Shown here: positions 1 to 64,000 of the stretch, in pieces
Numbering within the stretch: position 1 is the stretch's first letter
Layout of the letters: the number at the start of each line of letters is the position of its first letter
Assembly: GCF_006716865.1 (NCBI RefSeq)
Contig: NZ_VFPT01000003.1
Coordinates: 62,001 to 126,000, forward strand
DNA length: 64,000 nt
Source of the DNA: Roseinatronobacter monicus
Lineage (GTDB): Bacteria; Pseudomonadota; Alphaproteobacteria; Rhodobacterales; Rhodobacteraceae
Direction: 5' to 3'
Translations under genes and position numbers: made by a program
The notes under the pieces: generated by a model
Told to the model about the DNA's origin: nothing
The model's input: only the letters and a program-made list of their open reading frames with translations
Databases searched by the model: none

Positions 1-498
1 GTCTTCCCCAAAACCCGCCAACAGCGATGCTGGGTTCACAAGACGGCGAATGTGCTCAATTGCCTGCCCAAACGCTCGCAGCCCAAGGCCAAGAAAATGC
101 TGCATGACATCTGGCAGGCTGAGACCAGGAAAGACGCCGAGGCTGCCTTCGATCTGTTCATCGAGACCTATGAGCCGAAATATCCCAAGGCTGCCACCTG
201 CCTGATCAAGGACCGGGAAGAGCTGCTATCTTTCTACGATTTTCCAGCGCAGCACTGGCAGAGCATCCGCACCACCAACCCTATCGAGAGCACCTTCGCC
301 ACCATCCGTCACCGGACCAAACGCGCAAAGGGCTGTCTGACCCGTCCCGGAATGCTGCACATGATGTTCAAGCTCGCGCAATGCGCAGAGACAAGCTGGC
401 GCAAGCTGCGCGGCTTCGCCCACCTCGCCGACGTCATCGAAGGCGTCGATTTCATCAACGGCGTCAAGCCATCAACCCCAGATCAGGCCGCCGCATGA
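1..498 (+). CDS. IS256-family (mutator) transposase, C-terminal part, cut by window edge
   Basis: The frame is open from base 1, so the start lies outside the window. The product is the C-terminal third of an IS256/mutator DDE transposase. The visible signature is the conserved stretch with TRQQRCWVHKTANVLN near the edge, followed by WQSIRTTNPIESTFATIRHRT, which carries the family's final catalytic glutamate region (NPIES). It ends in the usual GV(D)F.NG tail. The gene lies at the right edge of an IS256 copy that interrupts an IS66 transposase. No defect is visible in the part shown. Confidence 0.9.
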   Translation, partial: VFPKTRQQRCWVHKTANVLNCLPKRSQPKAKKMLHDIWQAETRKDAEAAFDLFIETYEPKYPKAATCLIKDREELLSFYDFPAQHWQSIRTTNPIESTFATIRHRTKRAKGCLTRPGMLHMMFKLAQCAETSWRKLRGFAHLADVIEGVDFINGVKPSTPDQAAA

Positions 499-530
499 CA
501 AGCCCCAAACACCAGATTTGACAATAGCTC
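1..530 (+). mobile_element. IS256-family element, right end only
   Basis: The right end of an IS256 element. About 30 bases follow the transposase stop and end near ACCAGATTTGACAATAGCTC, which looks like the outward face of an IS256 terminal repeat. Directly beyond it (531 on) the reading frame of an IS66 TnpC resumes on the other strand, so this is an insertion junction. The left end and the target duplication are outside the window; the boundary is accurate to a few bases. Confidence 0.75.
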
Positions 531-1443
531 CATCGGCATGGATCACACCCTTATATCCCTTGAGGTGGGATGAGGGGTGCTCGCCCTTGCGATCCACACT
601 GAACTGATACCAGACGCAGGGCGGGGCTTGTCCGCACCACGGACGCTCATCGCGCACATAGCTCCACAGGCGTGCTGTTTGCGCCTTGCCTTTGGCCTGC
701 ATCTTGACGGGCGTGTCATCGGCAAACAGGGCAGGTCCGGCCCGAACCAGCTTGCCGATATGGGCCGCCAAGGGTTCCAGAAGTGCTGTTGATCGCCCCA
801 CCCAATCGGTCAGCGTGGAGCGGTGCAGGTCGACCTTGTCACGAGCATAGATTTCGGACTGGCGATAGAGCGGAAGGTGATCGCAATATTTGCCGACCAG
901 CACATGGGCCAACAGACCCGGACCAGGACGCCCGCGGGTGATCGGGCGTGAGGGCAGTTCGGCCTGAGCAAATGCCTCGCAACAGGTGCAGGCCATTCGA
1001 GGCCGCACGATCCGTTTCACCACAAAATGCCCGGGGACGTATTCCAGCTCTTCTGTCACGTCCTCGCCGAGTTGCTTGAGCGCACCACCACAATCGCCGC
1101 AGCTATCGCCCGGCGACAGGATTTCTTCCTGTCGCTCAAGGTGATCGGGCAGCGGTGCGCGATTGTGGGTGCGTTTGGCAGGAGCCTCTTGATCAGCATC
1201 CGTCTCGGGGGCTGTCTTTTGCGCCTCGGAAGCCGCCGCAATTTCGGTATCTTCCTGAAGGTCGAAGGCCAGCTGATCCATGGCCTCGGATTTGCTGCCA
1301 AAACGGGCCTTGCGATGTCCCGCCAGTTCCTTCTTCAGCTTCTCGATCTGATAGGCCTGCGCCTTGATTTCGGCCGCCATCAACTCGCTGACTGCACGCA
1401 GCTCAGTGGGGTCTTCGGGCAGGGATTTGAACGTCGCGCGCAT
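531..1443 (-). pseudogene. tnpC: IS66-family TnpC transposase, 3' end removed by IS256
   Basis: N-terminal ~300 residues of an IS66 TnpC. Visible parts are a leucine-rich coiled-coil start, a KARFGSKSE motif, a zinc-finger-like Cys cluster (CGDCGGALKQLGEDV, then CTCCEAF) and the first catalytic aspartate in ALFADDTPV. The match stops at GVIHADG, just before the family's next conserved block; the remaining codons read into the IS256 end and are not TnpC. The gene is therefore interrupted, and its C-terminal half should lie beyond the left edge of the window. Confidence 0.85.
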
Positions 1444-1511
1444 GCGTATTTTATATCCGAACAGCCTCCTGAACGGAACACAAAATGCGCATAAACCCTT
1501 GTTTTACTGGC

Positions 1512-1859
1512 TCATCCAGCCTGCAATGGTCGCCATGTCCGCGCAGGCATCCGCCAGTCAATGCCTTCCAGCAGCATCGACAATTGCGCTGCTGAGACAC
1601 AGATTTTACCGTCCTTGGCCGAAGGCCAGACAAACCGCCCTTTCTCGAGGCGTTTCATGAACAGGCATGCGCCCTGCGTGTCCCACCAGATGATTTTCAA
1701 CAGGTCACCCCGACGGCCACGGAACACGAACAGGTGGCCAGAATAAGGGTCTTCGGCCAGCAGTTTCTCCGTTTGTGCAGCCAGCGTGTTGAAACCTCGG
1801 CGCATATCCGTGACACCCGCTGCCAGCCAAACCCGCGTGTTGTTCGGCACCGGGATCAT
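1512..1859 (-). CDS. tnpB: IS66 family accessory protein TnpB (Orf2)
   Basis: A 115-aa IS66 Orf2/TnpB protein, intact. Recognised by [14 protein letters not shown], the [18 protein letters not shown] core and the ending LLEGIDW; the length is normal for the family. It overlaps the tnpA stop by 4 bases (ATGA), as is usual in IS66 operons, so translation is probably coupled. TnpB is needed for transposition of IS66 elements that carry it, but its biochemical role is not established. Confidence 0.92.
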
Positions 1860-2272
1860 GCCGTCAGCCCCTGCACCAAGCCCACGACCGATGCCAGCGA
1901 CGTCGGGCCTTCCACCAGAATGCGCCGCCCGTCCGACAGCGCGATATCCACGCGCTGCGCCAAAACAGCAGGGCCAGGATCAGCCGCCACGTCATTCATT
2001 CGTGCAGGAGTGAGGGGCCTTTCCAGCGCGGGCGTTTCAATCTCGACTGGCAGGAAAACGCCTTCAAGAGCGATGCTCTCCTCCGGCGACGACCCACCCT
2101 CCGCAGGCGCGAACCGGGGATCCTTCAGCCATTTGAAAATCAGGTTCGCGTTCATCGAATAGCGCCGCGCAACTTGTGCAACCGAAACGCCTGGCGTCAA
2201 CGTCTGAGCGCAAATCGTGCGCTTCTCGTCATCAGACCAGTTCCGCTTCTTCAAACCCTTTTTCCCTGCCAT
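1856..2272 (-). CDS. tnpA: IS66 family TnpA, HTH protein
   Basis: IS66 Orf1/TnpA, about 138 aa from the ATG that gives [17 protein letters not shown]; an in-frame ATG 7 codons upstream is possible. The N-terminus is a helix-turn-helix of the transposase_8 type ([33 protein letters not shown]). First gene of the tnpA-tnpB-tnpC unit and presumed DNA-binding. A near-perfect 20-bp palindrome (GTCCAC..ATCGAT..GTGGAC, about 2288-2307) lies just upstream of the start and could be a regulatory site. Confidence 0.88.
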
Positions 2273-2357
2273 CACCGACCTCAAGATGTCCACTATCGAT
2301 GGTGGACACTATCACCCACTCCTTCGCGCAGGCAGGGCAGTCAGACCGGACGGATAC

Positions 2358-3799
2358 CCCGCGAATAACCAATTCTTTCTTCCGATTCCAATAGGTCTGA
2401 GGGCGCGCTCGGCCGGATTGTTATCAATGGCAACCCGCCCATCCTCAAGAAACAGGCTGAACGCGGCGCGTCGGCTGAGGCCATAGCGGAAGGCTTTCGC
2501 CAGATCGCCCTTGCCGGGGATCAGCGCGAGCTGACTCTCGGCCCAGGCGAAGAAAGCGTCGACCTTCGGCGCGCTGTGTTTCTGGCGTGCGGCAAGGCGG
2601 ATATCGGCGGTCTGACCAGTGATTTCGCGCTCAATGTCATAAAGCGCGCCGATACGGTCCAGCGCCTCGCGGGCGATGGCAGATTTCGTCTTGCTCCATT
2701 CATCATGGAAGTCGCGGCGCAGATGCGCCCAGCATGCCGCCTCGCGCAGGCGGGGCGTCCCGTCAGGGTCTGGAGCGTAGAGTTTGGCATAGCCCTTGTA
2801 AGCGTCCGCTTGCAGAATGCCGCGGGTATTGGCCAGATGTCGATGGACGTGTTCTTCTTTCCAATCGGGGGCGAAGGTGTAGACTGCGCCCGGGGGTGAG
2901 GCACCTGCCCAAGGCCGCTGGTCGCGGATATAGGCCCAGATCCGGCCCTTCTTCACGCCCTTTCCCAAGCCCCTGTCGCGCAAGGATTTGTCCAGAACGC
3001 GGATCGGGGTGTCATCGGCATGCAGCAGATCACTGGCCATGACATCCGCCTCGATCCTCTCGATCAGCGGGGCCAGAACCTTCATCGCGCGCCCGCACCA
3101 GTCGACCAGCGTGCTGTCGGGAATATCCGCGCCCATGCGCGCGAAGATTTCGTTCAGGCGATAGAGCGGGATATGATCGTCGAATTTCGAGACCAGAATG
3201 TAGGCCAGCAGCGCCGCGCTTGCCATGCTGCCAGGGATCGGTCTGCTGGGGGCAGGTTCCTGCACCATCTTCTCGCAACGGCGGCAGGACTTCTTCAGTC
3301 GCGCGATCTGCAGGACCTTGAGCTGTGCCGCCACCAGATCCAGCATTTCGCTGACATCCTCGCCAACAAGACGCAGATCCCCACCGCAATCCGGGCAGCA
3401 GGTGCCAGGATCAAGTTCACGGCGCTCGCGTGGCGTGGTGTCAGACACGCGAGGGCGACGGCGGGGCTTGTGCTCAGCGGTATCTTTACTGGCATCTGCA
3501 GACGCGTCATCTGCGGCATCCTCATCCGCGGTGGCGCTTTCGGCGGCTGCGATCAGCAGGTCTTCCAGCGCCAGTTCGAGCTGTTCGATCTCTCGCTCGA
3601 CCTTCTCCGAGGATTTGCCAAAAGCCTGCTTCTTCAGCTTTGCGATACGCAGCCGAAGGGTTTGGATCAGCTGATCGTGGGCCCGGATTGTCGCTGACAT
3701 CCGCGCATTCTCTGCCTGCAATGCAGCGATCATCGCCTTCAAAAGCGCGGGATCTTCAGGCAGGATTGCGGCATCGTTTTGCATGTCGCTGGCTATCAT
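2358..3799 (-). pseudogene. tnpC: IS66-family TnpC transposase no. 2, 3' end displaced by IS66 no. 1
   Basis: Nearly complete IS66 TnpC of a different subgroup from the neighbouring copy. It has a coiled-coil start (LRLRIAKLKKQAFGKSSEKVE), a zinc-ribbon (CCPDCGGDLRLVGEDV), catalytic-region motifs LLHADDTPIRV and QADAYKGY, and VAIDNNPAERALRPIGIGRKNWLFAG. The last motif should be followed by about 50 more residues. Instead the frame enters the end of IS66 no. 1 and stops, so the gene lacks its normal C-terminus. Confidence 0.88.
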
Positions 3800-3846
3800 A
3801 GTTGATCAGGATATGCCATAAAAACAAGGCATTTCAGGTGGATAAA

Positions 3847-4139
3847 TCACCCCACTCGCGCTGGTGGCGCACCCCAATCCGGCCGCCGCCAGTCGATCCC
3901 CTCCCAAAGCATGGCAAGTTGTGCCGATGTCAGGCGCGTAGCCCCGGAGACCGTGTTCGGCCAAGGGAAACGCCCGCGCTGGAGCACCTTGTAATACAGG
4001 CAAAACCCCTGGCCATCCCAATAAAGGAGCTTCAACCGGTCACCCTTGCGGCCCCGAAACGCAAACACCGCGCCGCCCGTCGGCTTCTGGCGCAACACGT
4101 CCTGCGCCAGCGCCGCCAGACCTGCGATCCCCTTGCGGT
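3847..4139 (-). pseudogene. tnpB: IS66-family TnpB no. 2, 5' end removed by RIT element
   Basis: The frame shows RKGIAGLAALAQ, then AVFAFRGRKGDRLKLLYWD, GFCLYYKVLQ and LWEGIDW: a standard IS66 TnpB from about residue 20 to the end. The first ~20 residues and the start codon are missing because the coding sequence runs into a palindrome at 4139 that marks the end of a recombinase element. Pairs with the tnpC at 2358-3799. Confidence 0.82.
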
Positions 4140-4158
4140 TATGCAGAGCTCTGCATAA
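4139..4158. repeat. Perfect 20-bp palindrome at RIT element end
   Basis: TTATGCAGAGCTCTGCATAA reads the same on both strands. It sits exactly where the IS66 tnpB frame breaks. Related half-sites (TTATGCGCAGCGCAT at about 4167-4181 and TTACTGCGCATAA at about 4238-4250) follow within 110 bases. This is consistent with a recombinase recognition region at the end of the three-recombinase element next to it. Confidence 0.7.
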
Positions 4159-4233
4159 GCGTAATTATGCGCAGCGCATGATTATGTAGAGCGGCTGGCG
4201 GTTCTATTGAATCGCCAGCGCCTTATGGCGGTT

Positions 4234-5247
4234 TTACTGCGCATAATCCTTACGGTGCCGCACATCCTGGAGCATGGCGATGACCTTGTCCGGCGCCTTG
4301 AATCTGCCGGGTGTGAGGGTTGGAGGCTGCATCGCCGCGAGGGCCTCGAGTTTCTCAGTGGGATCGGCGCGCAGATATATCTCGGTGCTCTGGAGCGTGG
4401 CATGGCCAAGCCAGAGGGAGACCTTCCGCACGTCGTGGGTGGCGTGGAGCGTGTGCATGGCGCAAGTGTGACGCAGGACGTGGGGCGTGACGCGCTTTTC
4501 GAGGATCGAGGGCATGGCGGCGGCGGCACGCTTCACGTGTTTGGCGAGGATATATTCGAAGCCGGATCGAGTCATGGCCCGGCCGCCGCTGTTGAGGAAG
4601 AGTTCGGCAGCTCGGACCTTCGGCCGGATGGCAACCCAGGCCTTGATGGCAGTGGCGGTCTCCTTCCAGAGGGGCAGCACGCGCTCCCGTCGTCCCTTTC
4701 CCATCACGTGGACGCTCGCCCAATCCCGCTGATCGATCTGCTCGAGCTTCAGGCCGGTCAACTCGGAGACGCGCAGGCCGGCGGCGAAGGCGAGATGCAG
4801 CATGGCCCTATCCCTGGTTCCCGACGCAGTTCGTGGATCGGGCGCGTCGAGAAGCGCCTTCATCTCGTCGCGCGACAGGTGGGTCACCAATGCCTCGTCG
4901 GTCTTCTTCATCGGAATGGCATGGATGCGCCCGGCCTGATCTAGGCAATGCGGCAGGCGGTATTCGAGGAAGCGGAAAAATGCGTTGATCGCCGCCAGGC
5001 GCGCGTTGCGCGAGCGGGCGCTGTTGCCGCGCTCGACTTCGAGATGCTCTAGAAAGTCGAGGACGAGCTCCGCGTCGATCGCCTCGACTTCGAGTTCGCA
5101 GGGGTTCTTTCGAAGTCGCCCGGCCGCAAAGACAACGAGGAGCTGGAAGCAGGTGGCGTAGGCGTCGCATGTATGCGCGCTGGCGCGCCGGTCCCGCGGC
5201 AGATGTTCGCGCAGGAACGCGGCGAGATGGGGTCCAAGCAGGGTCAT
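4234..5247 (-). CDS. Tyrosine recombinase, third gene of RIT trio
   Basis: A 337-aa tyrosine recombinase/integrase. The start chosen is the ATG at 5247, which overlaps the stop of the preceding recombinase as ATGA; upstream codons read antisense to that gene. It has an N-terminal SAM-like core-binding domain (roughly residues 1-110, RNARLAAINAFFRFLEYRL) and a C-terminal catalytic domain. All key residues are visible: Arg in AAGLRVSELTGL, HxxR region as VLRHTCAMHTL, and the nucleophile in STEIYLRADP after LWLGHATLQ. It appears intact and could be active if partners are supplied in trans. Confidence 0.88.
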   Translation of the reverse strand: MTLLGPHLAAFLREHLPRDRRASAHTCDAYATCFQLLVVFAAGRLRKNPCELEVEAIDAELVLDFLEHLEVERGNSARSRNARLAAINAFFRFLEYRLPHCLDQAGRIHAIPMKKTDEALVTHLSRDEMKALLDAPDPRTASGTRDRAMLHLAFAAGLRVSELTGLKLEQIDQRDWASVHVMGKGRRERVLPLWKETATAIKAWVAIRPKVRAAELFLNSGGRAMTRSGFEYILAKHVKRAAAAMPSILEKRVTPHVLRHTCAMHTLHATHDVRKVSLWLGHATLQSTEIYLRADPTEKLEALAAMQPPTLTPGRFKAPDKVIAMLQDVRHRKDYAQ

Positions 5248-5709
5248 GTCGCGCCTCCCCGGTGTAGCGCTTCGCCGGCTTCGGCGATGGCGGTCATCAA
5301 GGTCGGCGTCGCCTGCAGATACCAATAGGTATCGGTGACATGGGCGTGGCCGAGATAGGTGCTCAGGGCGACCATGTGTCGGTCGATCGCGGCGCGGTCG
5401 CTTCCGCATCGCTCCAGAGACCGAACGGCGAAAGTGTGTCTCAGATCATGGAGGCGCGGCCCAGGTTTGCCCGCCGGAGGGCGGATGCCGACGGATCGGG
5501 TCAACTCGCGAAAGACGGCTCCAACCGTGTTGTAGGACGGGCTGGTTCCGGCCGTCGAGCGCAGGAGCGGTGCGTCCGCGCAGGCCGGGTGTGCGTCGAG
5601 CCAGACGTTGAGCGCGTCGCGCGTGCTCTGGTGGATCGGGACGAGTCGACTCTTCCTGAACTTCGTCTCCAGAACGAGAAGACCGTCCTCGCCAAGGTCC
5701 CGCACCCTT
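5244..5709 (-). pseudogene. Tyrosine recombinase, second gene of RIT trio, 5'-truncated
   Basis: Only the catalytic domain remains. It reads VRDLGEDGLLVLETKFRKSRLVPIH, then LHDLRHTFAVRSLERC and STYLGHAHVTDTYWYLQATP, so the RHxxR-type box and the tyrosine are present. The core-binding domain is missing: upstream of about 5709 the sequence changes to an unrelated plus-strand coding fragment. It ends in an ATGA overlap with the next recombinase. Confidence 0.82.
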
Positions 5710-5710
5710 A

Positions 5711-6011
5711 TCAGTTCATCTATCTGACATTGCGCGATCTGGTCGAGACCCACGGGATTTCGGACAGTCTGGTCTTTGATGGCGAGGTGCAGACCTATCT
5801 GGCGCGCTTCCTGATGCATCAATGCGGTTTTTTCGACCACGCGACACCCAATGTGCAACTGGCCAATTGCCTGGCAGGAGTCTGGGCTGCGTTGCCGCTG
5901 GTCAGCGGGCCAGAGCGCGGGCAATCCGCCTATGCGGCCGATGGGATTAACAAGGCCTTCGCCGCGCCCGAAACCGTGCTCGATGTTCTGGGCCGTCGGT
6001 TCAAATGGTGA
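5711..6011 (+). pseudogene. Gene fragment of unknown family (C-terminal ~100 aa)
   Basis: From about 5711 the plus strand reads as a plausible protein C-terminus (YLTLRDLVETHGISD, ending VLDVLGRRFKW). It is open leftwards only because the recombinase antisense happens to be open. There is no start codon of its own after the junction, so this is taken as the 3' end of a host gene cut by the RIT element or by a rearrangement. I do not recognise the family. No signal peptide or membrane segment is visible in the remaining part. Confidence 0.45.
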
Positions 6012-6340
6012 CGGCAGCTCAAAGTGGCGCCAGCAGTAACCCTGCGCAACGAGGCGAATGAACCAGCCCCTTGGCCTGCACCAAGTACGTCAAGAGCAAT
6101 GTCCTCGACTCGCCGCGCTTCCAGATTCGATTCCTTGCTTCTTATGCCCGTCCATGGGGCATAGCGACCGGCCGCTTCTTCTAAATGTAGCGGCGCAGCA
6201 ATTTGTTCCCCTAACATCAACGTCGACCACTCGCTTCATGCCGCATACCGTGTGACCATCCACAATGAGGCTGGTGTTGTCACATGCAGCGCAATTCCTG
6301 AGCGACCGCTTTGATGAACGACTATGTAGAAGGCCGACCG
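6012..6340. other. Non-coding stretch before the IS91 end
   Basis: About 330 bases between the unknown fragment and the recognisable 3' region of IS91 copy A. Short open frames exist on both strands but none has a ribosome-binding site or family resemblance. No clear promoter or repeat was seen. Confidence 0.4.
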
Positions 6341-6354
6341 GCGGCTTAGGTGAA

Positions 6355-6421
6355 GGTTTTCTGATGCGGGTCGCGGCGATCCGCTGCGCACTGGCGCGAC
6401 CACGACCCGCGTTGGAAAACC
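6355..6421 (+). other. Conserved hairpin in IS91 copy A 3' region
   Basis: The arms GGTTTTCTGATGCGGGTCG (6355-6373) and CGACCCGCGTTGGAAAACC (6403-6421) pair with three G-T type wobbles on the plus strand. The homologous hairpin in copy B (21781-21846) has different bases but the same pairing. Both hairpins end exactly 266 bases from the transposase stop. A second small hairpin CCTCC-CAA-GGAGG overlaps the right arm. Possible roles are an oriIS structure or a small structured RNA. Confidence 0.6.
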
Positions 6422-6686
6422 TCCCAAGGAGGAAGCCGCGGGGGTCTTGGATCAACCTATGGGGAAAGTGCGCGCACGATTGGGGCGACGGCTGCGTCAA
6501 GGGTGCGGCTGAAGGTGTGCATTGCGCCCACGACTGGGACAATCAGGCCTGATGATCCCGGAACCACTGAACAATTTGGGATGAAAGCTATCGTGTTGCG
6601 CGTCGAAGGAGGACGGGCACAGCCCTTCGTGACCGGGTCGGCGTGATGCAGCCGGTGGCGTTCTGCGTCATCTGACTGGCGGTGTG

Positions 6687-7880
6687 TCATGCGACCTGCT
6701 CCCGTGGTGGCGCGCGCGACATCGGTTTTTGTCCGCGACGGAAGATCTCGATGATGCGCATGGGGCCACCGCAGCAGGGGCATGGTTCGCGCAGGGTGAG
6801 TGGGATGACCTCGGGCTCTGGAGTGGCGGGCTGTTCGGGGCGCTGGACGCAGAGCAAGGCGCGGATCTTTGTGATGTTGACCTTGCGGGTTGAACTGGCC
6901 AGCAGGCCATAATGCCGGATGCGATGAAAGCCGTCAGGCAGCACATGGATAAGAAAGCGGCGGATGAACTCGGGCGTGGCCAGCCGCATGACCTTTTGGC
7001 GGTCGCCGGATTTGATGCGGTAATCCTTCCAGCGAAAGGCGACAGTTTGGGCGTCAGCGCTGACCAGGCGCGCATTCGAGATGGCGACGCGGTGGGTGTA
7101 TCGGCTCAGATAGGCCAGCACGGCCTCGGGCCCGCCGAAAGGCGGCTTGGCGTAGACCACCCATTCTGATTTGCGGAACGGGGCGAGCCAAGCGGTGAAG
7201 GCATCAGCCTGCGCTAGCTGTTCGAGATCGCCGAAGAAGGTCAGCTGACCGGCCCGGTGCAAATCCATCAGCCCCTCCAGAAACAGGCGCCTGAACAGCC
7301 GCGACAGCACCCGCACATGCAAAAAGAACCCCGGGCGGCAAGCGACCCACTTGGTGCCGTCGGGCGACAGGCCACCGCCGGGCACGATCATGTGGATGTG
7401 CGGATGATGGGTCAGCGCCGATCCCCAGGTGTGCAACACGCTGGTCATGCCTACCCGCGCGCCCATGCGCTTGGGATCGGCCGCAATGGTCATGACCGTT
7501 TCCGCAGATGCCCGGAACAGCAGGCCATAGACCGCCTTCTTGTTCCAGTAAGCGATTTGCGCGATCTCGGCTGGCATCGTGAAGACGACGTGGAAATATC
7601 CCACCGGCAACAGATCCTCGGCGCGCGCTTCCATCCAGTCGCGCGCCGCTGGCCCCTGGCACTTGGGGCAGTGCCTATTTTTGCAGGAGTTGAAGCTGAT
7701 GTGATGGTGGCCGCATTTGGTGCAACCGGCCACATGCCCGCCGAGCGCTTCGGTCCGGCAGGCCTCTATCGCTGACATCACCTTGAGCTGGGAGAGACTG
7801 ACATGCCCCGCATTGGCCTGCCGCCACGCAGGACCATGGGCACGGAAGATGTCAGCGATCTCCAGCTTCGGCCGGGACAT
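6687..7880 (-). CDS. IS91-family HUH transposase, intact
   Basis: A 397-aa rolling-circle transposase. The N-terminal zinc-binding region carries CTKCGHHHISFNSCKNRHCPKC. The HUH motif is HPHIHMIV within HTWGSALTHHPHIHM. The paired tyrosines are in YLSRYTHRVAIS, with the YxxxY spacing of the IS91 family. A C-terminal CPCCGGPM finger follows. The length is normal and no break is visible. The start lies 12 bases after the stop of the upstream tyrosine recombinase, so the two are probably one transcript. It nicks and joins single-stranded ends at oriIS/terIS. Confidence 0.93.
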   Translation of the reverse strand: MSRPKLEIADIFRAHGPAWRQANAGHVSLSQLKVMSAIEACRTEALGGHVAGCTKCGHHHISFNSCKNRHCPKCQGPAARDWMEARAEDLLPVGYFHVVFTMPAEIAQIAYWNKKAVYGLLFRASAETVMTIAADPKRMGARVGMTSVLHTWGSALTHHPHIHMIVPGGGLSPDGTKWVACRPGFFLHVRVLSRLFRRLFLEGLMDLHRAGQLTFFGDLEQLAQADAFTAWLAPFRKSEWVVYAKPPFGGPEAVLAYLSRYTHRVAISNARLVSADAQTVAFRWKDYRIKSGDRQKVMRLATPEFIRRFLIHVLPDGFHRIRHYGLLASSTRKVNITKIRALLCVQRPEQPATPEPEVIPLTLREPCPCCGGPMRIIEIFRRGQKPMSRAPPREQVA

Positions 7881-7892
7881 CCCGGCGCCCGC

Positions 7893-8780
7893 TCACTCCA
7901 GACTTCGCTTCACCGTCTGATCTTGCAACTTGGCCAGCATCTCATAGGGGCTGACGGTGTCGCGGATCGTCTTGGTGGCCACATGGGTGTATCTTGCAGT
8001 GGTCGTCAGCTTGGCGTGGCCGAGCAGCACCTGGATCACACGTATATCGGTGTTGGCTTCCAGTAGGTGTGTCGCAAAGCTGTGGCGCAGCGTGTGCAAT
8101 GTGGCAGGCTTCTTGACTCCGGCCATATGTTTGGCAGAGGTGAAAGCGCGGTTCAGTTGACGCGGTGAGATCGGGCTGATCTTCGGCAGGCCCGGGAACA
8201 GCCAGCCTTCAGGACGTGCCTCGCGCCACCAGGCCCGTAGCAACTCCAGCAAGCCGGGTGACAGCATGACCTTGCGGTCCTTCTGACCCTTGCCCAGCTC
8301 GACATGGATCAGCATCCGGTCACTGTCGATATCACTGACCTTGAGGTTACAGACCTCGGCGGCCCTGAGCCCGGTACCATAGGAAATGCTGAGCGCGGCG
8401 CGATACTTGAGCCCTGGTCCGGGTGCGGCCATCAGGATGTCGGACACCTCCTCGACGCTGAAGACAACAGGCAGTTTGCGCGGCTCGGTACGGAATTGCA
8501 TGTAGCGCTTCATCTCTTCGCGCCCGCAGGTCATGCCGAAAAAGAACCGCAGCGCCACGATCCGCGTGTTGAAGGTTGACGGCGTAATCCCCGTATCTGT
8601 CATATGCAGCTGATAGGCGCGCAGATCCTCCGGCGTCGCGGTATCAGGCGAGCGACCAAGGAAGGCCGCAAAATCCTTGATTGCCCGGATGTGGGACTTC
8701 TGCGCCTTGTCGCCCATCCCGCGGATGCGCATGTCTTCGATCATCCGCTGGCGCAGCGGGGTTACTCTCTCCTCTGTCAT
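7893..8780 (-). CDS. Tyrosine recombinase associated with IS91 element
   Basis: A 295-aa XerC/D-like integrase. The start is the ATG at 8780 (MTEERVTPLRQRMIED) behind a strong AGGAGGT ribosome-binding site; in-frame codons upstream are unlikely to be used. It has a SAM-like N-terminal domain and a complete catalytic domain (GTGLRAAEVCNL, TLRHSFATHLLE, LLGHAKLTTTARYTHV). This gene commonly precedes IS91-type transposases in Proteobacteria. It may resolve transposition intermediates, which is an inference from the association. Confidence 0.9.
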   Translation of the reverse strand: MTEERVTPLRQRMIEDMRIRGMGDKAQKSHIRAIKDFAAFLGRSPDTATPEDLRAYQLHMTDTGITPSTFNTRIVALRFFFGMTCGREEMKRYMQFRTEPRKLPVVFSVEEVSDILMAAPGPGLKYRAALSISYGTGLRAAEVCNLKVSDIDSDRMLIHVELGKGQKDRKVMLSPGLLELLRAWWREARPEGWLFPGLPKISPISPRQLNRAFTSAKHMAGVKKPATLHTLRHSFATHLLEANTDIRVIQVLLGHAKLTTTARYTHVATKTIRDTVSPYEMLAKLQDQTVKRSLE

Positions 8781-9179
8781 GGAAACCTCCTGTCTGATGA
8801 TTGAGAAGACCCCAATCGTCAAACAGTTCGCTCAGATCGCAAAATGCGCAGCGTTCTGGGCGTCGCACGCCATCAGCGGCAAGCACCAATGCCGCGAAGC
8901 GGCTTCGTCCAAGGGCCGGGAACGTCGTCGGCCCAGCCGCGCGAGGGCGGATCGCGCATCCCTGCTCGAGTCGCTGCAACAAGCCGCGCGCGATCAGATC
9001 GACCGGCCGCTTTTGGCGCGCATCCGAAACGGCGCGCTCTGTTTTGTTGACGTGCGGCGTTCAAGTCGGCGTATGGATCGCAGGCCAATCACATTGGCCC
9101 CTTATGTCGCGCCCGCGTTTTGGCGCGGGACGGCGATGGGCCCGGGGGCGCCATGCGCCATGCCCGGGGCTTTCGCAAA
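8781..9179. other. Non-coding stretch with several GC-rich hairpins
   Basis: No credible gene was found; the open frames here lack start signals. It should contain the right end of IS91 copy A. Strong inverted repeats near its end include CCCGCG-6 bases-CGCGGG at about 9108-9125 and a CCCGGG...CCCGGG pair at about 9141-9165, which may serve as termination structures for the minus-strand gene that follows. Confidence 0.4.
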
Positions 9180-9203
9180 ACCCGTGGGGATTACTCCCAC
9201 GGG
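9180..9203 (-). terminator. Hairpin overlapping the stop of the 54-aa gene
   Basis: CCCGTGGG - 7 bases - CCCACGGG forms a perfect 8-bp stem that contains the TAA stop of the small minus-strand gene. On the minus strand it is followed by a short run with several T residues, compatible with intrinsic termination. Confidence 0.5.
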
Positions 9204-9355
9204 TCGATCTCGGCCAGGAGAGCGACCTCGTCGCCGTCGATGTCATCGGCGGGGACCGCGCCATAGGTGCCATCCCCTGCCTGGAAGACGACGATTGAGA
9301 CCATGAGCGTGGCGGCGAGTGAAGTGGCGAAGGCGTATGCATCTTTGCGGGACAT
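9191..9355 (-). CDS. 54-aa single-pass membrane protein, unknown function
   Basis: Short gene with a good AGGAG ribosome-binding site 8 bases before the ATG. The product begins MSRKDAYAFATSLAATLMVS and ends EVALLAEIDPWE. Residues 8-26 form one hydrophobic segment; the C-terminal half is strongly acidic (DDIDGDE). The good start signals, the hairpin at the stop and its position downstream of the ParB-like/156-aa gene pair suggest a real plasmid backbone gene. Family and function are not recognised. Confidence 0.6.
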   Translation of the reverse strand: MSRKDAYAFATSLAATLMVSIVVFQAGDGTYGAVPADDIDGDEVALLAEIDPWE

Positions 9356-9749
9356 CTTTTTGGCTCCTGTCTTTGGAGGCGAGGGACCATCCCCCGCGCG
9401 ACAGGACCCCGCAGGGCCAAAGACTGGCTGACATCACCGGGTGCGTTCGGACTTGCTCCGAATCCGGCCGGCGGCACGGGCTTGCCCGTAGTCCGACCCC
9501 TTGCGGGTTGATTTTGATGCCTGGATTTGGGCCAAGGAAGGGCATGGCGAGCGGGGGATGGTGCCTTGACGGCAGGAGCCGTTTGTCCCGAAGATGCATG
9601 GGTTTTCGCCAGCCTTGCTGACCGGATATGGGTGCGGATGTCTTCCTTGGGGATGGCGCCTCGGGCGCGCGTTTGCCTGTGAGCCATTGCGACAGGTCAT
9701 CTTGTGGGAGAGGCCCGCACCTGCGGACCCCTCGGGTTTTGTGAACGTC
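9356..9749. other. Hairpin-rich intergenic stretch
   Basis: About 390 bases between two minus-strand genes. Frames on the minus strand are open for up to about 90 codons, but their sequence is low-complexity and basic and no good start was found. Three consecutive small hairpins lie at 9447-9463, 9477-9490 and 9497-9509, each with a CTTGC-type loop (GCAAG on the minus strand). This could be a leader or a small RNA for the 54-aa gene. Confidence 0.4.
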
Positions 9750-10220
9750 TCAGGCGGCGCGATCCACGCCCCCTGCCCCATCGCTGTCCTCGGCGACGAT
9801 CTCGAGGCGGGCATTGCTATAGCCTTCCTTGGCGATCCACAGCTCGGCGGCGGTGATGGATTCCGCCAGATACAGCAGTTCCGTGTTGCCACCGAAATCC
9901 AGAAGCACGCGCACCTGCCCCGGCTTGGGCTCCTGCGCCACTTCGAATGTAAGCTGGCTCTCCGCCGAGTGGCTGCGCATGATGGTGACGAGGATCACCC
10001 CGTCCGAGGCGAAATTCCCCTCATGCAGTGTAAAACTCGCCGGAGCAGTCCAGGTCCGATAGACGCGGGGCGGTTCTTTCTTGACCAGACGCCCGACACC
10101 GTTGGAGCGCTCCCAGGCCGCGAGCTTGCGGGTAAAGCGTGCAGGCGGTTTGGGGGTGTGGTCGGTATAGCGGATCAGCGCCCCCAGGGGGGCTGTGTTG
10201 AGAATGGTTGTTGCAGACAT
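9750..10220 (-). CDS. Conserved plasmid protein of unknown function (156 aa)
   Basis: The start ATG at 10220 has a GAGGA site just upstream. The product (MSATTILNTAPLGALIRYTD...) is a soluble, beta-rich looking protein with no signal peptide or membrane segment. The C-terminus is acidic (EIVAEDSDGAGG). It lies 100 bases downstream of the ParB-like gene on the same strand, separated by a strong terminator-like hairpin, so it may have its own promoter. I do not recognise a named family; its plasmid-maintenance context is the only functional hint. Confidence 0.65.
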   Translation of the reverse strand: MSATTILNTAPLGALIRYTDHTPKPPARFTRKLAAWERSNGVGRLVKKEPPRVYRTWTAPASFTLHEGNFASDGVILVTIMRSHSAESQLTFEVAQEPKPGQVRVLLDFGGNTELLYLAESITAAELWIAKEGYSNARLEIVAEDSDGAGGVDRAA

Positions 10221-10285
10221 GGTTCCTCATCCCGAATGCGAGCATTGCACTGCATCCTGTTGATATTGTGACATAAAGGGGAATT

Positions 10286-10307
10286 GAGGGCGGGTTTCCC
10301 CGCCCTC
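10286..10307 (-). terminator. Strong hairpin after the ParB-like gene
   Basis: GAGGGCGGG - TTTC - CCCGCCCTC is a perfect 9-bp stem located 13 bases past the stop of the ParB-like gene at 10320. On the minus strand it is followed by AATTCCCCTTT, a weak U-tract. Confidence 0.65.
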
Positions 10308-10319
10308 GGGTGGCTTTGC

Positions 10320-12518
10320 CTATTCCGCAGCCATCATGGCCTCAGCCGCATCCGGCAGATCATCGGTCAGGAAAGCTGGAAGGTCAGCATCACTGACGCT
10401 TTCCAAAGCCTCAGAGCCGATATCGGCCCCCTGCCTTTCCGCGACATCTTCGCCGTCCAGTACTGCCAGATCAGCGCGGCGCAGGACCTCGGGCAACCAG
10501 CCGGAGCCTTTGAGCAGCCGCTCGGCCTCGGTCGCCATTTCGCCCTTCTTGAGGTGATCGAGGAGTTGGGCTGTCCCCTCGCCTTTCGCCTCGCGCACGG
10601 CCTCAATGATACGCGCCTTGGGCACACGGTTGAGATAGGTGTCGACTGTCGGCTCCCAGCCAGCCGCGACCATGTCGAGATCGACAGCTTGGGCCAACCT
10701 GTCTGCCTGCGCCATGCGGCGTGTCAGGCCAGAGGCCGAAATGCCCGCGCCATAAGGGTTGACCTTTTCATGGAGCGCATTGATCCCGAAGCTGAGGCAA
10801 TGGGCCAGCAACGACAAGCGGTTGCTCTGGTCGAGCACTGACAGATAGTCCCAGAGCACACCCTCATCGCCAAGCGGCAGATCGGCTTCCCATGCGGCGT
10901 GGCGATCATCGACGGCAAGCGCCACGGCACTGTCTTTCAGATCCGGCGCCTGCGCAGGCAAGTAGACCTGCCGGACCGAGGCCTCGAGACAACCACCGGA
11001 CGCCGCCCCCGCGCTGTGGAAGGTGTCACCCACCAGCTTCATCAAGAGCAGCGTGAGTGCAACATCGGGAGACCGGCCAAGGGCCTCGCGCAGAGCCAAG
11101 GTGCAATGCGCGGTCAGTTCCTGAACCAGTCGCTCAGGCAAAGGCTTCAGGGCACCATCATCCTCGTCCTCCGGCAGACCGGCCCCAAGCAGCTGCCCGC
11201 CAGAGGTGATGATGGTCCCGACATGCGACCCGGCATCACTGCCATGATGATCCAAGTCCGAAAGCCCAGTATCACCCCCCTGCCCCGCAGTCGCATGATT
11301 GGCGTCTTCCTGGACCGCGGTCTCCGCACGCGGCTCATCCTCGGGACGGACATAGCCGCGGTAAACTGACAGCTGACCCGAACGGTCAAGGGTCACGAAG
11401 GCCCCTGCCCGCGTGACCTCGTCCGGATCGAAGATCAGCGGCCGCGCCTCGATGGCTTCCATGGCTTGCTCGAGTTCCCCCAGCCTGGCATCAACCTCTT
11501 CGGGGATTTCATCCTGACCGGCATACTCACCCTCAAGCGCGCGATACTCAGCCAGCAGCGCAGCATGGGACGTGCTCTCCTCATCGCTCAGTGGCGCAGG
11601 ATCACCGGACAACCGCTGCAGTCCGTGGCTGTAGCCATAGGGCAGGTCGAGCGCGACCTCGATCCACTTCCAGCCCTCGGTAGCGATTGCTTCGGCCTCA
11701 GCCTGCAGCCGATCCGCGACAAGACGATCGAGCAGCGCCACATCTTCAAGCCAGCCGCCATCATCGCCCTGAAACAGATCGCGCAGGATAATGCCACCAG
11801 CGGCCTCATAGACATCAGCACCAACAAACACGGCACGACGATCCGAGGCGCGCACCGAGGTCTCGGTCAGCATGCGCCGGATCTGAAATGGCTCCTTGTT
11901 CCACGAGGATGAGATCACATCCCAGACCTGCATCTGGCGGTCGTGATCCGGATTGACGGTAAAGGCCATGAGCTGCTCGAGCGTCATGCCATCCTCGGCA
12001 TAAACATCCAAAAGGGCAGGGGCCACAGAGGCCAGCTTCAGCCGCTGCTTCACCACTTGCGGCGTGACAAAGAAGGCCGCGGCGATCGCTTCATCGCCCT
12101 GGCCTTTCTCACGCAGCGCAACAAAGGCACGGAACTGGTCAAGCGGGTGCAGAGCGACACGTTGCATATTCTCGGCCAGTGAATCATCTTCCGCCAGAAT
12201 GTCAGACCCAGCCTCACGCAGGATGCAGGGGATGGGGGCTTTCCTGGCCAACCGCTTCTGCTTTACCAGCAAAGCCAGCGCCTGAAACCGCCGACCGCCT
12301 GCAGGAATTTCATACATGCCGGTCTCGGTGCCATGGTCATTCAACACCGCCCGCACGCTCAAACCCTGCAACAGGCCACGCCGTGCAATATCCTCGGCCA
12401 GTTCCTCCACCGATACACCGGCCTTGATGCGCCGGACATTGGACTGGCTCAGCATCAGCTTGTCGAAAGGAATGTCCTTGGATGCGGACAGGGTAATTCT
12501 CATAGCAGATTTCGCCAT
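10320..12518 (-). CDS. Large ParB/RepB/Spo0J-family protein
   Basis: A 732-aa protein; the start is the ATG at 12518 (MAKSAMRITLSASKD) with GGAG eight bases upstream, rather than an ATG 21 codons earlier that lacks a site. The N-terminal ParB/sulfiredoxin-like nuclease fold reads MLSQSNVRRIKAGVSVEELAEDI, then PAGGRRFQALALL and LAENMQRVALHPLDQFRAF, followed by an HTH (AIAAAFFVTPQVVKQRLKLASVAP). A long C-terminal region of unknown fold, with an acidic linker around the middle, makes it about twice the size of a normal ParB. No ParA gene is adjacent; the repABC partition genes are separate. It is widespread on Rhodobacterales plasmids, but its role is unclear: a DNA-binding or CTP-dependent clamp function is plausible by family. 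Confidence 0.85.
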   Translation of the reverse strand: MAKSAMRITLSASKDIPFDKLMLSQSNVRRIKAGVSVEELAEDIARRGLLQGLSVRAVLNDHGTETGMYEIPAGGRRFQALALLVKQKRLARKAPIPCILREAGSDILAEDDSLAENMQRVALHPLDQFRAFVALREKGQGDEAIAAAFFVTPQVVKQRLKLASVAPALLDVYAEDGMTLEQLMAFTVNPDHDRQMQVWDVISSSWNKEPFQIRRMLTETSVRASDRRAVFVGADVYEAAGGIILRDLFQGDDGGWLEDVALLDRLVADRLQAEAEAIATEGWKWIEVALDLPYGYSHGLQRLSGDPAPLSDEESTSHAALLAEYRALEGEYAGQDEIPEEVDARLGELEQAMEAIEARPLIFDPDEVTRAGAFVTLDRSGQLSVYRGYVRPEDEPRAETAVQEDANHATAGQGGDTGLSDLDHHGSDAGSHVGTIITSGGQLLGAGLPEDEDDGALKPLPERLVQELTAHCTLALREALGRSPDVALTLLLMKLVGDTFHSAGAASGGCLEASVRQVYLPAQAPDLKDSAVALAVDDRHAAWEADLPLGDEGVLWDYLSVLDQSNRLSLLAHCLSFGINALHEKVNPYGAGISASGLTRRMAQADRLAQAVDLDMVAAGWEPTVDTYLNRVPKARIIEAVREAKGEGTAQLLDHLKKGEMATEAERLLKGSGWLPEVLRRADLAVLDGEDVAERQGADIGSEALESVSDADLPAFLTDDLPDAAEAMMAAE

Positions 12519-12652
12519 CAGATCATCTCCACAACGGGCGTCGGAAGCCACTCTCCCGATCTCACTTCCCGTCACCCTCAAACCAACAAACCTTTCCCTC
12601 TCGAATGCCGCATGGCTGTGTCAACCTCAGTGCGCTAGGACGTTTTGATCTA

Positions 12653-13840
12653 TCAATTGATTTGTGCATGAAGGCGAAGTTGGCCATGGCCAACTCTTGT
12701 GTTGCAGCTGCTAGTTAAGATTTTTGATAGGTAGTTATCAGGGTTTTTGATTAGATCGATTTTACATGCAATCTGATCTGCTATCTGAATTGCTTCGGTT
12801 ACACCAAGAAGAGATACGGCCTTTCCCATAAGCCCACTATTTATTCTCAGCATTTTTCCGAATTCAAACAGCACCTGTAGGAGTCCATGCTCCGATGTCG
12901 GTTGGTTTGGATAGAAAGCAGGTATTTCAGTTAAGCGAGCCCAAAGTTCTGCTACCGAGTTTGGCAACAGTTTTCTTGTATTTGATTTTGGAGTCTCTTT
13001 GTGCCGGACATTTTGTCCGTCTGAGGCGGTCACCTTGCTTGAACAAGGTGACCGCATGTGGTCTCGGGGCTGTTGGGGTTCGGAGCTGTTGGCCACGGCC
13101 AACTCCTGCAAAGGCGCGGCGTTTTCCACTGCGTTCGCATTTTGGAGAATTAATTTAAGTCTGGTGATGATGCTGCTTGCTTGTAGTACAGTGACTCCGG
13201 CACGGCGCATACTGTTTCCGGTAGCTTCCACGAAGTTAAGCGTTTCGCCCTGAAGGCCGAGCCTGAGGCATTCAACGCGCAACTTTTGGATGTAGGCCTT
13301 CATGCCTCGAAGTTCATCGGCTTCATGACGATGTTTCTGAGACAGTCTAAGGATTTCCCCAGATCGAGCGAGTAGGGGTGAAAGGTCGATGCCGAACGCT
13401 CCGATGACTTTACCGTTACGCATAATGGGGAATCGTTTGCCGTTTGCGCTGTCACGACGCAGGATCAGATTGGCTGCTTCAAGTTTTTCAAGGTGTCGCC
13501 GGAGTTGTCTGTCTGATATTCCTTTTGCACGGAAACACAAAGTGTCGTTGCAAGCGAACACGGTTAGCAGGGTTAGTGGCGTGATTGGGCTGTCGTGCCC
13601 AGTTTTTGGGTCGCTACAGGGGAGGCAGCTTAAGAGTGCGTCAAGCACAACTACCGAAGACGGCCGCAGCCCGAGCGTGCGGCCTGTTGTGTTAACGGCC
13701 GCCATTAGAGCACGCCTCGTAACAGGCGCGAAATGTGGCTGGTGTTCGATCGTGCCGATACCAGTGAAAGAATTGATGAGTGTAGACGCACAGCTCGACT
13801 GTGCCTCGACCTCAATGGCCGTGACTTCTTCGTGTTCCAT
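12653..13840 (-). CDS. repC: RepC replication initiator (repABC)
   Basis: A 395-aa RepC. The N-terminal RepC HTH domain is clear (FAPVTRRALMAAVNTTGRTLGLRPSSVVVLDALLSCLP, then LCFRAKGISDRQLRRHLEKLEAANLI). The C-terminal domain (PNSVAELWARLTEIPAF ... AIQIADQIACKIDLIKNPDNYL) is the usual RepC-C. In the linker between them sit a parS-like palindrome and an 11-bp inverted repeat. RepC binds the origin inside its own coding sequence in this family. Its expression is normally limited by RepA/RepB and by an antisense RNA in the gap upstream. No defects seen. Confidence 0.95.
   Translation of the reverse strand: MEHEEVTAIEVEAQSSCASTLINSFTGIGTIEHQPHFAPVTRRALMAAVNTTGRTLGLRPSSVVVLDALLSCLPCSDPKTGHDSPITPLTLLTVFACNDTLCFRAKGISDRQLRRHLEKLEAANLILRRDSANGKRFPIMRNGKVIGAFGIDLSPLLARSGEILRLSQKHRHEADELRGMKAYIQKLRVECLRLGLQGETLNFVEATGNSMRRAGVTVLQASSIITRLKLILQNANAVENAAPLQELAVANSSEPQQPRDHMRSPCSSKVTASDGQNVRHKETPKSNTRKLLPNSVAELWARLTEIPAFYPNQPTSEHGLLQVLFEFGKMLRINSGLMGKAVSLLGVTEAIQIADQIACKIDLIKNPDNYLSKILTSSCNTRVGHGQLRLHAQIN
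12679..12694. promoter_or_regulatory. parS-like palindrome 1 (inside repC 3' end)
   Basis: GTTGGCCATGGCCAAC is a perfect 16-bp palindrome close to the repC stop. Two close relatives occur at 13088 and 14021. The GTT...AAC frame matches the general shape of RepB centromere sites of repABC plasmids. Confidence 0.7.
13027..13054. repeat. Perfect 11-bp inverted repeat in repC linker
   Basis: CGGTCACCTTG - CTTGAA - CAAGGTGACCG, inside the part of repC that encodes the interdomain linker. It lies 34 bases from parS-like site 2. Candidate origin structure or RepC binding site. Confidence 0.6.
13088..13103. promoter_or_regulatory. parS-like palindrome 2 (inside repC)
   Basis: GTTGGCCACGGCCAAC differs from site 1 only at the centre. 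It lies in the repC linker region. Confidence 0.65.
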
Positions 13841-13918
13841 CTGTTTTCAGACAGCAAAAAGATACCGGTCACCGAAATCGGTGTTGCAGTGATTCGATTT
13901 TTTGGGTACCAATAGATT

Positions 13919-13972
13919 GCGAGTAAATCGGGACCCTCTGGAGTGCTTCACCGCCTTCGGGGGGTTTCTTTT
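13919..13972 (+). ncRNA. Candidate antisense ctRNA between repB and repC
   Basis: The plus strand, opposite to the rep genes, has a promoter-like pair TTGCAG (13884) - 17 bases - TACCAA (13907). About 30 bases later comes a hairpin ACCGCC-TTCG-GGGGGT (13950-13965) followed by TTCTTTT. The position, strand and ~55-nt length fit the incompatibility antisense RNA of repABC plasmids. On the rep strand a CACCG-ATTT-CGGTG hairpin lies about 30 bases before the repC start and may be the element it controls. Confidence 0.6.
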
Positions 13973-14020
13973 GCGCTACGTCTGCCTCCTTTTTGATTGT
14001 TTCGTACCTGCTTGACCATG

Positions 14021-14036
14021 GTTGACCATGGCCAAC
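14021..14036. promoter_or_regulatory. parS-like palindrome 3 (repB-repC gap)
   Basis: GTTGACCATGGCCAAC, a near-perfect palindrome. It is preceded directly by an overlapping half copy (CTTGACCATGGTTGAC, 14011-14026), giving a tandem arrangement just beyond the repB stop. Confidence 0.65.
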
Positions 14037-14069
14037 CTCTTAAATATCAATCACTTATCAATTTAGGCA

Positions 14070-15026
14070 TCACGATTTTTCCTTCCACTCCTTGTAGAGA
14101 CGCTCAAGCTGGGTTTCCATGAAGCTGATGAATCCGCGTTCCTTTTTGTCGGAGACCTCGATCAAAAGGCGCTGACCTTTGGACCTGAAAGCCACCGAAG
14201 TTGCTGGCATCTTGTTGAGCGGGGCAGGGGAGCGGCCTTTGGTCGAAGGCCCCGCTGCGCCGTGCTGAGCATCTATGACCTTCTGCAGGGCATCTATGAC
14301 AGCGGCGAGTTTTTCGGCTGCACTGCCTTCTTCCGGAACAAGTGAAAGGAGAGAACTGTCTGAAGAGGCGTTTTCTGTTTTGACCAAACGCCGTAGTTCT
14401 AGCCATGGGCGCCGGCCTGCTTCATGCGCAGCGCCAATCTTGTAGATCACCGCGTCAGGCACGTCTCGCGCAACGCCAATCAGTTTGCTAAGCGTTCCCT
14501 TGTCGACAGCCAGAACGTCCCCGATCTCTGCTCGGGAGAAGCCTTGATCTTCCAACTTGGCGGCGAAAATGGCTTGTTCAATGAAGCTCCGTTCTAGACG
14601 CGCCGAATTTTCCAGTGCCTGGGAAACAAGCGCCTCGCGCTGATCCATTTCCTTGACATAAGCCTTGACCTTGATCCCAAGTGCGCGGCAGGCGGCAATT
14701 CTGCGGCGTCCATAGACCACCTCATAGCGAGGGCCAGCGCCTCGGCGATAGCGGAGCAGGGCAGGTAGCTGTTGTCCTGATGCCTTGATGGACTCGATTA
14801 GATCATTAAGTCCTTCGGAGACGTCAAAGCGATCCGCGATTTCTGAATCGCCGATCTCGCTGACATCCACATCTTGAGCCGCCTGTGCTGAAACCTGAGA
14901 AAGCACATCTGACATACTCTTCAGGGAACGAGGCGAACTTGCATCCACTTTCGGCTCAGCCTCGGTGGTGATCAAAGGTTTTGAGCCCATTTTCGCCAGG
15001 CTCTTGGCAAGAAGATCACGTTTCAT
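14070..15026 (-). CDS. repB: RepB, ParB-type partition protein of repABC
   Basis: A 318-aa RepB. ParB N-terminal nuclease-like domain about residues 50-140 (LNDLIESIKASGQQLPALLRYR, YEVVYGRRRIAACRALGIKV, EALVSQALENSARLERSFIEQA) with an HTH (SRAEIGDVLAVDKGTLSKLI). It should bind the parS-like palindromes around repC and recruit RepA. The start overlaps the repA stop by 11 bases, so the two are co-translated. Length and motifs are normal for the family. Confidence 0.95.
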   Translation of the reverse strand: MKRDLLAKSLAKMGSKPLITTEAEPKVDASSPRSLKSMSDVLSQVSAQAAQDVDVSEIGDSEIADRFDVSEGLNDLIESIKASGQQLPALLRYRRGAGPRYEVVYGRRRIAACRALGIKVKAYVKEMDQREALVSQALENSARLERSFIEQAIFAAKLEDQGFSRAEIGDVLAVDKGTLSKLIGVARDVPDAVIYKIGAAHEAGRRPWLELRRLVKTENASSDSSLLSLVPEEGSAAEKLAAVIDALQKVIDAQHGAAGPSTKGRSPAPLNKMPATSVAFRSKGQRLLIEVSDKKERGFISFMETQLERLYKEWKEKS

Positions 15027-16218
15027 CGGCGCCCCCTCTGCCCCAGGCTGCTTGGATCATCTTTTCAATGTCATTTGAAAAGCTCGTCACCGACTCTAGG
15101 GCTCGCTCATAGGTCTTTCGGTTTTTGGTTGTAGCCAAGTCCACCTCGAAGATTGTTTTCTGCGAGAGGCCAGCTTCGCTGACTGCCGAAGACTTTACAA
15201 AAGGCGTCTTAATCACGCTGTCGCCGAGCAACTGTTTAAGCCATTCAGATAAGTCCTGCTGCGTGCTAATCGCGGTGTCGAAGCGTGTCAGGAGGTAAGC
15301 GAAATTGTCATACGTACCGATGCCACCGTTGGAGTGGAGTACTTCTAGTACCCCCGAAGCCATCGTCAGGAACTGGCTGGCAGAGGCCAAATCGACACGC
15401 TCTGGAATAATGGTCATGAGCAGAGATGTCGATGCGCAAACTGCGCCCATCGTGAGATAGCCTAGCTGTGGCGGGCAGTCGATTAGTACGATGTCATAAT
15501 CGTCTTCGACTTGACGTAGCGAGTCGCGGATTCGATTGAAGAACACAGGCTGTTCTCCGCGGCTCAACGCGGTTGGGGTTTCGGTCTCAAATTCCGAAAG
15601 CATGATCCCGCCCGGCACGAGATCCAGGTTTGGGAAGTAGGTCTTGCGCAGAACTTCCACGATAGGAACCCGGGATGTCTCTCCATCGTTGTAGCGGATC
15701 GCATCGTACAGCGTTCCGCCATGACGAAAGTCAATCTCTGGCTGGTATCCGAAGAAAGTGGTCAGTGAAGCTTGAGGGTCTGCATCGACAAGACACACAC
15801 GGTAGCCACGCAGGGCGAGCCGCATCCCGAGCGTCACTGTGGTCGTCGTTTTGCTGGACCCGCCTTTAAAATTTACGGTAGACCAAATCTGAAGCTTGTC
15901 ATCTTGTCGCCGACCGGGAAGGAACTGAAACGGATCCTTTGCGTTCTGCGCTAGAATGTTGCGAATCTCGAGGATTTTCTCGGCGGAGTACAGGCGCTTG
16001 TTATTCGGTCCTTGTTCGACCTCTGGAATTCTGCCGTCAAAATGCGCCTTGCGCAGATATCCGTCGCTCACCCGCAGCAGCTCACTGACTTCTGCGCTTG
16101 TAAATGACCGGAGGGTCTTCTGTTCCTTTGGTGCCAGAAAGAGCTTCGACATATGCTCAAGGGCCTCTGAAAGCCGCTCTGCGTCTGCCTTGAGCTTGTC
16201 ATGCAACACTGGGTGCAT
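15016..16218 (-). CDS. repA: RepA, ParA-type partition ATPase of repABC
   Basis: A 400-aa ParA/SopA-family ATPase. An N-terminal MerR-like HTH (FTSAEVSELLRVSDGYLRKAHFDGRIPEVEQGPNN, about residues 40-75) is followed by the deviant Walker A FKGGSSKTTTTVTLGMRLA (about 120), the switch motif DADPQAS and Walker B VLIDCPPQLGYL. First gene of the repABC operon. In this family RepA drives segregation with RepB and represses the operon by binding upstream. About 450 bases without genes precede it and should hold the promoter. Confidence 0.95.
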   Translation of the reverse strand: MHPVLHDKLKADAERLSEALEHMSKLFLAPKEQKTLRSFTSAEVSELLRVSDGYLRKAHFDGRIPEVEQGPNNKRLYSAEKILEIRNILAQNAKDPFQFLPGRRQDDKLQIWSTVNFKGGSSKTTTTVTLGMRLALRGYRVCLVDADPQASLTTFFGYQPEIDFRHGGTLYDAIRYNDGETSRVPIVEVLRKTYFPNLDLVPGGIMLSEFETETPTALSRGEQPVFFNRIRDSLRQVEDDYDIVLIDCPPQLGYLTMGAVCASTSLLMTIIPERVDLASASQFLTMASGVLEVLHSNGGIGTYDNFAYLLTRFDTAISTQQDLSEWLKQLLGDSVIKTPFVKSSAVSEAGLSQKTIFEVDLATTKNRKTYERALESVTSFSNDIEKMIQAAWGRGGADET

Positions 16219-16665
16219 CGTATTTGCCTGTCTCTAGACGTCTCTTGAGCGTTACTCGTGATCAGCATATGATCGGTTCTGACAGGAACGCAGTGGACAT
16301 CGTGTTCTTTGTTTTCGCGTTACAGGTATGGCGCTTGTCTGGAAGAAACTCAAGGTAAATTTTCTTCAGCTATCTTGTGCCTCGTGCGGAATGAGCCACC
16401 AAATCAAGCGAAAGAGTTAAAGTGACCTGTTAGAGGTCAATCATATGCCATTGAAAAACGGAAGATTTTCGTCGCAAACTTATCCACAGAACGCGAAGCT
16501 CCTGAATCTACGAGCTATGGATGGACAATCTTTGTGCATGCGAAGTAACGCCTTTGCAGACACAGCTGCAGCAATCGTGTCCGGGCGAGCTAAGCAAACG
16601 ATTCTTCTTCCAAGCCCGTCGTAACAATGCTTCTCTTCTCGATTAGCATCGAAATGCGTTACCAA
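16219..16665. promoter_or_regulatory. Upstream region of repABC
   Basis: A 447-base gap with no credible gene. It must contain the repA promoter and operator. A short imperfect palindrome (GATCAGCATATGATC, about 16260-16274) lies near the repA start. The stretch is AT-richer than its surroundings. No iterons were seen. Confidence 0.5.
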
Positions 16666-17547
16666 CTATAACATCCCCAGCCGCTTTGCCCGCTCCAGCA
16701 GCATCTTCACAGATGACGGCTGCCAGCTTGTCCGCCCCCGCGGTGTGCGTTCACGCATTTTCTCTAAGCGGGCGCAGATGGCTTGCAACGTGATGTCTGG
16801 GTCTGCGCCCTTGATGCCCGCGACGATGGCGGGCAGTCGATCATCTCGCGCACGCGGGCCAGCGCGTTCAAGCACCGTCGCAGGGAGGAACCCATCGCGG
16901 ACATAGGCGTTCACAGCGCGCAGCAGACGGCTTTGCGTCCAGCGCCGGGCCTCGGGCAGGGGGCCGTTGATAATGCGGACCACGTCTTCCCAAGCCAGAT
17001 CGGGGCGCAAGCGGCGCACATGCGGCACCCAGTCCTGCGCGGTTTCGTTCAGGCGTTCCATGTAGCCGTCCTGTCGTGCCAGTCGGACCTTGCGCAGCGC
17101 TGCCGGATCCCGCGCGCGCAGGCCAGGGTTTCCGCCGACCCGCCCCTTTGTTCGCGCGCTGGCGAGGCCGGCCTTGGTGCGTTCCCGGATCAGCGCGCGT
17201 TCAAATTCCGCCGCTGCGCCCAGCACCTGAAGCGTGAACTTTCCCTGCGGCGATGCGGTGTCGATCGGGTCCTGAATGGACCGGAAGAACGCGCCCTTAC
17301 CCTCCAGCCGTTCGATCACCTCCAGCAAATGCGACAGCGACCGCGCCAGCCGGTCGATCCGCACAACCACCAGCGTATCGCCCTTGCCAACGCGTTCCAG
17401 CACCCGCGCCAGCACCGGCCGCGCACGATCACCGCCAGAAGCGTGTTCTTCATGAATCTCAGCACAGCCCGCTGATTTCAGCGCCTGCGACTGGGGCAGG
17501 GGGGTCTGATCCTCGGTCGATACTCGCGCATAGCCTATCAACGGCAT
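16666..17547 (-). CDS. Serine recombinase (resolvase/invertase family)
   Basis: A 293-aa protein. The frame is open far upstream, but only from the ATG at 17547 does it read as a recombinase (MPLIGYARVSTEDQTPLPQS). The resolvase catalytic domain spans residues 1-140: Ser10, VVVRIDRLARSLSHLLEVI, FTLQVLGAAAEFERALIRERTKAG. A longer C-terminal region follows, probably DNA-binding (ITLQAICARLEKM, TSWQPSSVKMLLERA). Such proteins often act as plasmid multimer resolvases. Its position beside repABC fits that role, but a leftover transposon resolvase is also possible. Confidence 0.85.
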   Translation of the reverse strand: MPLIGYARVSTEDQTPLPQSQALKSAGCAEIHEEHASGGDRARPVLARVLERVGKGDTLVVVRIDRLARSLSHLLEVIERLEGKGAFFRSIQDPIDTASPQGKFTLQVLGAAAEFERALIRERTKAGLASARTKGRVGGNPGLRARDPAALRKVRLARQDGYMERLNETAQDWVPHVRRLRPDLAWEDVVRIINGPLPEARRWTQSRLLRAVNAYVRDGFLPATVLERAGPRARDDRLPAIVAGIKGADPDITLQAICARLEKMRERTPRGRTSWQPSSVKMLLERAKRLGML

Positions 17548-17749
17548 CAAATCCTGCCTTTTGCAGTTACGGATACGGCCAATAAACGACCGTTTGTAAA
17601 CGAATGCAAGGGCTCTCTCTGTGGCCACGCTGTCGTAAAACCGCTTGGTTTCCTTGCACTGAGTGCAATCAGAGCGAAGCTGTGCAACCTCGTGTAGCCA
17701 TGCTATATATGTAGATCTGATGCACTCGTACAAAACACTTGGGTAGTTT

Positions 17750-17769
17750 GCAAAATAAGTATATTTTGC
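17750..17769. promoter_or_regulatory. Palindrome GCAAAATA-AGTA-TATTTTGC
   Basis: Perfect 8-bp arms with a 4-base spacer, ending 4 bases before the start codon of the DUF1612-like HTH gene and inside the gap between it and the divergent serine recombinase. Candidate operator for autoregulation by the HTH protein, or a recombinase site. Confidence 0.55.
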
Positions 17770-17773
17770 GCAT

Positions 17774-18841
17774 ATGAAGCGCGAAAGCCCAATCCTGTAT
17801 GACATGTTGAGCGAAAGCCCTGACCCTTCTGACGAGGCCATATCTGCCCCTGAAGAAGATTTGTGGTTTTTGCCGGGACCGCTTGAGGATGAGCCGGATT
17901 TTCTGCCGCCTGGCCCAAGGTCCGATCCATCAGAGGCCACGCTCGTCGATGACTGGAAACAGGCCGAGGCCGGATTGGCCGCACGGCTTGCGCATGTTGC
18001 GGGCAAGCTTGGGGCTTTGGATGATCGGCTGCTGCGCGGCCCTAAGGGGTGGCGGCATCGCCTGGCATTGATCGAGGCTGCGGAATTGAGTTGGTTTGCG
18101 GGGGACCGGATTGGCGCGGATCGACTGGCACTGTGGGTCGGGCTGCGCCTGTCTGGTGTGCAAGATGATGCGGCAGCTCTTGCCCGCGCGGGTTGGTCGG
18201 TGCGCAGACTGACCAGTGGGCCGGGGCCCGAGGCAGGGTTGGCCGAATTCCTCGGCCGTAATGAACCGGACAACAAGAATGAAGGGGATACGCAATTCTC
18301 TGATCACGCCCAGGCTTGGTCAGAGCTGATGGAGGCTGCGCATTTACTACATCCGATCAGCCGGGCTTGCATGGGGTATCACCTCTGGTCACTCGCGGGA
18401 CTGGACGGGCAGGGGGGCCGGACTGAGTCCGCCATCACCGCCGCCCGCTTTGCAATGGGGCAGAGTAGAGGCGCAGTTTTTGCGCCGCTTGCCATGGGCG
18501 GGGCAGGGGGGCTACGCGCGAGTGGCACAGCTTGCGAACGCCTTAATCGTTGGCTCGATGGGATGGAGGCTGCTATTCTGACCGCGATGCGTCAGCTTGA
18601 TGACATCGAAGCTTGGGACCAACGCGCGCAAGCTGCGATGGCTAAGCTGTCAGGCCGCACACCGCCAGCGCTGCGCTGCGTGTTGACCGAATGGCCTCTG
18701 ATCACGGCACCGATGGCCGAAGAACTGACAGGTGCCAGCCGCGCTGCGGTTCAGCGGAATCTGGAGTGGATGGAAGCATGCGGGCTTATCCGGGAAGTGA
18801 CAGGGCAGGGGCGGTTTCGGATGTGGCGGGTGACATCATGA
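17774..18841 (+). CDS. RHE_PE00001/DUF1612-like HTH protein
   Basis: A 355-aa protein. Residues about 65-130 (AEAGLAARLAHVAGKLGALDDRLLRGPKGWRH and following) resemble the conserved N-terminal part of the RHE_PE00001 family. The C-terminus has a winged-helix/HTH (LITAPMAEELTGASRAAVQRNLEWMEACGLIREVTGQGRFRMWR), as in DUF1612-type proteins found on rhizobial and Rhodobacter replicons. Its function is not established; a transcription-factor role is inferred from the HTH. It is transcribed away from the recombinase, and a 20-bp palindrome ends 4 bases before its ATG. The family match is from memory of the pattern. Confidence 0.7.
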   Translation: MKRESPILYDMLSESPDPSDEAISAPEEDLWFLPGPLEDEPDFLPPGPRSDPSEATLVDDWKQAEAGLAARLAHVAGKLGALDDRLLRGPKGWRHRLALIEAAELSWFAGDRIGADRLALWVGLRLSGVQDDAAALARAGWSVRRLTSGPGPEAGLAEFLGRNEPDNKNEGDTQFSDHAQAWSELMEAAHLLHPISRACMGYHLWSLAGLDGQGGRTESAITAARFAMGQSRGAVFAPLAMGGAGGLRASGTACERLNRWLDGMEAAILTAMRQLDDIEAWDQRAQAAMAKLSGRTPPALRCVLTEWPLITAPMAEELTGASRAAVQRNLEWMEACGLIREVTGQGRFRMWRVTS

Positions 18842-19113
18842 ATGTCACGTGAGCGGTGGGCCAAGAATGGTGAAAAGCTGTAAGCCTAGTCCGCTTTCGT
18901 GACGCAGTCGGCCCAGATCGCGCAATCTGTCATGGACGCGTTGAGAGGTTTCAGCGTGATCTGGTTGTGTCTGGATTCTTTGTGCGTTTGTGTCATAAGT
19001 GACCAAGGCCCGGTTGGGTTCCGATCTTATGCGCTGGATCTGCGGTAACAAAGTGCGGTGCATCACGATTGCGGGTCGATGCGAAGAAATGAAGCCCGTC
19101 TGTTGGGGGATAC

Positions 19114-19872
19114 GTGAACACTACTAAGCGCAAACCCGGCTGGCTTGTTCTGATCAAGCGCCTGATCCTTGTTATATATGGCCCCATTGCATTCATGTAT
19201 ATCGCGCTGGCCCCGATCTTTTGTGGTCGGAAGAATGGCTTTCGGAACTGGTATTGGCGCGCGGCCAGAAAACAGATCCAGATGCTGCTTTGGTTCCTCG
19301 ATATTTTTGTCGACATTGATGCAGAAAGCCAGGCAAAGCTATCAAAAAACGACGGCGGTCTGATCATTGCGAACCACAAAAGTAACCTTGATGTTTTGGC
19401 GTTGGTGTCGGTGATTCCCGATGATCGCTGGGTGACATTCGGTGCGAAAATTGAGCTTACGAAGATACCTTTTTTCAAGGGCGGCTTTAAAGGTTCAGGG
19501 ATACTTGTGGTCGACCGGAAAAACGGAAAGACGGCACTGCAAAGCCTGATAGATGGGTACTCCCGCGCTGACCCGCGTGTTTCTCTTGTGTTGTTTCCTG
19601 AAGGCACGCGTGTTGATGGCCCCGCGCTTGGTAAGTTCAAAGCGGGCTCTATGCGGATTGCACAGGAGCTTGAGAAATCAATCCAGCCCATTTGCATCTT
19701 TGGCGCATATGAGCTGATGCCGCGTCGCCGCGTGTTTCCAGGCACAGGCTGCATTAAAGTTCGGGTTTTGGAAAGCTTCGATGTTCAGGTCGAGGTACCT
19801 GTCACGAATGAAATGCAACGCCTGCAAACCTACGTCGCCGACCACTATGAGACGCTGCAAGATGCGACCTAG
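19114..19872 (+). CDS. PlsC-like 1-acyl-sn-glycerol-3-phosphate acyltransferase
   Basis: A 252-aa protein with a GTG start after TTGGGGGA. One N-terminal membrane segment (RLILVIYGPIAFMYIALAPIF). The acyltransferase block I is NHKSNLD (the HX4D motif) and block III is FPEGTR, with GIL VVDR-type block II between them. It would transfer an acyl chain to lysophosphatidate at the inner membrane. As a plasmid-borne extra copy its own role is unclear. An ISL3 element begins about a dozen bases after its stop. The gene itself looks intact. Confidence 0.88.
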   Translation: MNTTKRKPGWLVLIKRLILVIYGPIAFMYIALAPIFCGRKNGFRNWYWRAARKQIQMLLWFLDIFVDIDAESQAKLSKNDGGLIIANHKSNLDVLALVSVIPDDRWVTFGAKIELTKIPFFKGGFKGSGILVVDRKNGKTALQSLIDGYSRADPRVSLVLFPEGTRVDGPALGKFKAGSMRIAQELEKSIQPICIFGAYELMPRRRVFPGTGCIKVRVLESFDVQVEVPVTNEMQRLQTYVADHYETLQDAT

Positions 19873-19884
19873 ACCACATGTTCG

Positions 19885-21622
19885 CCTGATGTCGCGTTGC
19901 CGTTAAATCGGCTCTGCCTCACTTTGTGTGGCGCAACTATCCTGAAACTGGAAAATTCAGGAGGGATAGTCGTGAGTTCGAAGAAGCACTGGTCGCCCGG
20001 GAGCGATGTTGCCGTTCAAAGCGTTGAGCGAAGTGAATCCGGCGGGTGGATTGTATCTGGCGTCTTGGCACCCAACGGCATTTGCCCAGACTGTGGATTG
20101 CATTCACGACGACGTCACGGCTGGCGGCGTCGGCGACTGCAGGATTATCCCGCCCATGGAGATGGGGTTACGGTTGATCTCGCGGTTTGCCGTTGGCGAT
20201 GTTTGGCGTCCGCTTGCCCGCGCCGGACTTTCTCGGACCAGGTCGTCTCGATTGCGCGTCCATTTGCACGTCGTACTTCGCGTGTCGGGGAGATTGTCAG
20301 CCATCTTGGGCATGCGACCGGCGGACGGCCTGCCGAGCGGTTGTTGCATCGTTTGGGCCTTGGGGTCAGCGATGACACGGTGCTCAGGCAGCTGAAGAAG
20401 TGTGCTCAAGGCGCCGCCGAGGCGCCAACGGTCATCGGGATCGACGACTGGAGCTGGCGGAAGTCGCAAACCTACGGCACGATTATTGTGGACCTGGAGC
20501 GTCGCGTGGTGATCGACATTCTTGAGGATCGGGATGCCGTCACCTGCACCAACTGGCTGAAGCGACACCCCGAGGTGGAAGTGATCAGCAGAGATCGCTG
20601 CGGTCTCTACGCCCAGGCTGCACGGCAAGGGGCACCGCAGGCAAAGCAGGTCGCGGACCGGTTCCATATCGTGCAAAACCTGCGGCAGGCCATCGAGGAG
20701 CAAATGAACCTTCACGGCCGTGCGACCGGCAGGGCGCTGCTGTCCGACGCCGACAACATCGCCGCGGCCGGTAACCTTCTGAAGTCACGCCTTGCGCACA
20801 GGACGTCTCGAGAGGAGATTTTCACGACCATCCATGGGCTCCGAAATCAGGGGCTTACCTGCAGCGAAATCGGGCGCCGAACAGGGTTCCCGCGTCGCAG
20901 CATCGCGAAATGGCTGCAGTTCGAGACACCACCGGACCGCAGGCGGGCAGCTTTGAAGCGGACTTCGCCGTGGTACTTTGAAGAGTTCCTGCGCCAAAGC
21001 TGGAAGGACGGCATTCGAACTGGAAGCGCCCTGTTCCGTCTGATCCAAGAGCGTGGTTACGAGGGGAGTCTAACGCATCTGCAGCGGTTGCTGGCGGGTT
21101 GGCGCAGAGCCGAACAGCAAGCAAGCGACTCCAAGGTAGAGCACGAAATCCTTAAGCCAGTCCGGGACCCGGAAACTGGGCACGCGATTTCCCCGGTCAT
21201 CGCGGCCGCGCTGTGCATCAAACCCCGCGGAAAGCTCACCCCGGATCAGGCGCGGAAAGTTGACGCGCTCAAAACCGGCTCTCCCGCCTTCGCAACGATG
21301 CGCCGTTTCGCCATGCGGTTCAACGGCATCCTGCGCGGCCGCGAAGCAGACCCGCTCCCTGCATGGATCGACGACGCGATCGAAACCGACCTGGCGCCAC
21401 TCGTGCGCTTTGCCCGCACATTGAACCGGGACTTCGATGCGGTCAAAAACGCCATCGAGATGCCATGGAGCAACGGCCAAGCAGAAGGTCAGATCAATCG
21501 CCTGAAGACCCTCAAACGCGCCATGTACGGCCGCGCCGGTCCAGAATTGTTGCGGGCGAGAATGCTACCGTTCCGCCACACAGATTGAGGCAGAGCCTCG
21601 TTAATGGCAACGCGACAGCAGG
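19885..21622 (+). mobile_element. ISL3-family element with long imperfect terminal repeats
   Basis: The ends match as inverted repeats. GGCTCTGCCTCAC.TTGTGTGGCG on the left (from 19910) faces its complement before 21598, and the match extends outward through GTCGCGTTGCC on the left and GGCAACGCGAC on the right, giving about 50-60 bases per end. I could not identify a target duplication. A degraded relative of the right end occurs at 30236-30510. Confidence 0.75.
19972..21588 (+). CDS. ISL3-family transposase
   Basis: A 538-aa transposase starting at a GTG with GGAGGG upstream (MSSKKHWSPGSDVAVQ). It has an N-terminal zinc-finger (CPDCGLHSRRRHGWRRRRLQDYP ... CRWRCLASACPRRTF) and the DDE core GIDDWSWRKSQTYGTIIVDLERR, DRCGLYAQAARQGAPQAKQVADRFHI. 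The C-terminal block is WSNGQAEGQINRLKTLKRAMYGRAGPELLRARML. Full length and no frameshift, so the element may be functional. Confidence 0.93.
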   Translation: MSSKKHWSPGSDVAVQSVERSESGGWIVSGVLAPNGICPDCGLHSRRRHGWRRRRLQDYPAHGDGVTVDLAVCRWRCLASACPRRTFSDQVVSIARPFARRTSRVGEIVSHLGHATGGRPAERLLHRLGLGVSDDTVLRQLKKCAQGAAEAPTVIGIDDWSWRKSQTYGTIIVDLERRVVIDILEDRDAVTCTNWLKRHPEVEVISRDRCGLYAQAARQGAPQAKQVADRFHIVQNLRQAIEEQMNLHGRATGRALLSDADNIAAAGNLLKSRLAHRTSREEIFTTIHGLRNQGLTCSEIGRRTGFPRRSIAKWLQFETPPDRRRAALKRTSPWYFEEFLRQSWKDGIRTGSALFRLIQERGYEGSLTHLQRLLAGWRRAEQQASDSKVEHEILKPVRDPETGHAISPVIAAALCIKPRGKLTPDQARKVDALKTGSPAFATMRRFAMRFNGILRGREADPLPAWIDDAIETDLAPLVRFARTLNRDFDAVKNAIEMPWSNGQAEGQINRLKTLKRAMYGRAGPELLRARMLPFRHTD

Positions 21623-21780
21623 TTGTGGCGTCACCCTAAGCGGTATGCACCATGTTCGCAAACAGCAGTTCAGCGAGGCCCGAAGCGAACTACACTACCT
21701 ACCGAGACATCATCTGATTGTCTGCTTCCGCGACAAATTCAGGCCCCCTCGCGATCGCAGAAAATGACGGCTTCCCTGAA

Positions 21781-21846
21781 GGTTTTTCGATGTGGGCCGC
21801 GGCACGACATTGGCGGCCAAGAGCTAGCGGCCCACGTTGACAAACC
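21781..21846 (+). other. Conserved hairpin in IS91 copy B 3' region
   Basis: The arms GGTTTTTCGATGTGGGCCGC (21781-21800) and GCGGCCCACGTTGACAAACC (21827-21846) pair. Compared with copy A, three base pairs have changed on both sides (C-G to T-A twice, T-A to C-G once). It lies at the same 266-base distance from the transposase stop. Confidence 0.6.
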
Positions 21847-22111
21847 TCGGAAGGAGGAAGCCGCGGGGGTCTTGGATCGACCTATGGTGAAAGTGCGCGG
21901 ACGGTTGGGGCGACGGCTGTGTCAGGCGTTCGGCTGAAGGTTCGCATCACGGCTGAGCTGGTCACTGAAGCGGTCGAACATCCTGGTATCGCTTTGCATA
22001 CTGCCGTGCCTGCCGTCGGTTTTCGCGCTGAGGAACGATTGGCGTATGTGGGTTGAGCCGGGTCTGCGGGGTGCAGCCGGTGGCGTTCCGCGTCATCTGA
22101 CAGGCGGTGTG

Positions 22112-22742
22112 TCATGCGGCCCGCTCCTGTGGTGGCGCGCGCGACATTGGTTTTTGCCCGCGGCGGAAGACCTCGATGATGCGCATGGGGCCACCGCAGC
22201 AGGGGCATGGTTCGCGCAGGGTGAGTGGGATGATTTCGGCGTCGGGTCCTGATGCGGCGGGCTGTTCGGGGCGCTGGACGCAGAGCAAGGCGCGGATCTT
22301 TGTGATGTTGACCTTGCGGGTCGCACTGGCCAGAAGGCCGTAGTGCCGAATGCGATGGAAGCCGTCAGGCAAGACATGGATCAGAAATCGGCGGATGAAC
22401 TCGGGCGTGGCCAGCCGCATGACCTTTTGGCGGTCGCCGGATTTGATGCGGTAGTCCTTCCAGCGAAAGGCGACGGTCTGGGCATCGGTGCTGACCAGGT
22501 GCGCGTTCGAGATGGCGACGCGGTGGGTGTAGCGGCTGAGATGGGCCAGCACGGCCTCGGGCCCGCCGAAGGGTGGCTTGGCGTCGTGTCGAAGACGCGC
22601 CTCTGGCACGATGACCACCCATTCGGATTTGCGGAATGGGGCGAGCCACTGCGCGAAGGCATCAGCCTTCGCCAGCCGTTCGAGATCGCCGAAGAAGGTC
22701 AGTTGCCCAGTCCGATGCAGATCCATCAGCCCTTCCAGAAAC
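22112..22742 (-). pseudogene. IS91 transposase copy B, C-terminal piece
   Basis: Reads LEGLMDLHRTGQLTFFGDL through YLSRYTHR-like LSRYTHRVAISNAHL to CPCCGGPMRIIEVFRRGQKP. Compared with copy A it carries about 10 extra residues (VIVPEARLRHD) before AKPPFGGPEA, and A-H in place of A-Y before LSRYTHR, so the first of the paired tyrosines is replaced by histidine. It ends where IS66 inserts, after CCAGAAAC. Confidence 0.85.
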
Positions 22743-22832
22743 GTAAGCGACGGCCACGCCCCATTGATTTGTCCTGTTCCTGGCGCGTGACATGCCTGCG
22801 AGAAGGTCTGCGCGAGCAGATGGAGGTAGCGC

Positions 22833-23282
22833 ATGGCGGATGGTGGCGACGGATTTATGGGCCGGTGTGAAATTGTTGAAGCGCGACGGCGCAATCGCCG
22901 ATGGCCAGCGGAAGTGAAAGCGAAGATCGTCGCGGAGAGCTATCAGCCTGGGGCTCGGGTCGTGGATGTGGCTCGCAAATACGATTTGCTCCCACATCAC
23001 CTGTCAGATTGGCGTCGCCATGCCCGGCAGGGTCGGCTGGCTTTGCCGGGTGACCTGATGGATACGCAGAACGGATCGCCAGCGGCGGAGCTTGCCTTTG
23101 TGCCGCTGTCCATTCTGCCTGAGCCCATGGATCAGCCGGTGTCTTCCACGGTCGAGGCCGCGCAGGGTGGCATCGGCGTGATGACGATTGAGATCGGGTC
23201 CGATCTGCGCTTGCGTATTCCCGGTGATGTTACAGTGGAGCGCGCGGCGGCGCTGGTGCGTGCATTGCGCGGGGCGACATGA
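22833..23282 (+). CDS. tnpA: IS66 TnpA (element no. 3)
   Basis: A 149-aa IS66 Orf1 with HTH (RRWPAEVKAKIVAESYQPGARVVDVARKYDLLPHHLSDWRRHARQG). Intact. The stop overlaps the tnpB start (ATGA). Confidence 0.9.
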   Translation: MADGGDGFMGRCEIVEARRRNRRWPAEVKAKIVAESYQPGARVVDVARKYDLLPHHLSDWRRHARQGRLALPGDLMDTQNGSPAAELAFVPLSILPEPMDQPVSSTVEAAQGGIGVMTIEIGSDLRLRIPGDVTVERAAALVRALRGAT

Positions 23283-23632
23283 TTGTCGCCGGCCAGCGGC
23301 TGCCGATCCTGATCGCGACGAAGCCCGTGGATTTCCGCTGTGGGCATAACGCTCTGGCGCTGATTGTGCAGACGGAGCTGAAGCTCGACCCGCATTCCGG
23401 GGTGACGGTGGTGTTTCGATCAAAACGCGGGGACAGGTTGAAGATCCTGTTATGGGATGGCACCGGCATGGTCCTGATTTACAAGGTTCTGGAACAGGGC
23501 AGCTTCGCCTGGCCGAAGATTCAGGACGGGGTTATGCGGCTGTCCCGGGCGCAGGCGGAAGCTCTATTCGAAGGTCTGGATTGGCGGCGGGTGGTGGCGC
23601 AAAGAGTGCTGGCACCGACTGCGGCAGGATGA
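23279..23632 (+). CDS. tnpB: IS66 TnpB (element no. 3)
   Basis: A 117-aa IS66 Orf2. Motifs: KPVDFRCGHNALALIVQ, VVFRSKRGDRLKILLWDGTGMVLIYKVLEQ, LFEGLDWRRV. Intact, translationally coupled to tnpA. Confidence 0.9.
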   Translation: MIVAGQRLPILIATKPVDFRCGHNALALIVQTELKLDPHSGVTVVFRSKRGDRLKILLWDGTGMVLIYKVLEQGSFAWPKIQDGVMRLSRAQAEALFEGLDWRRVVAQRVLAPTAAG

Positions 23633-23690
23633 CTCAGGCAGCTGTTTTTGACGTTGATTTATTGGCCTTTCTGTCCCGTTTTGGGTAGAA

Positions 23691-25197
23691 ATGCGCATGT
23701 CGCAGCCCTTCGATCTCAGCCAGTTTCCGGACCTGCCACCCGAGGTGGTGAAGGCCTTTGCGGCGCAGCAGAAGGCGCTGGAACATGCGAGATTTGAAGC
23801 CTCCGTCGAGCGTGCTGCGCGCCAGCACGAACAGGCTGTGGTCGCGGAGAAGGAGGCCTTCATCGCAGAGCTTGAGGCGCTGATCGAGAAGCTGGAAGGT
23901 CAGGTTCAGGATTACCGGCGCACCAAGTTCGGGCCGAAATCCGAGAAGCTGGACCCCGCCCAGCTGGAACTGGCGCTGGAAGACCTGGAAACTGCCATCG
24001 CAAAGACGCAGGCGCAGATCGCAGCTGTTGAAGACAGGATCGCGGCCAGCGAACCAGACCCTGACAAGCGTAAGCCGCGGGCGCCCCGCAAGGCAAGGGC
24101 GCTGCCCGAAAGCCTGCCCCGCGTCGAGAGGGTGGTCGAACCCGACAGTATCGTCTGCCCCTGTGGATGCGGTGACATGGTCCGGATCGGCGAGGACCGG
24201 ACCGAGCGGTTGGATTACATCCCCGCGCGCTATCAGGTCATCGTCACCGTGCGTCCCCGATATGCCTGTCCCAAGGGGCGCACAGGTGTGGTCCAGGCAA
24301 AGGCACCTGCGCATCTATTGGAGGGCAGCTGGCCGACCGAGGCACTGCTGGCACAGGTCGCCGTGTCCAAGCATTCAGAGTATATGCCGCTCAATCGCCA
24401 GTCCGTGGTGATGGCCCGCCATGGTGTGCCGATCGACCGATCTGTGTTGGCGGATTGGATGGGCCGCACGGGGGCTGCCATCGCGCCTGTTGTCGATCAC
24501 ATGGCTGAACAACTGCTGTCCGACAGCACCCGGCTCTATGTTGATGAAACCACCGCGCCTGTTCTCGATCCCGGGCGGGGCAAGACCAAGACGAGCTATC
24601 TCTGGGCGGTGTTGCGCGATGACCGGGGCTGGAACGGCACCGCGCCACCTGGCGTGGTGTTTCATTACCGGCCGGGGCGAAAGGGCGAATATGCCGCCGA
24701 AATCCTCAAGGGCTTTAACGGCACGATCCAGGTCGATGCCTATGGCGCCTATACCCATCTTGCCACGCCAAAGCGCACCGGTGGCGATCCGCTGCGACTG
24801 GCCTTCTGCTGGGCGCATGGCCGACGCAAGCTGATCAAGGCCAAGCCGAAGAAGGGATCGCCCATCGTGGACGAGGCGCTGTTGCGGATCGCGGCGCTTT
24901 ACAAGGTCGAGAACGCCATCCGAGGGTCCGACCCGGACCACCGCCACGCTGTCCGGCAGGAAATGTCCCGTCCGCTGGTCGATGAATTCTTCACCTGGCT
25001 GAAGGCGCAGGCCGCCCGCGTCTCGCGCAAATCCGACCTCGGTGAGGCCATGGCCTATATGCTGAAACGTCAGGACGGCTTCAGGCTGTTCCTCGACGAT
25101 GGCCGTGTCGACATCGACTCCAACCTTGTCGAAAACGCCATCCGCAGCCCGGCAATGAACCGCCGCAATGCGCTGTTCGCCGGACATGACGAGGGTG
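23691..25197 (+). pseudogene. tnpC: IS66 TnpC (element no. 3), 5' part, interrupted
   Basis: About 502 residues of TnpC: coiled-coil start, VCPCGCGDMVRIGEDRTERLDY zinc region, LYVDETTAPVLDPGR, IQVDAYGAY, VDIDSNLVENAIRSPAMNRRNALFAGHDEG. The frame then enters the inserted element and stops about 45 codons later. The missing end (GRNWARFASLIGTCKVNGV... MPWAYA) is found in frame at 27782-27961. Confidence 0.9.
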
Positions 25198-25212
25198 CTT
25201 TATACTACACAT

Positions 25213-27300
25213 CTACGTATGCCTCTGTAATTTCATGGTTATTTGAAGTGGATCGTCAGGCGCCGGGCGTCTTCCGCGGCGTGCATCGGCTGCTTTTCGA
25301 ACGCTGTCTGTCTCAACAGCGTGTTGCCTGATGATCCAAGGGGCACCTTTGCAGGTCTGGTCGGCCGACAGATCTCCAGCTTCGATCAACCTTCGCACCG
25401 TCGATGGACTAACGTCAAGGATAGCGGCCGCTTCATCCAAGGTGAGCTCTCCGCGCTCTTGACGTTCGCCTTCACGATACGTGGGGATATCATGCCTGCT
25501 GCGCAAGCTGCAGACACGGCTTCGGTTCCAGGTGAGGCCTTTCCCCGTCATGCGGCCTGCGCGGTTCAGTATCGATGCGATATGCTCATCAGGCATCTGA
25601 CGTGCCAAGACACGGACAAGATCCAGTGTTTCACCGGAAATCGTCCAGCGTGTTTGGCCCGCCTTGTTTTTCTTGACGCTTAGGCGCGTGTGATCACCGC
25701 CCTGCCAATGGATGATCAGCGCCAAGCTATCTTCGGTCATGTCGACGATGATTTCGCGTATCATAAGCCGCAAAATCCGCTTTTGGGTCTCCGGTGTGAC
25801 GCCGGGGCTGCTCCACGCCTGCGTCAGATCAGCCCCCAGGCTCATCAATCGCTCTCGATCCGGCACGGATACGGTGACGGGCGTTTCCGCCTTGAGCCTG
25901 TCTATATCAATTTCGAGATCGCGCACCCGATGCAGCGTGTCGTTCCAGCGCAGTTCCAGTTCGTCTGCTACCAGCCTGTTATCCGGGTCGACCGCATCAT
26001 ACCGGCGCTGCGCGCGCTTGGCTTCGAAACGCGCCTGCTGCAGTGCGTTCTCCATCTGCTGAAGCTTGTCGTGTTGCTTTTCTTCATGCGCAATGACCGC
26101 GGACAGGGCGGCCTCTATCCCCATGGGTTGCAGGCGGTCCAGAACCTCCGTCGCAACCGCGCGATCAATTCGCATGCCGCCAAACACGATACAGTTGGGC
26201 CGCGCGTTGTTACCAAAGGTGCCATGACAGACATAGCGCTGCGTGTTGCCGCCTTTCCCGGAATAGGCCACTCGCAAACGTCGACCACAGCGCGCACATC
26301 GCAATAGTCCGGGTAACAATGCTTCGCCTCGGCGGATCGCGCCGCGCCCGGCATAGCCACTGCGATTTGCGTTCTCAGCAATCATGCTTTGCGTCTTTTT
26401 AAAAGTTTCCCAGGAAATGTAGCCAGAGTGGTGGTCCCGGATCAGAACATCCCAGTCGTTCCAGTTGCGCTTGAAGCTTTCACGGCTTTGGCGTTTTTGT
26501 CCATCCTTGATGATGGTCCGACTGCCACGGCGCCCGAACGCATAGACCCCGGCATAGACGGGATTGGTCAGCATGTGGTGCAGCGTGGGATAGACCGGCA
26601 ACGTCCATGTGATACGCGGTGCCCCACCGCCGTAGATTGCGCGCGGCAGAACCACTTCCTCGTCCCGAAACCAGAGAAGAACCTGACGGATTGACTGCAA
26701 TTCGGCAAATTTCCGGAACACCAGAGCGATGGCTTCCTGAACGCGGCGGTCGGGGTCCTTTTCGATCCGGTTGTCATCGGTCTTGACGTAGCCGATCGCC
26801 AAGGTTGTCAGTAATTCGCCCCGGCGAGCCTTTTGTTTGATGGCTTCAGCCGAGCGCTGCCGGAATACCGACACCTCCATCTCACTCATCGTGCCTTTCA
26901 TGCCCAGAAGCAGGCGGTCATTTATCAGACGCGGGTCATAAAGACCGTCCTCGTCCACGATCAGTGTCCCCAGCACAGCGCAAAATTCCAGCAGGCTGTG
27001 CCAATCTCGCCCGTTGCGCGCCAATCTTGACGCTTCAAGGGAAAGCACTGCGCCAACACGGCCCTCGCAGATCGCGGCCAGAAGCTTCTGAAATCCCGGT
27101 CGCTCCGTACCCCCGCTGCCGGATTTGCCAAGGTCTTCATCAATGACCTCGATGCTTTCCCACCCCAACTGGCGTGCTCGCTCGACCAACCCATATTGCC
27201 GACGTTGGCTCTCCAAGTTGTTGGCCACCTGATATGTGGAAGACTGGCGGATATAAATATAGGCGCTGCGCCCCAGATGCTCAGGCGTGATCTTGGTCAT
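25213..27300 (-). CDS. Large serine recombinase
   Basis: A 695-aa recombinase. Domains: resolvase/catalytic (residues 1-150, AYIYIRQSSTYQVANNLESQRRQYGL with the serine, EASRLARNGRDWHSLLEF), the recombinase domain (VLLWFRDEEVVLPRA ... HMLTNPVYAGVYAFGR), a zinc ribbon (LLRCARCGRRLRVAYSG ... RYVCHG), a coiled-coil stretch (EEKQHDKLQQMENALQQARFEAKRAQRRYD), and an excisionase-like HTH near the C-terminus (LTLDEAAAILDVSPSTVRRLIEAGDL). It should catalyse integration and excision of the element. The start ATG overlaps the stop of an upstream frame (ATGA). It looks intact. Confidence 0.92.
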   Translation of the reverse strand: MTKITPEHLGRSAYIYIRQSSTYQVANNLESQRRQYGLVERARQLGWESIEVIDEDLGKSGSGGTERPGFQKLLAAICEGRVGAVLSLEASRLARNGRDWHSLLEFCAVLGTLIVDEDGLYDPRLINDRLLLGMKGTMSEMEVSVFRQRSAEAIKQKARRGELLTTLAIGYVKTDDNRIEKDPDRRVQEAIALVFRKFAELQSIRQVLLWFRDEEVVLPRAIYGGGAPRITWTLPVYPTLHHMLTNPVYAGVYAFGRRGSRTIIKDGQKRQSRESFKRNWNDWDVLIRDHHSGYISWETFKKTQSMIAENANRSGYAGRGAIRRGEALLPGLLRCARCGRRLRVAYSGKGGNTQRYVCHGTFGNNARPNCIVFGGMRIDRAVATEVLDRLQPMGIEAALSAVIAHEEKQHDKLQQMENALQQARFEAKRAQRRYDAVDPDNRLVADELELRWNDTLHRVRDLEIDIDRLKAETPVTVSVPDRERLMSLGADLTQAWSSPGVTPETQKRILRLMIREIIVDMTEDSLALIIHWQGGDHTRLSVKKNKAGQTRWTISGETLDLVRVLARQMPDEHIASILNRAGRMTGKGLTWNRSRVCSLRSRHDIPTYREGERQERGELTLDEAAAILDVSPSTVRRLIEAGDLSADQTCKGAPWIIRQHAVETDSVRKAADARRGRRPAPDDPLQITMKLQRHT

Positions 27301-27472
27301 TGCCGGCCTCCTGTTCGATCAGTGGCTGATTTGGTAGGAGTGGTTCGCTCATCGCCTCTTGCAGCAAATTCCGAAGAAGCATTATGGCCTTCTGACGGTC
27401 GCCTTGCGTCCAGTGAACTTTGGGCGCCAGATGCGCGAACAGATCGGGTTGTTGATATGTGGGGCGGGTCAT
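27281..27472 (-). CDS. 63-aa protein preceding serine recombinase
   Basis: The start ATG at 27472 has AGGAG six bases upstream. The product begins MTRPTYQQPDLFAHLAPKVH and contains RQKAIMLLRNLLQEAM, a helical segment. Small proteins with a QxDLF start often precede this recombinase type. It overlaps the recombinase start by 20 bases. Function unknown. A second open frame covers the same bases, so only one of the two may be expressed over this stretch. Confidence 0.6.
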   Translation of the reverse strand: MTRPTYQQPDLFAHLAPKVHWTQGDRQKAIMLLRNLLQEAMSEPLLPNQPLIEQEAGNDQDHA

Positions 27473-27779
27473 CGACATCTCCTGTGCTGGCCGTTTCGTC
27501 CAAACAGGAGTGTAGAAGCTGATCCAGCAGCGCACGAAGATCGTTTAATCGCTCAAGCGGAAGCCGGGGTGTGTCAACAACCTTGATCAACTTTGCTTCG
27601 GGGGCAATCATCCACGCTGGAAGATAAAAGGCTCCGCCACGCAATTGACGGATCAGAAGGTGGCGGCAAAAGTCGTGCTCGACCGATCCGACAACTTCCA
27701 CTGTCTGGCCACAAAGCGGGTGAAAAGGGTACGTGACAACCGCATCAAAACCCAGACTCCCGGCATCATGACGCTGCTT
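27297..27779 (-). CDS. DUF5372-like protein in recombinase element
   Basis: The frame reads FDAVVTYPFHPLCGQTVEVVG, then FYLPAWMIAPEA, like the small DUF5372 proteins often seen beside such recombinases. It then continues for about 75 further residues to an ATGA overlap with the recombinase start. No ATG, GTG or TTG start is visible between the element end and the FDAVV block, so the start is uncertain or the gene is 5'-truncated. The second half overlaps the 63-aa gene in another frame. Function unknown. Confidence 0.5.
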   Translation of the reverse strand, partial: KQRHDAGSLGFDAVVTYPFHPLCGQTVEVVGSVEHDFCRHLLIRQLRGGAFYLPAWMIAPEAKLIKVVDTPRLPLERLNDLRALLDQLLHSCLDETASTGDVDDPPHISTTRSVRASGAQSSLDARRPSEGHNASSEFAARGDERTTPTKSATDRTGGRQ

Positions 27780-27781
27780 CC

Positions 27782-27961
27782 GACGAGGGTGGCCGCAACT
27801 GGGCCCGCTTCGCCAGCCTGATCGGCACATGCAAGGTGAACGGCGTCGAACCCTATGCTTATCTGCGCGATCTGTTCACCAAGCTGGCCAATGGCCACCT
27901 CGACAAGGACATCGATGCGCTGATGCCCTGGGCCTACGCCCAGCAGGACAAGGATGCATAG
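27782..27961 (+). pseudogene. tnpC: IS66 TnpC (element no. 3), 3' part
   Basis: Continues the interrupted transposase in the same frame: DEGGRNWARFASLIGTC, VNGVEPYAYLRDLFTKLANGHLDKDIDALMPWAYA and a normal stop. Together with 23691-25197 it restores a complete TnpC. Confidence 0.9.
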
Positions 27962-28064
27962 GGACCTCGTCGTGTGGTACATGACGAGCTACCAGACGCT
28001 CGTCGCTCCGCATCATCACAGCAACGCGCAAGCCCGAACCCAATGGGGCGTAGCCGCCGCTTAC

Positions 28065-28285
28065 CCAGAAACAGGCGCCGAAACAGGCGCGACAGAACCC
28101 GCACATGCAAGAAGAAACCTGGGCGGCAGGCGACCCACTTGGTGCCATCAGGCGACAGGCCGCCGCCGGGGACGATCATGTGGATGTGCGGATGATGGGT
28201 CAGCGCCGAGCCCCAAGTGTGAAGGACGCTGGTCATGCCCACCCGGGCACCCATGCGCTTGGGATCGGCCGCGATGGTCATCACC
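28065..28285 (-). pseudogene. IS91 transposase copy B, middle piece
   Basis: Reads TIAADPKRMGARVGMTSVLHTWGSALTHHPHIHMIVPGGG through FFLHVRVLSRLFRRLF, which includes the HUH motif. Bounded on the left by the IS66 target duplication CCAGAAAC and on the right by the IS1634-family end at ATCACC. Confidence 0.88.
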
Positions 28286-30171
28286 CCCAACTTCAACAGC
28301 AAAACGTCTAAGTGATTGTTTCTATTAGACCCGAAGGGTCGTTTATGTAACTACCGCGGTGAGGTTCAGGCGATTTGGGGCACGTTCAGTGCTTCAAAGA
28401 GGTCCAGTTGGGAAGGGGTTGGCGAGGAGATTCCGGCGACCGCCCGGTCGGCGATTTTTGCGTTGTGGCGCTGGACCTTGGCGAGAAGTTCCAAGGCGGC
28501 TTTAGGGCTTGCGGCGTGGCCCTTGGCTTTCAGGCGCATGCGCATGACGCGGTAGAGGGTCAGCGCCAGGAAGCAGATGAGCGCATGGGCGCGGATGCGA
28601 TCAGGCAGGCGATGGTGAACTGGGGCGATCTCAATGTCGGATTTGAGGACTCGAAAGCCACGCTCGATATCGGCGAGGCCCTTGTAGCGGGCGACGGCCT
28701 CAGCGGGACTGATGTCCGTGGTGTTGGTGATCAGCGCGAGCGTGCCGTCGAAGAGCTGCGCTTTGGCCACAGCCTCTTCCTCCACCGACCAGGAGAAGCG
28801 ATCGGCGGTCAGGTCGGCCTTGAGGAAGCGCGTCATTTCAGCATCGGCAACCGCACGGGTGAAGCGGCTGTAGGCCCCGCGGTCGGAGGCGCGGCGCCCT
28901 TGGGGTGTGGCCCCTCCGTCCTGGGCGTCCAGCTTGCCCACCATCTTCTCGGCCATGGCCTCGAGCTCAGTGATGCGAGCGCGGCGAGCCTCCCCCTGCT
29001 CGGCGGCGCGCAGAGGGTCATGGGCAACAATCAAGCGATGGCCCGCGAAGGTCGCCTCGGCCAGACCATCCCCATCGAAGGCAAGACCACGGAAAGTCTC
29101 GACCAGTTCACCATAGCGCCGTGCCGGCACGGCGAGGATGAACTCAAGCGTGCGCCCACCTTCCTGTGCCAGTGCGGTGAGGGCGCCGATATTGTCGAGG
29201 CTGAGCAGCCCGCGATCCGCGACCAGAATGACCCGCTCGATGGGAAAGCGCTGCAGCACCGTGGCCAGCATGGCCTGCAGGGTCTTGGTCTCTGCAACGT
29301 TGCCGGGATGGACGGTGTGCATCAGCGGTAGGCCCTCGGCGGTTTGCACCACACCCATGACGAACTGGCGGGCGATGCCCCCGGTTTCCTTGTTCATGCC
29401 ATAGGCGCGCAGGTCCTCCTCGACCTCACCTTCCCCGTGGATGCGGACGGTGGTCAGGTCGTAGAAGACGACCGTGAGGTTGCGATCCACCAAGGGCCGG
29501 ATCTGTTTGGCGAGTTCGCTCTCCACCCGATCAGCATGGTCCATGAGCGCGTCCATGGCACGCAGGAGATGGTGATGCTCCACCTTTTCCGGCATGGCTG
29601 GCATCGCGACCGTGCCCAGCCAGCGCAAGACGCCCAACTTGCTGTTGGGGGCGCAGAGCCGGTTGAAGACCATGGCCCGCACGAGGGCCTCAACATCGAT
29701 CTGCCGCTTGCCGGAGCGCAGCGCCCGTCCGAGCGCGCGGTCAAAACCAAGATCCTTCCAGATCTCATGCAGCGCAAAGACGTCGCCGTAGGAAAGGGCG
29801 CTCTGGAACTCAACCTTAACCTTTTCCTGGACTTCACGCCCCGCGACACGGCTGAGGCCGCGGATCAAGGCGTCCAGGCTGCCGTCCTCCAGTTGGTCGA
29901 CGCGCCCGAGGTTGGCGACGACGCGCAGGCGCGGCTTTCCGTCCGCATTACGGAAGGATTCCATGATCTGCAGGTAGCTGCGGCCGCCGTTGGACGTGAT
30001 GCGCGTGAACATGGAATGCCAAATATCGCGATCCGTCGTTTTATACAAGGCGTTTCATAAACCTTGCATGTAACTACAAGACTTTCGCCACCTTCGAGCC
30101 CAACCAATTGAAATCATTGGAACCAAGGAGCCGAAATCAACGGATTTCGAGCTCCAAGTGTTGAAGTTGGG
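28286..30171 (-). mobile_element. IS1634-family element
   Basis: The inverted ends CCCAACTTCAACA (28286) and TGTTGAAGTTGGG (30159-30171) are flanked by the 6-base duplication ATCACC (28280-28285 and 30172-30177). It is inserted in IS91 copy B. Length 1886 bp with one transposase. Confidence 0.93.
28366..30012 (-). CDS. IS1634-family (IS4 superfamily) transposase
   Basis: About 548 aa from the ATG giving MFTRITSNGGRSYLQIMES, the usual N-terminus of this family; an ATG 12 codons upstream is also in frame. Motifs: VVFYDLTTVRIHGEGE and ADRGLLSLDNIG for the catalytic aspartates, and the late glutamate region GLADIERGFRVLKSDIEIAPVHHRLPDRIRAHALICFLAL. Full length without frameshifts, and both ends and target duplication are present, so it may be active. 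Confidence 0.92.
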   Translation of the reverse strand: MFTRITSNGGRSYLQIMESFRNADGKPRLRVVANLGRVDQLEDGSLDALIRGLSRVAGREVQEKVKVEFQSALSYGDVFALHEIWKDLGFDRALGRALRSGKRQIDVEALVRAMVFNRLCAPNSKLGVLRWLGTVAMPAMPEKVEHHHLLRAMDALMDHADRVESELAKQIRPLVDRNLTVVFYDLTTVRIHGEGEVEEDLRAYGMNKETGGIARQFVMGVVQTAEGLPLMHTVHPGNVAETKTLQAMLATVLQRFPIERVILVADRGLLSLDNIGALTALAQEGGRTLEFILAVPARRYGELVETFRGLAFDGDGLAEATFAGHRLIVAHDPLRAAEQGEARRARITELEAMAEKMVGKLDAQDGGATPQGRRASDRGAYSRFTRAVADAEMTRFLKADLTADRFSWSVEEEAVAKAQLFDGTLALITNTTDISPAEAVARYKGLADIERGFRVLKSDIEIAPVHHRLPDRIRAHALICFLALTLYRVMRMRLKAKGHAASPKAALELLAKVQRHNAKIADRAVAGISSPTPSQLDLFEALNVPQIA

Positions 30172-30177
30172 ATCACC

Positions 30178-30235
30178 GTTTCTGCTGATGCCTTGAACAG
30201 CAGGCCATAGACCGCCTTCTTGTTCCAATGGGCGA
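30178..30235 (-). pseudogene. IS91 transposase copy B, N-terminal-side piece
   Basis: About 58 bases reading IAHWNKKAVYGLLFKASAETV, collinear with copy A (IAYWNKKAVYGLLFRASAETV). The IS1634-family insertion follows on one side and an ISL3 remnant begins on the other, so all upstream IS91 sequence is missing. Confidence 0.8.
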
Positions 30236-30510
30236 TCACTCCGCCCCGTTGGCCGGATGGATCGACGACGCCATCGAGACGGGTATTCCGTCGTTCATGC
30301 GGTTTGCCAGGACGCTGCACCGTGACATCAATGCCGTGCGCAATGCCATCGAACTGCCGTGGAGCAACGATCAAGCGGAGGGCCAAATCAATCGCCTGAA
30401 GACCCTGAAACGCGCAATGTACGGCCGCTCCGGACCAGAACTCCTCAGAGCCCGAATGCTGCCCCTCCGCCACACAGATTGAGGCAGAGCCTCGTTAAGG
30501 GCAAGGCGAT
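30236..30510 (+). pseudogene. ISL3 transposase remnant with right end
   Basis: The C-terminal ~80 residues of an ISL3 transposase (GWIDDAIETGIPSFMRFARTLHRD, ELPWSNDQAEGQINRLKTLKRAMYGRSGPELLRARML, stop at 30482). It is followed by a relative of the ISL3 right end (TGAGGCAGAGCCTCGTTAA). Close to, but not identical with, the intact element at 19885-21622, so it is a separate older copy. Confidence 0.82.
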
Positions 30511-30549
30511 AATAGGCACATACCAGTACGCAATCCGCGATAGCGGAAG

Positions 30550-32619
30550 TTACCTTCGGAGCCGATATAGTCGGTGAAGTATAGCTGGCTCTACATCGTT
30601 CTTTGCTAAATTGAATTGGCCATCTTGCGAGGGCACTTCTGGTAAGTCTGTCGACGCCAGTTCGATCATCTTGAATGGTCGCTTGAAGCGTGATTGTCTT
30701 TGTTGCTCACAAAAGTACTGGAAACGATCCGTAACAACCACCCAGTCTTCTTTTACCTTCGGCTCCAAACGAGCAGCTACTCGAATACTCTTTCCTCCAG
30801 AAATTTGTGGCCCAGTGCCATCATCACGAAAGCGCATCAAGCCAGCGTCGCCTGCGAACCGTAATTTGGCTTCGAATAAGCTTTTAAGCATGTCGTGTCT
30901 GATGTCGTGAACAGCTGAAACGAGTTTCTCCGGCACTTTTCCCTGTAGTAAAATAGAATCTCCGCCGCTAATTTCTGCAAAAACGCCATTATTTGACTTG
31001 GCTCTCTCAACTACTTCGCAAAAAATATCGGGGAATCTCGGTGCGAGATCAGGATCTGCCATGATTTTACTATAGCCAACCACGTCACCCTTAAATACGA
31101 AATCAACATCATTTATCGCATGCCACCTCCGATCGTTTCCAACAATGTTTAGCGGATCGATGTTGTTTAGAAAGTCCTTGTTACGCCGTGAAATCAGTCC
31201 CACAAGAACTGGATGAACAAGATAAAAAGGTGCAGATGGAAGCACGTTCTCTGTCAGGAAGCCCACCTCACCAGGCGCTGGGAAGGACTGGTAGGCCGCA
31301 CGGTTACCTCCCAGCTTCTTTACAATCCCGAGCAAACCGAGCCGATAGAGTGTACAGAACGGATGTCTTTGAACGGTTTCTCCTGAAAATTGGTTAAGTA
31401 CGGCATCATATTCGTAGGAAATCCGAGATAAATCTTTCAGCGTTAGCGTATTCGATGTAATTAGACTGAACAAGATATCTGGACGGAATCCAGGCGTATG
31501 AACTCGCGCCTCTGCCAAGTAGGTTTGGGCAATAAATGTCGCTCGCTCATTAATTGTTTGAGAAACGTGTTCTTCAGTTCGGCGGGATGGCGGGATATCC
31601 GAGATCGCCTTCCCAATGATTGCGATGTCTCTAGGCCGTGACAGGGTGTGCCGCAGCACATAGTCGACAATCGCTTCACTTTCCGCTACATAAGTATTTT
31701 CTATTTCCATAGCATCTAGACCGAAGAATCTCTCAAATTCGTCAGTTCCAATTTGAAATAGTCTATTATCCTCTTCATTTGCGATGTTCTTCTGGAGAAT
31801 TTTAACAAGATCTGTCTTGCTATACCGAAGTGAGACCGTCGACCCCCCAACTTGCGCCGCCATGGGGTCGTTAGCAATCAGGTATTCCATCGCCTCGGAC
31901 CGGATGCTCACCCAGCATTTTATGTGGTTATTTACCCCGTTTATTTCTCTTGCTGCCGAAACAAGCCCGCACTGCGCAAACACCCAGAGTTGGATGTCGC
32001 CGGTGGCGAGCAAGCTTTCAGTTTCCGCATAACTTGCGGCGCTTTCAAAGTACTCATCAACGTTGTCGATGAACAAAGCAAACTGTGAGGATATATTTCT
32101 AATATTTGGTACGAGAACTCGTCTCAGATCCTCCAGAGCAAGAGAGAATTGTTTTCTGGTTAAAGATAGAACACAATCGAATATATCGCATGGACTGGTG
32201 AGTAAATTGTCTATAAATATTTCGCTTAAGACAGAACACTTAAGTCCTGAAACCGAAGTTCCTTCCTTCTTCAAAACAGCAATAGATATGGCTACCTCCC
32301 AAACCTGTTTCCAATACTGTGTGGAATTCAGAAGTGGCCCGAGAGATTTTCTGGAAACAATAGTTGGAACACCAACTGGCTTATCGACTAGCTGATCTTC
32401 TGGGATGTAAGAGTAACCACGTTCAATAAGCGATTGTCGCTTCAATTTAAGGAGAAGAGTCTTGCCAAATCCTTTTGGGCCCGAGACTATATTTGTCTGC
32501 ATTCCAGCGGGAGAAAGAAACGATTGAATTGCAGGTGACGAGATAAGTAGACCTTTGTCAAACTGAGTTATGGTCGATAGGTCGGTAATATCTTTTGCAT
32601 CAACGATCCAAGGTTGCAT
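30550..32619 (-). CDS. P-loop/STAND-like NTPase fused to class III nucleotide-cyclase-like domain
   Basis: The start chosen is the ATG at 32619 (MQPWIVDAKDITDLST), with GAGGGA 8 bases upstream; the longer frame has no such signal. 689 aa. Residues 1-330 form a P-loop NTPase: Walker A GPKGFGKT (47-54), Walker B ALFIDNVDEY (181-190) and an Arg in CWVSIRSEAM. Residues 380-490 look like helical/winged-helix linker. Residues 500-640 resemble a class III cyclase: FVFKGDVVGYSKIM (metal Asp 512), EISGGDSILLQG (Asp 554) and SIRVAARLEP (Arg 617). The usual transition-state Asn is Arg613. No membrane segment. The gene is markedly AT-rich against its surroundings and lies alone between transposon remnants, so it was probably acquired. 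Architecture suggests stress or phage sensing by the NTPase and nucleotide-signal synthesis by the cyclase; this is inference. Confidence 0.75.
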   Translation of the reverse strand: MQPWIVDAKDITDLSTITQFDKGLLISSPAIQSFLSPAGMQTNIVSGPKGFGKTLLLKLKRQSLIERGYSYIPEDQLVDKPVGVPTIVSRKSLGPLLNSTQYWKQVWEVAISIAVLKKEGTSVSGLKCSVLSEIFIDNLLTSPCDIFDCVLSLTRKQFSLALEDLRRVLVPNIRNISSQFALFIDNVDEYFESAASYAETESLLATGDIQLWVFAQCGLVSAAREINGVNNHIKCWVSIRSEAMEYLIANDPMAAQVGGSTVSLRYSKTDLVKILQKNIANEEDNRLFQIGTDEFERFFGLDAMEIENTYVAESEAIVDYVLRHTLSRPRDIAIIGKAISDIPPSRRTEEHVSQTINERATFIAQTYLAEARVHTPGFRPDILFSLITSNTLTLKDLSRISYEYDAVLNQFSGETVQRHPFCTLYRLGLLGIVKKLGGNRAAYQSFPAPGEVGFLTENVLPSAPFYLVHPVLVGLISRRNKDFLNNIDPLNIVGNDRRWHAINDVDFVFKGDVVGYSKIMADPDLAPRFPDIFCEVVERAKSNNGVFAEISGGDSILLQGKVPEKLVSAVHDIRHDMLKSLFEAKLRFAGDAGLMRFRDDGTGPQISGGKSIRVAARLEPKVKEDWVVVTDRFQYFCEQQRQSRFKRPFKMIELASTDLPEVPSQDGQFNLAKNDVEPAILHRLYRLRR

Positions 32620-32867
32620 TTTAACGTCCCTCAATAATTTGACCTCACTTGCTACGGCTGTTGTTTCTTTGGGCACTAATATTTCGACTCCGGTGTTTCG
32701 TACGCGAAATTTGAGCAGGATTAACCGACACCCACCAAGCGCCAAGTTGTTTCAAAGTTAAGTTCGTCTGAATCGGCCTCCGGTTCAAGTGTTTTGTGTC
32801 TTGAAGGTCGTCGGTATTGTTGCAGAAAGGCGGCCTGAGACGTGAGGGCTCCCTTTCCCCTGAGGTT

Positions 32868-33251
32868 CATGCCAGGCGAACGATCTCGGCGGTGCCGAGG
32901 GCATTGAAGCGATTCATGAGCGCGACGCGGATGTGGATTTCGGCGGTTTGGCGGTCGGGGTCTCTCGCGGCGATGCGCTCGCCGAAGGACTTGAGGCCCC
33001 GCATCTTGGCCTCGGCGCGGCTGCGGGTGTGGTATCCGGTCCACCTCTTCCAGAACGCCCTGCCGTAGTGGCGCGTGGCGCGCAGGGTTTCGTTGCGTGC
33101 CTTGGCGGCCGGGCAATTCTCCTTCCACGGTCGACCATTCTTGCGGGTCGGGATGATCGCGGTACGGCCGCGCGCGCTAATGGCGCTGTGGCAGCGGCGG
33201 GTGTTGTAGTCAGACCAGTTCGTCGTGCGGTAGTGGGCTGGCTTGGGCTTA
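32868..33251 (-). pseudogene. IS5-family transposase with internal deletion
   Basis: The frame reads SKPKPAHYRTTNWSDYN, the N-terminus of an IS5-family transposase, directly followed by TRRCHSAISARGRTAIIPTRKN through FWKRWTGYHTRSRAEAKMRGLKSFGERI to the normal end VRLA. The central catalytic part is missing. The join is at a short TACxAC homology (DYN / AYD). There is no start codon in frame after an upstream stop. A dead, deletion-derived copy. Confidence 0.82.
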
Positions 33252-33650
33252 CTTGTGCCGCCCGTCTAACCGCATGGATTCGTGATGTGAATCCCGCGCG
33301 GCGGGAGTTCTGTAACAACGCCAAGGTCGTCCACCGTTGCGAGCATATTCGAAGCTGGGTAGATCGAGCCGCTTTCTTTCAATTTTGTACCCGACTGCGG
33401 CCACATGCATGGCTGCGGCGCTCTTACTCGGTGGATGGCAGCGCGCACAGTGCGCGCCCTTAGAGATGGTGGCCGCTACTTCGTAAAGCCTAATAAAAGC
33501 AGGACACAGTGGCGACTATGATCGTCTGCTTCGTCATTTTCTGCGGCCGTTGCGATAAGAGTTCAATGTCCGCGCATCACGCTCCACTTCGGTGATGCCG
33601 CAAGTGCGAAGAATTTCTGCGCAGGTGTAGCGATCGGCAGAAAGGGGGCG
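33252..33650. other. Non-coding stretch
   Basis: About 400 bases between the IS5 remnant and the end of the methyltransferase-HNH gene. Only short frames without start signals. No clear repeat or terminator was identified. Confidence 0.4.
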
Positions 33651-35369
33651 TTATGGCCGCCATTCTGGCACTTGCTGGTCAGCCCACAACGCAAACCGAC
33701 GAGCCTGAAGACCTGCGAAGATCGGCGCCGGGCCGTCTGCTGTGTCCTCGCAGATCGGTAGCGAAGCACGCGCTTCGACGTGAAATCTCTCAGCGGTGTT
33801 GCGCTGGTGCAGCCATGCTCGTTCCCACCAATCGAAGATTCGATCCATGCTGCTGTCCAGCACCTCGGCAGCAGGCAACCGGTCGCGCTTGCTATGGCGG
33901 TTGACGGTCGGATCGGATGGCAGGAGGTTCCAGAGGTCCTCGCAGGGCCATGCCGCCCAGGGCAGGCAATGGTCGATGTCGAGTCGTCTTTCTGTGAGTT
34001 TCCGACCCGTCCAGACACAGAATACGGCGCTGTCACTTATCAACAGTGCAGCAGTTTTGCGGGCAAAAGCGACGTCCCGGCTGGGCTCGTGCCAGCGCAT
34101 AGAACGGGCTACCAAGGCTGGATCGAGATCGCGTCCTTGGCCCCGGGCATAACCTTCCATCAGGCGCACCCACTCTGCCACCAGCGCCGGCTCGATCCAG
34201 GCGTCATGACGCACCATTGCACGCCATAGATGGAGTGGCACCCGAAGTTCACCGAAGTCCCAGAGATACCCGGCATCTACGAAGAGCCGCGAAGGCGCTA
34301 TACCCGCACGTCCAGTGCGTGTTGGCAGCACCGGTGCCTGCGATCCGGGGAAGGTCATGTAGGTGGCCGGCATCCGCGCGATCGTAACAGCCGCGTCGCG
34401 TAGCGCAGCGTGGAGCGCTGCAGCTCGCATGCCGCTAAACTGCGCTCCCACCCGTAGATCGGATGCTGAGAGCTCAGCGATCCCGTGCCACCCGTCCTTG
34501 ATGAACCCGAGCCCCACGGGCCCGCGATTGCGTGGCATTTGCGGAAGGTCGGCGTCGATCAGGGGTTTATAAAGCCGCAACCAGTTCAGTGCGATGAGCC
34601 CGAGCGGCAAGGCTATAGTATTGTCGTCGATCGGCCGGGCCATACCTTGGGCGCCATCGGCGGCACGAGCCACAGCACGCAACAGAGCAAGCTTGTAGGT
34701 TGCTGATTTGGCGTCGTTGAGAATGACGTGGCGCAGAAGAGGAAGCGCGCCCGTCCCGTCGTCTGGAAGACGCAAAACCAACTGTGCCCAAGAGACCTCG
34801 CCTCTTCCGAGGCGATCGGGGGTATGATCCACGTTTAAGACAGCCACTCCGTGGGCCCGCGAAAGCGCTTCGATCTCAGCGACATCTACTGGATGCATGT
34901 CGCGGTCGGGCGCTGGCGGTCCGAGCCGGAGAGTGATGGTCAGCGTGCCGCCGGGCTTGAGAAGCGTGACCAGTTTGCGAAAAGCGCGGGGGCGGTCACA
35001 GGGCGGAATGTGCATCCAGACTGCCGAAAGAAGGATTACATCAAACGCTGTGCTGAGACGGAATACCGATTCGAGCCCCGGCAGGCTGTCGGTCACCCAA
35101 GCAATGCCAGGCAACGGGTGTCGTCGCTGGCCTTCTGCGCGCATCGTGCCTGAGGGCTCAACCGCAAGCACGCTGTGTCCCAACTTGGCCAGCCAGGCTG
35201 CGTCGCGCCCTGAACCGGCACCCACATCGAGGATGGCGGCAGGCGCCGGCGGCAAATGCGGAACCAGTGCCTGATGGAGCACCGCTGGATCAACGGTCTC
35301 ATAGCGTTCAGCAAGGGCGCGTCCGGCCTCTCCTTCATATCCCCGCGTCGACATTCCCATGAATCTCAC
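33651..35369 (-). CDS. Class I methyltransferase fused to HNH-type domain
   Basis: 572 aa. It begins at a GTG overlapping the upstream gene's stop; ATGs 3 and 5 codons later are alternatives. Residues ~1-190 are a SAM-dependent methyltransferase of the UbiE/BioC type: ILDVGAGSGRDAAWLAKLGHSVLAVEPS (motif I), FDVILLSAVWMHI, LKPGGTLTITLR. A middle region (FIKDGWHGIAELSASDLRVG ... FVDAGYLWDFGELRVPLHLWRAM) is of unknown fold. Residues ~455-505 are HNH-like: CVWTGRKLTERRLDIDHCLPWAAWPCEDLWNLLPSDPTVNRHSKRDRLP. Second gene of a two-gene operon with an HNH nuclease. It lacks the DPPY/NPPY motif of DNA amino-methyltransferases, so its substrate is unclear. A restriction or defence role is inferred. Confidence 0.75.
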   Translation of the reverse strand: MRFMGMSTRGYEGEAGRALAERYETVDPAVLHQALVPHLPPAPAAILDVGAGSGRDAAWLAKLGHSVLAVEPSGTMRAEGQRRHPLPGIAWVTDSLPGLESVFRLSTAFDVILLSAVWMHIPPCDRPRAFRKLVTLLKPGGTLTITLRLGPPAPDRDMHPVDVAEIEALSRAHGVAVLNVDHTPDRLGRGEVSWAQLVLRLPDDGTGALPLLRHVILNDAKSATYKLALLRAVARAADGAQGMARPIDDNTIALPLGLIALNWLRLYKPLIDADLPQMPRNRGPVGLGFIKDGWHGIAELSASDLRVGAQFSGMRAAALHAALRDAAVTIARMPATYMTFPGSQAPVLPTRTGRAGIAPSRLFVDAGYLWDFGELRVPLHLWRAMVRHDAWIEPALVAEWVRLMEGYARGQGRDLDPALVARSMRWHEPSRDVAFARKTAALLISDSAVFCVWTGRKLTERRLDIDHCLPWAAWPCEDLWNLLPSDPTVNRHSKRDRLPAAEVLDSSMDRIFDWWERAWLHQRNTAERFHVEARASLPICEDTADGPAPIFAGLQARRFALWADQQVPEWRP

Positions 35370-36292
35370 GCCACCGACCGGAATATCTCGAAACGTGAGG
35401 CGAGCCTGTCTCTGTCGGGGCGATCCCGTTCCCGGCTCGGCAGGTGTATGACCTCGCCGTTGAGAGATTTTAACGCCTCGAGGACCGGGCCGTCCTGTTG
35501 GGAGAGGAGTTGTTCAGACACATACAGGCGGTAATCCGGATCGATGCCGATCAAATGGGCATCGAAGGCAGCATGGTGGATCTTCGAGAGAGGCAAGCCG
35601 TTGGGCACGACCGGCTGGCCGAACCGCTCGTCAGCATCAGCGACGATATGTGCGGCATCCAGAAGCCGAGCTTCGGGCAGGCGCGACAGCGCGCAGCGAC
35701 CTCCATAAGCCGCAATGACGGCGGCGCGGAACTGAGCCTGATGCAGCCGCTGCTTGACTACGCGCAGCCCATAGCGCCGTTCGGCGGCGTTTTCTGGCGG
35801 AGCCATCTCACTGGACGCGGCCTCGCCGAAGACCACCTGGGCCTTGAGGCTCCGAGCGTCCCAGCCTCCGATGAAAGCCGGTAGGATGGCGTGATACCGC
35901 TTCGGGGCGATACCCAGGAAATAGATAATGGGGATCTGTCGCTCCCAGGCCTCTCGCAGCCACTGGTTGTCGGCGGAATCAGGGTTATCGCCCATGAATG
36001 CATAGTCGACCGCCTCATGGCCGCCGTAGATCTGTGCATGGACTTCGCGCTGATCATCATACCACACACGGCGGCCGGCTCTCGGAAAGACTGTCCGTAT
36101 CGAGAGGAGGTACGGCATGCGTTTCGGCTTGAAAATGCCGCGCTGCGGATTGACCAGTGGAACCCTTTCGCCCTCGAAAGTGAAACCTGCCAAAAGATGT
36201 TCTGACGTCAGAGCGTCATGGAGCATTCCCAGCTTGCGAACATGGGAAAAAGCGGCGAGGCGCAAGGCGGTATCTGGATCGTCCGCGTCCAT
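35366..36292 (-). CDS. HNH endonuclease (COG3440-like)
   Basis: 308 aa from the ATG at 36292, which has GGAG 8 bases upstream; a GTG 6 codons earlier is possible. The N-terminal ~170 residues form a conserved module (LAGFTFEGERVPLVNPQRGIFKPKRMPYLLSIRTV ... VWYDDQREVHAQIYGG ... IPIIYFLGIAPKRYHAILPAFI). The C-terminal HNH is of the COG3440 'predicted restriction endonuclease' type: AAYGGRCALSRLPEARLLDAAHIV and PNGLPLSKIHHAAFDAHLIGIDPDYRLYVS. The stop overlaps the next gene by 4 bases (GTGA). A divergent small gene starts about 50 bases away, so the operon promoter is in that gap. Confidence 0.82.
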   Translation of the reverse strand: MDADDPDTALRLAAFSHVRKLGMLHDALTSEHLLAGFTFEGERVPLVNPQRGIFKPKRMPYLLSIRTVFPRAGRRVWYDDQREVHAQIYGGHEAVDYAFMGDNPDSADNQWLREAWERQIPIIYFLGIAPKRYHAILPAFIGGWDARSLKAQVVFGEAASSEMAPPENAAERRYGLRVVKQRLHQAQFRAAVIAAYGGRCALSRLPEARLLDAAHIVADADERFGQPVVPNGLPLSKIHHAAFDAHLIGIDPDYRLYVSEQLLSQQDGPVLEALKSLNGEVIHLPSRERDRPDRDRLASRFEIFRSVA

Positions 36293-36343
36293 CGACTTTG
36301 CTCCATTCACCCTTCGTTAACCCTTTTCGGTCAAGGTGATACT

Positions 36344-36559
36344 ATGCATGTTTGGAGCTTTTGCATAGCTGTAAGCCAGCGCGAACCAGACCTCGCCCGC
36401 GGGTTCGTACGCGCCCGCACTGCGGTTGATGCGCTTCGGCGCATCGGACATGCTGACGCAAACGTCTATCCGTGCATGTGCGATGTTGATCTGCCTTCCG
36501 GCAACGGTCCGTTCTATGAGCCGGCCGTCTGCGACGCGCGTCGCCCGTTTGGACAATAG
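36344..36559 (+). CDS. 71-aa protein, unknown
   Basis: The ATG at 36344 is preceded by AAGGTG 7 bases upstream. The product (MHVWSFCIAVSQREPDLARG...) is soluble with several cysteines (YPCMCDVDL). The gene diverges from the HNH operon. No family recognised; it could be a chance frame, but the start signal and the central motif argue for a small gene. Confidence 0.4.
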   Translation: MHVWSFCIAVSQREPDLARGFVRARTAVDALRRIGHADANVYPCMCDVDLPSGNGPFYEPAVCDARRPFGQ

Positions 36560-36712
36560 GAGCGATACACCGATTCCTGCAGCGGCCGCGCATGTATTCT
36601 CGGTGCAAACAGAGGTTATATAATTCCGACGACCTCGGGCGCAGGTGTTGTGAACTGAAAACCGCGGTGGCTCAATCCACGCCATAGGTGATGTCCACGT
36701 CATTGCGGCATC

Positions 36713-36913
36713 ATGGGAAAGCGCGCCAGCCCTTCCCGCGAGGGCGCGGTGTGGTACTCGCGTCCGGCAGGCTGGCATCTGATTGCTGTGGTGCTCATCA
36801 TCATTTTGGTGATCATCTCTCGGCCCACCACGCTCTGGATCGTCGGCGCGTTCTCCTTTCCCGTTTTCGGGTTCATCGTCTGGATTCTGTGCAGTTCGCG
36901 GCGGGTGCGCTGA
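36713..36913 (+). CDS. Small two-pass membrane protein, 66 aa
   Basis: A basic N-terminus (MGKRASPSREGAVWYSRPAGW) is followed by two hydrophobic segments (LIAVVLIIILVIIS and LWIVGAFSFPVFGFIVWIL) and a short basic tail. It resembles the many small two-helix inner-membrane proteins. The ribosome-binding site is weak. It lies 85 bases before an EEP-family gene on the same strand. Function unknown. Confidence 0.5.
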   Translation: MGKRASPSREGAVWYSRPAGWHLIAVVLIIILVIISRPTTLWIVGAFSFPVFGFIVWILCSSRRVR

Positions 36914-36998
36914 GCAGCGCGGTCGGGCTAGAAAATTGACGTAGATGATCTCGCCTGCTACGCTCTTCTTATGGTTGTGGTTTAAGGCGGATGTCGCA

Positions 36999-37841
36999 AT
37001 GGCGATCAAGGTGCTTTGCTGGAACGTCGAGCATTTCAGCGGCACCCATCAGCAGGGTCCGCGCGCCGACAGGGTGCGACGCGTTGCCGATGTTATCCGC
37101 GAGGAGTCGCCCGATGTCTTCGCCATTCAGGAGGTCACTGGGCGCGCGGTATTCGAGGCGTTTTCCCAGAAGCTTCCTGACTACAATATCACCATTACCG
37201 AAGGTCCCCAGACCATGGAGATACTGGTCGGGGTGCGCGCGGGGCTCCGCAGCTTTATTACTCAGCGCAGCGAATTCAAGCGCAACAATCCCGCGCTGCG
37301 TCCGGGGATGTTGGTCACGCTGTCGCCCGAGCCAGGCCGCAACCTGCCGATCCTGTTCAATCATCTCAAATCCATGCCCGACCCAGAGGGGTTCGGGCTG
37401 CGCACAGCCATGATCGAGCGCGCCAACAGCCTGTGGCGCGCGCTGCTAAGCGGGCCGACAGGAACTGAGCCGGACGCGCAGGTTCCTTTCGTGATCGCGG
37501 GCGACCTGAACCTGATGGGGATGCACCTGTCGTTCAGCCCAGTCGGGGTGAGCCAGGAAGAAGAGATCGCGCGCACCGCCCGCCGGTTCGAGCGATCGGG
37601 GATGCGGTTGTTGCGCAAGTCCCATCCGGCAAGTTTCAACAAAGGGTCGGGCTCGTCGCTGGGGCCGTCTGATCTGGACCATGTAATCGCCGCACAGCAC
37701 ATGCAATTTGCCGATCAGGGCGATGGGGCGGAGGTGCGTGTCGCCGGCTGGGCGGAACTGGATGATGTGGCCGCGCAGGACGACTGGATCGCGCGCTATT
37801 CGGATCACGCGCCGTTGATTTTCACGGTCACGGAGTTCTGA
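36999..37841 (+). CDS. Endonuclease/exonuclease/phosphatase-family protein, cytosolic
   Basis: 280 aa from the ATG at 36999 (MAIKVLCWNVEHFSGTHQQG); codons upstream add an unconvincing hydrophobic leader. EEP fold motifs in order: LCWNVEHF (first metal ligand Asn), IQEVTG (Glu), a central LFNHLKS, VIAGDLNLMG (Asp/Asn) and the ending YSDHAPLIF (Asp-His). All catalytic positions are present. The substrate could be DNA, RNA or a phosphoester; the sequence alone does not tell. A second EEP protein, exported, lies 260 bases further on the opposite strand. Confidence 0.85.
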   Translation: MAIKVLCWNVEHFSGTHQQGPRADRVRRVADVIREESPDVFAIQEVTGRAVFEAFSQKLPDYNITITEGPQTMEILVGVRAGLRSFITQRSEFKRNNPALRPGMLVTLSPEPGRNLPILFNHLKSMPDPEGFGLRTAMIERANSLWRALLSGPTGTEPDAQVPFVIAGDLNLMGMHLSFSPVGVSQEEEIARTARRFERSGMRLLRKSHPASFNKGSGSSLGPSDLDHVIAAQHMQFADQGDGAEVRVAGWAELDDVAAQDDWIARYSDHAPLIFTVTEF

Positions 37842-38102
37842 ATCCAGCGCTGGTGGGTTTCCCGGGCGGGGCAACGGCAGTTGGGGGCACTGCCGAAGGC
37901 GTCACCCCAAAGCTAATGGAGCTGCTACCCCGTTTCCCAGGCAAAGGCACTCCGTATCCACGATCAGACCAATCAGATCCGCGCAGCTTCAATGGTTCAC
38001 ACAGGTTCCGAAACCAAGTCGCGACGAGCACGTCACATGGTCACAGTGTCTGAAATTCCGCTCCGCCCTCGCCCATTCTGATCAGTACTGAAGCTCATGC
38101 GA

Positions 38103-38960
38103 TCACAATTTTCCCAGGTCGATATCGATCGCGACCGGGCAGTGATCCGACGGGTAGTCGGCGATTGGCCCGCTGAAGGTCGTCTCGGCGAACGAGCCCT
38201 GCAGCTTCGCACCGACCGCGTCATCGTTCAGTATCAGAAAATCTATGAACTCCCGGTACTGGGGCAGGCAGTTGGGCCGGATACCGGCTCCGGCGATGTG
38301 CAGATCGTTGTATTCGTTGAGAACGGCCCAGAAGGTATCATTTGGAACCTCGAGGCGGCGGTTCAGGTCCCCGCCGATGAGGACGGGCCCGTTTTGCGCG
38401 TCATACCAGTCACGCAATACTGGCAGTTGCGCGAACAGATCACCGCAGGCTTGACGTCCTGCGCCTTCAAAGCAGCCGGATTTCAGATGGGTGTTGAGAA
38501 TGGTGAGAGGGCGGGGCCCTGTCAGCTCGATCAGAACACCGTGACGCAGGGATCCGCGCCCTGAGACATCGAGTGCTTTGAGATCGGGCAGGCGGCGATG
38601 CGCGATGCCCGCGCGCAGCACAATCGCGGTGGCCTGCATGGACAGGTGCTGACCAGGTGTGTGCCGGCATTCGGGATAGGAGCGGCGCGGGCGGCGGTCC
38701 TCGACATGGACAACCCAGTCATCTGTGTCAAAGACCCGGGCAAGGGCGGCTTCTCCTTCGATTTCCTGCAAGAGCCAGATATCGGCATCGACGTCTGCGA
38801 TGACATCGCGCACCCGCTGAAAATCCGCCTCGCTGCGCGGCCGACAGCCGCTGTCAGTGCTGGCAACCAGATGCTCGATGTTCCAGCTTGCGATCCGCAG
38901 CGGCTCGGCTTGGGCCAGCGATGCCCAGAACAGGGCGGCGATGATCGTCAAAATGCGCAT
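38103..38960 (-). CDS. Endonuclease/exonuclease/phosphatase-family protein, exported
   Basis: 285 aa from the ATG at 38960, which has GGAGAG upstream. It starts with a signal peptide (MRILTIIAALFWASLAQAEP), so it should act in the periplasm or outside. EEP motifs: IASWNIEHL, LLQEIEG, LNTHLKSGCF, IGGDLNRRL and YPSDHCPVAI, all with expected ligands. Four or more cysteines in the mature part fit an oxidising compartment. A nuclease or phosphatase scavenging role is plausible. Convergent with the cytosolic paralogue. Confidence 0.85.
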   Translation of the reverse strand: MRILTIIAALFWASLAQAEPLRIASWNIEHLVASTDSGCRPRSEADFQRVRDVIADVDADIWLLQEIEGEAALARVFDTDDWVVHVEDRRPRRSYPECRHTPGQHLSMQATAIVLRAGIAHRRLPDLKALDVSGRGSLRHGVLIELTGPRPLTILNTHLKSGCFEGAGRQACGDLFAQLPVLRDWYDAQNGPVLIGGDLNRRLEVPNDTFWAVLNEYNDLHIAGAGIRPNCLPQYREFIDFLILNDDAVGAKLQGSFAETTFSGPIADYPSDHCPVAIDIDLGKL

Positions 38961-39313
38961 TTTCTCTCTCCAAAAAAATGTTTTCACAAGAAATCACAGC
39001 CCTCGCCTGCGCGACGTTGGCCATGATCGGAGGGGAATATAGTTCCGTCGACCATAGCGGCGGGATCGCAAAGGTGCCAGAGGCGCAGGCATTTGATCGC
39101 GGGCGCGATGGCTGCGTGCGACCGCAACGCTTGGCCGTCATCATGACCTCAAGGTGCCGCTGGGTATGCCGATTTGTCCATAGGCTGACCGGCATACAAT
39201 ACCACATGTAAGACACTATCAAGGCTCTTTGTTATCATTCTTGTTGTTATGCCCTGCGAGATGCCCTATGCCCCACCATCGATAAGTTTTGCACGGTCAA
39301 GAAAGGATCCGAA
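38961..39313. other. Intergenic stretch with divergent promoters expected
   Basis: About 350 bases between the exported EEP gene and the 119-aa gene, which diverge. No additional gene was found. A direct repeat GATGCCCTATGCCCC / GTTATGCCCTGCGA is visible near 39247-39274. Confidence 0.4.
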
Positions 39314-39673
39314 ATGATAGAGGCGCGCGATGACCAGCCCAATGTGGTAACCGAGGAAGTGCTGCGTGGTGTTTTGGCGAATGGGTATTTGCTGGAGGTG
39401 GCTTGCACCCAAACCGCCGAGAAGCGTCACAACACATGGTATGGCGTCTGGATGGCGCGCGCTGTGACGGAGGATGGACGCCATGCCATGCGGCTTGTGA
39501 CCAGTCGCAGCATTCTCAAGACCCGCGAGTTCAAGACGATTGTCGGTCTTGTGAGCTTCCTGGCCGAAATGGGCTGCACGACAGCCAGCATTCCGCTGAA
39601 GGAAGGCGGGTGCGAGCGCCATGCGGCCCCTGGCCAGCTTGCGCAAGAGCGGGTGCTTATGGCCACCAACTAA
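39314..39673 (+). CDS. Conserved plasmid protein, 119 aa, unknown
   Basis: The start ATG has AAGGA 8 bases upstream. The product (MIEARDDQPNVVTEEVLRG..., with TWYGVWMARAVTEDGRHAMRLVTSRSILKTREFKTI and a C-terminal GCTTASIPLKEGG) is soluble. The TSRSxLKTREFKTIxGLxxFL block has the look of a conserved domain, but I cannot name it. It converges with the HTH gene beyond. Confidence 0.65.
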   Translation: MIEARDDQPNVVTEEVLRGVLANGYLLEVACTQTAEKRHNTWYGVWMARAVTEDGRHAMRLVTSRSILKTREFKTIVGLVSFLAEMGCTTASIPLKEGGCERHAAPGQLAQERVLMATN

Positions 39674-39702
39674 AGCCCCCTCTCGATACTCTGCCTCGCC
39701 TC

Positions 39703-40383
39703 TCACCTAACTGGCCTTGCGGCCTTGCAGAAATTCACCCATCGGCTTTTGACGGACGGATGGTCAAATCGAACGTCATAGCGGGTGAGATTGCCCCTGA
39801 ATTTCTCGGCAATTCGGTTCATGCAGGGCCGCGATCGCCCGCTGGGGAGATGCCTGCGGGCCAGATCGGCCCAGAAGGTGTCGTAGGTGATGACACCAGA
39901 GGCCGGAAATGGCGGTGCGCTCTTCTGATCTTGATGATTTTCAGGGGTAATTGATTTATCTTGTAAATCTTTCTTCTTGGGCGGACAGGGGCTGTCCGGG
40001 GCAGCTTGCAGCTTGCGCTTGAACCAGTCGCAGAAGCCCGAGAACCGGACCCGGTTGAGCAGGTTCTTGTACCGATGATGTGGGTTCTTGCGGTATTCGC
40101 GGGCGATGAGGCCGAGGGCTTCGAGATCGGCCAACCAGCGCCGGATCGAGCGCACGGTGACGCTGAAGCGTTCCGCCAGTGCGGCATTCGCCAAGGGCCG
40201 GGTCTGAAACGCGCGCCCGGCCGAGAAATCATAGCGCTGCTGTTCGAGAAACCCCAGAAGATCGATCAGGACCGAGACTTGCGCGCGGCTGACATGGGAG
40301 GCGAGCAGCGGGCGCACGACCTCCTCGAGATAGGTGCGGAAACTTGCGGATGAAGGTTTGAGCGGCTTTGGGGTGTTGGTCAT
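39703..40383 (-). CDS. Winged-helix/HTH protein, possibly plasmid replication-related
   Basis: 226 aa. An HTH_36-like region lies at about 50-105 (FQTRPLANAALAERFSVTVRSIRRWLADLEALGLIAREYRKN), as in replication initiator and RepC-like N-domains. A lysine-rich linker follows, then a C-terminal domain (YDTFWADLARRHLPSGRS ... YDVRFDHPSVKSRWVNFC) of unknown fold. A transcription or replication factor is likely; which one cannot be told. Not part of an obvious operon. Confidence 0.65.
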   Translation of the reverse strand: MTNTPKPLKPSSASFRTYLEEVVRPLLASHVSRAQVSVLIDLLGFLEQQRYDFSAGRAFQTRPLANAALAERFSVTVRSIRRWLADLEALGLIAREYRKNPHHRYKNLLNRVRFSGFCDWFKRKLQAAPDSPCPPKKKDLQDKSITPENHQDQKSAPPFPASGVITYDTFWADLARRHLPSGRSRPCMNRIAEKFRGNLTRYDVRFDHPSVKSRWVNFCKAARPVR

Positions 40384-40504
40384 GGGTCTTGCTTCTGGTG
40401 AGAGGCAAGAAACCGGCCGCAGGGGATCGTTCGCACAAAATGCGTTTTTCCACTTGCGGTTGAGGAGATGTCAGGCTAACAAGGCGCTGGTTTTGTTGCG
40501 CTTT

Positions 40505-40569
40505 CCAAGGCAGGCACCTTGGATTTTGTTGAGCCTGTATCTCCCCCGTAGGTTTCCTGCGGGGGTTTT
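40505..40569 (+). terminator. Tandem plus-strand intrinsic terminators
   Basis: CCAAGG-CAGGCA-CCTTGG followed by ATTTTGTT (40505-40530) and CCCCCGTAGG-TTT-CCTGCGGGGG followed by TTTT (40543-40569). Both have their U-tract on the plus strand, although no plus-strand gene precedes them; a short transcript from the region 40390-40500 would be terminated here. Confidence 0.6.
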
Positions 40570-40646
40570 ACGTATTCGGTGAGATGGTGCCTTCTCTCGT
40601 GGGGCGTGTCGGACCCGGGCAGGGGATGCGCGCAGGCCTGCGGGGC

Positions 40647-41306
40647 TCAGTAGTTCACGAACTCGGTGTGCTTGCGGCCTTCATGGTCCTCATAGCGGAT
40701 GGCGACCACGCGCCCGTATCCGCCCCAGAACCCGCCACCGGGCCAATTCTCATAATGCGAGACGCGCCACTCCCAGCAGCCATTATCGGTCTCGCGCACG
40801 CAGACCTGGATCGGCACACGCCGGATGCGATCAGAACCGGCCAGCCATTCCGGCCCATGACGCAGGCTGGCATTGACCCAGCGATGGCTGCCATCTTCCA
40901 GATAGACGCCGCGCTGCGTGTGATCGCGCCACGACCCTGGCGGATCATCACTGCTCATGGGCGGTGATGTGCGGATATGATAGATCTCGATCGCATCGCG
41001 GTAGCCGCGCACTTCATCGGTCAACCCGTCCGGACCAAGGCGGATGTCCGGGGTGCCGGGAGCGGGCACAAACCCTGCAGGCAAGCCAAGCGGGCAGTTC
41101 CAAAGCTGCAAAGGCGGTGTGACCGGCCAGGGCGTGATGCGCCGGATCATCGTGGCTTTGGCGGCCATGCATTCCGCGCTCGCAGGAAACCCGCCCGCAA
41201 GGCAAAGAAGGATCGCACAATCGATCGGATAGGCCTGCGCCTTGGGCGCAGGAAGTGCGGTGGCCGTGAGTGCAAACAGCAGGGTCGCCGCGCGCGATGT
41301 GAACAT
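40647..41306 (-). CDS. Secreted protein of conjugation-linked type, 219 aa
   Basis: The start ATG at 41306 has AGGAAG upstream and opens a signal peptide (MFTSRAATLLFALTATALPAPKAQAYP); a GTG 30 codons earlier is in frame but adds a basic leader. The mature part has cysteines in CAILLCLAGGFPASAECMAAKATMIRRI, then VCVRETDNGCWEWRVSHY. Such secreted Cys-rich proteins are often found near T4SS genes in Rhodobacterales. Probably periplasmic. Function unknown. Confidence 0.7.
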   Translation of the reverse strand: MFTSRAATLLFALTATALPAPKAQAYPIDCAILLCLAGGFPASAECMAAKATMIRRITPWPVTPPLQLWNCPLGLPAGFVPAPGTPDIRLGPDGLTDEVRGYRDAIEIYHIRTSPPMSSDDPPGSWRDHTQRGVYLEDGSHRWVNASLRHGPEWLAGSDRIRRVPIQVCVRETDNGCWEWRVSHYENWPGGGFWGGYGRVVAIRYEDHEGRKHTEFVNY

Positions 41307-41392
41307 GATCAGTCTTCCTGTTCTTGGGTGTGAGTGTGACGAAAGTGCCGGGCGCATGAGGCCTGGCGTTGCGAAGAATGTGCGGGCTGTCC

Positions 41393-41920
41393 TCACGGCG
41401 GTGCGGCGCGCAGCGCCTCGAGAAACGCGCCATATTGCGCTGTGACCTCGGCCGCCTCGCGCCAGGCACGGTCGCGCTCTGCATCAAGGCAGCGGAAATA
41501 CCCGGTCACCTCCGAGAGGTATTGCTCGAACTCGTCGCGCAGGAGATCGGCGAATTCCCGCATCAGCCGGGCGTCGCTCGGCAAGAGCGGCGGGAAGAGC
41601 GGGAGGCAGAACCCGGCATCGCTCTGGGCCAGGGGCGGGGAGGCGGCGGCGCACAGCATCACCAGTCCAAAACCCGCCCGGATGACCGACCGCCTGGACC
41701 AGATCCACACGCGAGCCGCGAATCGCCCCCGCCCGATATCGTCGCGGGCGACCTGATTCGGGGGTGAGTCGCGGGCGCAAAACCGGCGCGGATACCGCTT
41801 GTGAAGCGCCGTTGCAGCGTCGCCCCAACGGCCCGCCAACCCTGCAAAATGCTGCAGCTGCATTGGTGCGGAAGCCCTGCGAAACAGGCCAGAATACAAG
41901 GTAAACAGAAATCTTCTCAT
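41393..41920 (-). CDS. Membrane-anchored or secreted protein, ~175 aa, unknown
   Basis: Reads as a protein at least over its C-terminal 95 residues: a hydrophobic segment VIRAGFGLVMLCAAASPPLAQS (signal-like) followed by FCLPLFPPLLPSDARLMREFADLLRDEFEQYLSEVTGYFRCLDAERDRAW, a helical region. The N-terminal start is uncertain: the ATG at 41920 gives a long basic leader, and no clear ribosome-binding site is seen. It lies 86 bases upstream of the secreted protein gene on the same strand. Confidence 0.5.
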   Translation of the reverse strand: MRRFLFTLYSGLFRRASAPMQLQHFAGLAGRWGDAATALHKRYPRRFCARDSPPNQVARDDIGRGRFAARVWIWSRRSVIRAGFGLVMLCAAASPPLAQSDAGFCLPLFPPLLPSDARLMREFADLLRDEFEQYLSEVTGYFRCLDAERDRAWREAAEVTAQYGAFLEALRAAPP

Positions 41921-42428
41921 GGTTGTATTTTCTGGGTTGCCCCTCAATAATTAGGTGTCTAAACAGCGCGCCGACACAACTGATAGCGGAGCAGTAAACC
42001 CACCCCATCGACTACAGCGTGCATCAAATGCCCGCCTGCCTATGTCGGAGGAGCGATTTTTCTGCAAGTGCAAAAGAGGGTATAAGGTATTAGAATACAT
42101 CGATAATCAGACTGCAGTGCTGCCGTGACAGCGCGGGTTTCGCCTGTCTGCATGCTGCCCGAATTGCATCTCAAAGGGTTCAACCCGAAGGTGTTTTGTT
42201 TCAATCCATGAGCCCCCGTGATCCTTGAGGGGCTGTTCAGACAATCTGTCGTCAGAGGGCGGGTGATTTCGGGTGTGCGGCACGCGAAACACCCCTCGAT
42301 CCAAGGCCGCGCAATCCCTGTTGCGCGGCAGGAGAGCGGCTGTGCCGATAGCGGCGCTGGGGTGTCGAGCAGCATCAGGATCATGCGCGGCTTTGCCCCT
42401 GCGAACTGCAGGTTGTGGAGTGTGAATT
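41921..42428. promoter_or_regulatory. Upstream region of the virB operon
   Basis: About 500 bases without a credible gene. It separates the minus-strand secreted-protein pair from the plus-strand T4SS operon, so promoters in both directions are expected. An AGCCCC...GGGGCT inverted repeat lies at 42211-42234. Confidence 0.45.
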
Positions 42429-43178
42429 TTGGTGCGCGTAAAAGCTAGTCCCGGGGCAGTGGTCCCGACTGTGATCCGGCCCGTGATTTCGTCTGTGCTC
42501 TTGCCCGCGATCATGTCGGCAGCGTTGTCTCTGACCTTGAGCCTCGCCACCCCGGCACTTGCGGGCGACGGGCTGATCCTGCGCTTTGGAGACGATGGCA
42601 GCTTTGGCCCGTCCCAGACCTCGCGCAGCTTTGCCAAGCACTATTCAGGCGGTGAGCTGATCGCGCCCTTGCGCGAGGCCGCACTTATGCCGGACACAAG
42701 CGAGGGGTCGCATTCTGATCGGACGACTGCACGGGCCGCACCGCGCGCCCGCCCAGAAATCCTCGCGCTGATTGCCGAGACAGCGGCGCGCTATGCAGGC
42801 CACGAGGCCTTGCGCGCAACAGGCCTCAGCGCCTCCGAATGGGCCGCGCTGTTTCAATCCAATATCGAAATCGAGAGCGCCTATAACCCGAATGCCCTCT
42901 CGCATGCGGGCGCGATCGGGCTGGGGCAGCTGATGCCCGACACGGCGCGCAGCCTTGGCGTCGATCCCCATGACATCGCCCAGAACCTCGACGGCTCTGC
43001 GCGCTATCTGCTGATGCGACTGGGGCAGTTCGGCAGCCTAGAGCTGGCGCTTGCGGCCTACAATGCCGGAGCGGCAGCCGTGATCCGCCATGACGGCATT
43101 CCCCCTTACCCTGAGACCATTGGTCATGTCCGCAAGGTCATGGCTGTTTTTGACCGCCTCCAAGGAGAGACACTATGA
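42429..43178 (+). CDS. virB1: VirB1-like lytic transglycosylase
   Basis: Up to 249 aa. The first codon of the open frame is TTG; a GTG at 42471 or the ATG at 42513 (MSAALSLTLSLATPALAGDG) may be the true start, all leaving a signal peptide. The SLT domain spans about 140-240: FQSNIEIESAYNPNALSHAGAIGLGQLMPDTARSLGVDP with the catalytic Glu, ARYLLMRLGQFGSLELALAAYNAGAAAV. It opens the peptidoglycan for T4SS assembly. First gene of the operon; the stop overlaps virB2 by ATGA. Confidence 0.87.
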   Translation: MVRVKASPGAVVPTVIRPVISSVLLPAIMSAALSLTLSLATPALAGDGLILRFGDDGSFGPSQTSRSFAKHYSGGELIAPLREAALMPDTSEGSHSDRTTARAAPRARPEILALIAETAARYAGHEALRATGLSASEWAALFQSNIEIESAYNPNALSHAGAIGLGQLMPDTARSLGVDPHDIAQNLDGSARYLLMRLGQFGSLELALAAYNAGAAAVIRHDGIPPYPETIGHVRKVMAVFDRLQGETL

Positions 43179-43483
43179 CCAAGACACCGACCACCCGGCC
43201 CTGGGCCATTGCCGCAAGCCTCGGCATTATCGCCGTGATGCTGGCAGCCAGCCCCGCACTCGCGCAATCCATCGATCTCAACCCGGTGACCAGCCTTCTG
43301 CAAGGCATCATCGACACGATCACCGGCCCTCTGGGCATCGCGATCGCCACACTGGCCGTGGTGGGCATTGGTCTCTCGTGGTTTTTCGGGATCATCGATT
43401 TTCGGCAAGCAATGTTCGTGGTGATCGCCATCGCCATCGTGGCCAGTGCCGCGACCATTGTCAGCGCCATCTGGCAGACGTGA
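43175..43483 (+). CDS. virB2: VirB2/TrbC-like pilin
   Basis: 102 aa. A long signal peptide (IAASLGIIAVMLAASPALAQS) is followed by two hydrophobic helices (IIDTITGPLGIAIATLAVVGIGLSWFF and AMFVVIAIAIVASAATIVSAIW), typical of VirB2/TrbC pilins. GGAG precedes the ATG. Major pilus subunit. Confidence 0.9.
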   Translation: MTKTPTTRPWAIAASLGIIAVMLAASPALAQSIDLNPVTSLLQGIIDTITGPLGIAIATLAVVGIGLSWFFGIIDFRQAMFVVIAIAIVASAATIVSAIWQT

Positions 43484-43492
43484 CGGGCGCAG

Positions 43493-43774
43493 ATGATGTG
43501 TGAGCGCTCCACCTTGTTTCTGGGTCTCGTGCGGCCTGCGCAAATGCTGGGCTTGCCCATCCTCTATGCGGTGCTCTGGATTTTTGGCTCAGTGCTGATG
43601 CTCATCTGGTCGCAGTCGCTCTGGGCCTTTGCCCTCGCGGCTGCCGCCTATCCCGCACTCTGGTTGGCTGCGCAATGGGACCCGGCCTTCGTCGAGGTCA
43701 TTCGCGTGGTCTCTGAGCACACGCGGCCCACAAAGAACCGCAAAATCTGGAACGGAGATTCCTATGCCCCGTGA
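43493..43774 (+). CDS. virB3: VirB3-like inner-membrane protein
   Basis: 93 aa with the VirB3 layout: LFLGLVRPAQMLGLPILYAV and a second helix LWAFALAAAAYPALWLAA, then DPAFVEVIRVVSEH. It starts 9 bases after virB2 and overlaps the virB4 start by 11 bases. Partner of the VirB4 ATPase at the inner membrane. Confidence 0.88.
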   Translation: MMCERSTLFLGLVRPAQMLGLPILYAVLWIFGSVLMLIWSQSLWAFALAAAAYPALWLAAQWDPAFVEVIRVVSEHTRPTKNRKIWNGDSYAP

Positions 43775-46136
43775 TCTCTGCGCAGGCGCGGCCGCCACGC
43801 ACATCCTGCCAGCTTGGGCCGGGGACGAGGCCCGCCTTGCGCATCATCTGCCTTACGTCAAACTCATCGATGATCACACGATCCTCACGCGCGGCGGCGA
43901 ATACATGCAATGCATCCGGGTCAGCGGGGCCAACAGCTTCACGGCCCCCGATGGCCGCCTCGACAAGACCCGCGCGATCATTGCGGCGGTGATCGCGCAA
44001 AGCGGGGCGGGGTTTTCCTTTTATGTCCACAAGGTCTCGGCCCGCGTGCCGGTGGAGCTGAAGCCCTTCCATGGGGGCGGTTTTGCCGAAGCACTCGACG
44101 CGCGCTGGCAAGCGCATCTGCGCGAGGCGGGCTTGCGCGACCGCACCCTGACCATCACGGTGGTCAAACGCCCCACAGTGCTCGAGCGCCTGCCGCTCAT
44201 GCGCAAAGCGCGCGCGGGGCAGGGGAGCGATCAAAGCCGCCGCCAGATCGCACGGCTCAAAGAGGTGGTGGAGTTTCTCACCCAAAGCCTGACCGAGATG
44301 GAAGCGCGGCTTTTGACCGCCTCTTCGGGCGAGCTGCTGGGGTTTCTGGAATCGCTGAACACGGGGATCGAGGCACCGACCTATCCGCGCGGGTTTCCCT
44401 CCACCATCGCCGATGATGTCGCCAACAGGCGCGTCACGTTTCGCGGCGACAAGTTCCTGATCTCTGGGGGCTCGGGCGAAGACCGCATCGGGCAGATTTT
44501 TACGGTCAAGAACTACCCCAGCCAGACCTGGTGCTCCATGTTCGATGATCTGGCGCTGCCCATCGACATGGTCGTGACCCACAGCTTCACGCCGGTGAAC
44601 TCGGGCGTGATGGGCGACCGCATCAAGCGCCAGATCCGGATGATGCGCGCAGGCGATGATGCTGCCATCTCGCTGCAAAACGATCTGGTGCAGGCCGCCG
44701 ATGATCTGGCCTCTGAACGCCTGATCTTTGGCGATCACCATATGAGTGTGGCAACCTTCGCCGAGAGTGAGCAAAAACTCGACAGTATCGCGGCCGAAAT
44801 CCGCAATATCGCAGCCTCCGTCGGCGTGAAGCTGATGATGGAGGCATACTCGGCCCGCGCGAGCTATTTTGCCCAAAGCCCCGGCAATGCCAGCTACCGC
44901 GCGCGCCGCGCCACGATCACCAATCTCAATTTCGCCGATATGGCCGCACTCCACCGCACGCATTTGGGCAAATCGCGCGCGCGCACCCCCTGGGACACGC
45001 CGATCACGATGTTCCCCACACCCGAGCGCTCGGCCTATCGGTTCTCGTTTCATGAGAAGGGCAGCCCCGCCTCTGAACCCACCAGCGGACATACGATCAT
45101 TCTCGGGCGCTCAGGCTCGGGCAAATCGGTGCTGGCGACGTTTCTGATGGCGCAGGCCCGGCGCACGGGTGCGCGGATATTTGCGTTCGATTACCGCTAC
45201 GGGCTCGAGATGGGCCTGCGCGCGCTCGGGGGCAGCTATCAATCGATCAAGGCCGGCGAGGCCACAGGTCTGAACCCGCTCTGGGTGGAAACCGATGCGG
45301 CAGGGCGCGAATGGCTGACCGATGCGCTGATCAGCCTTCTTGAATCGCGCGGCGCGCAGCTCACCCCCCAGCAGACGCATGCCGTGCAGGCCATCGTGCG
45401 CCGCAATGCCGAGGCCAGTGATCCCTCCCTTCGCAACTGGACGGAATTCGCAGGCCAGTTCCGCTCGGTCGATGATGGTGGCGATCTGGCCGAGCGCGTG
45501 CGGGAATGGACCCCGCAGGGGCGCTTTGGCTGGGTCTTTGGCACAACCCTAGAGGACCGGTTCACATTGGACGGCGATGTGGTGGGGTTTGATCTCACGG
45601 GGCTTCTGGACGCCGACAACGAAACCGCGCGCATGGCGGTGCTGAGTTACATCTTCCGGCGCATCGAGCGCAAGATCGAGGATCGCCGCCCCACCATCGT
45701 GCTGATCGATGAGGCCTGGAAGGCCTTCGACAACAGCTATTTCGCGAACAAGCTCGAAGACTGGCTGGTGACCGCGCGCAAACAGAACACGGTCGTCGTG
45801 ATGATGACGCAGTTCGCCTCGCAGCTCGACAAGTCGCGCGTGGGCAGCACGATCATTCAGGCGCTGCCGACACAGATCCTCTTGCCCAATTCCCGCGCCA
45901 AGCCTGGCGATTACGGCCCTCTCGCGCTCAGCGACAAAGAGCTCGATGTGATGATGAACGCGCTGCCCGCCTCGCATCTCGCACTCATCCGCGATGATCA
46001 AGGTGCACATATCGTCGACGCAGGCCTCGCCCCGCTGGGCGATTATCTCGCCGTGCTCGGTGGCCTCAAATCCGGCGAGGCCGTGGTCGGCACGGATTAC
46101 CGCAATACCCCTGAATTCTGGAGACGGGCGACATGA
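43764..46136 (+). CDS. virB4: VirB4-like T4SS ATPase
   Basis: 790 aa from the ATG at 43764 (MPRDLCAGAAATHILPAWAG) with GGAG upstream; the frame is open further left but reads antisense-like there. The N-terminal CagE/TrbE/VirB domain includes LPYVKLIDDHTILTRGGEYMQCIRVSG. Walker A is ILGRSGSGKSVLATFLMAQ (about 455) and Walker B is TIVLIDEAWKAFDNS, followed by TQFASQLDKSRVGSTIIQALPTQILLPN. It energises pilus assembly and substrate transfer. Intact. The stop overlaps the next gene's ATG. Confidence 0.95.
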   Translation: MPRDLCAGAAATHILPAWAGDEARLAHHLPYVKLIDDHTILTRGGEYMQCIRVSGANSFTAPDGRLDKTRAIIAAVIAQSGAGFSFYVHKVSARVPVELKPFHGGGFAEALDARWQAHLREAGLRDRTLTITVVKRPTVLERLPLMRKARAGQGSDQSRRQIARLKEVVEFLTQSLTEMEARLLTASSGELLGFLESLNTGIEAPTYPRGFPSTIADDVANRRVTFRGDKFLISGGSGEDRIGQIFTVKNYPSQTWCSMFDDLALPIDMVVTHSFTPVNSGVMGDRIKRQIRMMRAGDDAAISLQNDLVQAADDLASERLIFGDHHMSVATFAESEQKLDSIAAEIRNIAASVGVKLMMEAYSARASYFAQSPGNASYRARRATITNLNFADMAALHRTHLGKSRARTPWDTPITMFPTPERSAYRFSFHEKGSPASEPTSGHTIILGRSGSGKSVLATFLMAQARRTGARIFAFDYRYGLEMGLRALGGSYQSIKAGEATGLNPLWVETDAAGREWLTDALISLLESRGAQLTPQQTHAVQAIVRRNAEASDPSLRNWTEFAGQFRSVDDGGDLAERVREWTPQGRFGWVFGTTLEDRFTLDGDVVGFDLTGLLDADNETARMAVLSYIFRRIERKIEDRRPTIVLIDEAWKAFDNSYFANKLEDWLVTARKQNTVVVMMTQFASQLDKSRVGSTIIQALPTQILLPNSRAKPGDYGPLALSDKELDVMMNALPASHLALIRDDQGAHIVDAGLAPLGDYLAVLGGLKSGEAVVGTDYRNTPEFWRRAT

Positions 46137-46300
46137 AAGCTGCCGTATTCTTGCTGATCCTTGCCTCGGTCCTGGCAGGATGTGCCAGCACACCTTCCGC
46201 GCCTGTGCGCTCGGAGTGCTTTCGCGCGGATGGCACCGCGCGGTGCAAGTTCACGCCGCTGCCCGAGCTTTGGGCGCGCGAGGCTGCGCGCGATGCGTGA
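46133..46300 (+). CDS. Small lipoprotein, VirB7-like
   Basis: 55 aa, too short for common gene finders. It begins in an ATGA overlap with the virB4 stop. A lipoprotein signal peptide (MKAAVFLLILASVLAGCAST) with lipobox LAGC is followed by ECFRADGTARCKFTPLPELW, which has two further cysteines. Size, lipobox and location within the operon fit VirB7, the outer-membrane partner of VirB9 that stabilises the core complex, often through a disulfide. It overlaps the next gene by 8 bases. No sequence-level VirB7 identity is claimed. Confidence 0.7.
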   Translation: MKAAVFLLILASVLAGCASTPSAPVRSECFRADGTARCKFTPLPELWAREAARDA

Positions 46301-47465
46301 CAGGCCCTCCACGCGCGCAGCAGCTCTCGCGCATCTTGTCCTCATTGCGGGCTTGGGCGCAGGGGCGGGTCAACCCGCGCATGCGCAAGGTGTGCCGATC
46401 TTTGATGCCGCCCAGGCCATGGAACAGGCCCGCCAGTTTGCCGAGCGGCTGCAAGATGAGGCGCTGCAGATCGGCAAGGGCGACCAGCGCGCCAGCATCG
46501 AGGAGATCAAGCGCCAGCAACTGGCGCAGCTCGATGCGATTATCGAGAGCTCCACGATCTCGGCGCAAAGCATGGGCACCACGATCCAGAGCCTTGAGGC
46601 CGGGCAGGGGGCAGAGAGTGCCGCGACCAGCGTCTTTCCCGACACTGAGACCAGCCTGCCCGCCCGGCAGCTCTTTGGCGATGCGCGCCAGAATGTTGAG
46701 GAAATCATCATTCAAGGCGCGCGTGACACCTATCACCACCCTGGAGTGGCCCGCGCAGGGCTCTCACCCGTGCAATGGCGCGCGCTCTTGCAAGCGCTGA
46801 TCTGGCAGGAAAGCCGCTTCAACCCGGCCGCGCAAAGCCCTGTCGGGGCCTACGGGCTCACCCAGATCATGCCCGGTACGGCCAGTGATCTGGGCATCAA
46901 CCCGGCCTACCGCACGGATCCGCTCTTGCAGGTGCAAGGCGGCGGGCGCTATCTCGCGCGCCGCCTCGATCAGCTCGGGGGCGACATCATCCTGGCGCTG
47001 GCCGCCTATAACGCGGGGCTGGGCCGCGTGCAGCAATATGGCGGTGTGCCGCCCTTTGCCGAGACGCAGAATTACGTCCAGGTGATCCCGCGCAAATACA
47101 ACGAATACTTGCGCCTCATCGGCGGCGAAGACGCGCTTGGCACGATCTCGGCCGCGCATATGGCCAATGCCGAACTGGGCCTGCGCGGCATGGCCGCCAT
47201 CGGCTACGCGGAACTCGGTCACGCCAATATTCGGCATGCGGCCGAACGGCTGGCCGCGATCGTTACACAAGTGGGGCAGGGGGAGGATTGGGCCGAGGCC
47301 CAGGCGCTCAACACCTATGCCCGCGCCGAGATCGGGCGGCTTCTGGTTCTTTCCATGCGCATGCAGGCCGCGCGCGCCCAGCCTTTGAGCGCGCAGCAGC
47401 TGATGGTCATCGCCCAGATGGCCGATGAGAAACGTTTTTCCGATTTGACCCTTGAGGAGTTCTGA
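46293..47465 (+). CDS. VirB5-like protein containing a lytic transglycosylase domain
   Basis: 390 aa from the ATG at 46293, which overlaps the lipoprotein stop and has no Shine-Dalgarno, so coupling is likely. Signal peptide ends near GQPAHAQ. The N-terminus (AQGVPIFDAAQAMEQARQ, then a helical stretch) and the C-terminus (KRFSDLTLEEF) match those of the next gene (AQGVPTFDAQSLTNQIRQ and AFSDLTMPPL). In between sits an SLT domain: ALIWQESRFNPAAQSPVGAYGLTQIMPGTASDLG with catalytic Glu, YLARRLDQLGGDIILALAAYNAGLGRV. This is the operon's second transglycosylase. Probably periplasmic. Confidence 0.8.
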   Translation: MRDRPSTRAAALAHLVLIAGLGAGAGQPAHAQGVPIFDAAQAMEQARQFAERLQDEALQIGKGDQRASIEEIKRQQLAQLDAIIESSTISAQSMGTTIQSLEAGQGAESAATSVFPDTETSLPARQLFGDARQNVEEIIIQGARDTYHHPGVARAGLSPVQWRALLQALIWQESRFNPAAQSPVGAYGLTQIMPGTASDLGINPAYRTDPLLQVQGGGRYLARRLDQLGGDIILALAAYNAGLGRVQQYGGVPPFAETQNYVQVIPRKYNEYLRLIGGEDALGTISAAHMANAELGLRGMAAIGYAELGHANIRHAAERLAAIVTQVGQGEDWAEAQALNTYARAEIGRLLVLSMRMQAARAQPLSAQQLMVIAQMADEKRFSDLTLEEF

Positions 47466-47466
47466 G

Positions 47467-48333
47467 ATGCGCCCTGCGTATATGTCATCCCTGATCGCAG
47501 CCCGTCCGAGAACGGCCATGACCGCACGCGCGCGAACCAGCCGTTTTGCTGTGGCAGCGGTGCTGGGTCTTGCCCTTGCACCCCTCACAGCCCTCGCGCC
47601 CACAGCTGTTCTCGCCCAAGGCGTGCCGACATTCGATGCCCAAAGCCTGACCAACCAGATCCGCCAGCTTCAGCATATGCTCAATGATCTCGGCATTCAG
47701 ACTGACCAGCTCGACGCGCTTTTGGAACAGGTCAACCTGCTCGGGGACCAGTTGTCCCAGTTGCAGGACATCTACGGCATTCTGACCAGCCAGAACCCGA
47801 TGTCGCTCCTGATGGGCGGCGATCTCGATTGCCTGTTGCAGCAGGATTTCGCGAGCCTCACCGGCGTGGTCAGCAGCCTCTCGCAAGGCGATTTCATTGG
47901 GGCGCTCTCGGCGGGCTGTGGAGATATGGCCGCTTCCGTCGAACAGGTACTGACCAGCACAGGCCTCTCACCTGCCATTGTCCAGCAACTCTCGCAATCC
48001 GACGTCACGGGCGCGCGCAGATTGGGCCAGCAGGCCTCAGCCGCGGCGATGTCGAGTGCAGCGGCGCAAAGCGCGCATGAGCGCTCGAACACGAGCGTCC
48101 GGCGCATCGAGATCATGGTGGGCGAGATCGGCAATACCCAAGGGATCAAGGAATCCGTCGATCACAACACGCTGGTCACAGCAGAGATTGGCATCATCCT
48201 GTTGCAGATGCTCGAGCTGCAGGCCGCCCAGACCATGGCCGATGGCGTGGCGGGGGTTGCAACCGCCGCCCAGCAGGCCGAAGAACAGGCGTTTTCCGAT
48301 CTGACCATGCCGCCCTTGCAGGTGCAGCCATGA
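47467..48333 (+). CDS. virB5: VirB5-like minor pilus protein
   Basis: 288 aa from the ATG at 47467 with GGAG upstream. A long N-terminal leader ends in a signal peptide (VLGLALAPLTALAPTAVLAQG). The mature part is almost all helical (LTNQIRQLQHMLNDLGIQTDQLDALLEQVNLLGDQLSQLQDIYGIL), as in VirB5/TraC proteins, and contains two cysteines. Located between virB4 and virB8 as expected. VirB5 sits at the pilus tip. Shares end motifs with the upstream transglycosylase-bearing protein. Confidence 0.8.
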   Translation: MRPAYMSSLIAARPRTAMTARARTSRFAVAAVLGLALAPLTALAPTAVLAQGVPTFDAQSLTNQIRQLQHMLNDLGIQTDQLDALLEQVNLLGDQLSQLQDIYGILTSQNPMSLLMGGDLDCLLQQDFASLTGVVSSLSQGDFIGALSAGCGDMAASVEQVLTSTGLSPAIVQQLSQSDVTGARRLGQQASAAAMSSAAAQSAHERSNTSVRRIEIMVGEIGNTQGIKESVDHNTLVTAEIGIILLQMLELQAAQTMADGVAGVATAAQQAEEQAFSDLTMPPLQVQP

Positions 48334-49007
48334 GGGGGTTTGCGCGCCGCGCGCCAGCACTCCCCGATATCGGCGAGACTGTCACCGAAGAGCTGGTGTT
48401 CGGGGCGCTGCGCCGCGAACGGCTCTGGCAGGTCATCGCACTCAGCGCCACAGGCTTTGGTGCCGTGATGGGTCTTGGCATGATGCTGGTCGCCATCAAG
48501 CACGAGATGCCCGCGCCGCAACTGGTGCCCTTTGACACGGCAACCGGCGCCGCCGTGCCCTGGGCGGAGGTGCGCGCGATATCGCTGCATGAAGAGCGCG
48601 CGGTCACTGATTCCATGATCTTTTCTTACGTGCGCGACCGCGAGACTTTTAATCAGCTCGACAATGATCTGCGCGTGCGTTCGGTGATGAGCCGCTCCAG
48701 CGGTGATGCGGCGGCCAGCATGCGCAGCCTCTGGAGCAGTGCAAACCCGAATTTTCCGCCAACGCGCTATGGGTCTGCCCGCATGGATGTCGAGATCATC
48801 TCGATTGCCCCCCTCTCGGGCAACCGCGCACAGATCCGGCTCCGCAAACGCCTGCGCTCCAAGGAAGGCGATCAGATCGGGAATTTCACCGTCACGCTGG
48901 CCTATGAGTTCGAGCCCGCGGAAGTCCGCGAGATCGCCGATGTCTGGGCCAATCCCTTCGGCTTCAAGGTCCGCGAATACGCTATCACCTCCGACCGGTT
49001 CGAATGA
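48330..49007 (+). CDS. virB8: VirB8-like T4SS assembly protein
   Basis: 225 aa. Short cytoplasmic tail, one membrane helix (VIALSATGFGAVMGLGMMLVAI), then the periplasmic NTF2-like domain of VirB8 (DSMIFSYVRDRETFNQLDNDLRVRSVMS, YGSARMDVEIISIAPLSGNRAQIRLRK, ending NPFGFKVREYAITSD). The NPFGF-type motif is characteristic. The start overlaps virB5 by 4 bases. Assembly factor linking inner-membrane and core complexes. Confidence 0.93.
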   Translation: MRGFARRAPALPDIGETVTEELVFGALRRERLWQVIALSATGFGAVMGLGMMLVAIKHEMPAPQLVPFDTATGAAVPWAEVRAISLHEERAVTDSMIFSYVRDRETFNQLDNDLRVRSVMSRSSGDAAASMRSLWSSANPNFPPTRYGSARMDVEIISIAPLSGNRAQIRLRKRLRSKEGDQIGNFTVTLAYEFEPAEVREIADVWANPFGFKVREYAITSDRFE

Positions 49008-49017
49008 GGATTTTGAT

Positions 49018-49755
49018 ATGAGATTTGCACCCCGGACACTGAGCGCCCCGACGCGCGCGCCAATAAAACTCGCGGCCGGCACAGCCATTGGCCTTCTGCT
49101 CCTCATGGGCCCGCTGGCCGCCGAGATCACCCCGCGCGCGGGCCCGCATGATGCCCGCGTGCGCGATGCCATCTATGTCGATGGGCAGGTCTATAACCTC
49201 GTCCTGATGCTCGAGCGCGTCACCACAGTGGAGCTGCCGCGCGGCGAAGAGATCGTCTCGGTCGTGGCCGGTGACACGCAAAGCTTCGATTTCGACGCGG
49301 TCCCCGGGGGGAGGGCCTTTGTCATCAAGCCCAAACGCTCAGGCGCACGCACCAATATCACTGTCTTCACCAACCGGCGGACCTATTATTTCGTGGCCTC
49401 GGCCTCCCGGAACACGGCCTTTTATTCGGTGCGTTTCACAGTGCCTGCGGATCAGACCCGCGAACGCGGCGCGCGCGTGCCCGAGCACCGCGTGATCAAC
49501 ACCCGCTATGGCGGCAATGCCATGACCGCGATCACGCCCGAAGAGGTCTGGGATGACGGGACCTTCACCTATTTCCGCTTTGCGACCGCACGCGAGCTGC
49601 CCACGATCTTCGTGATCTCCGACGGGATGGAGCGGATCGCCAATGGCCAGGTCCAGCGCGATGGCACGGTCCGCGTGAGCGGCACCAGCCCTTATTGGGT
49701 CTTGCGGCTGGGCCAGATCGAGACCGCCATCGCCAATCTGGGAGCGCGGCAATGA
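49018..49755 (+). CDS. virB9: VirB9-like outer core protein
   Basis: 245 aa. The start ATG at 49018 has GAGGA upstream; sequence further left in this frame is antisense-like. Signal-like leader (AAGTAIGLLLLMGPLAAEI). The VirB9/TrbG domain includes FVIKPKRSGARTNITVFTNRRTYYFVA and PEEVWDDGTFTYFRFATARELPTIFVISDG. It forms the outer-membrane core with VirB7 and VirB10. The stop overlaps virB10 by ATGA. Confidence 0.93.
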   Translation: MRFAPRTLSAPTRAPIKLAAGTAIGLLLLMGPLAAEITPRAGPHDARVRDAIYVDGQVYNLVLMLERVTTVELPRGEEIVSVVAGDTQSFDFDAVPGGRAFVIKPKRSGARTNITVFTNRRTYYFVASASRNTAFYSVRFTVPADQTRERGARVPEHRVINTRYGGNAMTAITPEEVWDDGTFTYFRFATARELPTIFVISDGMERIANGQVQRDGTVRVSGTSPYWVLRLGQIETAIANLGARQ

Positions 49756-51116
49756 GCGACCCTTCTGACCTTTCCACCCGCCTGAAGGCACTCGAGGATG
49801 ATTTTGTAGCCCCCAAAGCGGCAAGGACCAATTCGCCCTTGCTGATATTCGGCATTCTGGGCGCAGCGGCCATTGTCGGCGCGGGCGTCTATTTTGCCCT
49901 GAGTGGTCCCGAGACCACCCCGCGCATGGCCACGCAAAGCGCGCGGGATTTCCAGATCGGTGGCTCGGCTTTTGGCGATATGGATATGGTGCGGCGTGAC
50001 CCGCCGCCTGTTGCGCCACCGCCCACTGCAACGGCACCAGAACCCGCGCCAGAACGTCCAAGCGAAATGACAGCCCTTCTGGAGCAACTCTCTGCAATGC
50101 AGGCGGAATTGGCAGCCCTGCGGGACACACCCGCGCCAGCAGATGACGGGCGCGCCAGTGAGCTGTCCGATCTGCAGCGCCAGATCCGCGACATGCAGGC
50201 CGCTGCAGATCAGGCCGGGCGTGAGGCGCAAGAAGCCGCGCGCCGGCTTGATCGGGAGCTTTCCGAGCGCAACCGCGAAATCACCCGGCTGGAAAGCGAG
50301 TTGCAGATGGCGCGGCTCTCGCAACCGCCCGCCCAGATCGCAGGCGATACCCGCGATCTGGAGCGCGAAGAGTTGGAGCGTCGCCGCGCGGCCGCCGAGG
50401 AGGCCCGCCTTGCGCGCCTCAACTCGCCGATGCTGGCCATTGGCGGGCGCGAGGGCGGTAGTGGCGGGGCGGAGAGCGCGCAGGACGCAAGCCGTCTTGA
50501 TGACAACGAAGAGTTTGTGCGCAATGTCGGTCGACCCGCACCTGTCGAGCGCGCCAACGTGATCGTGAATCCCGCCAACACTGTCACGCAAGGCAGCGTG
50601 ATCCAGGCCTCGCTGGAGACTGCGATCGATTCCAGCCTGCCCGGACCCATTCGCGCGGTCGTCACGCAGGATGTGCATTCCTATGATGGCACGCGCATTC
50701 TGATCCCGCGCGGCAGCCGTCTTACGGGTCGCTATTCCGCCAATGTCAGCATCGGGCAATACCGCGCCATGATCGCCTGGGAGCGCATCATCCTGCCGGA
50801 CAATCAAACTGTGACGATCTCGGCCTATGGCGGCGATGCGATTGGTCGCTCTGGTGTGTCGGGCCGCGTCAACCGGCGCTTTGGCGAGCGCTTTGGCGCC
50901 GCTGCGCTGATCTCGCTGCTGTCTTCCGGCCCGGCGCTCGCCGCGCGCGAGATCGAGAGTGACATGGCGCGCGATGGGGCCACGCGCGTCTCGGGCGATC
51001 TGCGCGATGCGACCGGCTCTGTGGTCAGCGAGTATCTCAGCCTGCCGCCCATCATCACCATCAACCAGGGCGCACGCGTCACAGTGATGGTCGACCGCGA
51101 TCTGGAGATTTTCTGA
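49752..51116 (+). CDS. virB10: VirB10/TrbI-like core channel protein
   Basis: 454 aa from the ATG at 49752 (MSDPSDLSTRLKALEDDFV). A cytosolic N-terminus is followed by one membrane helix (LLIFGILGAAAIVGAGVYFAL), a proline-rich stretch (PPPVAPPPTATAPEPAPERP), a coiled coil (about 115-235) and the conserved TrbI domain (VIQASLETAIDSSLPGPIRAVVTQDVHSYDGTRILIPRGSRLTGRY, VDRDLEIF end). It spans both membranes and senses ATP use by the ATPases. Confidence 0.95.
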   Translation: MSDPSDLSTRLKALEDDFVAPKAARTNSPLLIFGILGAAAIVGAGVYFALSGPETTPRMATQSARDFQIGGSAFGDMDMVRRDPPPVAPPPTATAPEPAPERPSEMTALLEQLSAMQAELAALRDTPAPADDGRASELSDLQRQIRDMQAAADQAGREAQEAARRLDRELSERNREITRLESELQMARLSQPPAQIAGDTRDLEREELERRRAAAEEARLARLNSPMLAIGGREGGSGGAESAQDASRLDDNEEFVRNVGRPAPVERANVIVNPANTVTQGSVIQASLETAIDSSLPGPIRAVVTQDVHSYDGTRILIPRGSRLTGRYSANVSIGQYRAMIAWERIILPDNQTVTISAYGGDAIGRSGVSGRVNRRFGERFGAAALISLLSSGPALAAREIESDMARDGATRVSGDLRDATGSVVSEYLSLPPIITINQGARVTVMVDRDLEIF

Positions 51117-52141
51117 TGGATGGGCTGATGGACGCCCATGCGGGCTACGGGCATAACAGCTATTTCGCGCAGGAAATGGAGCGGCTGGGGCCCATCGTGA
51201 AGGACCGAGGGCTAGTCGAGCTCTGCGTCAACCCCGATGGCCGTGTCTGGGTCGAGTTGCAAGGCGACAGCGCCATGCGCCTGAGCGCGCAAACCCTGTC
51301 GCAGACCGAGATGGGGGATCTGGCGAGCAACATCGCCTCGACTGGCAACAGCACGCTGGGGCGCAGCCGACCTGTGATCTCGGGCTCGGTTCTCTATGAG
51401 GGCCGCGCCGTGCGCTATCAGGTCGTGGCCCCGCCTGTCGTCGATCACGGCCATTCCATCTCGATGCGGTTTTTCTCGACCATTCCGCTTGAGGCGATTG
51501 CGCTGAAGTTTCTGCATGGCAAGGAAATCTCGCTGGGCGACCGGCGCGCAGCGCTTGGGCGGGAGCTGAAAGGGTTGGTTGCGAGTGGCGATCTCGATGC
51601 GGCCGCGCGCTTTTGCATTGCCCATAAGCTGAACCTCATCGTCGCGGGCGGCACCTCGACTGGCAAAACCGTGCTCGCGCGCAAGCTGATCTCCTTCGTG
51701 CCGGAACATGAGCGCATTATCACCATCGAAGAAGCGGCCGAGCTGATCCCCACCCAGCCCAACACGGTCACGCTCCTGTCGGACCGGGACAATCCCCTGC
51801 GCTCGACTGATGCGCTGCTCACATCCGCGCTGCGCATGCGCCCCGACCGGCTGATCGTGGGCGAGGTGCGCGGGGCCGAGGCCATGACGTTTCTGGAAGC
51901 CATCAACACAGGCCATGGCGGCTCGATCACCACGCTACATGCCGAGACCCCGCAGCTTGCAATCTCGCGCCTCGCCATCGCAGCGCTCAAATCCAACCTG
52001 CCGCTGACCTATGACAATATGTGCGCCTATATCGCCAATTCGATCGATGTGATCGTGCAGGCCGGGCGGTCCAGCGGCGCGCGCGGCATCACCCAGTTCT
52101 ATTTCCCCGCCCTTCCCGATGAACAGGACCCCCGGATATGA
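51116..52141 (+). CDS. virB11: VirB11-like hexameric T4SS ATPase
   Basis: 341 aa. Walker A is VAGGTSTGKTVLARKLISF (about 178-190), the Asp box is IITIEEAAELI, and Walker B is RPDRLIVGEVRGAEAMTFLEAINTGHGGSITTLHAE, which includes the His box. N-terminal domain begins LGPIVKDRGLVELCVNPDGRVWVE. Traffic ATPase of the secretion system. Directly joined to virB10 and the next gene by short overlaps. Intact. Confidence 0.95.
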   Translation: MDGLMDAHAGYGHNSYFAQEMERLGPIVKDRGLVELCVNPDGRVWVELQGDSAMRLSAQTLSQTEMGDLASNIASTGNSTLGRSRPVISGSVLYEGRAVRYQVVAPPVVDHGHSISMRFFSTIPLEAIALKFLHGKEISLGDRRAALGRELKGLVASGDLDAAARFCIAHKLNLIVAGGTSTGKTVLARKLISFVPEHERIITIEEAAELIPTQPNTVTLLSDRDNPLRSTDALLTSALRMRPDRLIVGEVRGAEAMTFLEAINTGHGGSITTLHAETPQLAISRLAIAALKSNLPLTYDNMCAYIANSIDVIVQAGRSSGARGITQFYFPALPDEQDPRI

Positions 52142-52614
52142 AACATGCCATCCTTGGCCTTGCGCTCTTTCTCGCCATGCCTGTGCTCGCGCAGACCGTG
52201 CCAGATCTGAATGATCTTGACCCGAACACCCTGCCGCCTGCGCCCGCGCAGGGCAACGGCCTCGATCTGACCGTCCCAGAGCTCTACACCGCGTCAGAGC
52301 CCGACCGCGAGATCAATGGCTGCATCGTCCCCGGACGCCCCGATTGGCTGATCGAGATGAACCCCGCGACGACGAATGAGCGGGCGATGGTACATGCGAT
52401 CTACAATCTGCGGTGGTCCAAAGCGGTCGTCGAGAATGAGGATTGCGCCTGCGCCCTGCGTCATCCCGATTGGGCAGAGGTCATTGCAGAGTTCAATGAG
52501 AGCTACGCCGGGATGGACAAGCAGCAAATGTTTGATGCGCAGATGTCATATCGTTCCATGCATCATCAGCGCGTTGCGCGTGCTCGTGCCATTTGCCGTG
52601 AACAAAGCCGCTGA
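52138..52614 (+). CDS. Secreted T4SS-linked protein, 158 aa, unknown
   Basis: Signal peptide MKHAILGLALFLAMPVLAQT. The mature part has conserved-looking cysteines (GCIVPGRPDWLIEMN, EDCACALRHPDWAEVI, ARAICREQ). It starts in a 4-base overlap with virB11 and is followed by virB6 after 2 bases, so it belongs to the operon. Probably periplasmic. Not a VirB protein I can name. Confidence 0.7.
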   Translation: MKHAILGLALFLAMPVLAQTVPDLNDLDPNTLPPAPAQGNGLDLTVPELYTASEPDREINGCIVPGRPDWLIEMNPATTNERAMVHAIYNLRWSKAVVENEDCACALRHPDWAEVIAEFNESYAGMDKQQMFDAQMSYRSMHHQRVARARAICREQSR

Positions 52615-52616
52615 AC

Positions 52617-53624
52617 ATGGGCATTGTCTCCTGGATTGTCGGATCGGTCGAAGGCTATCTCGCCACTGCAGGCGAGACCGCCTTCGGGGCCTTGCTCGGC
52701 TCTGTCGGCACGATCGGCATGGCGATGGCAACCCTGGCCGTGGTCTTCGTCGCGCTCAATGCGATGCTGCAGGTCAAATCCATCGATCTGCGCACGGCCG
52801 TCATGCTGGGGGTCAAACTCGCCCTAGTGGGCATATTCGCGCGCAACTGGGCCGAGTTTAACTCTGTGACCAATGCCATTGTTGGCGGTTCGGAACACTT
52901 GGCCGGCGTGATCGTCGGCGCGGCGGGTGGTGTTGGCGATGGGTCTGCTGGTCATTTCGCGCAGCAGTTTGATGCAATCATTTCTGACTTGATCGACACG
53001 GCAAACAATATTGGCAGCGCGATGAACTGGGTCGGCGGGGCGTTTTTTACGACAATCGCCTTCATCATCCTTGCCGCCATGGGCGCTGCCGCCGGCCTGA
53101 TGATCGTCTTCGCCAAGCTGATGATCACCTTCTATGTCAGCATCGCACCAATCATGATCACCATGTCGCTCCTGAACGCCACGAAAGACTATTTCCAGAA
53201 CTGGCTCACCGGGATCATCAGCTATGCCTTCTACCCCATCGTGATCGCTGCCGTCTTCTCGGTCATCATCTCGATGAGCGACCAGATGGCCACCAATGTG
53301 AATTCCGGCGATCTCGCGACCCTCGGTCAGGCCATCCCCTTCTTTGCCATGATCATCATGGCATTTTTCGCGATATTCCTGATCCCCGTGATCATGCGCC
53401 AGATCACCGGCAATATTCAGCTGACCTCCGCGATGAGCGGGCCCATGGCCGCCCTTGGCACCCTCTCGGCCGCCCGCATGGCTGGACTTATGGGTAGAGG
53501 TTCGCCATTTCAGCCCCCACCCCCCGGCGCGGGTGCGGCAACGCGGGGGCCGGCGGGCGGTACAGGGACCGCGTCGGCCGCGGCAAGCCGTATGGCGCGC
53601 TCGGCGCGTCTGGCAGGGAGATGA
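52617..53624 (+). CDS. virB6: VirB6/TrbL-like polytopic membrane protein
   Basis: 335 aa with at least five hydrophobic segments (VGTIGMAMATLAVVFVALNAM, FTTIAFIILAAMGAAAGLMIVFAKLMITFYVSIAPIMITMSLL, IISYAFYPIVIAAVFSVIISM, IPFFAMIIMAFFAIFLIPVIM). The central part with APIMI...LL is typical of TrbL/VirB6. The C-terminal tail is Gly/Pro/Ala-rich and cytosolic. Inner-membrane channel component. The stop overlaps the next gene by ATGA. Confidence 0.9.
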   Translation: MGIVSWIVGSVEGYLATAGETAFGALLGSVGTIGMAMATLAVVFVALNAMLQVKSIDLRTAVMLGVKLALVGIFARNWAEFNSVTNAIVGGSEHLAGVIVGAAGGVGDGSAGHFAQQFDAIISDLIDTANNIGSAMNWVGGAFFTTIAFIILAAMGAAAGLMIVFAKLMITFYVSIAPIMITMSLLNATKDYFQNWLTGIISYAFYPIVIAAVFSVIISMSDQMATNVNSGDLATLGQAIPFFAMIIMAFFAIFLIPVIMRQITGNIQLTSAMSGPMAALGTLSAARMAGLMGRGSPFQPPPPGAGAATRGPAGGTGTASAAASRMARSARLAGR

Positions 53625-54127
53625 GTATGGAATTCACACCCGGCACATTTGCGATGATCGCGTTCGCGGTTGCCCTTGTCGTGATCCTCGCGGCGTTCAT
53701 CTCGCGCAAGGGCGTCTTCGCGCCCCCGTTTGAACGCCGCCCCCTCATGAACCAGACGGAATTGCGGCTCTTCAAGATGCTGAGCGCGGAACTGCCTGCC
53801 GGCTGGAGCGTGATGTGCCAGGTCGCCTACGGGGCGTTCCTGCGCAATAAGAGCTATAAGCGCTACATGAGCATCAACTCAAAACGCGCGGATTTCGTGC
53901 TGCTGGACGCTGATCTGAATGTGGCCCTGGTGATCGAGTATCAGGGCAAAGGCCATTTCGGGAACAGCCGCGACAGCCGCGCACGCGCTGAGAAAAGCGA
54001 TACCGTCAAGCGGCAGGCATTGCGCGAGGCAGGGATTGAACTCGTCGAACTGCCCGCAAAGTTTGATCACGACATGGTGGCGGGAATAGTGCGGGGGCTG
54101 GTTTCGCAAGACAGTTCTGGATCGTAA
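53621..54127 (+). CDS. Membrane-anchored DUF2726-like protein
   Basis: 168 aa. One N-terminal membrane helix (FAMIAFAVALVVILAAFIS), then a DUF2726-like domain: MNQTELRLFKMLSAELPAGWSVMCQVAYGAFL, SKRADFVLLDADLNVALVIEYQGKGHF, ending AGIELVELPAK. DUF2726 is related to PD-(D/E)XK-type nuclease folds; D and E-x-Q residues (DFVLLD, IEYQGK) are visible. Last gene of the T4SS operon, by ATGA overlap with virB6. Function unknown; a nuclease at the secretion channel is only a guess. Confidence 0.72.
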   Translation: MSMEFTPGTFAMIAFAVALVVILAAFISRKGVFAPPFERRPLMNQTELRLFKMLSAELPAGWSVMCQVAYGAFLRNKSYKRYMSINSKRADFVLLDADLNVALVIEYQGKGHFGNSRDSRARAEKSDTVKRQALREAGIELVELPAKFDHDMVAGIVRGLVSQDSSGS

Positions 54128-54207
54128 TGCGAGGGCCAGCAACTGCTTGGAACCCGCAGACTGGCAATTGGCACAAACGGTTGGCCGGCCCGAATTGGCA
54201 CCAAGCT

Positions 54208-54606
54208 TTACACTGTCAGAAGCCTGACATTGGGCAAGCGCGCGGCCTTGCGATCAAAGGTGACGAGCTCGCTGGCACTAGCGCGCCGGGCCGCGGCTGC
54301 GATCATCAGATCGGCAAAGCCAAAGCCATCATTGCGGTAGCGATCCACTGCCGTGGCGACATCATCGGAATCCTCGATCAGCACTTCAACTGACGACAGC
54401 ACCCCATCGAGGGCCGCCGCAATGTCACCTCGCCCGTAGCCATAGGCGCGCTCCAGCACCCAAACCAGTTCCACGAGGACCTCGCGACCGATAAAGCCCA
54501 GGTGCTGATCCGTCAGGCCATCGATGAGTTCGGTGGCCAGCCGCGCCTGTTCAGGGTCATCCTGCACAAGGAACCGCACCAGCACATTCGTATCGAGTGC
54601 GATCAT
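54208..54606 (-). CDS. PIN-domain toxin (VapC-type)
   Basis: 132 aa. PIN acidic residues: IALDTNVLVRFLVQD (first Asp), LVELVWVLERAYGY (Glu), GFGFADLMIAAAARRASASELVTFDRKAARL (late Asp residues). It overlaps the upstream antitoxin stop by 4 bases. VapC toxins cleave RNA, usually tRNA or rRNA; the antitoxin gene precedes it. This pair likely stabilises the plasmid. Confidence 0.9.
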   Translation of the reverse strand: MIALDTNVLVRFLVQDDPEQARLATELIDGLTDQHLGFIGREVLVELVWVLERAYGYGRGDIAAALDGVLSSVEVLIEDSDDVATAVDRYRNDGFGFADLMIAAAARRASASELVTFDRKAARLPNVRLLTV

Positions 54607-54854
54607 GCGCCGGGCTTCGCACGCTCGGACGCCGCAGAGCCAATCGCCTCATCCATCTGGTCAAGCGACACCGGCCGCTGGTCTGCCCGGGCAAGCACGC
54701 CCCGCAACTCTTTGACCGACCGGGCTTTCAGGATACGCACCTCGCCGTCGAGAATAACATAGCGCACCCGGTCCCCGCTCGAGAGGCCGAGGGCCGCGCG
54801 GACATCGCGCGGCAATGTGGTCTGGCCTTTGACGGTGACAGTCGATTCCTGCAT
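54603..54854 (-). CDS. AbrB-type antitoxin (partner of PIN toxin)
   Basis: 83 aa. An N-terminal SpoVT/AbrB swapped-hairpin domain (STVTVKGQTTLPRDVRAALGLSSGDRVRYVILDGEVRIL) is followed by a helical tail that would bind the toxin. First gene of the pair. It should bind and repress its own promoter just upstream (54855-54900). Confidence 0.9.
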   Translation of the reverse strand: MQESTVTVKGQTTLPRDVRAALGLSSGDRVRYVILDGEVRILKARSVKELRGVLARADQRPVSLDQMDEAIGSAASERAKPGA

Positions 54855-55029
54855 TTGGGCACCATTCCTTACTTACGCTGTTTTCTCCTTACCATATAAG
54901 AATTTGAATTGCGAGTGGTCGTAACAGAAGATCGCACCGTGTTTGAAAAAACTGCCCTTGAAACCTGTGCAGCGCTGTGCAATGTATCTCAAATGAGATG
55001 CGCAGCCAAGGATGCTCAGGAGAACCCTC

Positions 55030-55323
55030 ATGCCCGCCAAAACGTCGATGGTCCATATCCGGGTTGACGACAAGCTCAAGCAGGACGCAACAGAGGCACT
55101 GGCCGGCGTCGGGCTGACCTTGTCCGATGCTGTTCGCATTCTGCTGACACGGGTGAGTGCAGAAGGTGGTCTGCCCGCTGGCCTTGCCAGCGATCCAGAT
55201 GCCTATGACGCATGGTTCCGCGCCAAGGTGCAAGACGCGCTTGCCGACGCGCGCCAAACAACACCACATCGACAAGCGATGGCAGAAACACGCGCACGAT
55301 TAAAGCGACAACCCAGTGCTTGA
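55030..55323 (+). CDS. RelB/DinJ-type antitoxin
   Basis: 97 aa from the ATG at 55030 (MPAKTSMVHIRVDDKLKQDATEAL). The ribbon-helix-helix motif is VHIRVDDKLKQDATEALAGVGLTLSDAVRILL. It has a C-terminal tail of ~45 residues for toxin binding. Preceded by CAGGAG. It overlaps the toxin start (GTG) by 8 bases. Divergent from the AbrB/PIN pair. Confidence 0.88.
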   Translation: MPAKTSMVHIRVDDKLKQDATEALAGVGLTLSDAVRILLTRVSAEGGLPAGLASDPDAYDAWFRAKVQDALADARQTTPHRQAMAETRARLKRQPSA

Positions 55324-55591
55324 TATCGACTGGAAGGCACCCGCGCTGGCCGACCTATCAACCATCCTCGACTATGTTGCCGATGCCAATCCCACAGCAG
55401 CAATTGCGTTGCTGGACGAAATCGAAGCCAAGGTCGAACAACTTGCGGAACATCCGAAGCTCTGCAGGCCGGGCAGAGTAGCGGGCACTCGGGAACTGAT
55501 TGTTCGGCCCAACTACCTTGTTGTCTACGCGGAAACCGCCAGCACGATCACAGTTCTGCGCGTACTTCATGCTGCGCAGATGTGGCCTTAA
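55316..55591 (+). CDS. ParE/RelE-superfamily toxin
   Basis: 91 aa, GTG start inside the antitoxin gene. ParE fold signature: MLDIDWKAPALADLSTILDYVADANPTAAIALLDEIEAKVEQLAEHPKLCRPGRV, then GTRELIVRPNYLVVYAE and the ending VLRVLHAAQMWP. The RPNY-VVY and RVLHAxQ motifs are usual for ParE. The target (gyrase or mRNA) cannot be told from this. Confidence 0.9.
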   Translation: MLDIDWKAPALADLSTILDYVADANPTAAIALLDEIEAKVEQLAEHPKLCRPGRVAGTRELIVRPNYLVVYAETASTITVLRVLHAAQMWP

Positions 55592-55597
55592 TTGGAG

Positions 55598-56629
55598 TTA
55601 CCCCGTCGAGAGGTCAGGGACATATATCTGCTTCAAAGGAATCAGCGAGCGGTAGCGCGGAGACAGCTTGTTGTAATTTTCCAGCAGCATTTCAACGAAC
55701 TGCTCCCCGTCAATCAAGCGCAGCTTCGCTCGGTTCCGTTCCAACTCAATCGCGCCGCGCGCATATGAGCCGAGATTGACATAGAGGCCATATTCGCCCT
55801 CGCCGAGCGTTCCGAGAAGCTGATCAACCTCGGGCCGGGGCGTCTGCTCCGTCTTGCGTTTGCATTGCACCTTGACGATGGGTGGCTGAAATCCGAGCGC
55901 GTCCATATGCGCGATAACATCGACGCCGCCGTCGCCAGACTTGGCCGTGACGCGGGTAGTGTAGCCCATGCATTCGAGGACATGGGCGACGAAGTGCTCG
56001 AATTCGTGCCCGGTCATCCCGGTCATAATGCGCCTGATCACAAAATCTGATGTGGTGCCTTCGGCCTGCTGCGCAACTGCCTGCGTTGCCGTGTCATCGT
56101 CGGCGGTTTCATCGGTAGCCTCTGCTGTCGTGGCTGGATCAGGCGCGTCGCCCGGCGCGGCCAGCTTGGCCAGAAACTCGACGGCATGGGAGCGCACCCG
56201 AAAGATAGTGACTGCCGAGCCGATCTCATTAAGCGCGCTCTGGCTAAACTCGGTGCGCGGAAAATGGCCAAGCCATTCGACTGCGCGCCGGTTTGGGTAT
56301 TCGTCAGGATCATCGGCCAGATAGCTCGCCTCGCCAGTGAAGCGCCCGATATTGATCATCCTGTCATGCTTCGAGGGGTAGACCACCACATCACCCGCGC
56401 GCATCTCGTGCACAAAGCGATAGAGCGTCCCGGCGTTCACCGGCACAGCCCCCTCTTTCAGATCAGGCAAGTGCAAGCGCAGGGCGGTCTTGAACGCTTC
56501 CCTGTCGGCGGGGATCGTGCGCAGATCACCGAGTGCCCGCCAGCCGATGGCGACATAGTTTCCTTCAATCGGGCGGTCACCCACATGGCCGCCCATATGC
56601 AAGCCCCAGACAGCAGCATTTTCCATCAT
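55598..56629 (-). CDS. Mrr-like restriction endonuclease
   Basis: 343 aa. Residues 1-150 (WGLHMGGHVGDRPIEGNYVAIGWRALGDL, FVHEMRAGDVVVYPSKHDRMINIGRFTGE) look like an EVE/PUA-like reader module. Residues 210-320 carry the Mrr catalytic domain: MTGHEFEHFVAHVLECMGYTTRVTAKSGDGGVDVIAH, PIVKVQCKRKTEQTPRPEVDQLLGTL (Asp and Q-x-K of the PD-(D/E)XK type). Mrr-type enzymes cut modified DNA. The gene overlaps the DUF5677-like gene by 4 bases (ATGA) and is the last of a minus-strand operon headed by a DNA methyltransferase. Confidence 0.85.
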   Translation of the reverse strand: MMENAAVWGLHMGGHVGDRPIEGNYVAIGWRALGDLRTIPADREAFKTALRLHLPDLKEGAVPVNAGTLYRFVHEMRAGDVVVYPSKHDRMINIGRFTGEASYLADDPDEYPNRRAVEWLGHFPRTEFSQSALNEIGSAVTIFRVRSHAVEFLAKLAAPGDAPDPATTAEATDETADDDTATQAVAQQAEGTTSDFVIRRIMTGMTGHEFEHFVAHVLECMGYTTRVTAKSGDGGVDVIAHMDALGFQPPIVKVQCKRKTEQTPRPEVDQLLGTLGEGEYGLYVNLGSYARGAIELERNRAKLRLIDGEQFVEMLLENYNKLSPRYRSLIPLKQIYVPDLSTG

Positions 56630-57726
56630 TGTTCTGGGTTTCCTTTTTCAGACGTCATTGTTCCCGCGCCACTTTGTGCGCGATGCTTTTCAAGGCTTTC
56701 TTTTTCCGCACGAACGGCGGCTTCACCAATATCCGATGCAAGCGTTTGGATGATTTTAACGTAGATCAAGCGGTCTAAATTTGGGTCGCCATGCAGGAGA
56801 AACGCTGCGGTCATTTGGGACAATGATACGGCGGTCATGTGCAATGGGTCGATAAAACCGGAGTTACTCGGCCCAATCTGAAACACTACCTCTTCGGCCT
56901 CGACCATCCCGAGAAGCGCTCCGGGATGGCGAAAGCAAGAATGCACATGCTGTGACGCCCACTTGTAGCGAGGCCGCCAATGATCCAAGCCAATGTTTCG
57001 CTCAATGTCGATGAATTTAATCCGATCATGTGCAAACACACTTGATGCCCAGTCCCACTCGCCGTTCAAGCGGCGACCGATATGGACCTCGGCTTTATCT
57101 CGCATCGCCTCGATCTCCGCGAACGCCTCGTCAGTGAATGGCTGCATGTTCGCGCGTTCGGCAACCGAGTTGAGAGCGACGGCGGCCTTGTGATTTTCAA
57201 ACCATATAGATGACCGGTAATCCCGTGCGACCTCATGGCCGTGTTTTGCAATGAACATCGCGGTAACGACCGTCTCATGAAGAGAGCGCCAACGCGCCAA
57301 AGCCCCGTCAGCAAAGCCGCCTTCCAGAAGGCACATTATTTCGCTTGTGATCAGCAGCGCCTTCGGGTGCAGATGCGCCAAAGTGTCAAACACCAAAGGA
57401 TCGGAACCGTTCGGCCCCTCGTGTGCATGTGCCTCGCCTATTTCCTGCGCCGTGATCCAGAGCATCCGCAGCAAATCCATCGGTTCGCGCCACCGATCAT
57501 AGCAGCGTGCTCTGAAGCTGTCATCGTCTGCACGCATTGCCGCGAGGTGATCCGGTGCGCTCGCCTTGAAATCTGCGAGCAGTTCCTCCTGACCCAAAGA
57601 AAAGCATCTTTCAATGAGTGCCGCTACCTCATCTTCTGAAAAGCAATGCTCATTCGCAGCCTTCTCGATTTCCGTGAGGAGCGTTTTGTCGAGCATTTGT
57701 AATAGTGGTGTTTTCTTCGTCGCCAA
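56626..57726 (-). CDS. DUF5677-like protein
   Basis: 366 aa, almost entirely helical. Central block LEGGFADGALARWRSLHETVVTAMFIAKHGHEVARDY resembles the DUF5677 family, which is often found near defence genes; KWASQHVHSCFRHPGALLG follows. No catalytic motif is obvious. Placed between the methyltransferase and the Mrr-like gene with tight spacing, so it is probably functionally linked to them. The biochemical role is unknown. Confidence 0.7.
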   Translation of the reverse strand: MATKKTPLLQMLDKTLLTEIEKAANEHCFSEDEVAALIERCFSLGQEELLADFKASAPDHLAAMRADDDSFRARCYDRWREPMDLLRMLWITAQEIGEAHAHEGPNGSDPLVFDTLAHLHPKALLITSEIMCLLEGGFADGALARWRSLHETVVTAMFIAKHGHEVARDYRSSIWFENHKAAVALNSVAERANMQPFTDEAFAEIEAMRDKAEVHIGRRLNGEWDWASSVFAHDRIKFIDIERNIGLDHWRPRYKWASQHVHSCFRHPGALLGMVEAEEVVFQIGPSNSGFIDPLHMTAVSLSQMTAAFLLHGDPNLDRLIYVKIIQTLASDIGEAAVRAEKESLEKHRAQSGAGTMTSEKGNPEQ

Positions 57727-57758
57727 TCATTGCTCCCTTTTGGTTTCAGAATTTTGCG

Positions 57759-58845
57759 TCAGTTGCCTATCCCCGCCCGCTCCTGATTGAGCCGGAATAG
57801 GCGCGCGAGGATTTCGTCGTCGCTCAGGCCGCCTGCGCGCCAGTCGTCGCCCCAGCCATAGGCCTCGGCGACGGCCTCATCGAGGGCGCGGTGCGCGTGG
57901 TCGAGCCATGTGGGTCGGGCGTTGTAGAGGTTGGTCAGGGTGCGCTTCTTGAGTTCCTTCTCTGCGGCCTCGTCCTTGGGGAGGATGCGGTCAGGATAGC
58001 CGGGGACGACCTCGGAGACGCGCTCGACCAGATCAGCGGGGTTGAGCCAGTTCTCGCGCAGCTCGTTCAGGCGGGCGGCGGCGGCGGCGATTTTCTGGGC
58101 GTGCGGATCGTCGGCATAATCGGCGGCGGGAATGTTCGGTGTCAGCCCCTCGGGGAAGGGGAAGGTCTCGAAGCAGTCCCCTGGCGTATAAACTGGATCG
58201 TTGCCAACGCCATGATATTGGCAAGTTGAAAGGGTCCAGAGTTCGTGGAAAGTAGAAGATAACATACCAAATATAACATCGGAATCCGAATCAATTAAGA
58301 TTAGGCGCGTATCAGGCAAAGTTGCGGTCTCGATGAAACGAAAGACGCGGTGTTTGGTTACTAGGCCAGTAGCCAAGATACGCCTCCGGCTTGAAAGCAA
58401 TTCTCGCGCTTGCTCACCTGATCTACGGAAAACCCACCAGTTCCTAATTTGCCTTGGATCACGGTTCCCCGACCTAGATAAGGCAAGCCTTTCCTCAACG
58501 TGTGCAAAAGGCGTTTCATATAGCGCTGCATCCTCGATAGAAAGCCCATGGAAATCAATTATCCAAGTATCCTTGCCACGGCCGACTATGTCTGAAACTG
58601 TAGAATATCGTTTCACTACATCGCTGTTCGGCTTTCCGTGCGGATTCATGGACGACCCAAGCATCACTTCTGCTTCGCACCGTGAAATGTCGAAAGGACC
58701 GCCCTTTTCTAATCCACGAACTGCGCGCTTCTTATTATTATCAAGAGCAGATTTCTGACTTAAATCGATTGAGAGCGACTTAAGATCATCTGAGATTTGA
58801 GTGACGGTTCTACCATCAAGATACAGAGCGTTGTCCCAGTGGGTG
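57759..58845 (-). pseudogene. Class I DNA methyltransferase, C-terminal piece
   Basis: The frame reads NALYLDGRTVTQISDDLKSLSIDL, then MLGSSMNPHGKPNSDVVKRYS, TWIIDFHGLSIEDAALYETPFAHVEERL, HRVFRFIET and a C-terminus ending QERAGIGN. This is the target-recognition and C-terminal part of a large COG1002/MmeI-like methyltransferase. It is separated from the middle piece by an ISAs1 element. The part from about 58190 rightwards is visibly AT-richer than the end of the gene. Confidence 0.85.
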
Positions 58846-60063
58846 CAGGAGAATCGCTTTTGGACATGACTGCGTCATTGAGTGGGTTGCGCTTGTTGAC
58901 GTGATGGATTCTGGATGGTGGCGTCATCATTTTGGAGCCTCCGGTCATGCAGATTTTCCTCGACGCCTTTGGCAATATTCCCGACCCGCGGGCCAGCAAT
59001 GCCCGTCATGACCTTGGCGAGTTGCTTGTGATTGCGTTTGTTTCAGTGCTCTGCGGCTCCAGTTCCTGCGCGGAGATGGCAGAGTTCGGGCGTGCAAAAG
59101 AGAACGTTTTCAGAGACTTCCTGAAGCTCAAGCACGCCATACCCTCGCATGACACGTTTTCAGATGTGTTCGCGATGATCGACCCCAAGGCGCTGGATGC
59201 GGCCTTCGGCAAGGTGTTGGCCGAGGTCGCGGCACTGTTGCAAGACGGTGATGTGATCGCCATCGACGGCAAGGCATTGCGCGGCGCCCGGGGCAAAAGC
59301 GAGAGTGCGAAAACGCGGATGATGGTCTCAGCCTACGCCTCACGCCTGCGCCTGACGCTGGCCACGGTGCCCGCTGATCGGGGCGCGGAGTTGGAGGCCG
59401 CCATCGAAGCCCTCGGACTGATCGCGCTGAAGGGCAAGGTGGTGACGGGCGATGCGCTCCATTGCAACCGCCGCACCGTGGCCGCAATCAACGCCCAAGG
59501 TGGCGATTGGTGCCTGGCGCTCAAGGGTAATCAGGAGTCACTCTTGTCGGATGCGCGGGGCTGCTTTTCTGAGCCGCCCGAAGGTCACCCAGAAGCTATC
59601 ACGGATGAGATGAACCATGGTCGCCGGGAGATCCGAAAGGCTGTCGTAGTATCAGCCAAGTCATTGGCAGAACATCATGAATTCCCTGGCCTCAAGGGCT
59701 TCGGTCGCATCGAGGCTACCCGCGAAGTAGACGGCAAGGTGACCTCAGAGACGCGCTTCTTCGCCCTGTCCTGGCTGCCCACGCCCGAGGTTTTGCTAGC
59801 CACGGTCCGCGCCCACTGGGCCATCGAGAACGCCCTACATTGGCAACTCGACGTGTCGTTTCGCGAGGATGACGCGCGTAACCGCAAGGACAATGGGCCA
59901 GCCAACATCGCCGTGCTCCGACGCCGCGCCCTTGACGTTGTCCGCCGCGATACATCCAAAACGTCGCTGTCCCTCAAACTCAAACGAGCAGGCTGGGATG
60001 AAGCCTTCCTGCGCAAACTTCTCACAAATATCTCAACGGCTTAGGCCAAAAGCGATTGCCCTG
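58846..60063 (+). mobile_element. ISAs1-family element
   Basis: The ends CAGGAGAATCGCTTTTGG (left) and its near-complement CCAAAAGCGATTGCCCTG (right) are flanked by the 10-base duplication CCAGTGGGTG (58836-58845 and 60064-60073). Length 1218 bp. Inserted in the methyltransferase gene. Confidence 0.95.
58932..60044 (+). CDS. ISAs1-family transposase
   Basis: 370 aa; the ATG at 58947 (MQIFLDAFGNIPDPRASN) five codons in is the more usual start. Motifs: RAHWAIENALHWQLDVSFREDDARNRKDNGPANIAVLRR (YREK-like late region), VIAIDGKALRGARGKSE (first Asp), KGKVVTGDALHCNRRTVAAI (second Asp). Full length without frameshift; with both ends intact the element may be mobile. Confidence 0.94.
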   Translation: MEPPVMQIFLDAFGNIPDPRASNARHDLGELLVIAFVSVLCGSSSCAEMAEFGRAKENVFRDFLKLKHAIPSHDTFSDVFAMIDPKALDAAFGKVLAEVAALLQDGDVIAIDGKALRGARGKSESAKTRMMVSAYASRLRLTLATVPADRGAELEAAIEALGLIALKGKVVTGDALHCNRRTVAAINAQGGDWCLALKGNQESLLSDARGCFSEPPEGHPEAITDEMNHGRREIRKAVVVSAKSLAEHHEFPGLKGFGRIEATREVDGKVTSETRFFALSWLPTPEVLLATVRAHWAIENALHWQLDVSFREDDARNRKDNGPANIAVLRRRALDVVRRDTSKTSLSLKLKRAGWDEAFLRKLLTNISTA

Positions 60064-60558
60064 CCAGTGGGTGGAGCAAACGACTATAGAAACCCTGATA
60101 TCTGCTCCATCGACTACCCATGGCTCATCGCTCCACGCCACTCGAATGGGCGCTCTGGAATAAAGCTGTTTAGCTAGCGCAACATTTGCAGGGCTGCGAA
60201 TCATATTTGTTGCAACAAAACCAACTCTCTGCGTTCCACGGACAACAGCGCGAGCCGCTTGATAGAACCAATACGTCACTAGGTTAACTGCGGGTGCGTC
60301 GTCCGGAAGGATTGCTCGAAGCGCTTGAGTGTATTCTTCGCCGAGTCGGTCCAACATCCACTTGGCCCCGAGGAAGGGCGGGTTACCAACAATTGCGTCC
60401 GCAACTGGCCACTCGGCCAGCGTGCCGTCCGGGTTCAGCAGGGCGTCGCGGTTCTGGATACTGCCCAACTTGCGCAGGATCGGGTTCTTCGCTGCCTCGA
60501 ATCCGTTGCGGCGCATCCACTGAATTTCACCAATCCAGACCGACACGCGGGCCAGTTC
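60064..60558 (-). pseudogene. Class I DNA methyltransferase, middle piece
   Basis: Reads ELARVSVWIGEIQWMRRNGFEAAKNPIL, then ADAIVGNPPFLGAKWMLDRLGEEY (the NPPF catalytic motif of adenine methyltransferases), FYQAARAVVRGTQRVGFVATNMIRSP and AWSDEPWVVDGADIRVSIVVCSTHW. It joins in frame to the pieces on either side when IS21 and ISAs1 are removed. The stretch 60061-60300 is AT-rich like the adjoining part of the C-terminal piece. Confidence 0.88.
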
Positions 60559-60724
60559 GTGCGTATTCCGGGGTCATCCGGCCAGTGATTCCGAAAGTAT
60601 CCGGCCACCCATTCCGATTTTATCCGGCCACTGATTCCGGAGCATCCGGCCACCCTGTGATGTGATGCTGCGAGGCAATCTGTAACTGGCTACCGTCTGG
60701 CTTTTTAGTCTGGAAGGAAGCCCG

Positions 60725-62254
60725 ATGAAGAGATTGCCAATGCGGAAGATACGAGATGTTTTGCGGCTATCAGCCGAGGGTCTTTCGACCCGTAAAATTG
60801 GTGTCAGCCTGACGATTGGGCGGACAACGGTTAAGGCCTATCTGGATCGCGCTGCCGAGGTTGATCTGAGCTGGCCGCTACCACCAGAGATGTCTGACAC
60901 CGACCTTGAGCGCCTGATTTACCCACGCACGGCGCGTGATATTGCGAACCGCGCGACCGAGCCTAACTGGCCCTGCATTCACCGCGAGTTGCGCCGCAAG
61001 GGCGTGACGTTGATGCTGTTGTGGGAAGAATATCGCGCTGATCATCCTGATGGGTATGGATACTCCCGGTTTTGCGAACTTTACACACGCTGGGAAGGCA
61101 AGCTGTCGCCGGTGATGCGACAGCGCCATCCTGCAGGTGAGCGCCTGTTCGTCGATTATGCCGGCCATACGATCGATGTGATTGACCCCGAGACCGGGGA
61201 GGTGCGCACGGCACAGGTGTTTGTCGCTGTTCTGGGGGCATCGAACTATACATTTGTCGAGGCGACCTGGACGCAATCCCTACCGGATTGGATCGCAAGC
61301 CATGTCCGCGCTTTGGATTTCTTCGGTGGTGTGACCGCCCAGATCGTCTCGGACAATTTGAAGGCAGGGGTCACCAAGGCGTGCTTTTACGACCCCGTAA
61401 TCAACCGGACTTACGCAGATATGGCCGCGCATTACGACACGGCCGTTGTCCCGGCGAGGCCATATAAGCCCAAAGATAAGGCGAAGGCAGAGGGTGGGGT
61501 ATTGCTGGCTGAACGCTGGATACTGGCACGGCTGCGCAACCGCCAGTTCTTCAGCCTTGCTGAGTTGAACGCGGCCATCAAGCCGTTGCTTGACAGGCTC
61601 AACGACAAGGTCTCTCGCCATCTGGGTGCCAGCCGCAGACAGCTTTTTGAACAGCTGGACAAACCCGCCCTGAAGTCGCTGCCGGTAGCATCGTATGTTT
61701 ATGCTGAATGGAAGAAGTGCCGCGCCGGGTTCGATTACCACGTCGCGATCGACAAGCATTATTACTCCGTGCCCTATCAGCTGCTGAAGAAAGAGCTGTG
61801 GGCGCGGATCACAGGCCGCACCATCGAAGTCTTCCATCTCGGGCAGCGTGTCGCCTCTCATGTCAGGACGTCCAGCAACGGGAAGCACTCTACGCTGCGC
61901 GATCACATGCCAGCGCACCACCAATTCCGCGATGACTGGACGCCAGAGCGTATCAAAGCACGTGCGGCTCGCGTTGGGCCAAACGTGGCCATCTTCGTTG
62001 AGGTCGTGATGCGCGAGCGCAAGCACCCGGAACAGGGCTATCGCACCTGCCTTGGGGTGATCCGGCTGGCCGACAAGTTTGGCCGCGACCGACTTGATGC
62101 GGCCTGTCGCCGTGCGCTCGAAATCAACGCCAGATCCTATTCGTCACTCCTGTCCATTCTCAAGAATGGGCTTGAGAGCAGGCCCCGCACCCGCGCCACG
62201 GACGAGCCTGCCATCACCCACCCCAATATCCGTGGCGCCGATTACTTCCATTGA
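60725..62254 (+). CDS. istA: IS21 transposase IstA
   Basis: 509 aa. HTH at the N-terminus (IRDVLRLSAEGLSTRKIGVSLTIGRTTVKAYLDRA). DDE core: GERLFVDYAGHTIDVIDPETGEV, DFFGGVTAQIVSDNLKAGVTKACFYDPVINRTYADMAAHYDTAVVPARPYKPKDKAKAEGGVLLAERWI. C-terminal DDE-linked domain is complete. Intact; the stop is followed by istB after a short gap. Confidence 0.95.
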   Translation: MKRLPMRKIRDVLRLSAEGLSTRKIGVSLTIGRTTVKAYLDRAAEVDLSWPLPPEMSDTDLERLIYPRTARDIANRATEPNWPCIHRELRRKGVTLMLLWEEYRADHPDGYGYSRFCELYTRWEGKLSPVMRQRHPAGERLFVDYAGHTIDVIDPETGEVRTAQVFVAVLGASNYTFVEATWTQSLPDWIASHVRALDFFGGVTAQIVSDNLKAGVTKACFYDPVINRTYADMAAHYDTAVVPARPYKPKDKAKAEGGVLLAERWILARLRNRQFFSLAELNAAIKPLLDRLNDKVSRHLGASRRQLFEQLDKPALKSLPVASYVYAEWKKCRAGFDYHVAIDKHYYSVPYQLLKKELWARITGRTIEVFHLGQRVASHVRTSSNGKHSTLRDHMPAHHQFRDDWTPERIKARAARVGPNVAIFVEVVMRERKHPEQGYRTCLGVIRLADKFGRDRLDAACRRALEINARSYSSLLSILKNGLESRPRTRATDEPAITHPNIRGADYFH

Positions 62255-62265
62255 AAGGAACACAA

Positions 62266-63023
62266 TGCTCGACCATCCAACCCTTCATCACCTTAAAGCC
62301 CTCAGGCTGGACGGCATGGCCGAAGCCTTTGCCGAACTGCAGATGCAAGATGCAACTGCCGATCTCGGCCATGCTGAATGGCTTGGCTTGCTCGTTGACC
62401 GTGAGGTCGCAAGCCGAGAAACAAAGAGGTTTGAGGCTCGCATGCGGACTGCCAGGCTGCGCCATGTTGGCGCCAGCCCAGAAGATGTTGATTACCGCGC
62501 ACGCCGTGGCCTCGACAAAGCGCTGTTCCAAAGCCTGCTCACAGGCAGATGGATCACCGACAAGCGTAATCTGATCATCACGGGCCCCTGTGGCGTCGGC
62601 AAGACCTGGCTTGGCTGCGCACTGGCCCAGGCAGCCTGTCGTGACGGCGTGACTGTGGTCTACAAACGGATGCCGCGCCTCTTCGAGGAATTGGAGCTGT
62701 CCCATGGTGACGGACGCTTCCCCCGCTTGTTCCGCAGCATCACGAAGGCGCAATTGCTGATCTTGGACGACTGGGGACCGGACAGGCTGACATCACCGCA
62801 ACGCCGCGATCTCATGGAGATCGTCGAAGAGCGTTACGGGCGCGGCTCAACGATGATCACAAGCCAATTACCCATCAAAGCCTGGCATGACGTCATCGGC
62901 GAACCCACATTCGCCGATGCCATCCTCGATCGCATCGTTCACAACGCCTACCGTCTCGAACTCGAGGGCCAATCCATGCGCAAGACCATCACCAAAATGG
63001 GTGACGAAACCCCTCAGGACTGA
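62266..63023 (+). CDS. istB: IS21 helper ATPase IstB
   Basis: About 252 aa from the ATG at 62266 (MLDHPTLHHLKALRLDGMAEAFAE) with AAAGGAA upstream; earlier in-frame codons overlap istA. AAA+/DnaC-like: Walker A ITGPCGVGKTWLGCALAQAA, Walker B QLLILDDWGPDRL, sensor region MITSQLPIKAWHDVIGEPTFADAILDRIVHNAYRLELEG. Regulates target choice and activates IstA. Intact. Confidence 0.95.
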
Positions 63024-63131
63024 TAACCAAAACACGCTGCCTCACGGCAACGCGTCACAGGTGGCCGGATACCCCGGAACAGGTGGCCGGATGTTGTCGG
63101 AATGGGTGGCCGGATCCGCCGGAATACGCAC

Positions 63132-64000
63132 CAGTTCGGCGGCGTAGGGGTTCAATTCGATGCCCTTCACGGCCTCTGGCCCGACACGCGGCATTTCGCG
63201 TTGCAGGCCAAGGGCTTCAGCTTCGAGGTTCACGCGGTGTTCAGTATCCTTGAGCGCGAGCAGCGCAAGATAGAGGAAGTTGCCCGATCCGCAGGCCGGG
63301 TCCAGAACGCGAAACCCCGCCAGCCGGTCGAGGAAGCCCGAGAAGATCGCGCGCGCCTCTGCCTCTGCCTTGGTCGCTGTCGCCTTCGCCTTGGCCTTGC
63401 GGGCGCGGTCGAGTGCGGCCTCGATCTTGCCCTTCGCCTCGGCCCATTCCGCCATAAGCGGGTCCACGATCACCGGCCCGACGATCTGCATGATCTTGTC
63501 GCGGTCGGTGTAATGCGCGCCAAGCTGGCTGCGCTTGTCGGGGTCAAGCCCGCGCTCGAACAGGGTGCCGAGGATGGAGGGGTCGATTTCGGACCAGTCC
63601 AGCATCGAGGCGCGGATCAGGTCGTCCAAATCCTGCCAATCCAGCGGCAGGGCGGCGTCACTGTCGAACAGGCCGCCGTTGAACCATTCGACCTGCTCAA
63701 ACCCGACCATGCCGCCCGACTGCATCGCGGCGAACAGGCTGCTGGCGAGCGCGGCGAAGCCTTCGGGCTTCTGCCGACCGGCCTTGATCATCCGCGCAAA
63801 CATCTTGTCGGGCAGAAGGCCCACATCCTCGGCGAACATGCAAAAGATCAGCCGATTGACGAAATGGGCGACCTCCTCGGCATCATGGCCGCGCAGGCGT
63901 AGGCGCAGCGCGAGGTTCGCGAAATGCGCGGCGGCGTCCTCGGTCAGGCTCTGGCGGGTCTTGCTCGGGCGGAGCTTCTCCGGGTCGGTGAAGGCCGCGC
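63132..64000 (-). pseudogene. Class I DNA methyltransferase, N-terminal piece, runs off window
   Basis: The frame is open to the right edge, so the start is outside. It reads MFAEDVGLLPDKMFARMI, then GGLFDSDAALPLDWQDLDDLIRASMLDWSEIDPSILGTLFERGLDPDKRSQLGAHYTDRDKIMQIVGPVIV, and motif I VLDPACGSGNFLYLALLALKDTEHRV, KGIELNPYAAEL. This is the MmeI/COG1002-type class I DNA methyltransferase found in type IIG/IIL restriction and related defence systems. It is broken at GAACTG by IS21. With the two other pieces it heads the operon that continues to DUF5677 and Mrr. Confidence 0.87.

Follow-up and report, generated by a model that had tools for sequence, protein, structure and literature searches.

A Sll1717-family ATPase fused to a predicted class III nucleotide cyclase: a candidate one-gene antiphage device in Roseinatronobacter monicus

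Introduction

Within a 64,000-nucleotide stretch of a Roseinatronobacter monicus contig (NZ_VFPT01000003.1, positions 62,001 to 126,000; hereafter the window), one gene encodes an ATPase followed by what appears to be a class III nucleotide cyclase. What would such a protein do for its host, and could it do so alone? The initial annotation offered two answers: a one-gene sensor plus signal synthase, or a sensor whose cyclase domain has become a nucleotide-binding module. Cyclases already described in defence, namely those of Pycsar, CBASS and type III CRISPR, generally rely on separate receptor-effectors, and to our knowledge the way in which Pycsar cyclases sense phage is largely open. With an ATPase sensor fused to its cyclase, both sensing and signal output could be tested on a single purified polypeptide.

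The gene and its composition

The open reading frame is intact on the strand and at the coordinates first assigned to it, with its ATG at 32619 and its stop at 30550 (Table 1). Although the frame stays open upstream as far as a TTG at 32745, we retained the ATG because a relative of 84% identity (P0002) is likewise 689 aa long and because GAGGG lies just 5′ of the ATG. The AT-richness that had set the gene apart is also evident, as three 1-kb windows inside it have a GC of 0.45-0.47, against ∼0.57-0.66 for 1-kb windows elsewhere at 20-45 kb (gene edges excepted), and its GC3 is 0.43, compared with 0.49-0.79 in the other ORFs at 20-40 kb (ORFs kept by length). An Rfam scan of 29000-34000 gave no match at gathering thresholds, and a promoter and terminator scan found 1 and 4, respectively, versus 3.0 and 3.3 in shuffled sequences.

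Table 1. Features of the fusion gene and its borders (window coordinates).
Feature	Position	Strand	Basis or conservation
ATPase-cyclase fusion gene, 689 aa	30550..32619	-	ORF translation and homologue comparison
GAGGG preceding the ATG, possible ribosome-binding site	32628..32632	-	read from sequence
ATPase core, residues 1-380	31480..32619	-	
Walker A GPKGFGKT, residues 47-54	32458..32481	-	G50, G52, K53, T54 invariant in 51 aligned members including the query
Walker B FIDNVDE, residues 183-189	32053..32073	-	D185 invariant, D188/E189 at least 90%, 51 aligned members
Segment between ATPase core and cyclase, residues 381-503, without repeat array	31111..31479	-	secondary structure of models
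Class III nucleotide cyclase domain (predicted), residues 504-689	30553..31110	-	
D512 codon, first metal Asp	31084..31086	-	63/63 family, 28/28 reference cyclases
D554 codon, second metal Asp	30958..30960	-	63/63 family, 28/28 reference cyclases
R613 codon, at transition-state Asn position	30781..30783	-	N in 0/63 family, 23/28 reference cyclases
R617 codon, catalytic Arg	30769..30771	-	61/63 family
ISL3-type transposase remnant	30231..30520	.	plasmid DNA with an ISL3 family transposase annotation, 85.2%
IS5-type transposase remnant	32812..33322	.	plasmid DNA with an IS5 family transposase annotation, 85.6% in two pieces

The ATPase half

Both Walker motifs named in the initial annotation are present in the translation. 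What was described there as a STAND-like NTPase belongs by name to the ATPase_Sll1717 family (NF047389), scoring above the curated NCBIfam cut-off (85 versus 75 bits, E 5.7e-24, residues 25-437); the model describes the ATPase alone, in 454 positions, and is matched by 39/39 members of homologue set A2. The STAND label itself is borne out only in part. The core of the ATPase is similar to NLR, Cdc6 and SSO1545 proteins and may be a P-loop core of the NLR/Apaf type. STAND proteins usually carry a repeat superstructure as their sensor, and the predicted models leave no room for one, with only ∼120 residues (381-503) between the ATPase core and the cyclase. PADLOC returned nothing significant for the query (best E 0.027) and a single weak match, to Cas3b (E 0.0093), over the 51 members.

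The cyclase half: predicted fold and active site

The three C-terminal stretches on which the cyclase assignment was first based (KGDVVGYSK, SGGDSILL and SIRVAARLEP) are all found, with D512, D554 and R617 kept, and the predicted structure of this region, on which that assignment was made to depend, is that of a class III cyclase. A profile of the 51 members run against PDB sequences gave 24 distinct matches at E ≤0.01, all of them cyclases (best E 1.5e-9). The query alone had no match in the PDB sequence search and no cyclase match in Pfam, where 1/51 members reached Guanylate_cyc (E 0.0031). A chance match to the motifs was considered and rejected, as the ATPase passes the NCBIfam cut-off, the model has a cyclase fold and the profile matches only cyclases.

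Conservation was read from 63 family domains, made up of 62 of the 72 homologue rows (query included) and L056, and leaving out the ten homologues without a C-terminal domain (P0018, P0019, P0066, P0071) or with other outputs (P0059, P0067-P0070, P0072). Because many of these are near-copies, they were also collapsed to 31 groups at 60% identity. The 28 reference cyclases come from 29 fetched loci, one of which (L021) was dropped for an internal stop; they were called cyclases by profile match, and 3/3 of those checked (L005, L006, L010) match solved cyclases by sequence. Across the groups, D512, D554 and R587 are each kept in 31/31 (R587 also in 63/63 domains) and R617 in 29/31. Among the 63 single domains, the exceptions to R617 are two shorter copies (P0017 and P0065) without a readable motif there. 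K673 may correspond to the phosphate-binding Lys of other cyclases, but it falls in an alignment column that is mostly gapped in the references.

The replacement of the transition-state Asn by Arg, noted at first for this protein, is confirmed at R613, but it is a trait of the whole family and not peculiar to the window copy. The position is occupied by L in 30 domains, R in 27, Q in 2, V, K and A in 1 each and a gap in 1; over the 31 groups the counts are R 20, L 5, Q 2, V 1, K 1, A 1 and gap 1. Decay of the window copy was rejected on these grounds. The purine-reading Lys is likewise found in 0/63 family domains, and in only 9/28 reference cyclases; Asn and Lys are both common in class III cyclases and universal in neither case. 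Taken at the level of sequence, the active-site pattern fits an enzyme that keeps its metals and catalytic Arg, minus the purine reader and one transition-state ligand. Absence of both Asn and Lys predicts an unusual product or substrate.

Comparison of the window copy with its relative on viral contig L034 gave pN/pS values of 0.099 for the cyclase, 0.117 for residues 1-380 and 0.145 for the stretch between them, only the ratio being given because pS is near saturation and dS was not computable. Judged by these ratios, purifying selection acts as strongly on the cyclase domain as on the ATPase. These observations bear on the second answer of the initial annotation, a cyclase domain turned nucleotide-binding module, and on the wider reading that the domain has lost catalysis and provides the ATPase with nucleotide binding or dimerisation. 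We consider this reading decidedly improbable. The missing Asn and Lys would suit it, and Kaur et al. (PMC7159879) report inactivity for several cNMP cyclase domains joined to vWA components in conflict systems. Against it, both metal aspartates are invariant, the catalytic Arg is nearly so even after near-copies are collapsed, and the constraint on the domain matches that on the ATPase. Loss of the Asn does not by itself equal inactivity, since Rv1900c and several other established cyclases have no Asn equivalent, as stated by Ramakrishnan et al. (PMC4886424).

Output domains on related ATPases

Related ATPases carry other output domains. Pfam identifies a C-terminal TIR_2 in L003 and P0067-P0069, a C-terminal SEFIR in L069 and kinase plus TIR_2 outputs in P0072; a C-terminal stretch of L072 matches PDC-M36A, and the L035 ATPase has an N-terminal Nuc_deoxyrib_tr-like segment just below the cut-off. 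A tree of the ATPases, computed on 72 rows after removal of six short or truncated homologues and addition of six rows from loci, shows the outputs in clusters, and its best version needs four changes. We claim no number of output exchanges, because the starred branches require no more than one in each group and long branches occur several times; fewer changes may suffice. The occurrence of one ATPase with TIR, SEFIR and other outputs amounts to a series of natural domain exchanges in which the cue that the ATPase senses could be sought.

Several further architectures were seen. The C-terminal halves of P0059 and P0070 show, by eye, a Rossmann-like NAD-binding extension in the cyclase's place that resembles mannitol-1-phosphate dehydrogenase and for which Pfam gave no match. 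L056 (1429-3699) is a cyclase-type member with a GC of 0.36 and an extra C-terminal Recombinase-like stretch (PF07508, E 2.8e-4). Longer Sll1717-type ATPases, of ∼880-960 aa, are encoded at L048, L060 and similar loci, and genomes in one class of the phylum have several of them each; the two scanned (L048 and L060) carry an N-terminal ParA/MinD-like domain.

Genomic setting of the window copy

The location of the gene between ISL3 and IS5 remnants, as first proposed, is borne out by matches to annotated plasmid DNA (Table 1), and an IS1634 transposase lies further out than the ISL3 remnant, at 28345-30029. A repABC-type replicon occupies 12653-16218, ∼85% identical to the rep regions of two Gemmobacter plasmids, on a contig of 154,656 bases; the gene is probably carried on a plasmid. 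A run of ORFs at 43629-54127 resembles, by eye, a VirB-type secretion system.

The earlier statement that no obvious effector gene is adjacent needs qualification. No recognised receptor gene lies beside the gene, but two ORFs that are possible defence genes, one of HNH_2 and one of methyltransferase-HNH type, are 1-4 kb away. The search for a cyclic-pyrimidine receptor beside the window copy, by inspection of translations and by Pfam and PADLOC on two neighbours, recognised none. ORFs for the neighbour scans were hand-chosen here and at the homologue loci alike. Six ORFs of the window were submitted to PADLOC, giving PDC-S02, type IIG pieces, HNH and a partial mad2 on the methyltransferase, with one ORF without a match. 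The PDC-S02 (Mrr-like) ORF and two type IIG restriction enzyme-methyltransferase pieces lie at 55601-60546, 23-28 kb from the gene, and the ORF between the type IIG pieces (58932-60044) is a transposase by eye.

Setting of the relatives and a possible distant receptor

The closest relative (84%) is found on an IMG/VR contig (L034) that is phage-like, with terminase, portal, tape-measure and integrase-like ORFs recognised by eye alone. Near this copy are PD-Lambda-4_A (E 7.2e-283), HNH, RES and a toxin of HigB type paired with an HTH protein, then a phage lysozyme, and a relaxase match just below the cut-off. Of these, PD-Lambda-4_A and HNH come from a PADLOC scan of three neighbours, in which the RES ORF had no match, and the HigB/HTH pair was identified through Pfam; no receptor was seen among the neighbours scanned. 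DNA similarity between the window and L034 is limited to the gene (30581-32622, 72.7%), which gives it the appearance of a one-gene unit: the flanking DNA is unrelated, and no partner gene is shared by the two copies.

The main rival to a model in which the cyclase itself is the effector is a Pycsar-like arrangement in which sensor and cyclase are joined: the fusion would make a cyclic nucleotide, and this would activate a receptor whose gene lies at another place in the host. We judge it unlikely. The two metal aspartates are common to Pycsar cyclases, of which AnPycC is described in PMC11224242 as a head-to-tail dimer with its catalytic centres at the interface, and loss of the purine-reading Lys would suit another base. 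Four PF00027 (cNMP-binding-domain) proteins are encoded on contig C1, presumed to be the chromosome, and none was found on the gene's own contig. These four are candidates by virtue of their cNMP-binding domain. The lack of a recognised receptor beside either copy, with unrelated DNA around both, also speaks against a distant receptor, and plasmid and prophage copies would face different hosts.

Other relatives lie in varied settings. At L071 (1767-9761), an Sll1717-family ATPase with an N-terminal Nuc_deoxyrib_tr-like segment adjoins a CBASS set (cyclase, HORMA, TRIP13, NucC); six neighbours scanned there comprise the CBASS set, a WYL protein and an ORF without a match (4980-6449). At L072, one of two scanned neighbours is a PD_DExK and the other had no match, and at L068 the four scanned gave ZacB and PDC-M27B, partial, on one, 2OG on another and nothing on two. 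No neighbour matched at L069 (0/2 scanned), and none was a recognised defence gene at L003 (0/3). None was recognised at L002 by eye, or at L070, where the one ORF scanned is primase-like and matches reverse-transcriptase and DnaG-like models, as in our reading a housekeeping primase would too. The contexts of homologues, which the initial annotation had proposed to examine, are not confined to housekeeping, the closest relative being near PD-Lambda-4_A.

Distribution and a possible role in ordinary signalling

Homologues are rare and patchy. Among 385 genomes of the host's class (at most three candidates scored per genome), the sole full-length match was the window's own, and the same was true of 394 genomes of the host's family, with one further weak cyclase-region match. 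Phage records gave no match, and plasmid records searched with three queries gave two distant ATPase relatives, the same pair each time. Viral contigs yielded one locus, L034, when searched with A1, and none with P0020, P0012 or P0057; genome contigs yielded two loci, one ending at the contig edge and one of TIR type. A second homologue search, with A2, added zero new members. With residues 498-689 as query, nothing came up beyond the query itself and two close relatives, a search too insensitive to say whether the cyclase subtype occurs with other sensors, since known members were missed.

Cyclase-ATPase fusions exist outside defence, soluble adenylyl cyclase and the mycobacterial cyclase-ATPase regulators offering a comparison. 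An ordinary signalling cyclase regulated by its ATPase domain, with no part in defence, would be in keeping with such fusions, with 10/72 homologue rows whose source names them only "class 3 adenylate cyclase", and with the lack of a recognised defence gene at L070 and L002. It is nonetheless improbable, given the scarcity of the gene in the host's class and family, its position between IS remnants beside a repABC replicon, the phage-like contig of its nearest relative, and the TIR, SEFIR or kinase-TIR outputs of related ATPases.

Proposed function

We tentatively favour, at somewhat less than even confidence, a one-gene antiphage device in which an Sll1717-family ATPase and a predicted class III cyclase are joined and infection would switch the cyclase on. 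The ATPase half may sense a phage-linked cue and oligomerise. Since the active sites of class III enzymes are built between two cyclase domains, where the partners of the dimer meet, oligomerisation would pair the cyclase domains. The paired domains would then convert a nucleoside triphosphate, with a base choice that may be relaxed or non-purine, as the purine-reading Lys is gone. The reaction itself could be the effector, through nucleotide drain or flooding with product. Two points lead us to favour this last step: the two nearest copies have no flanking gene in common, and the TIR and SEFIR relatives hold their domains in the same C-terminal position; TIR and SEFIR domains often act directly.

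The one-gene sensor plus signal synthase of the initial annotation keeps its support in part, from the two-domain anatomy, the predicted cyclase fold, the kept ligands, the lack of a recognised receptor gene next to it and the defence setting of the closest relative. In a more specific form, the Sll1717 ATPase would be an immune scaffold with exchangeable outputs, here a cyclase with a rebuilt pocket whose non-standard cNMP or drain on the nucleotide pool kills without a receptor; this we regard as conceivable but doubtful.

Comparison with known systems

The word Sll1717 was not found in the open-licence literature, and a search there for a STAND or ATPase protein with a cyclase output in phage defence gave no description of the present protein. 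The general idea of cyclase outputs in NTP-dependent conflict systems is already in print: Kaur et al. (PMC7159879) treat cNMP cyclase domains as signal-generating outputs, some of them inactive. In the NTPase-dependent vWA-MoxR-VMAP and related systems described there, the cyclase is likewise exchanged with peptidase, TIR-like and other outputs. Those systems are multi-gene and use other NTPases, whereas here one gene carries an Sll1717 ATPase.

NF047389 accepts the N-terminal ATPase but covers no more than the ATPase. Compared with the class III cyclases Rv1264 and Rv1900c, the present family has the Asn replaced (mostly by R or L), no purine-reading Lys and an Sll1717 ATPase in front. Pycsar (PycC with PycTM or PycTIR) shares the class III cyclase fold, possibly a non-purine base pocket, and a defence-like setting; it differs in that here the sensor ATPase is in the same protein and no receptor gene is recognised beside it.

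The STAND antiphage proteins Avs and bNACHT have an N-terminal effector, a central STAND and a C-terminal repeat sensor. The fusion has instead an N-terminal ATPase of another family, no repeats and a C-terminal cyclase, in keeping with the mostly C-terminal effectors of its relatives. With Avs and bNACHT it shares the principle of an ATPase sensor bearing exchangeable effector domains.
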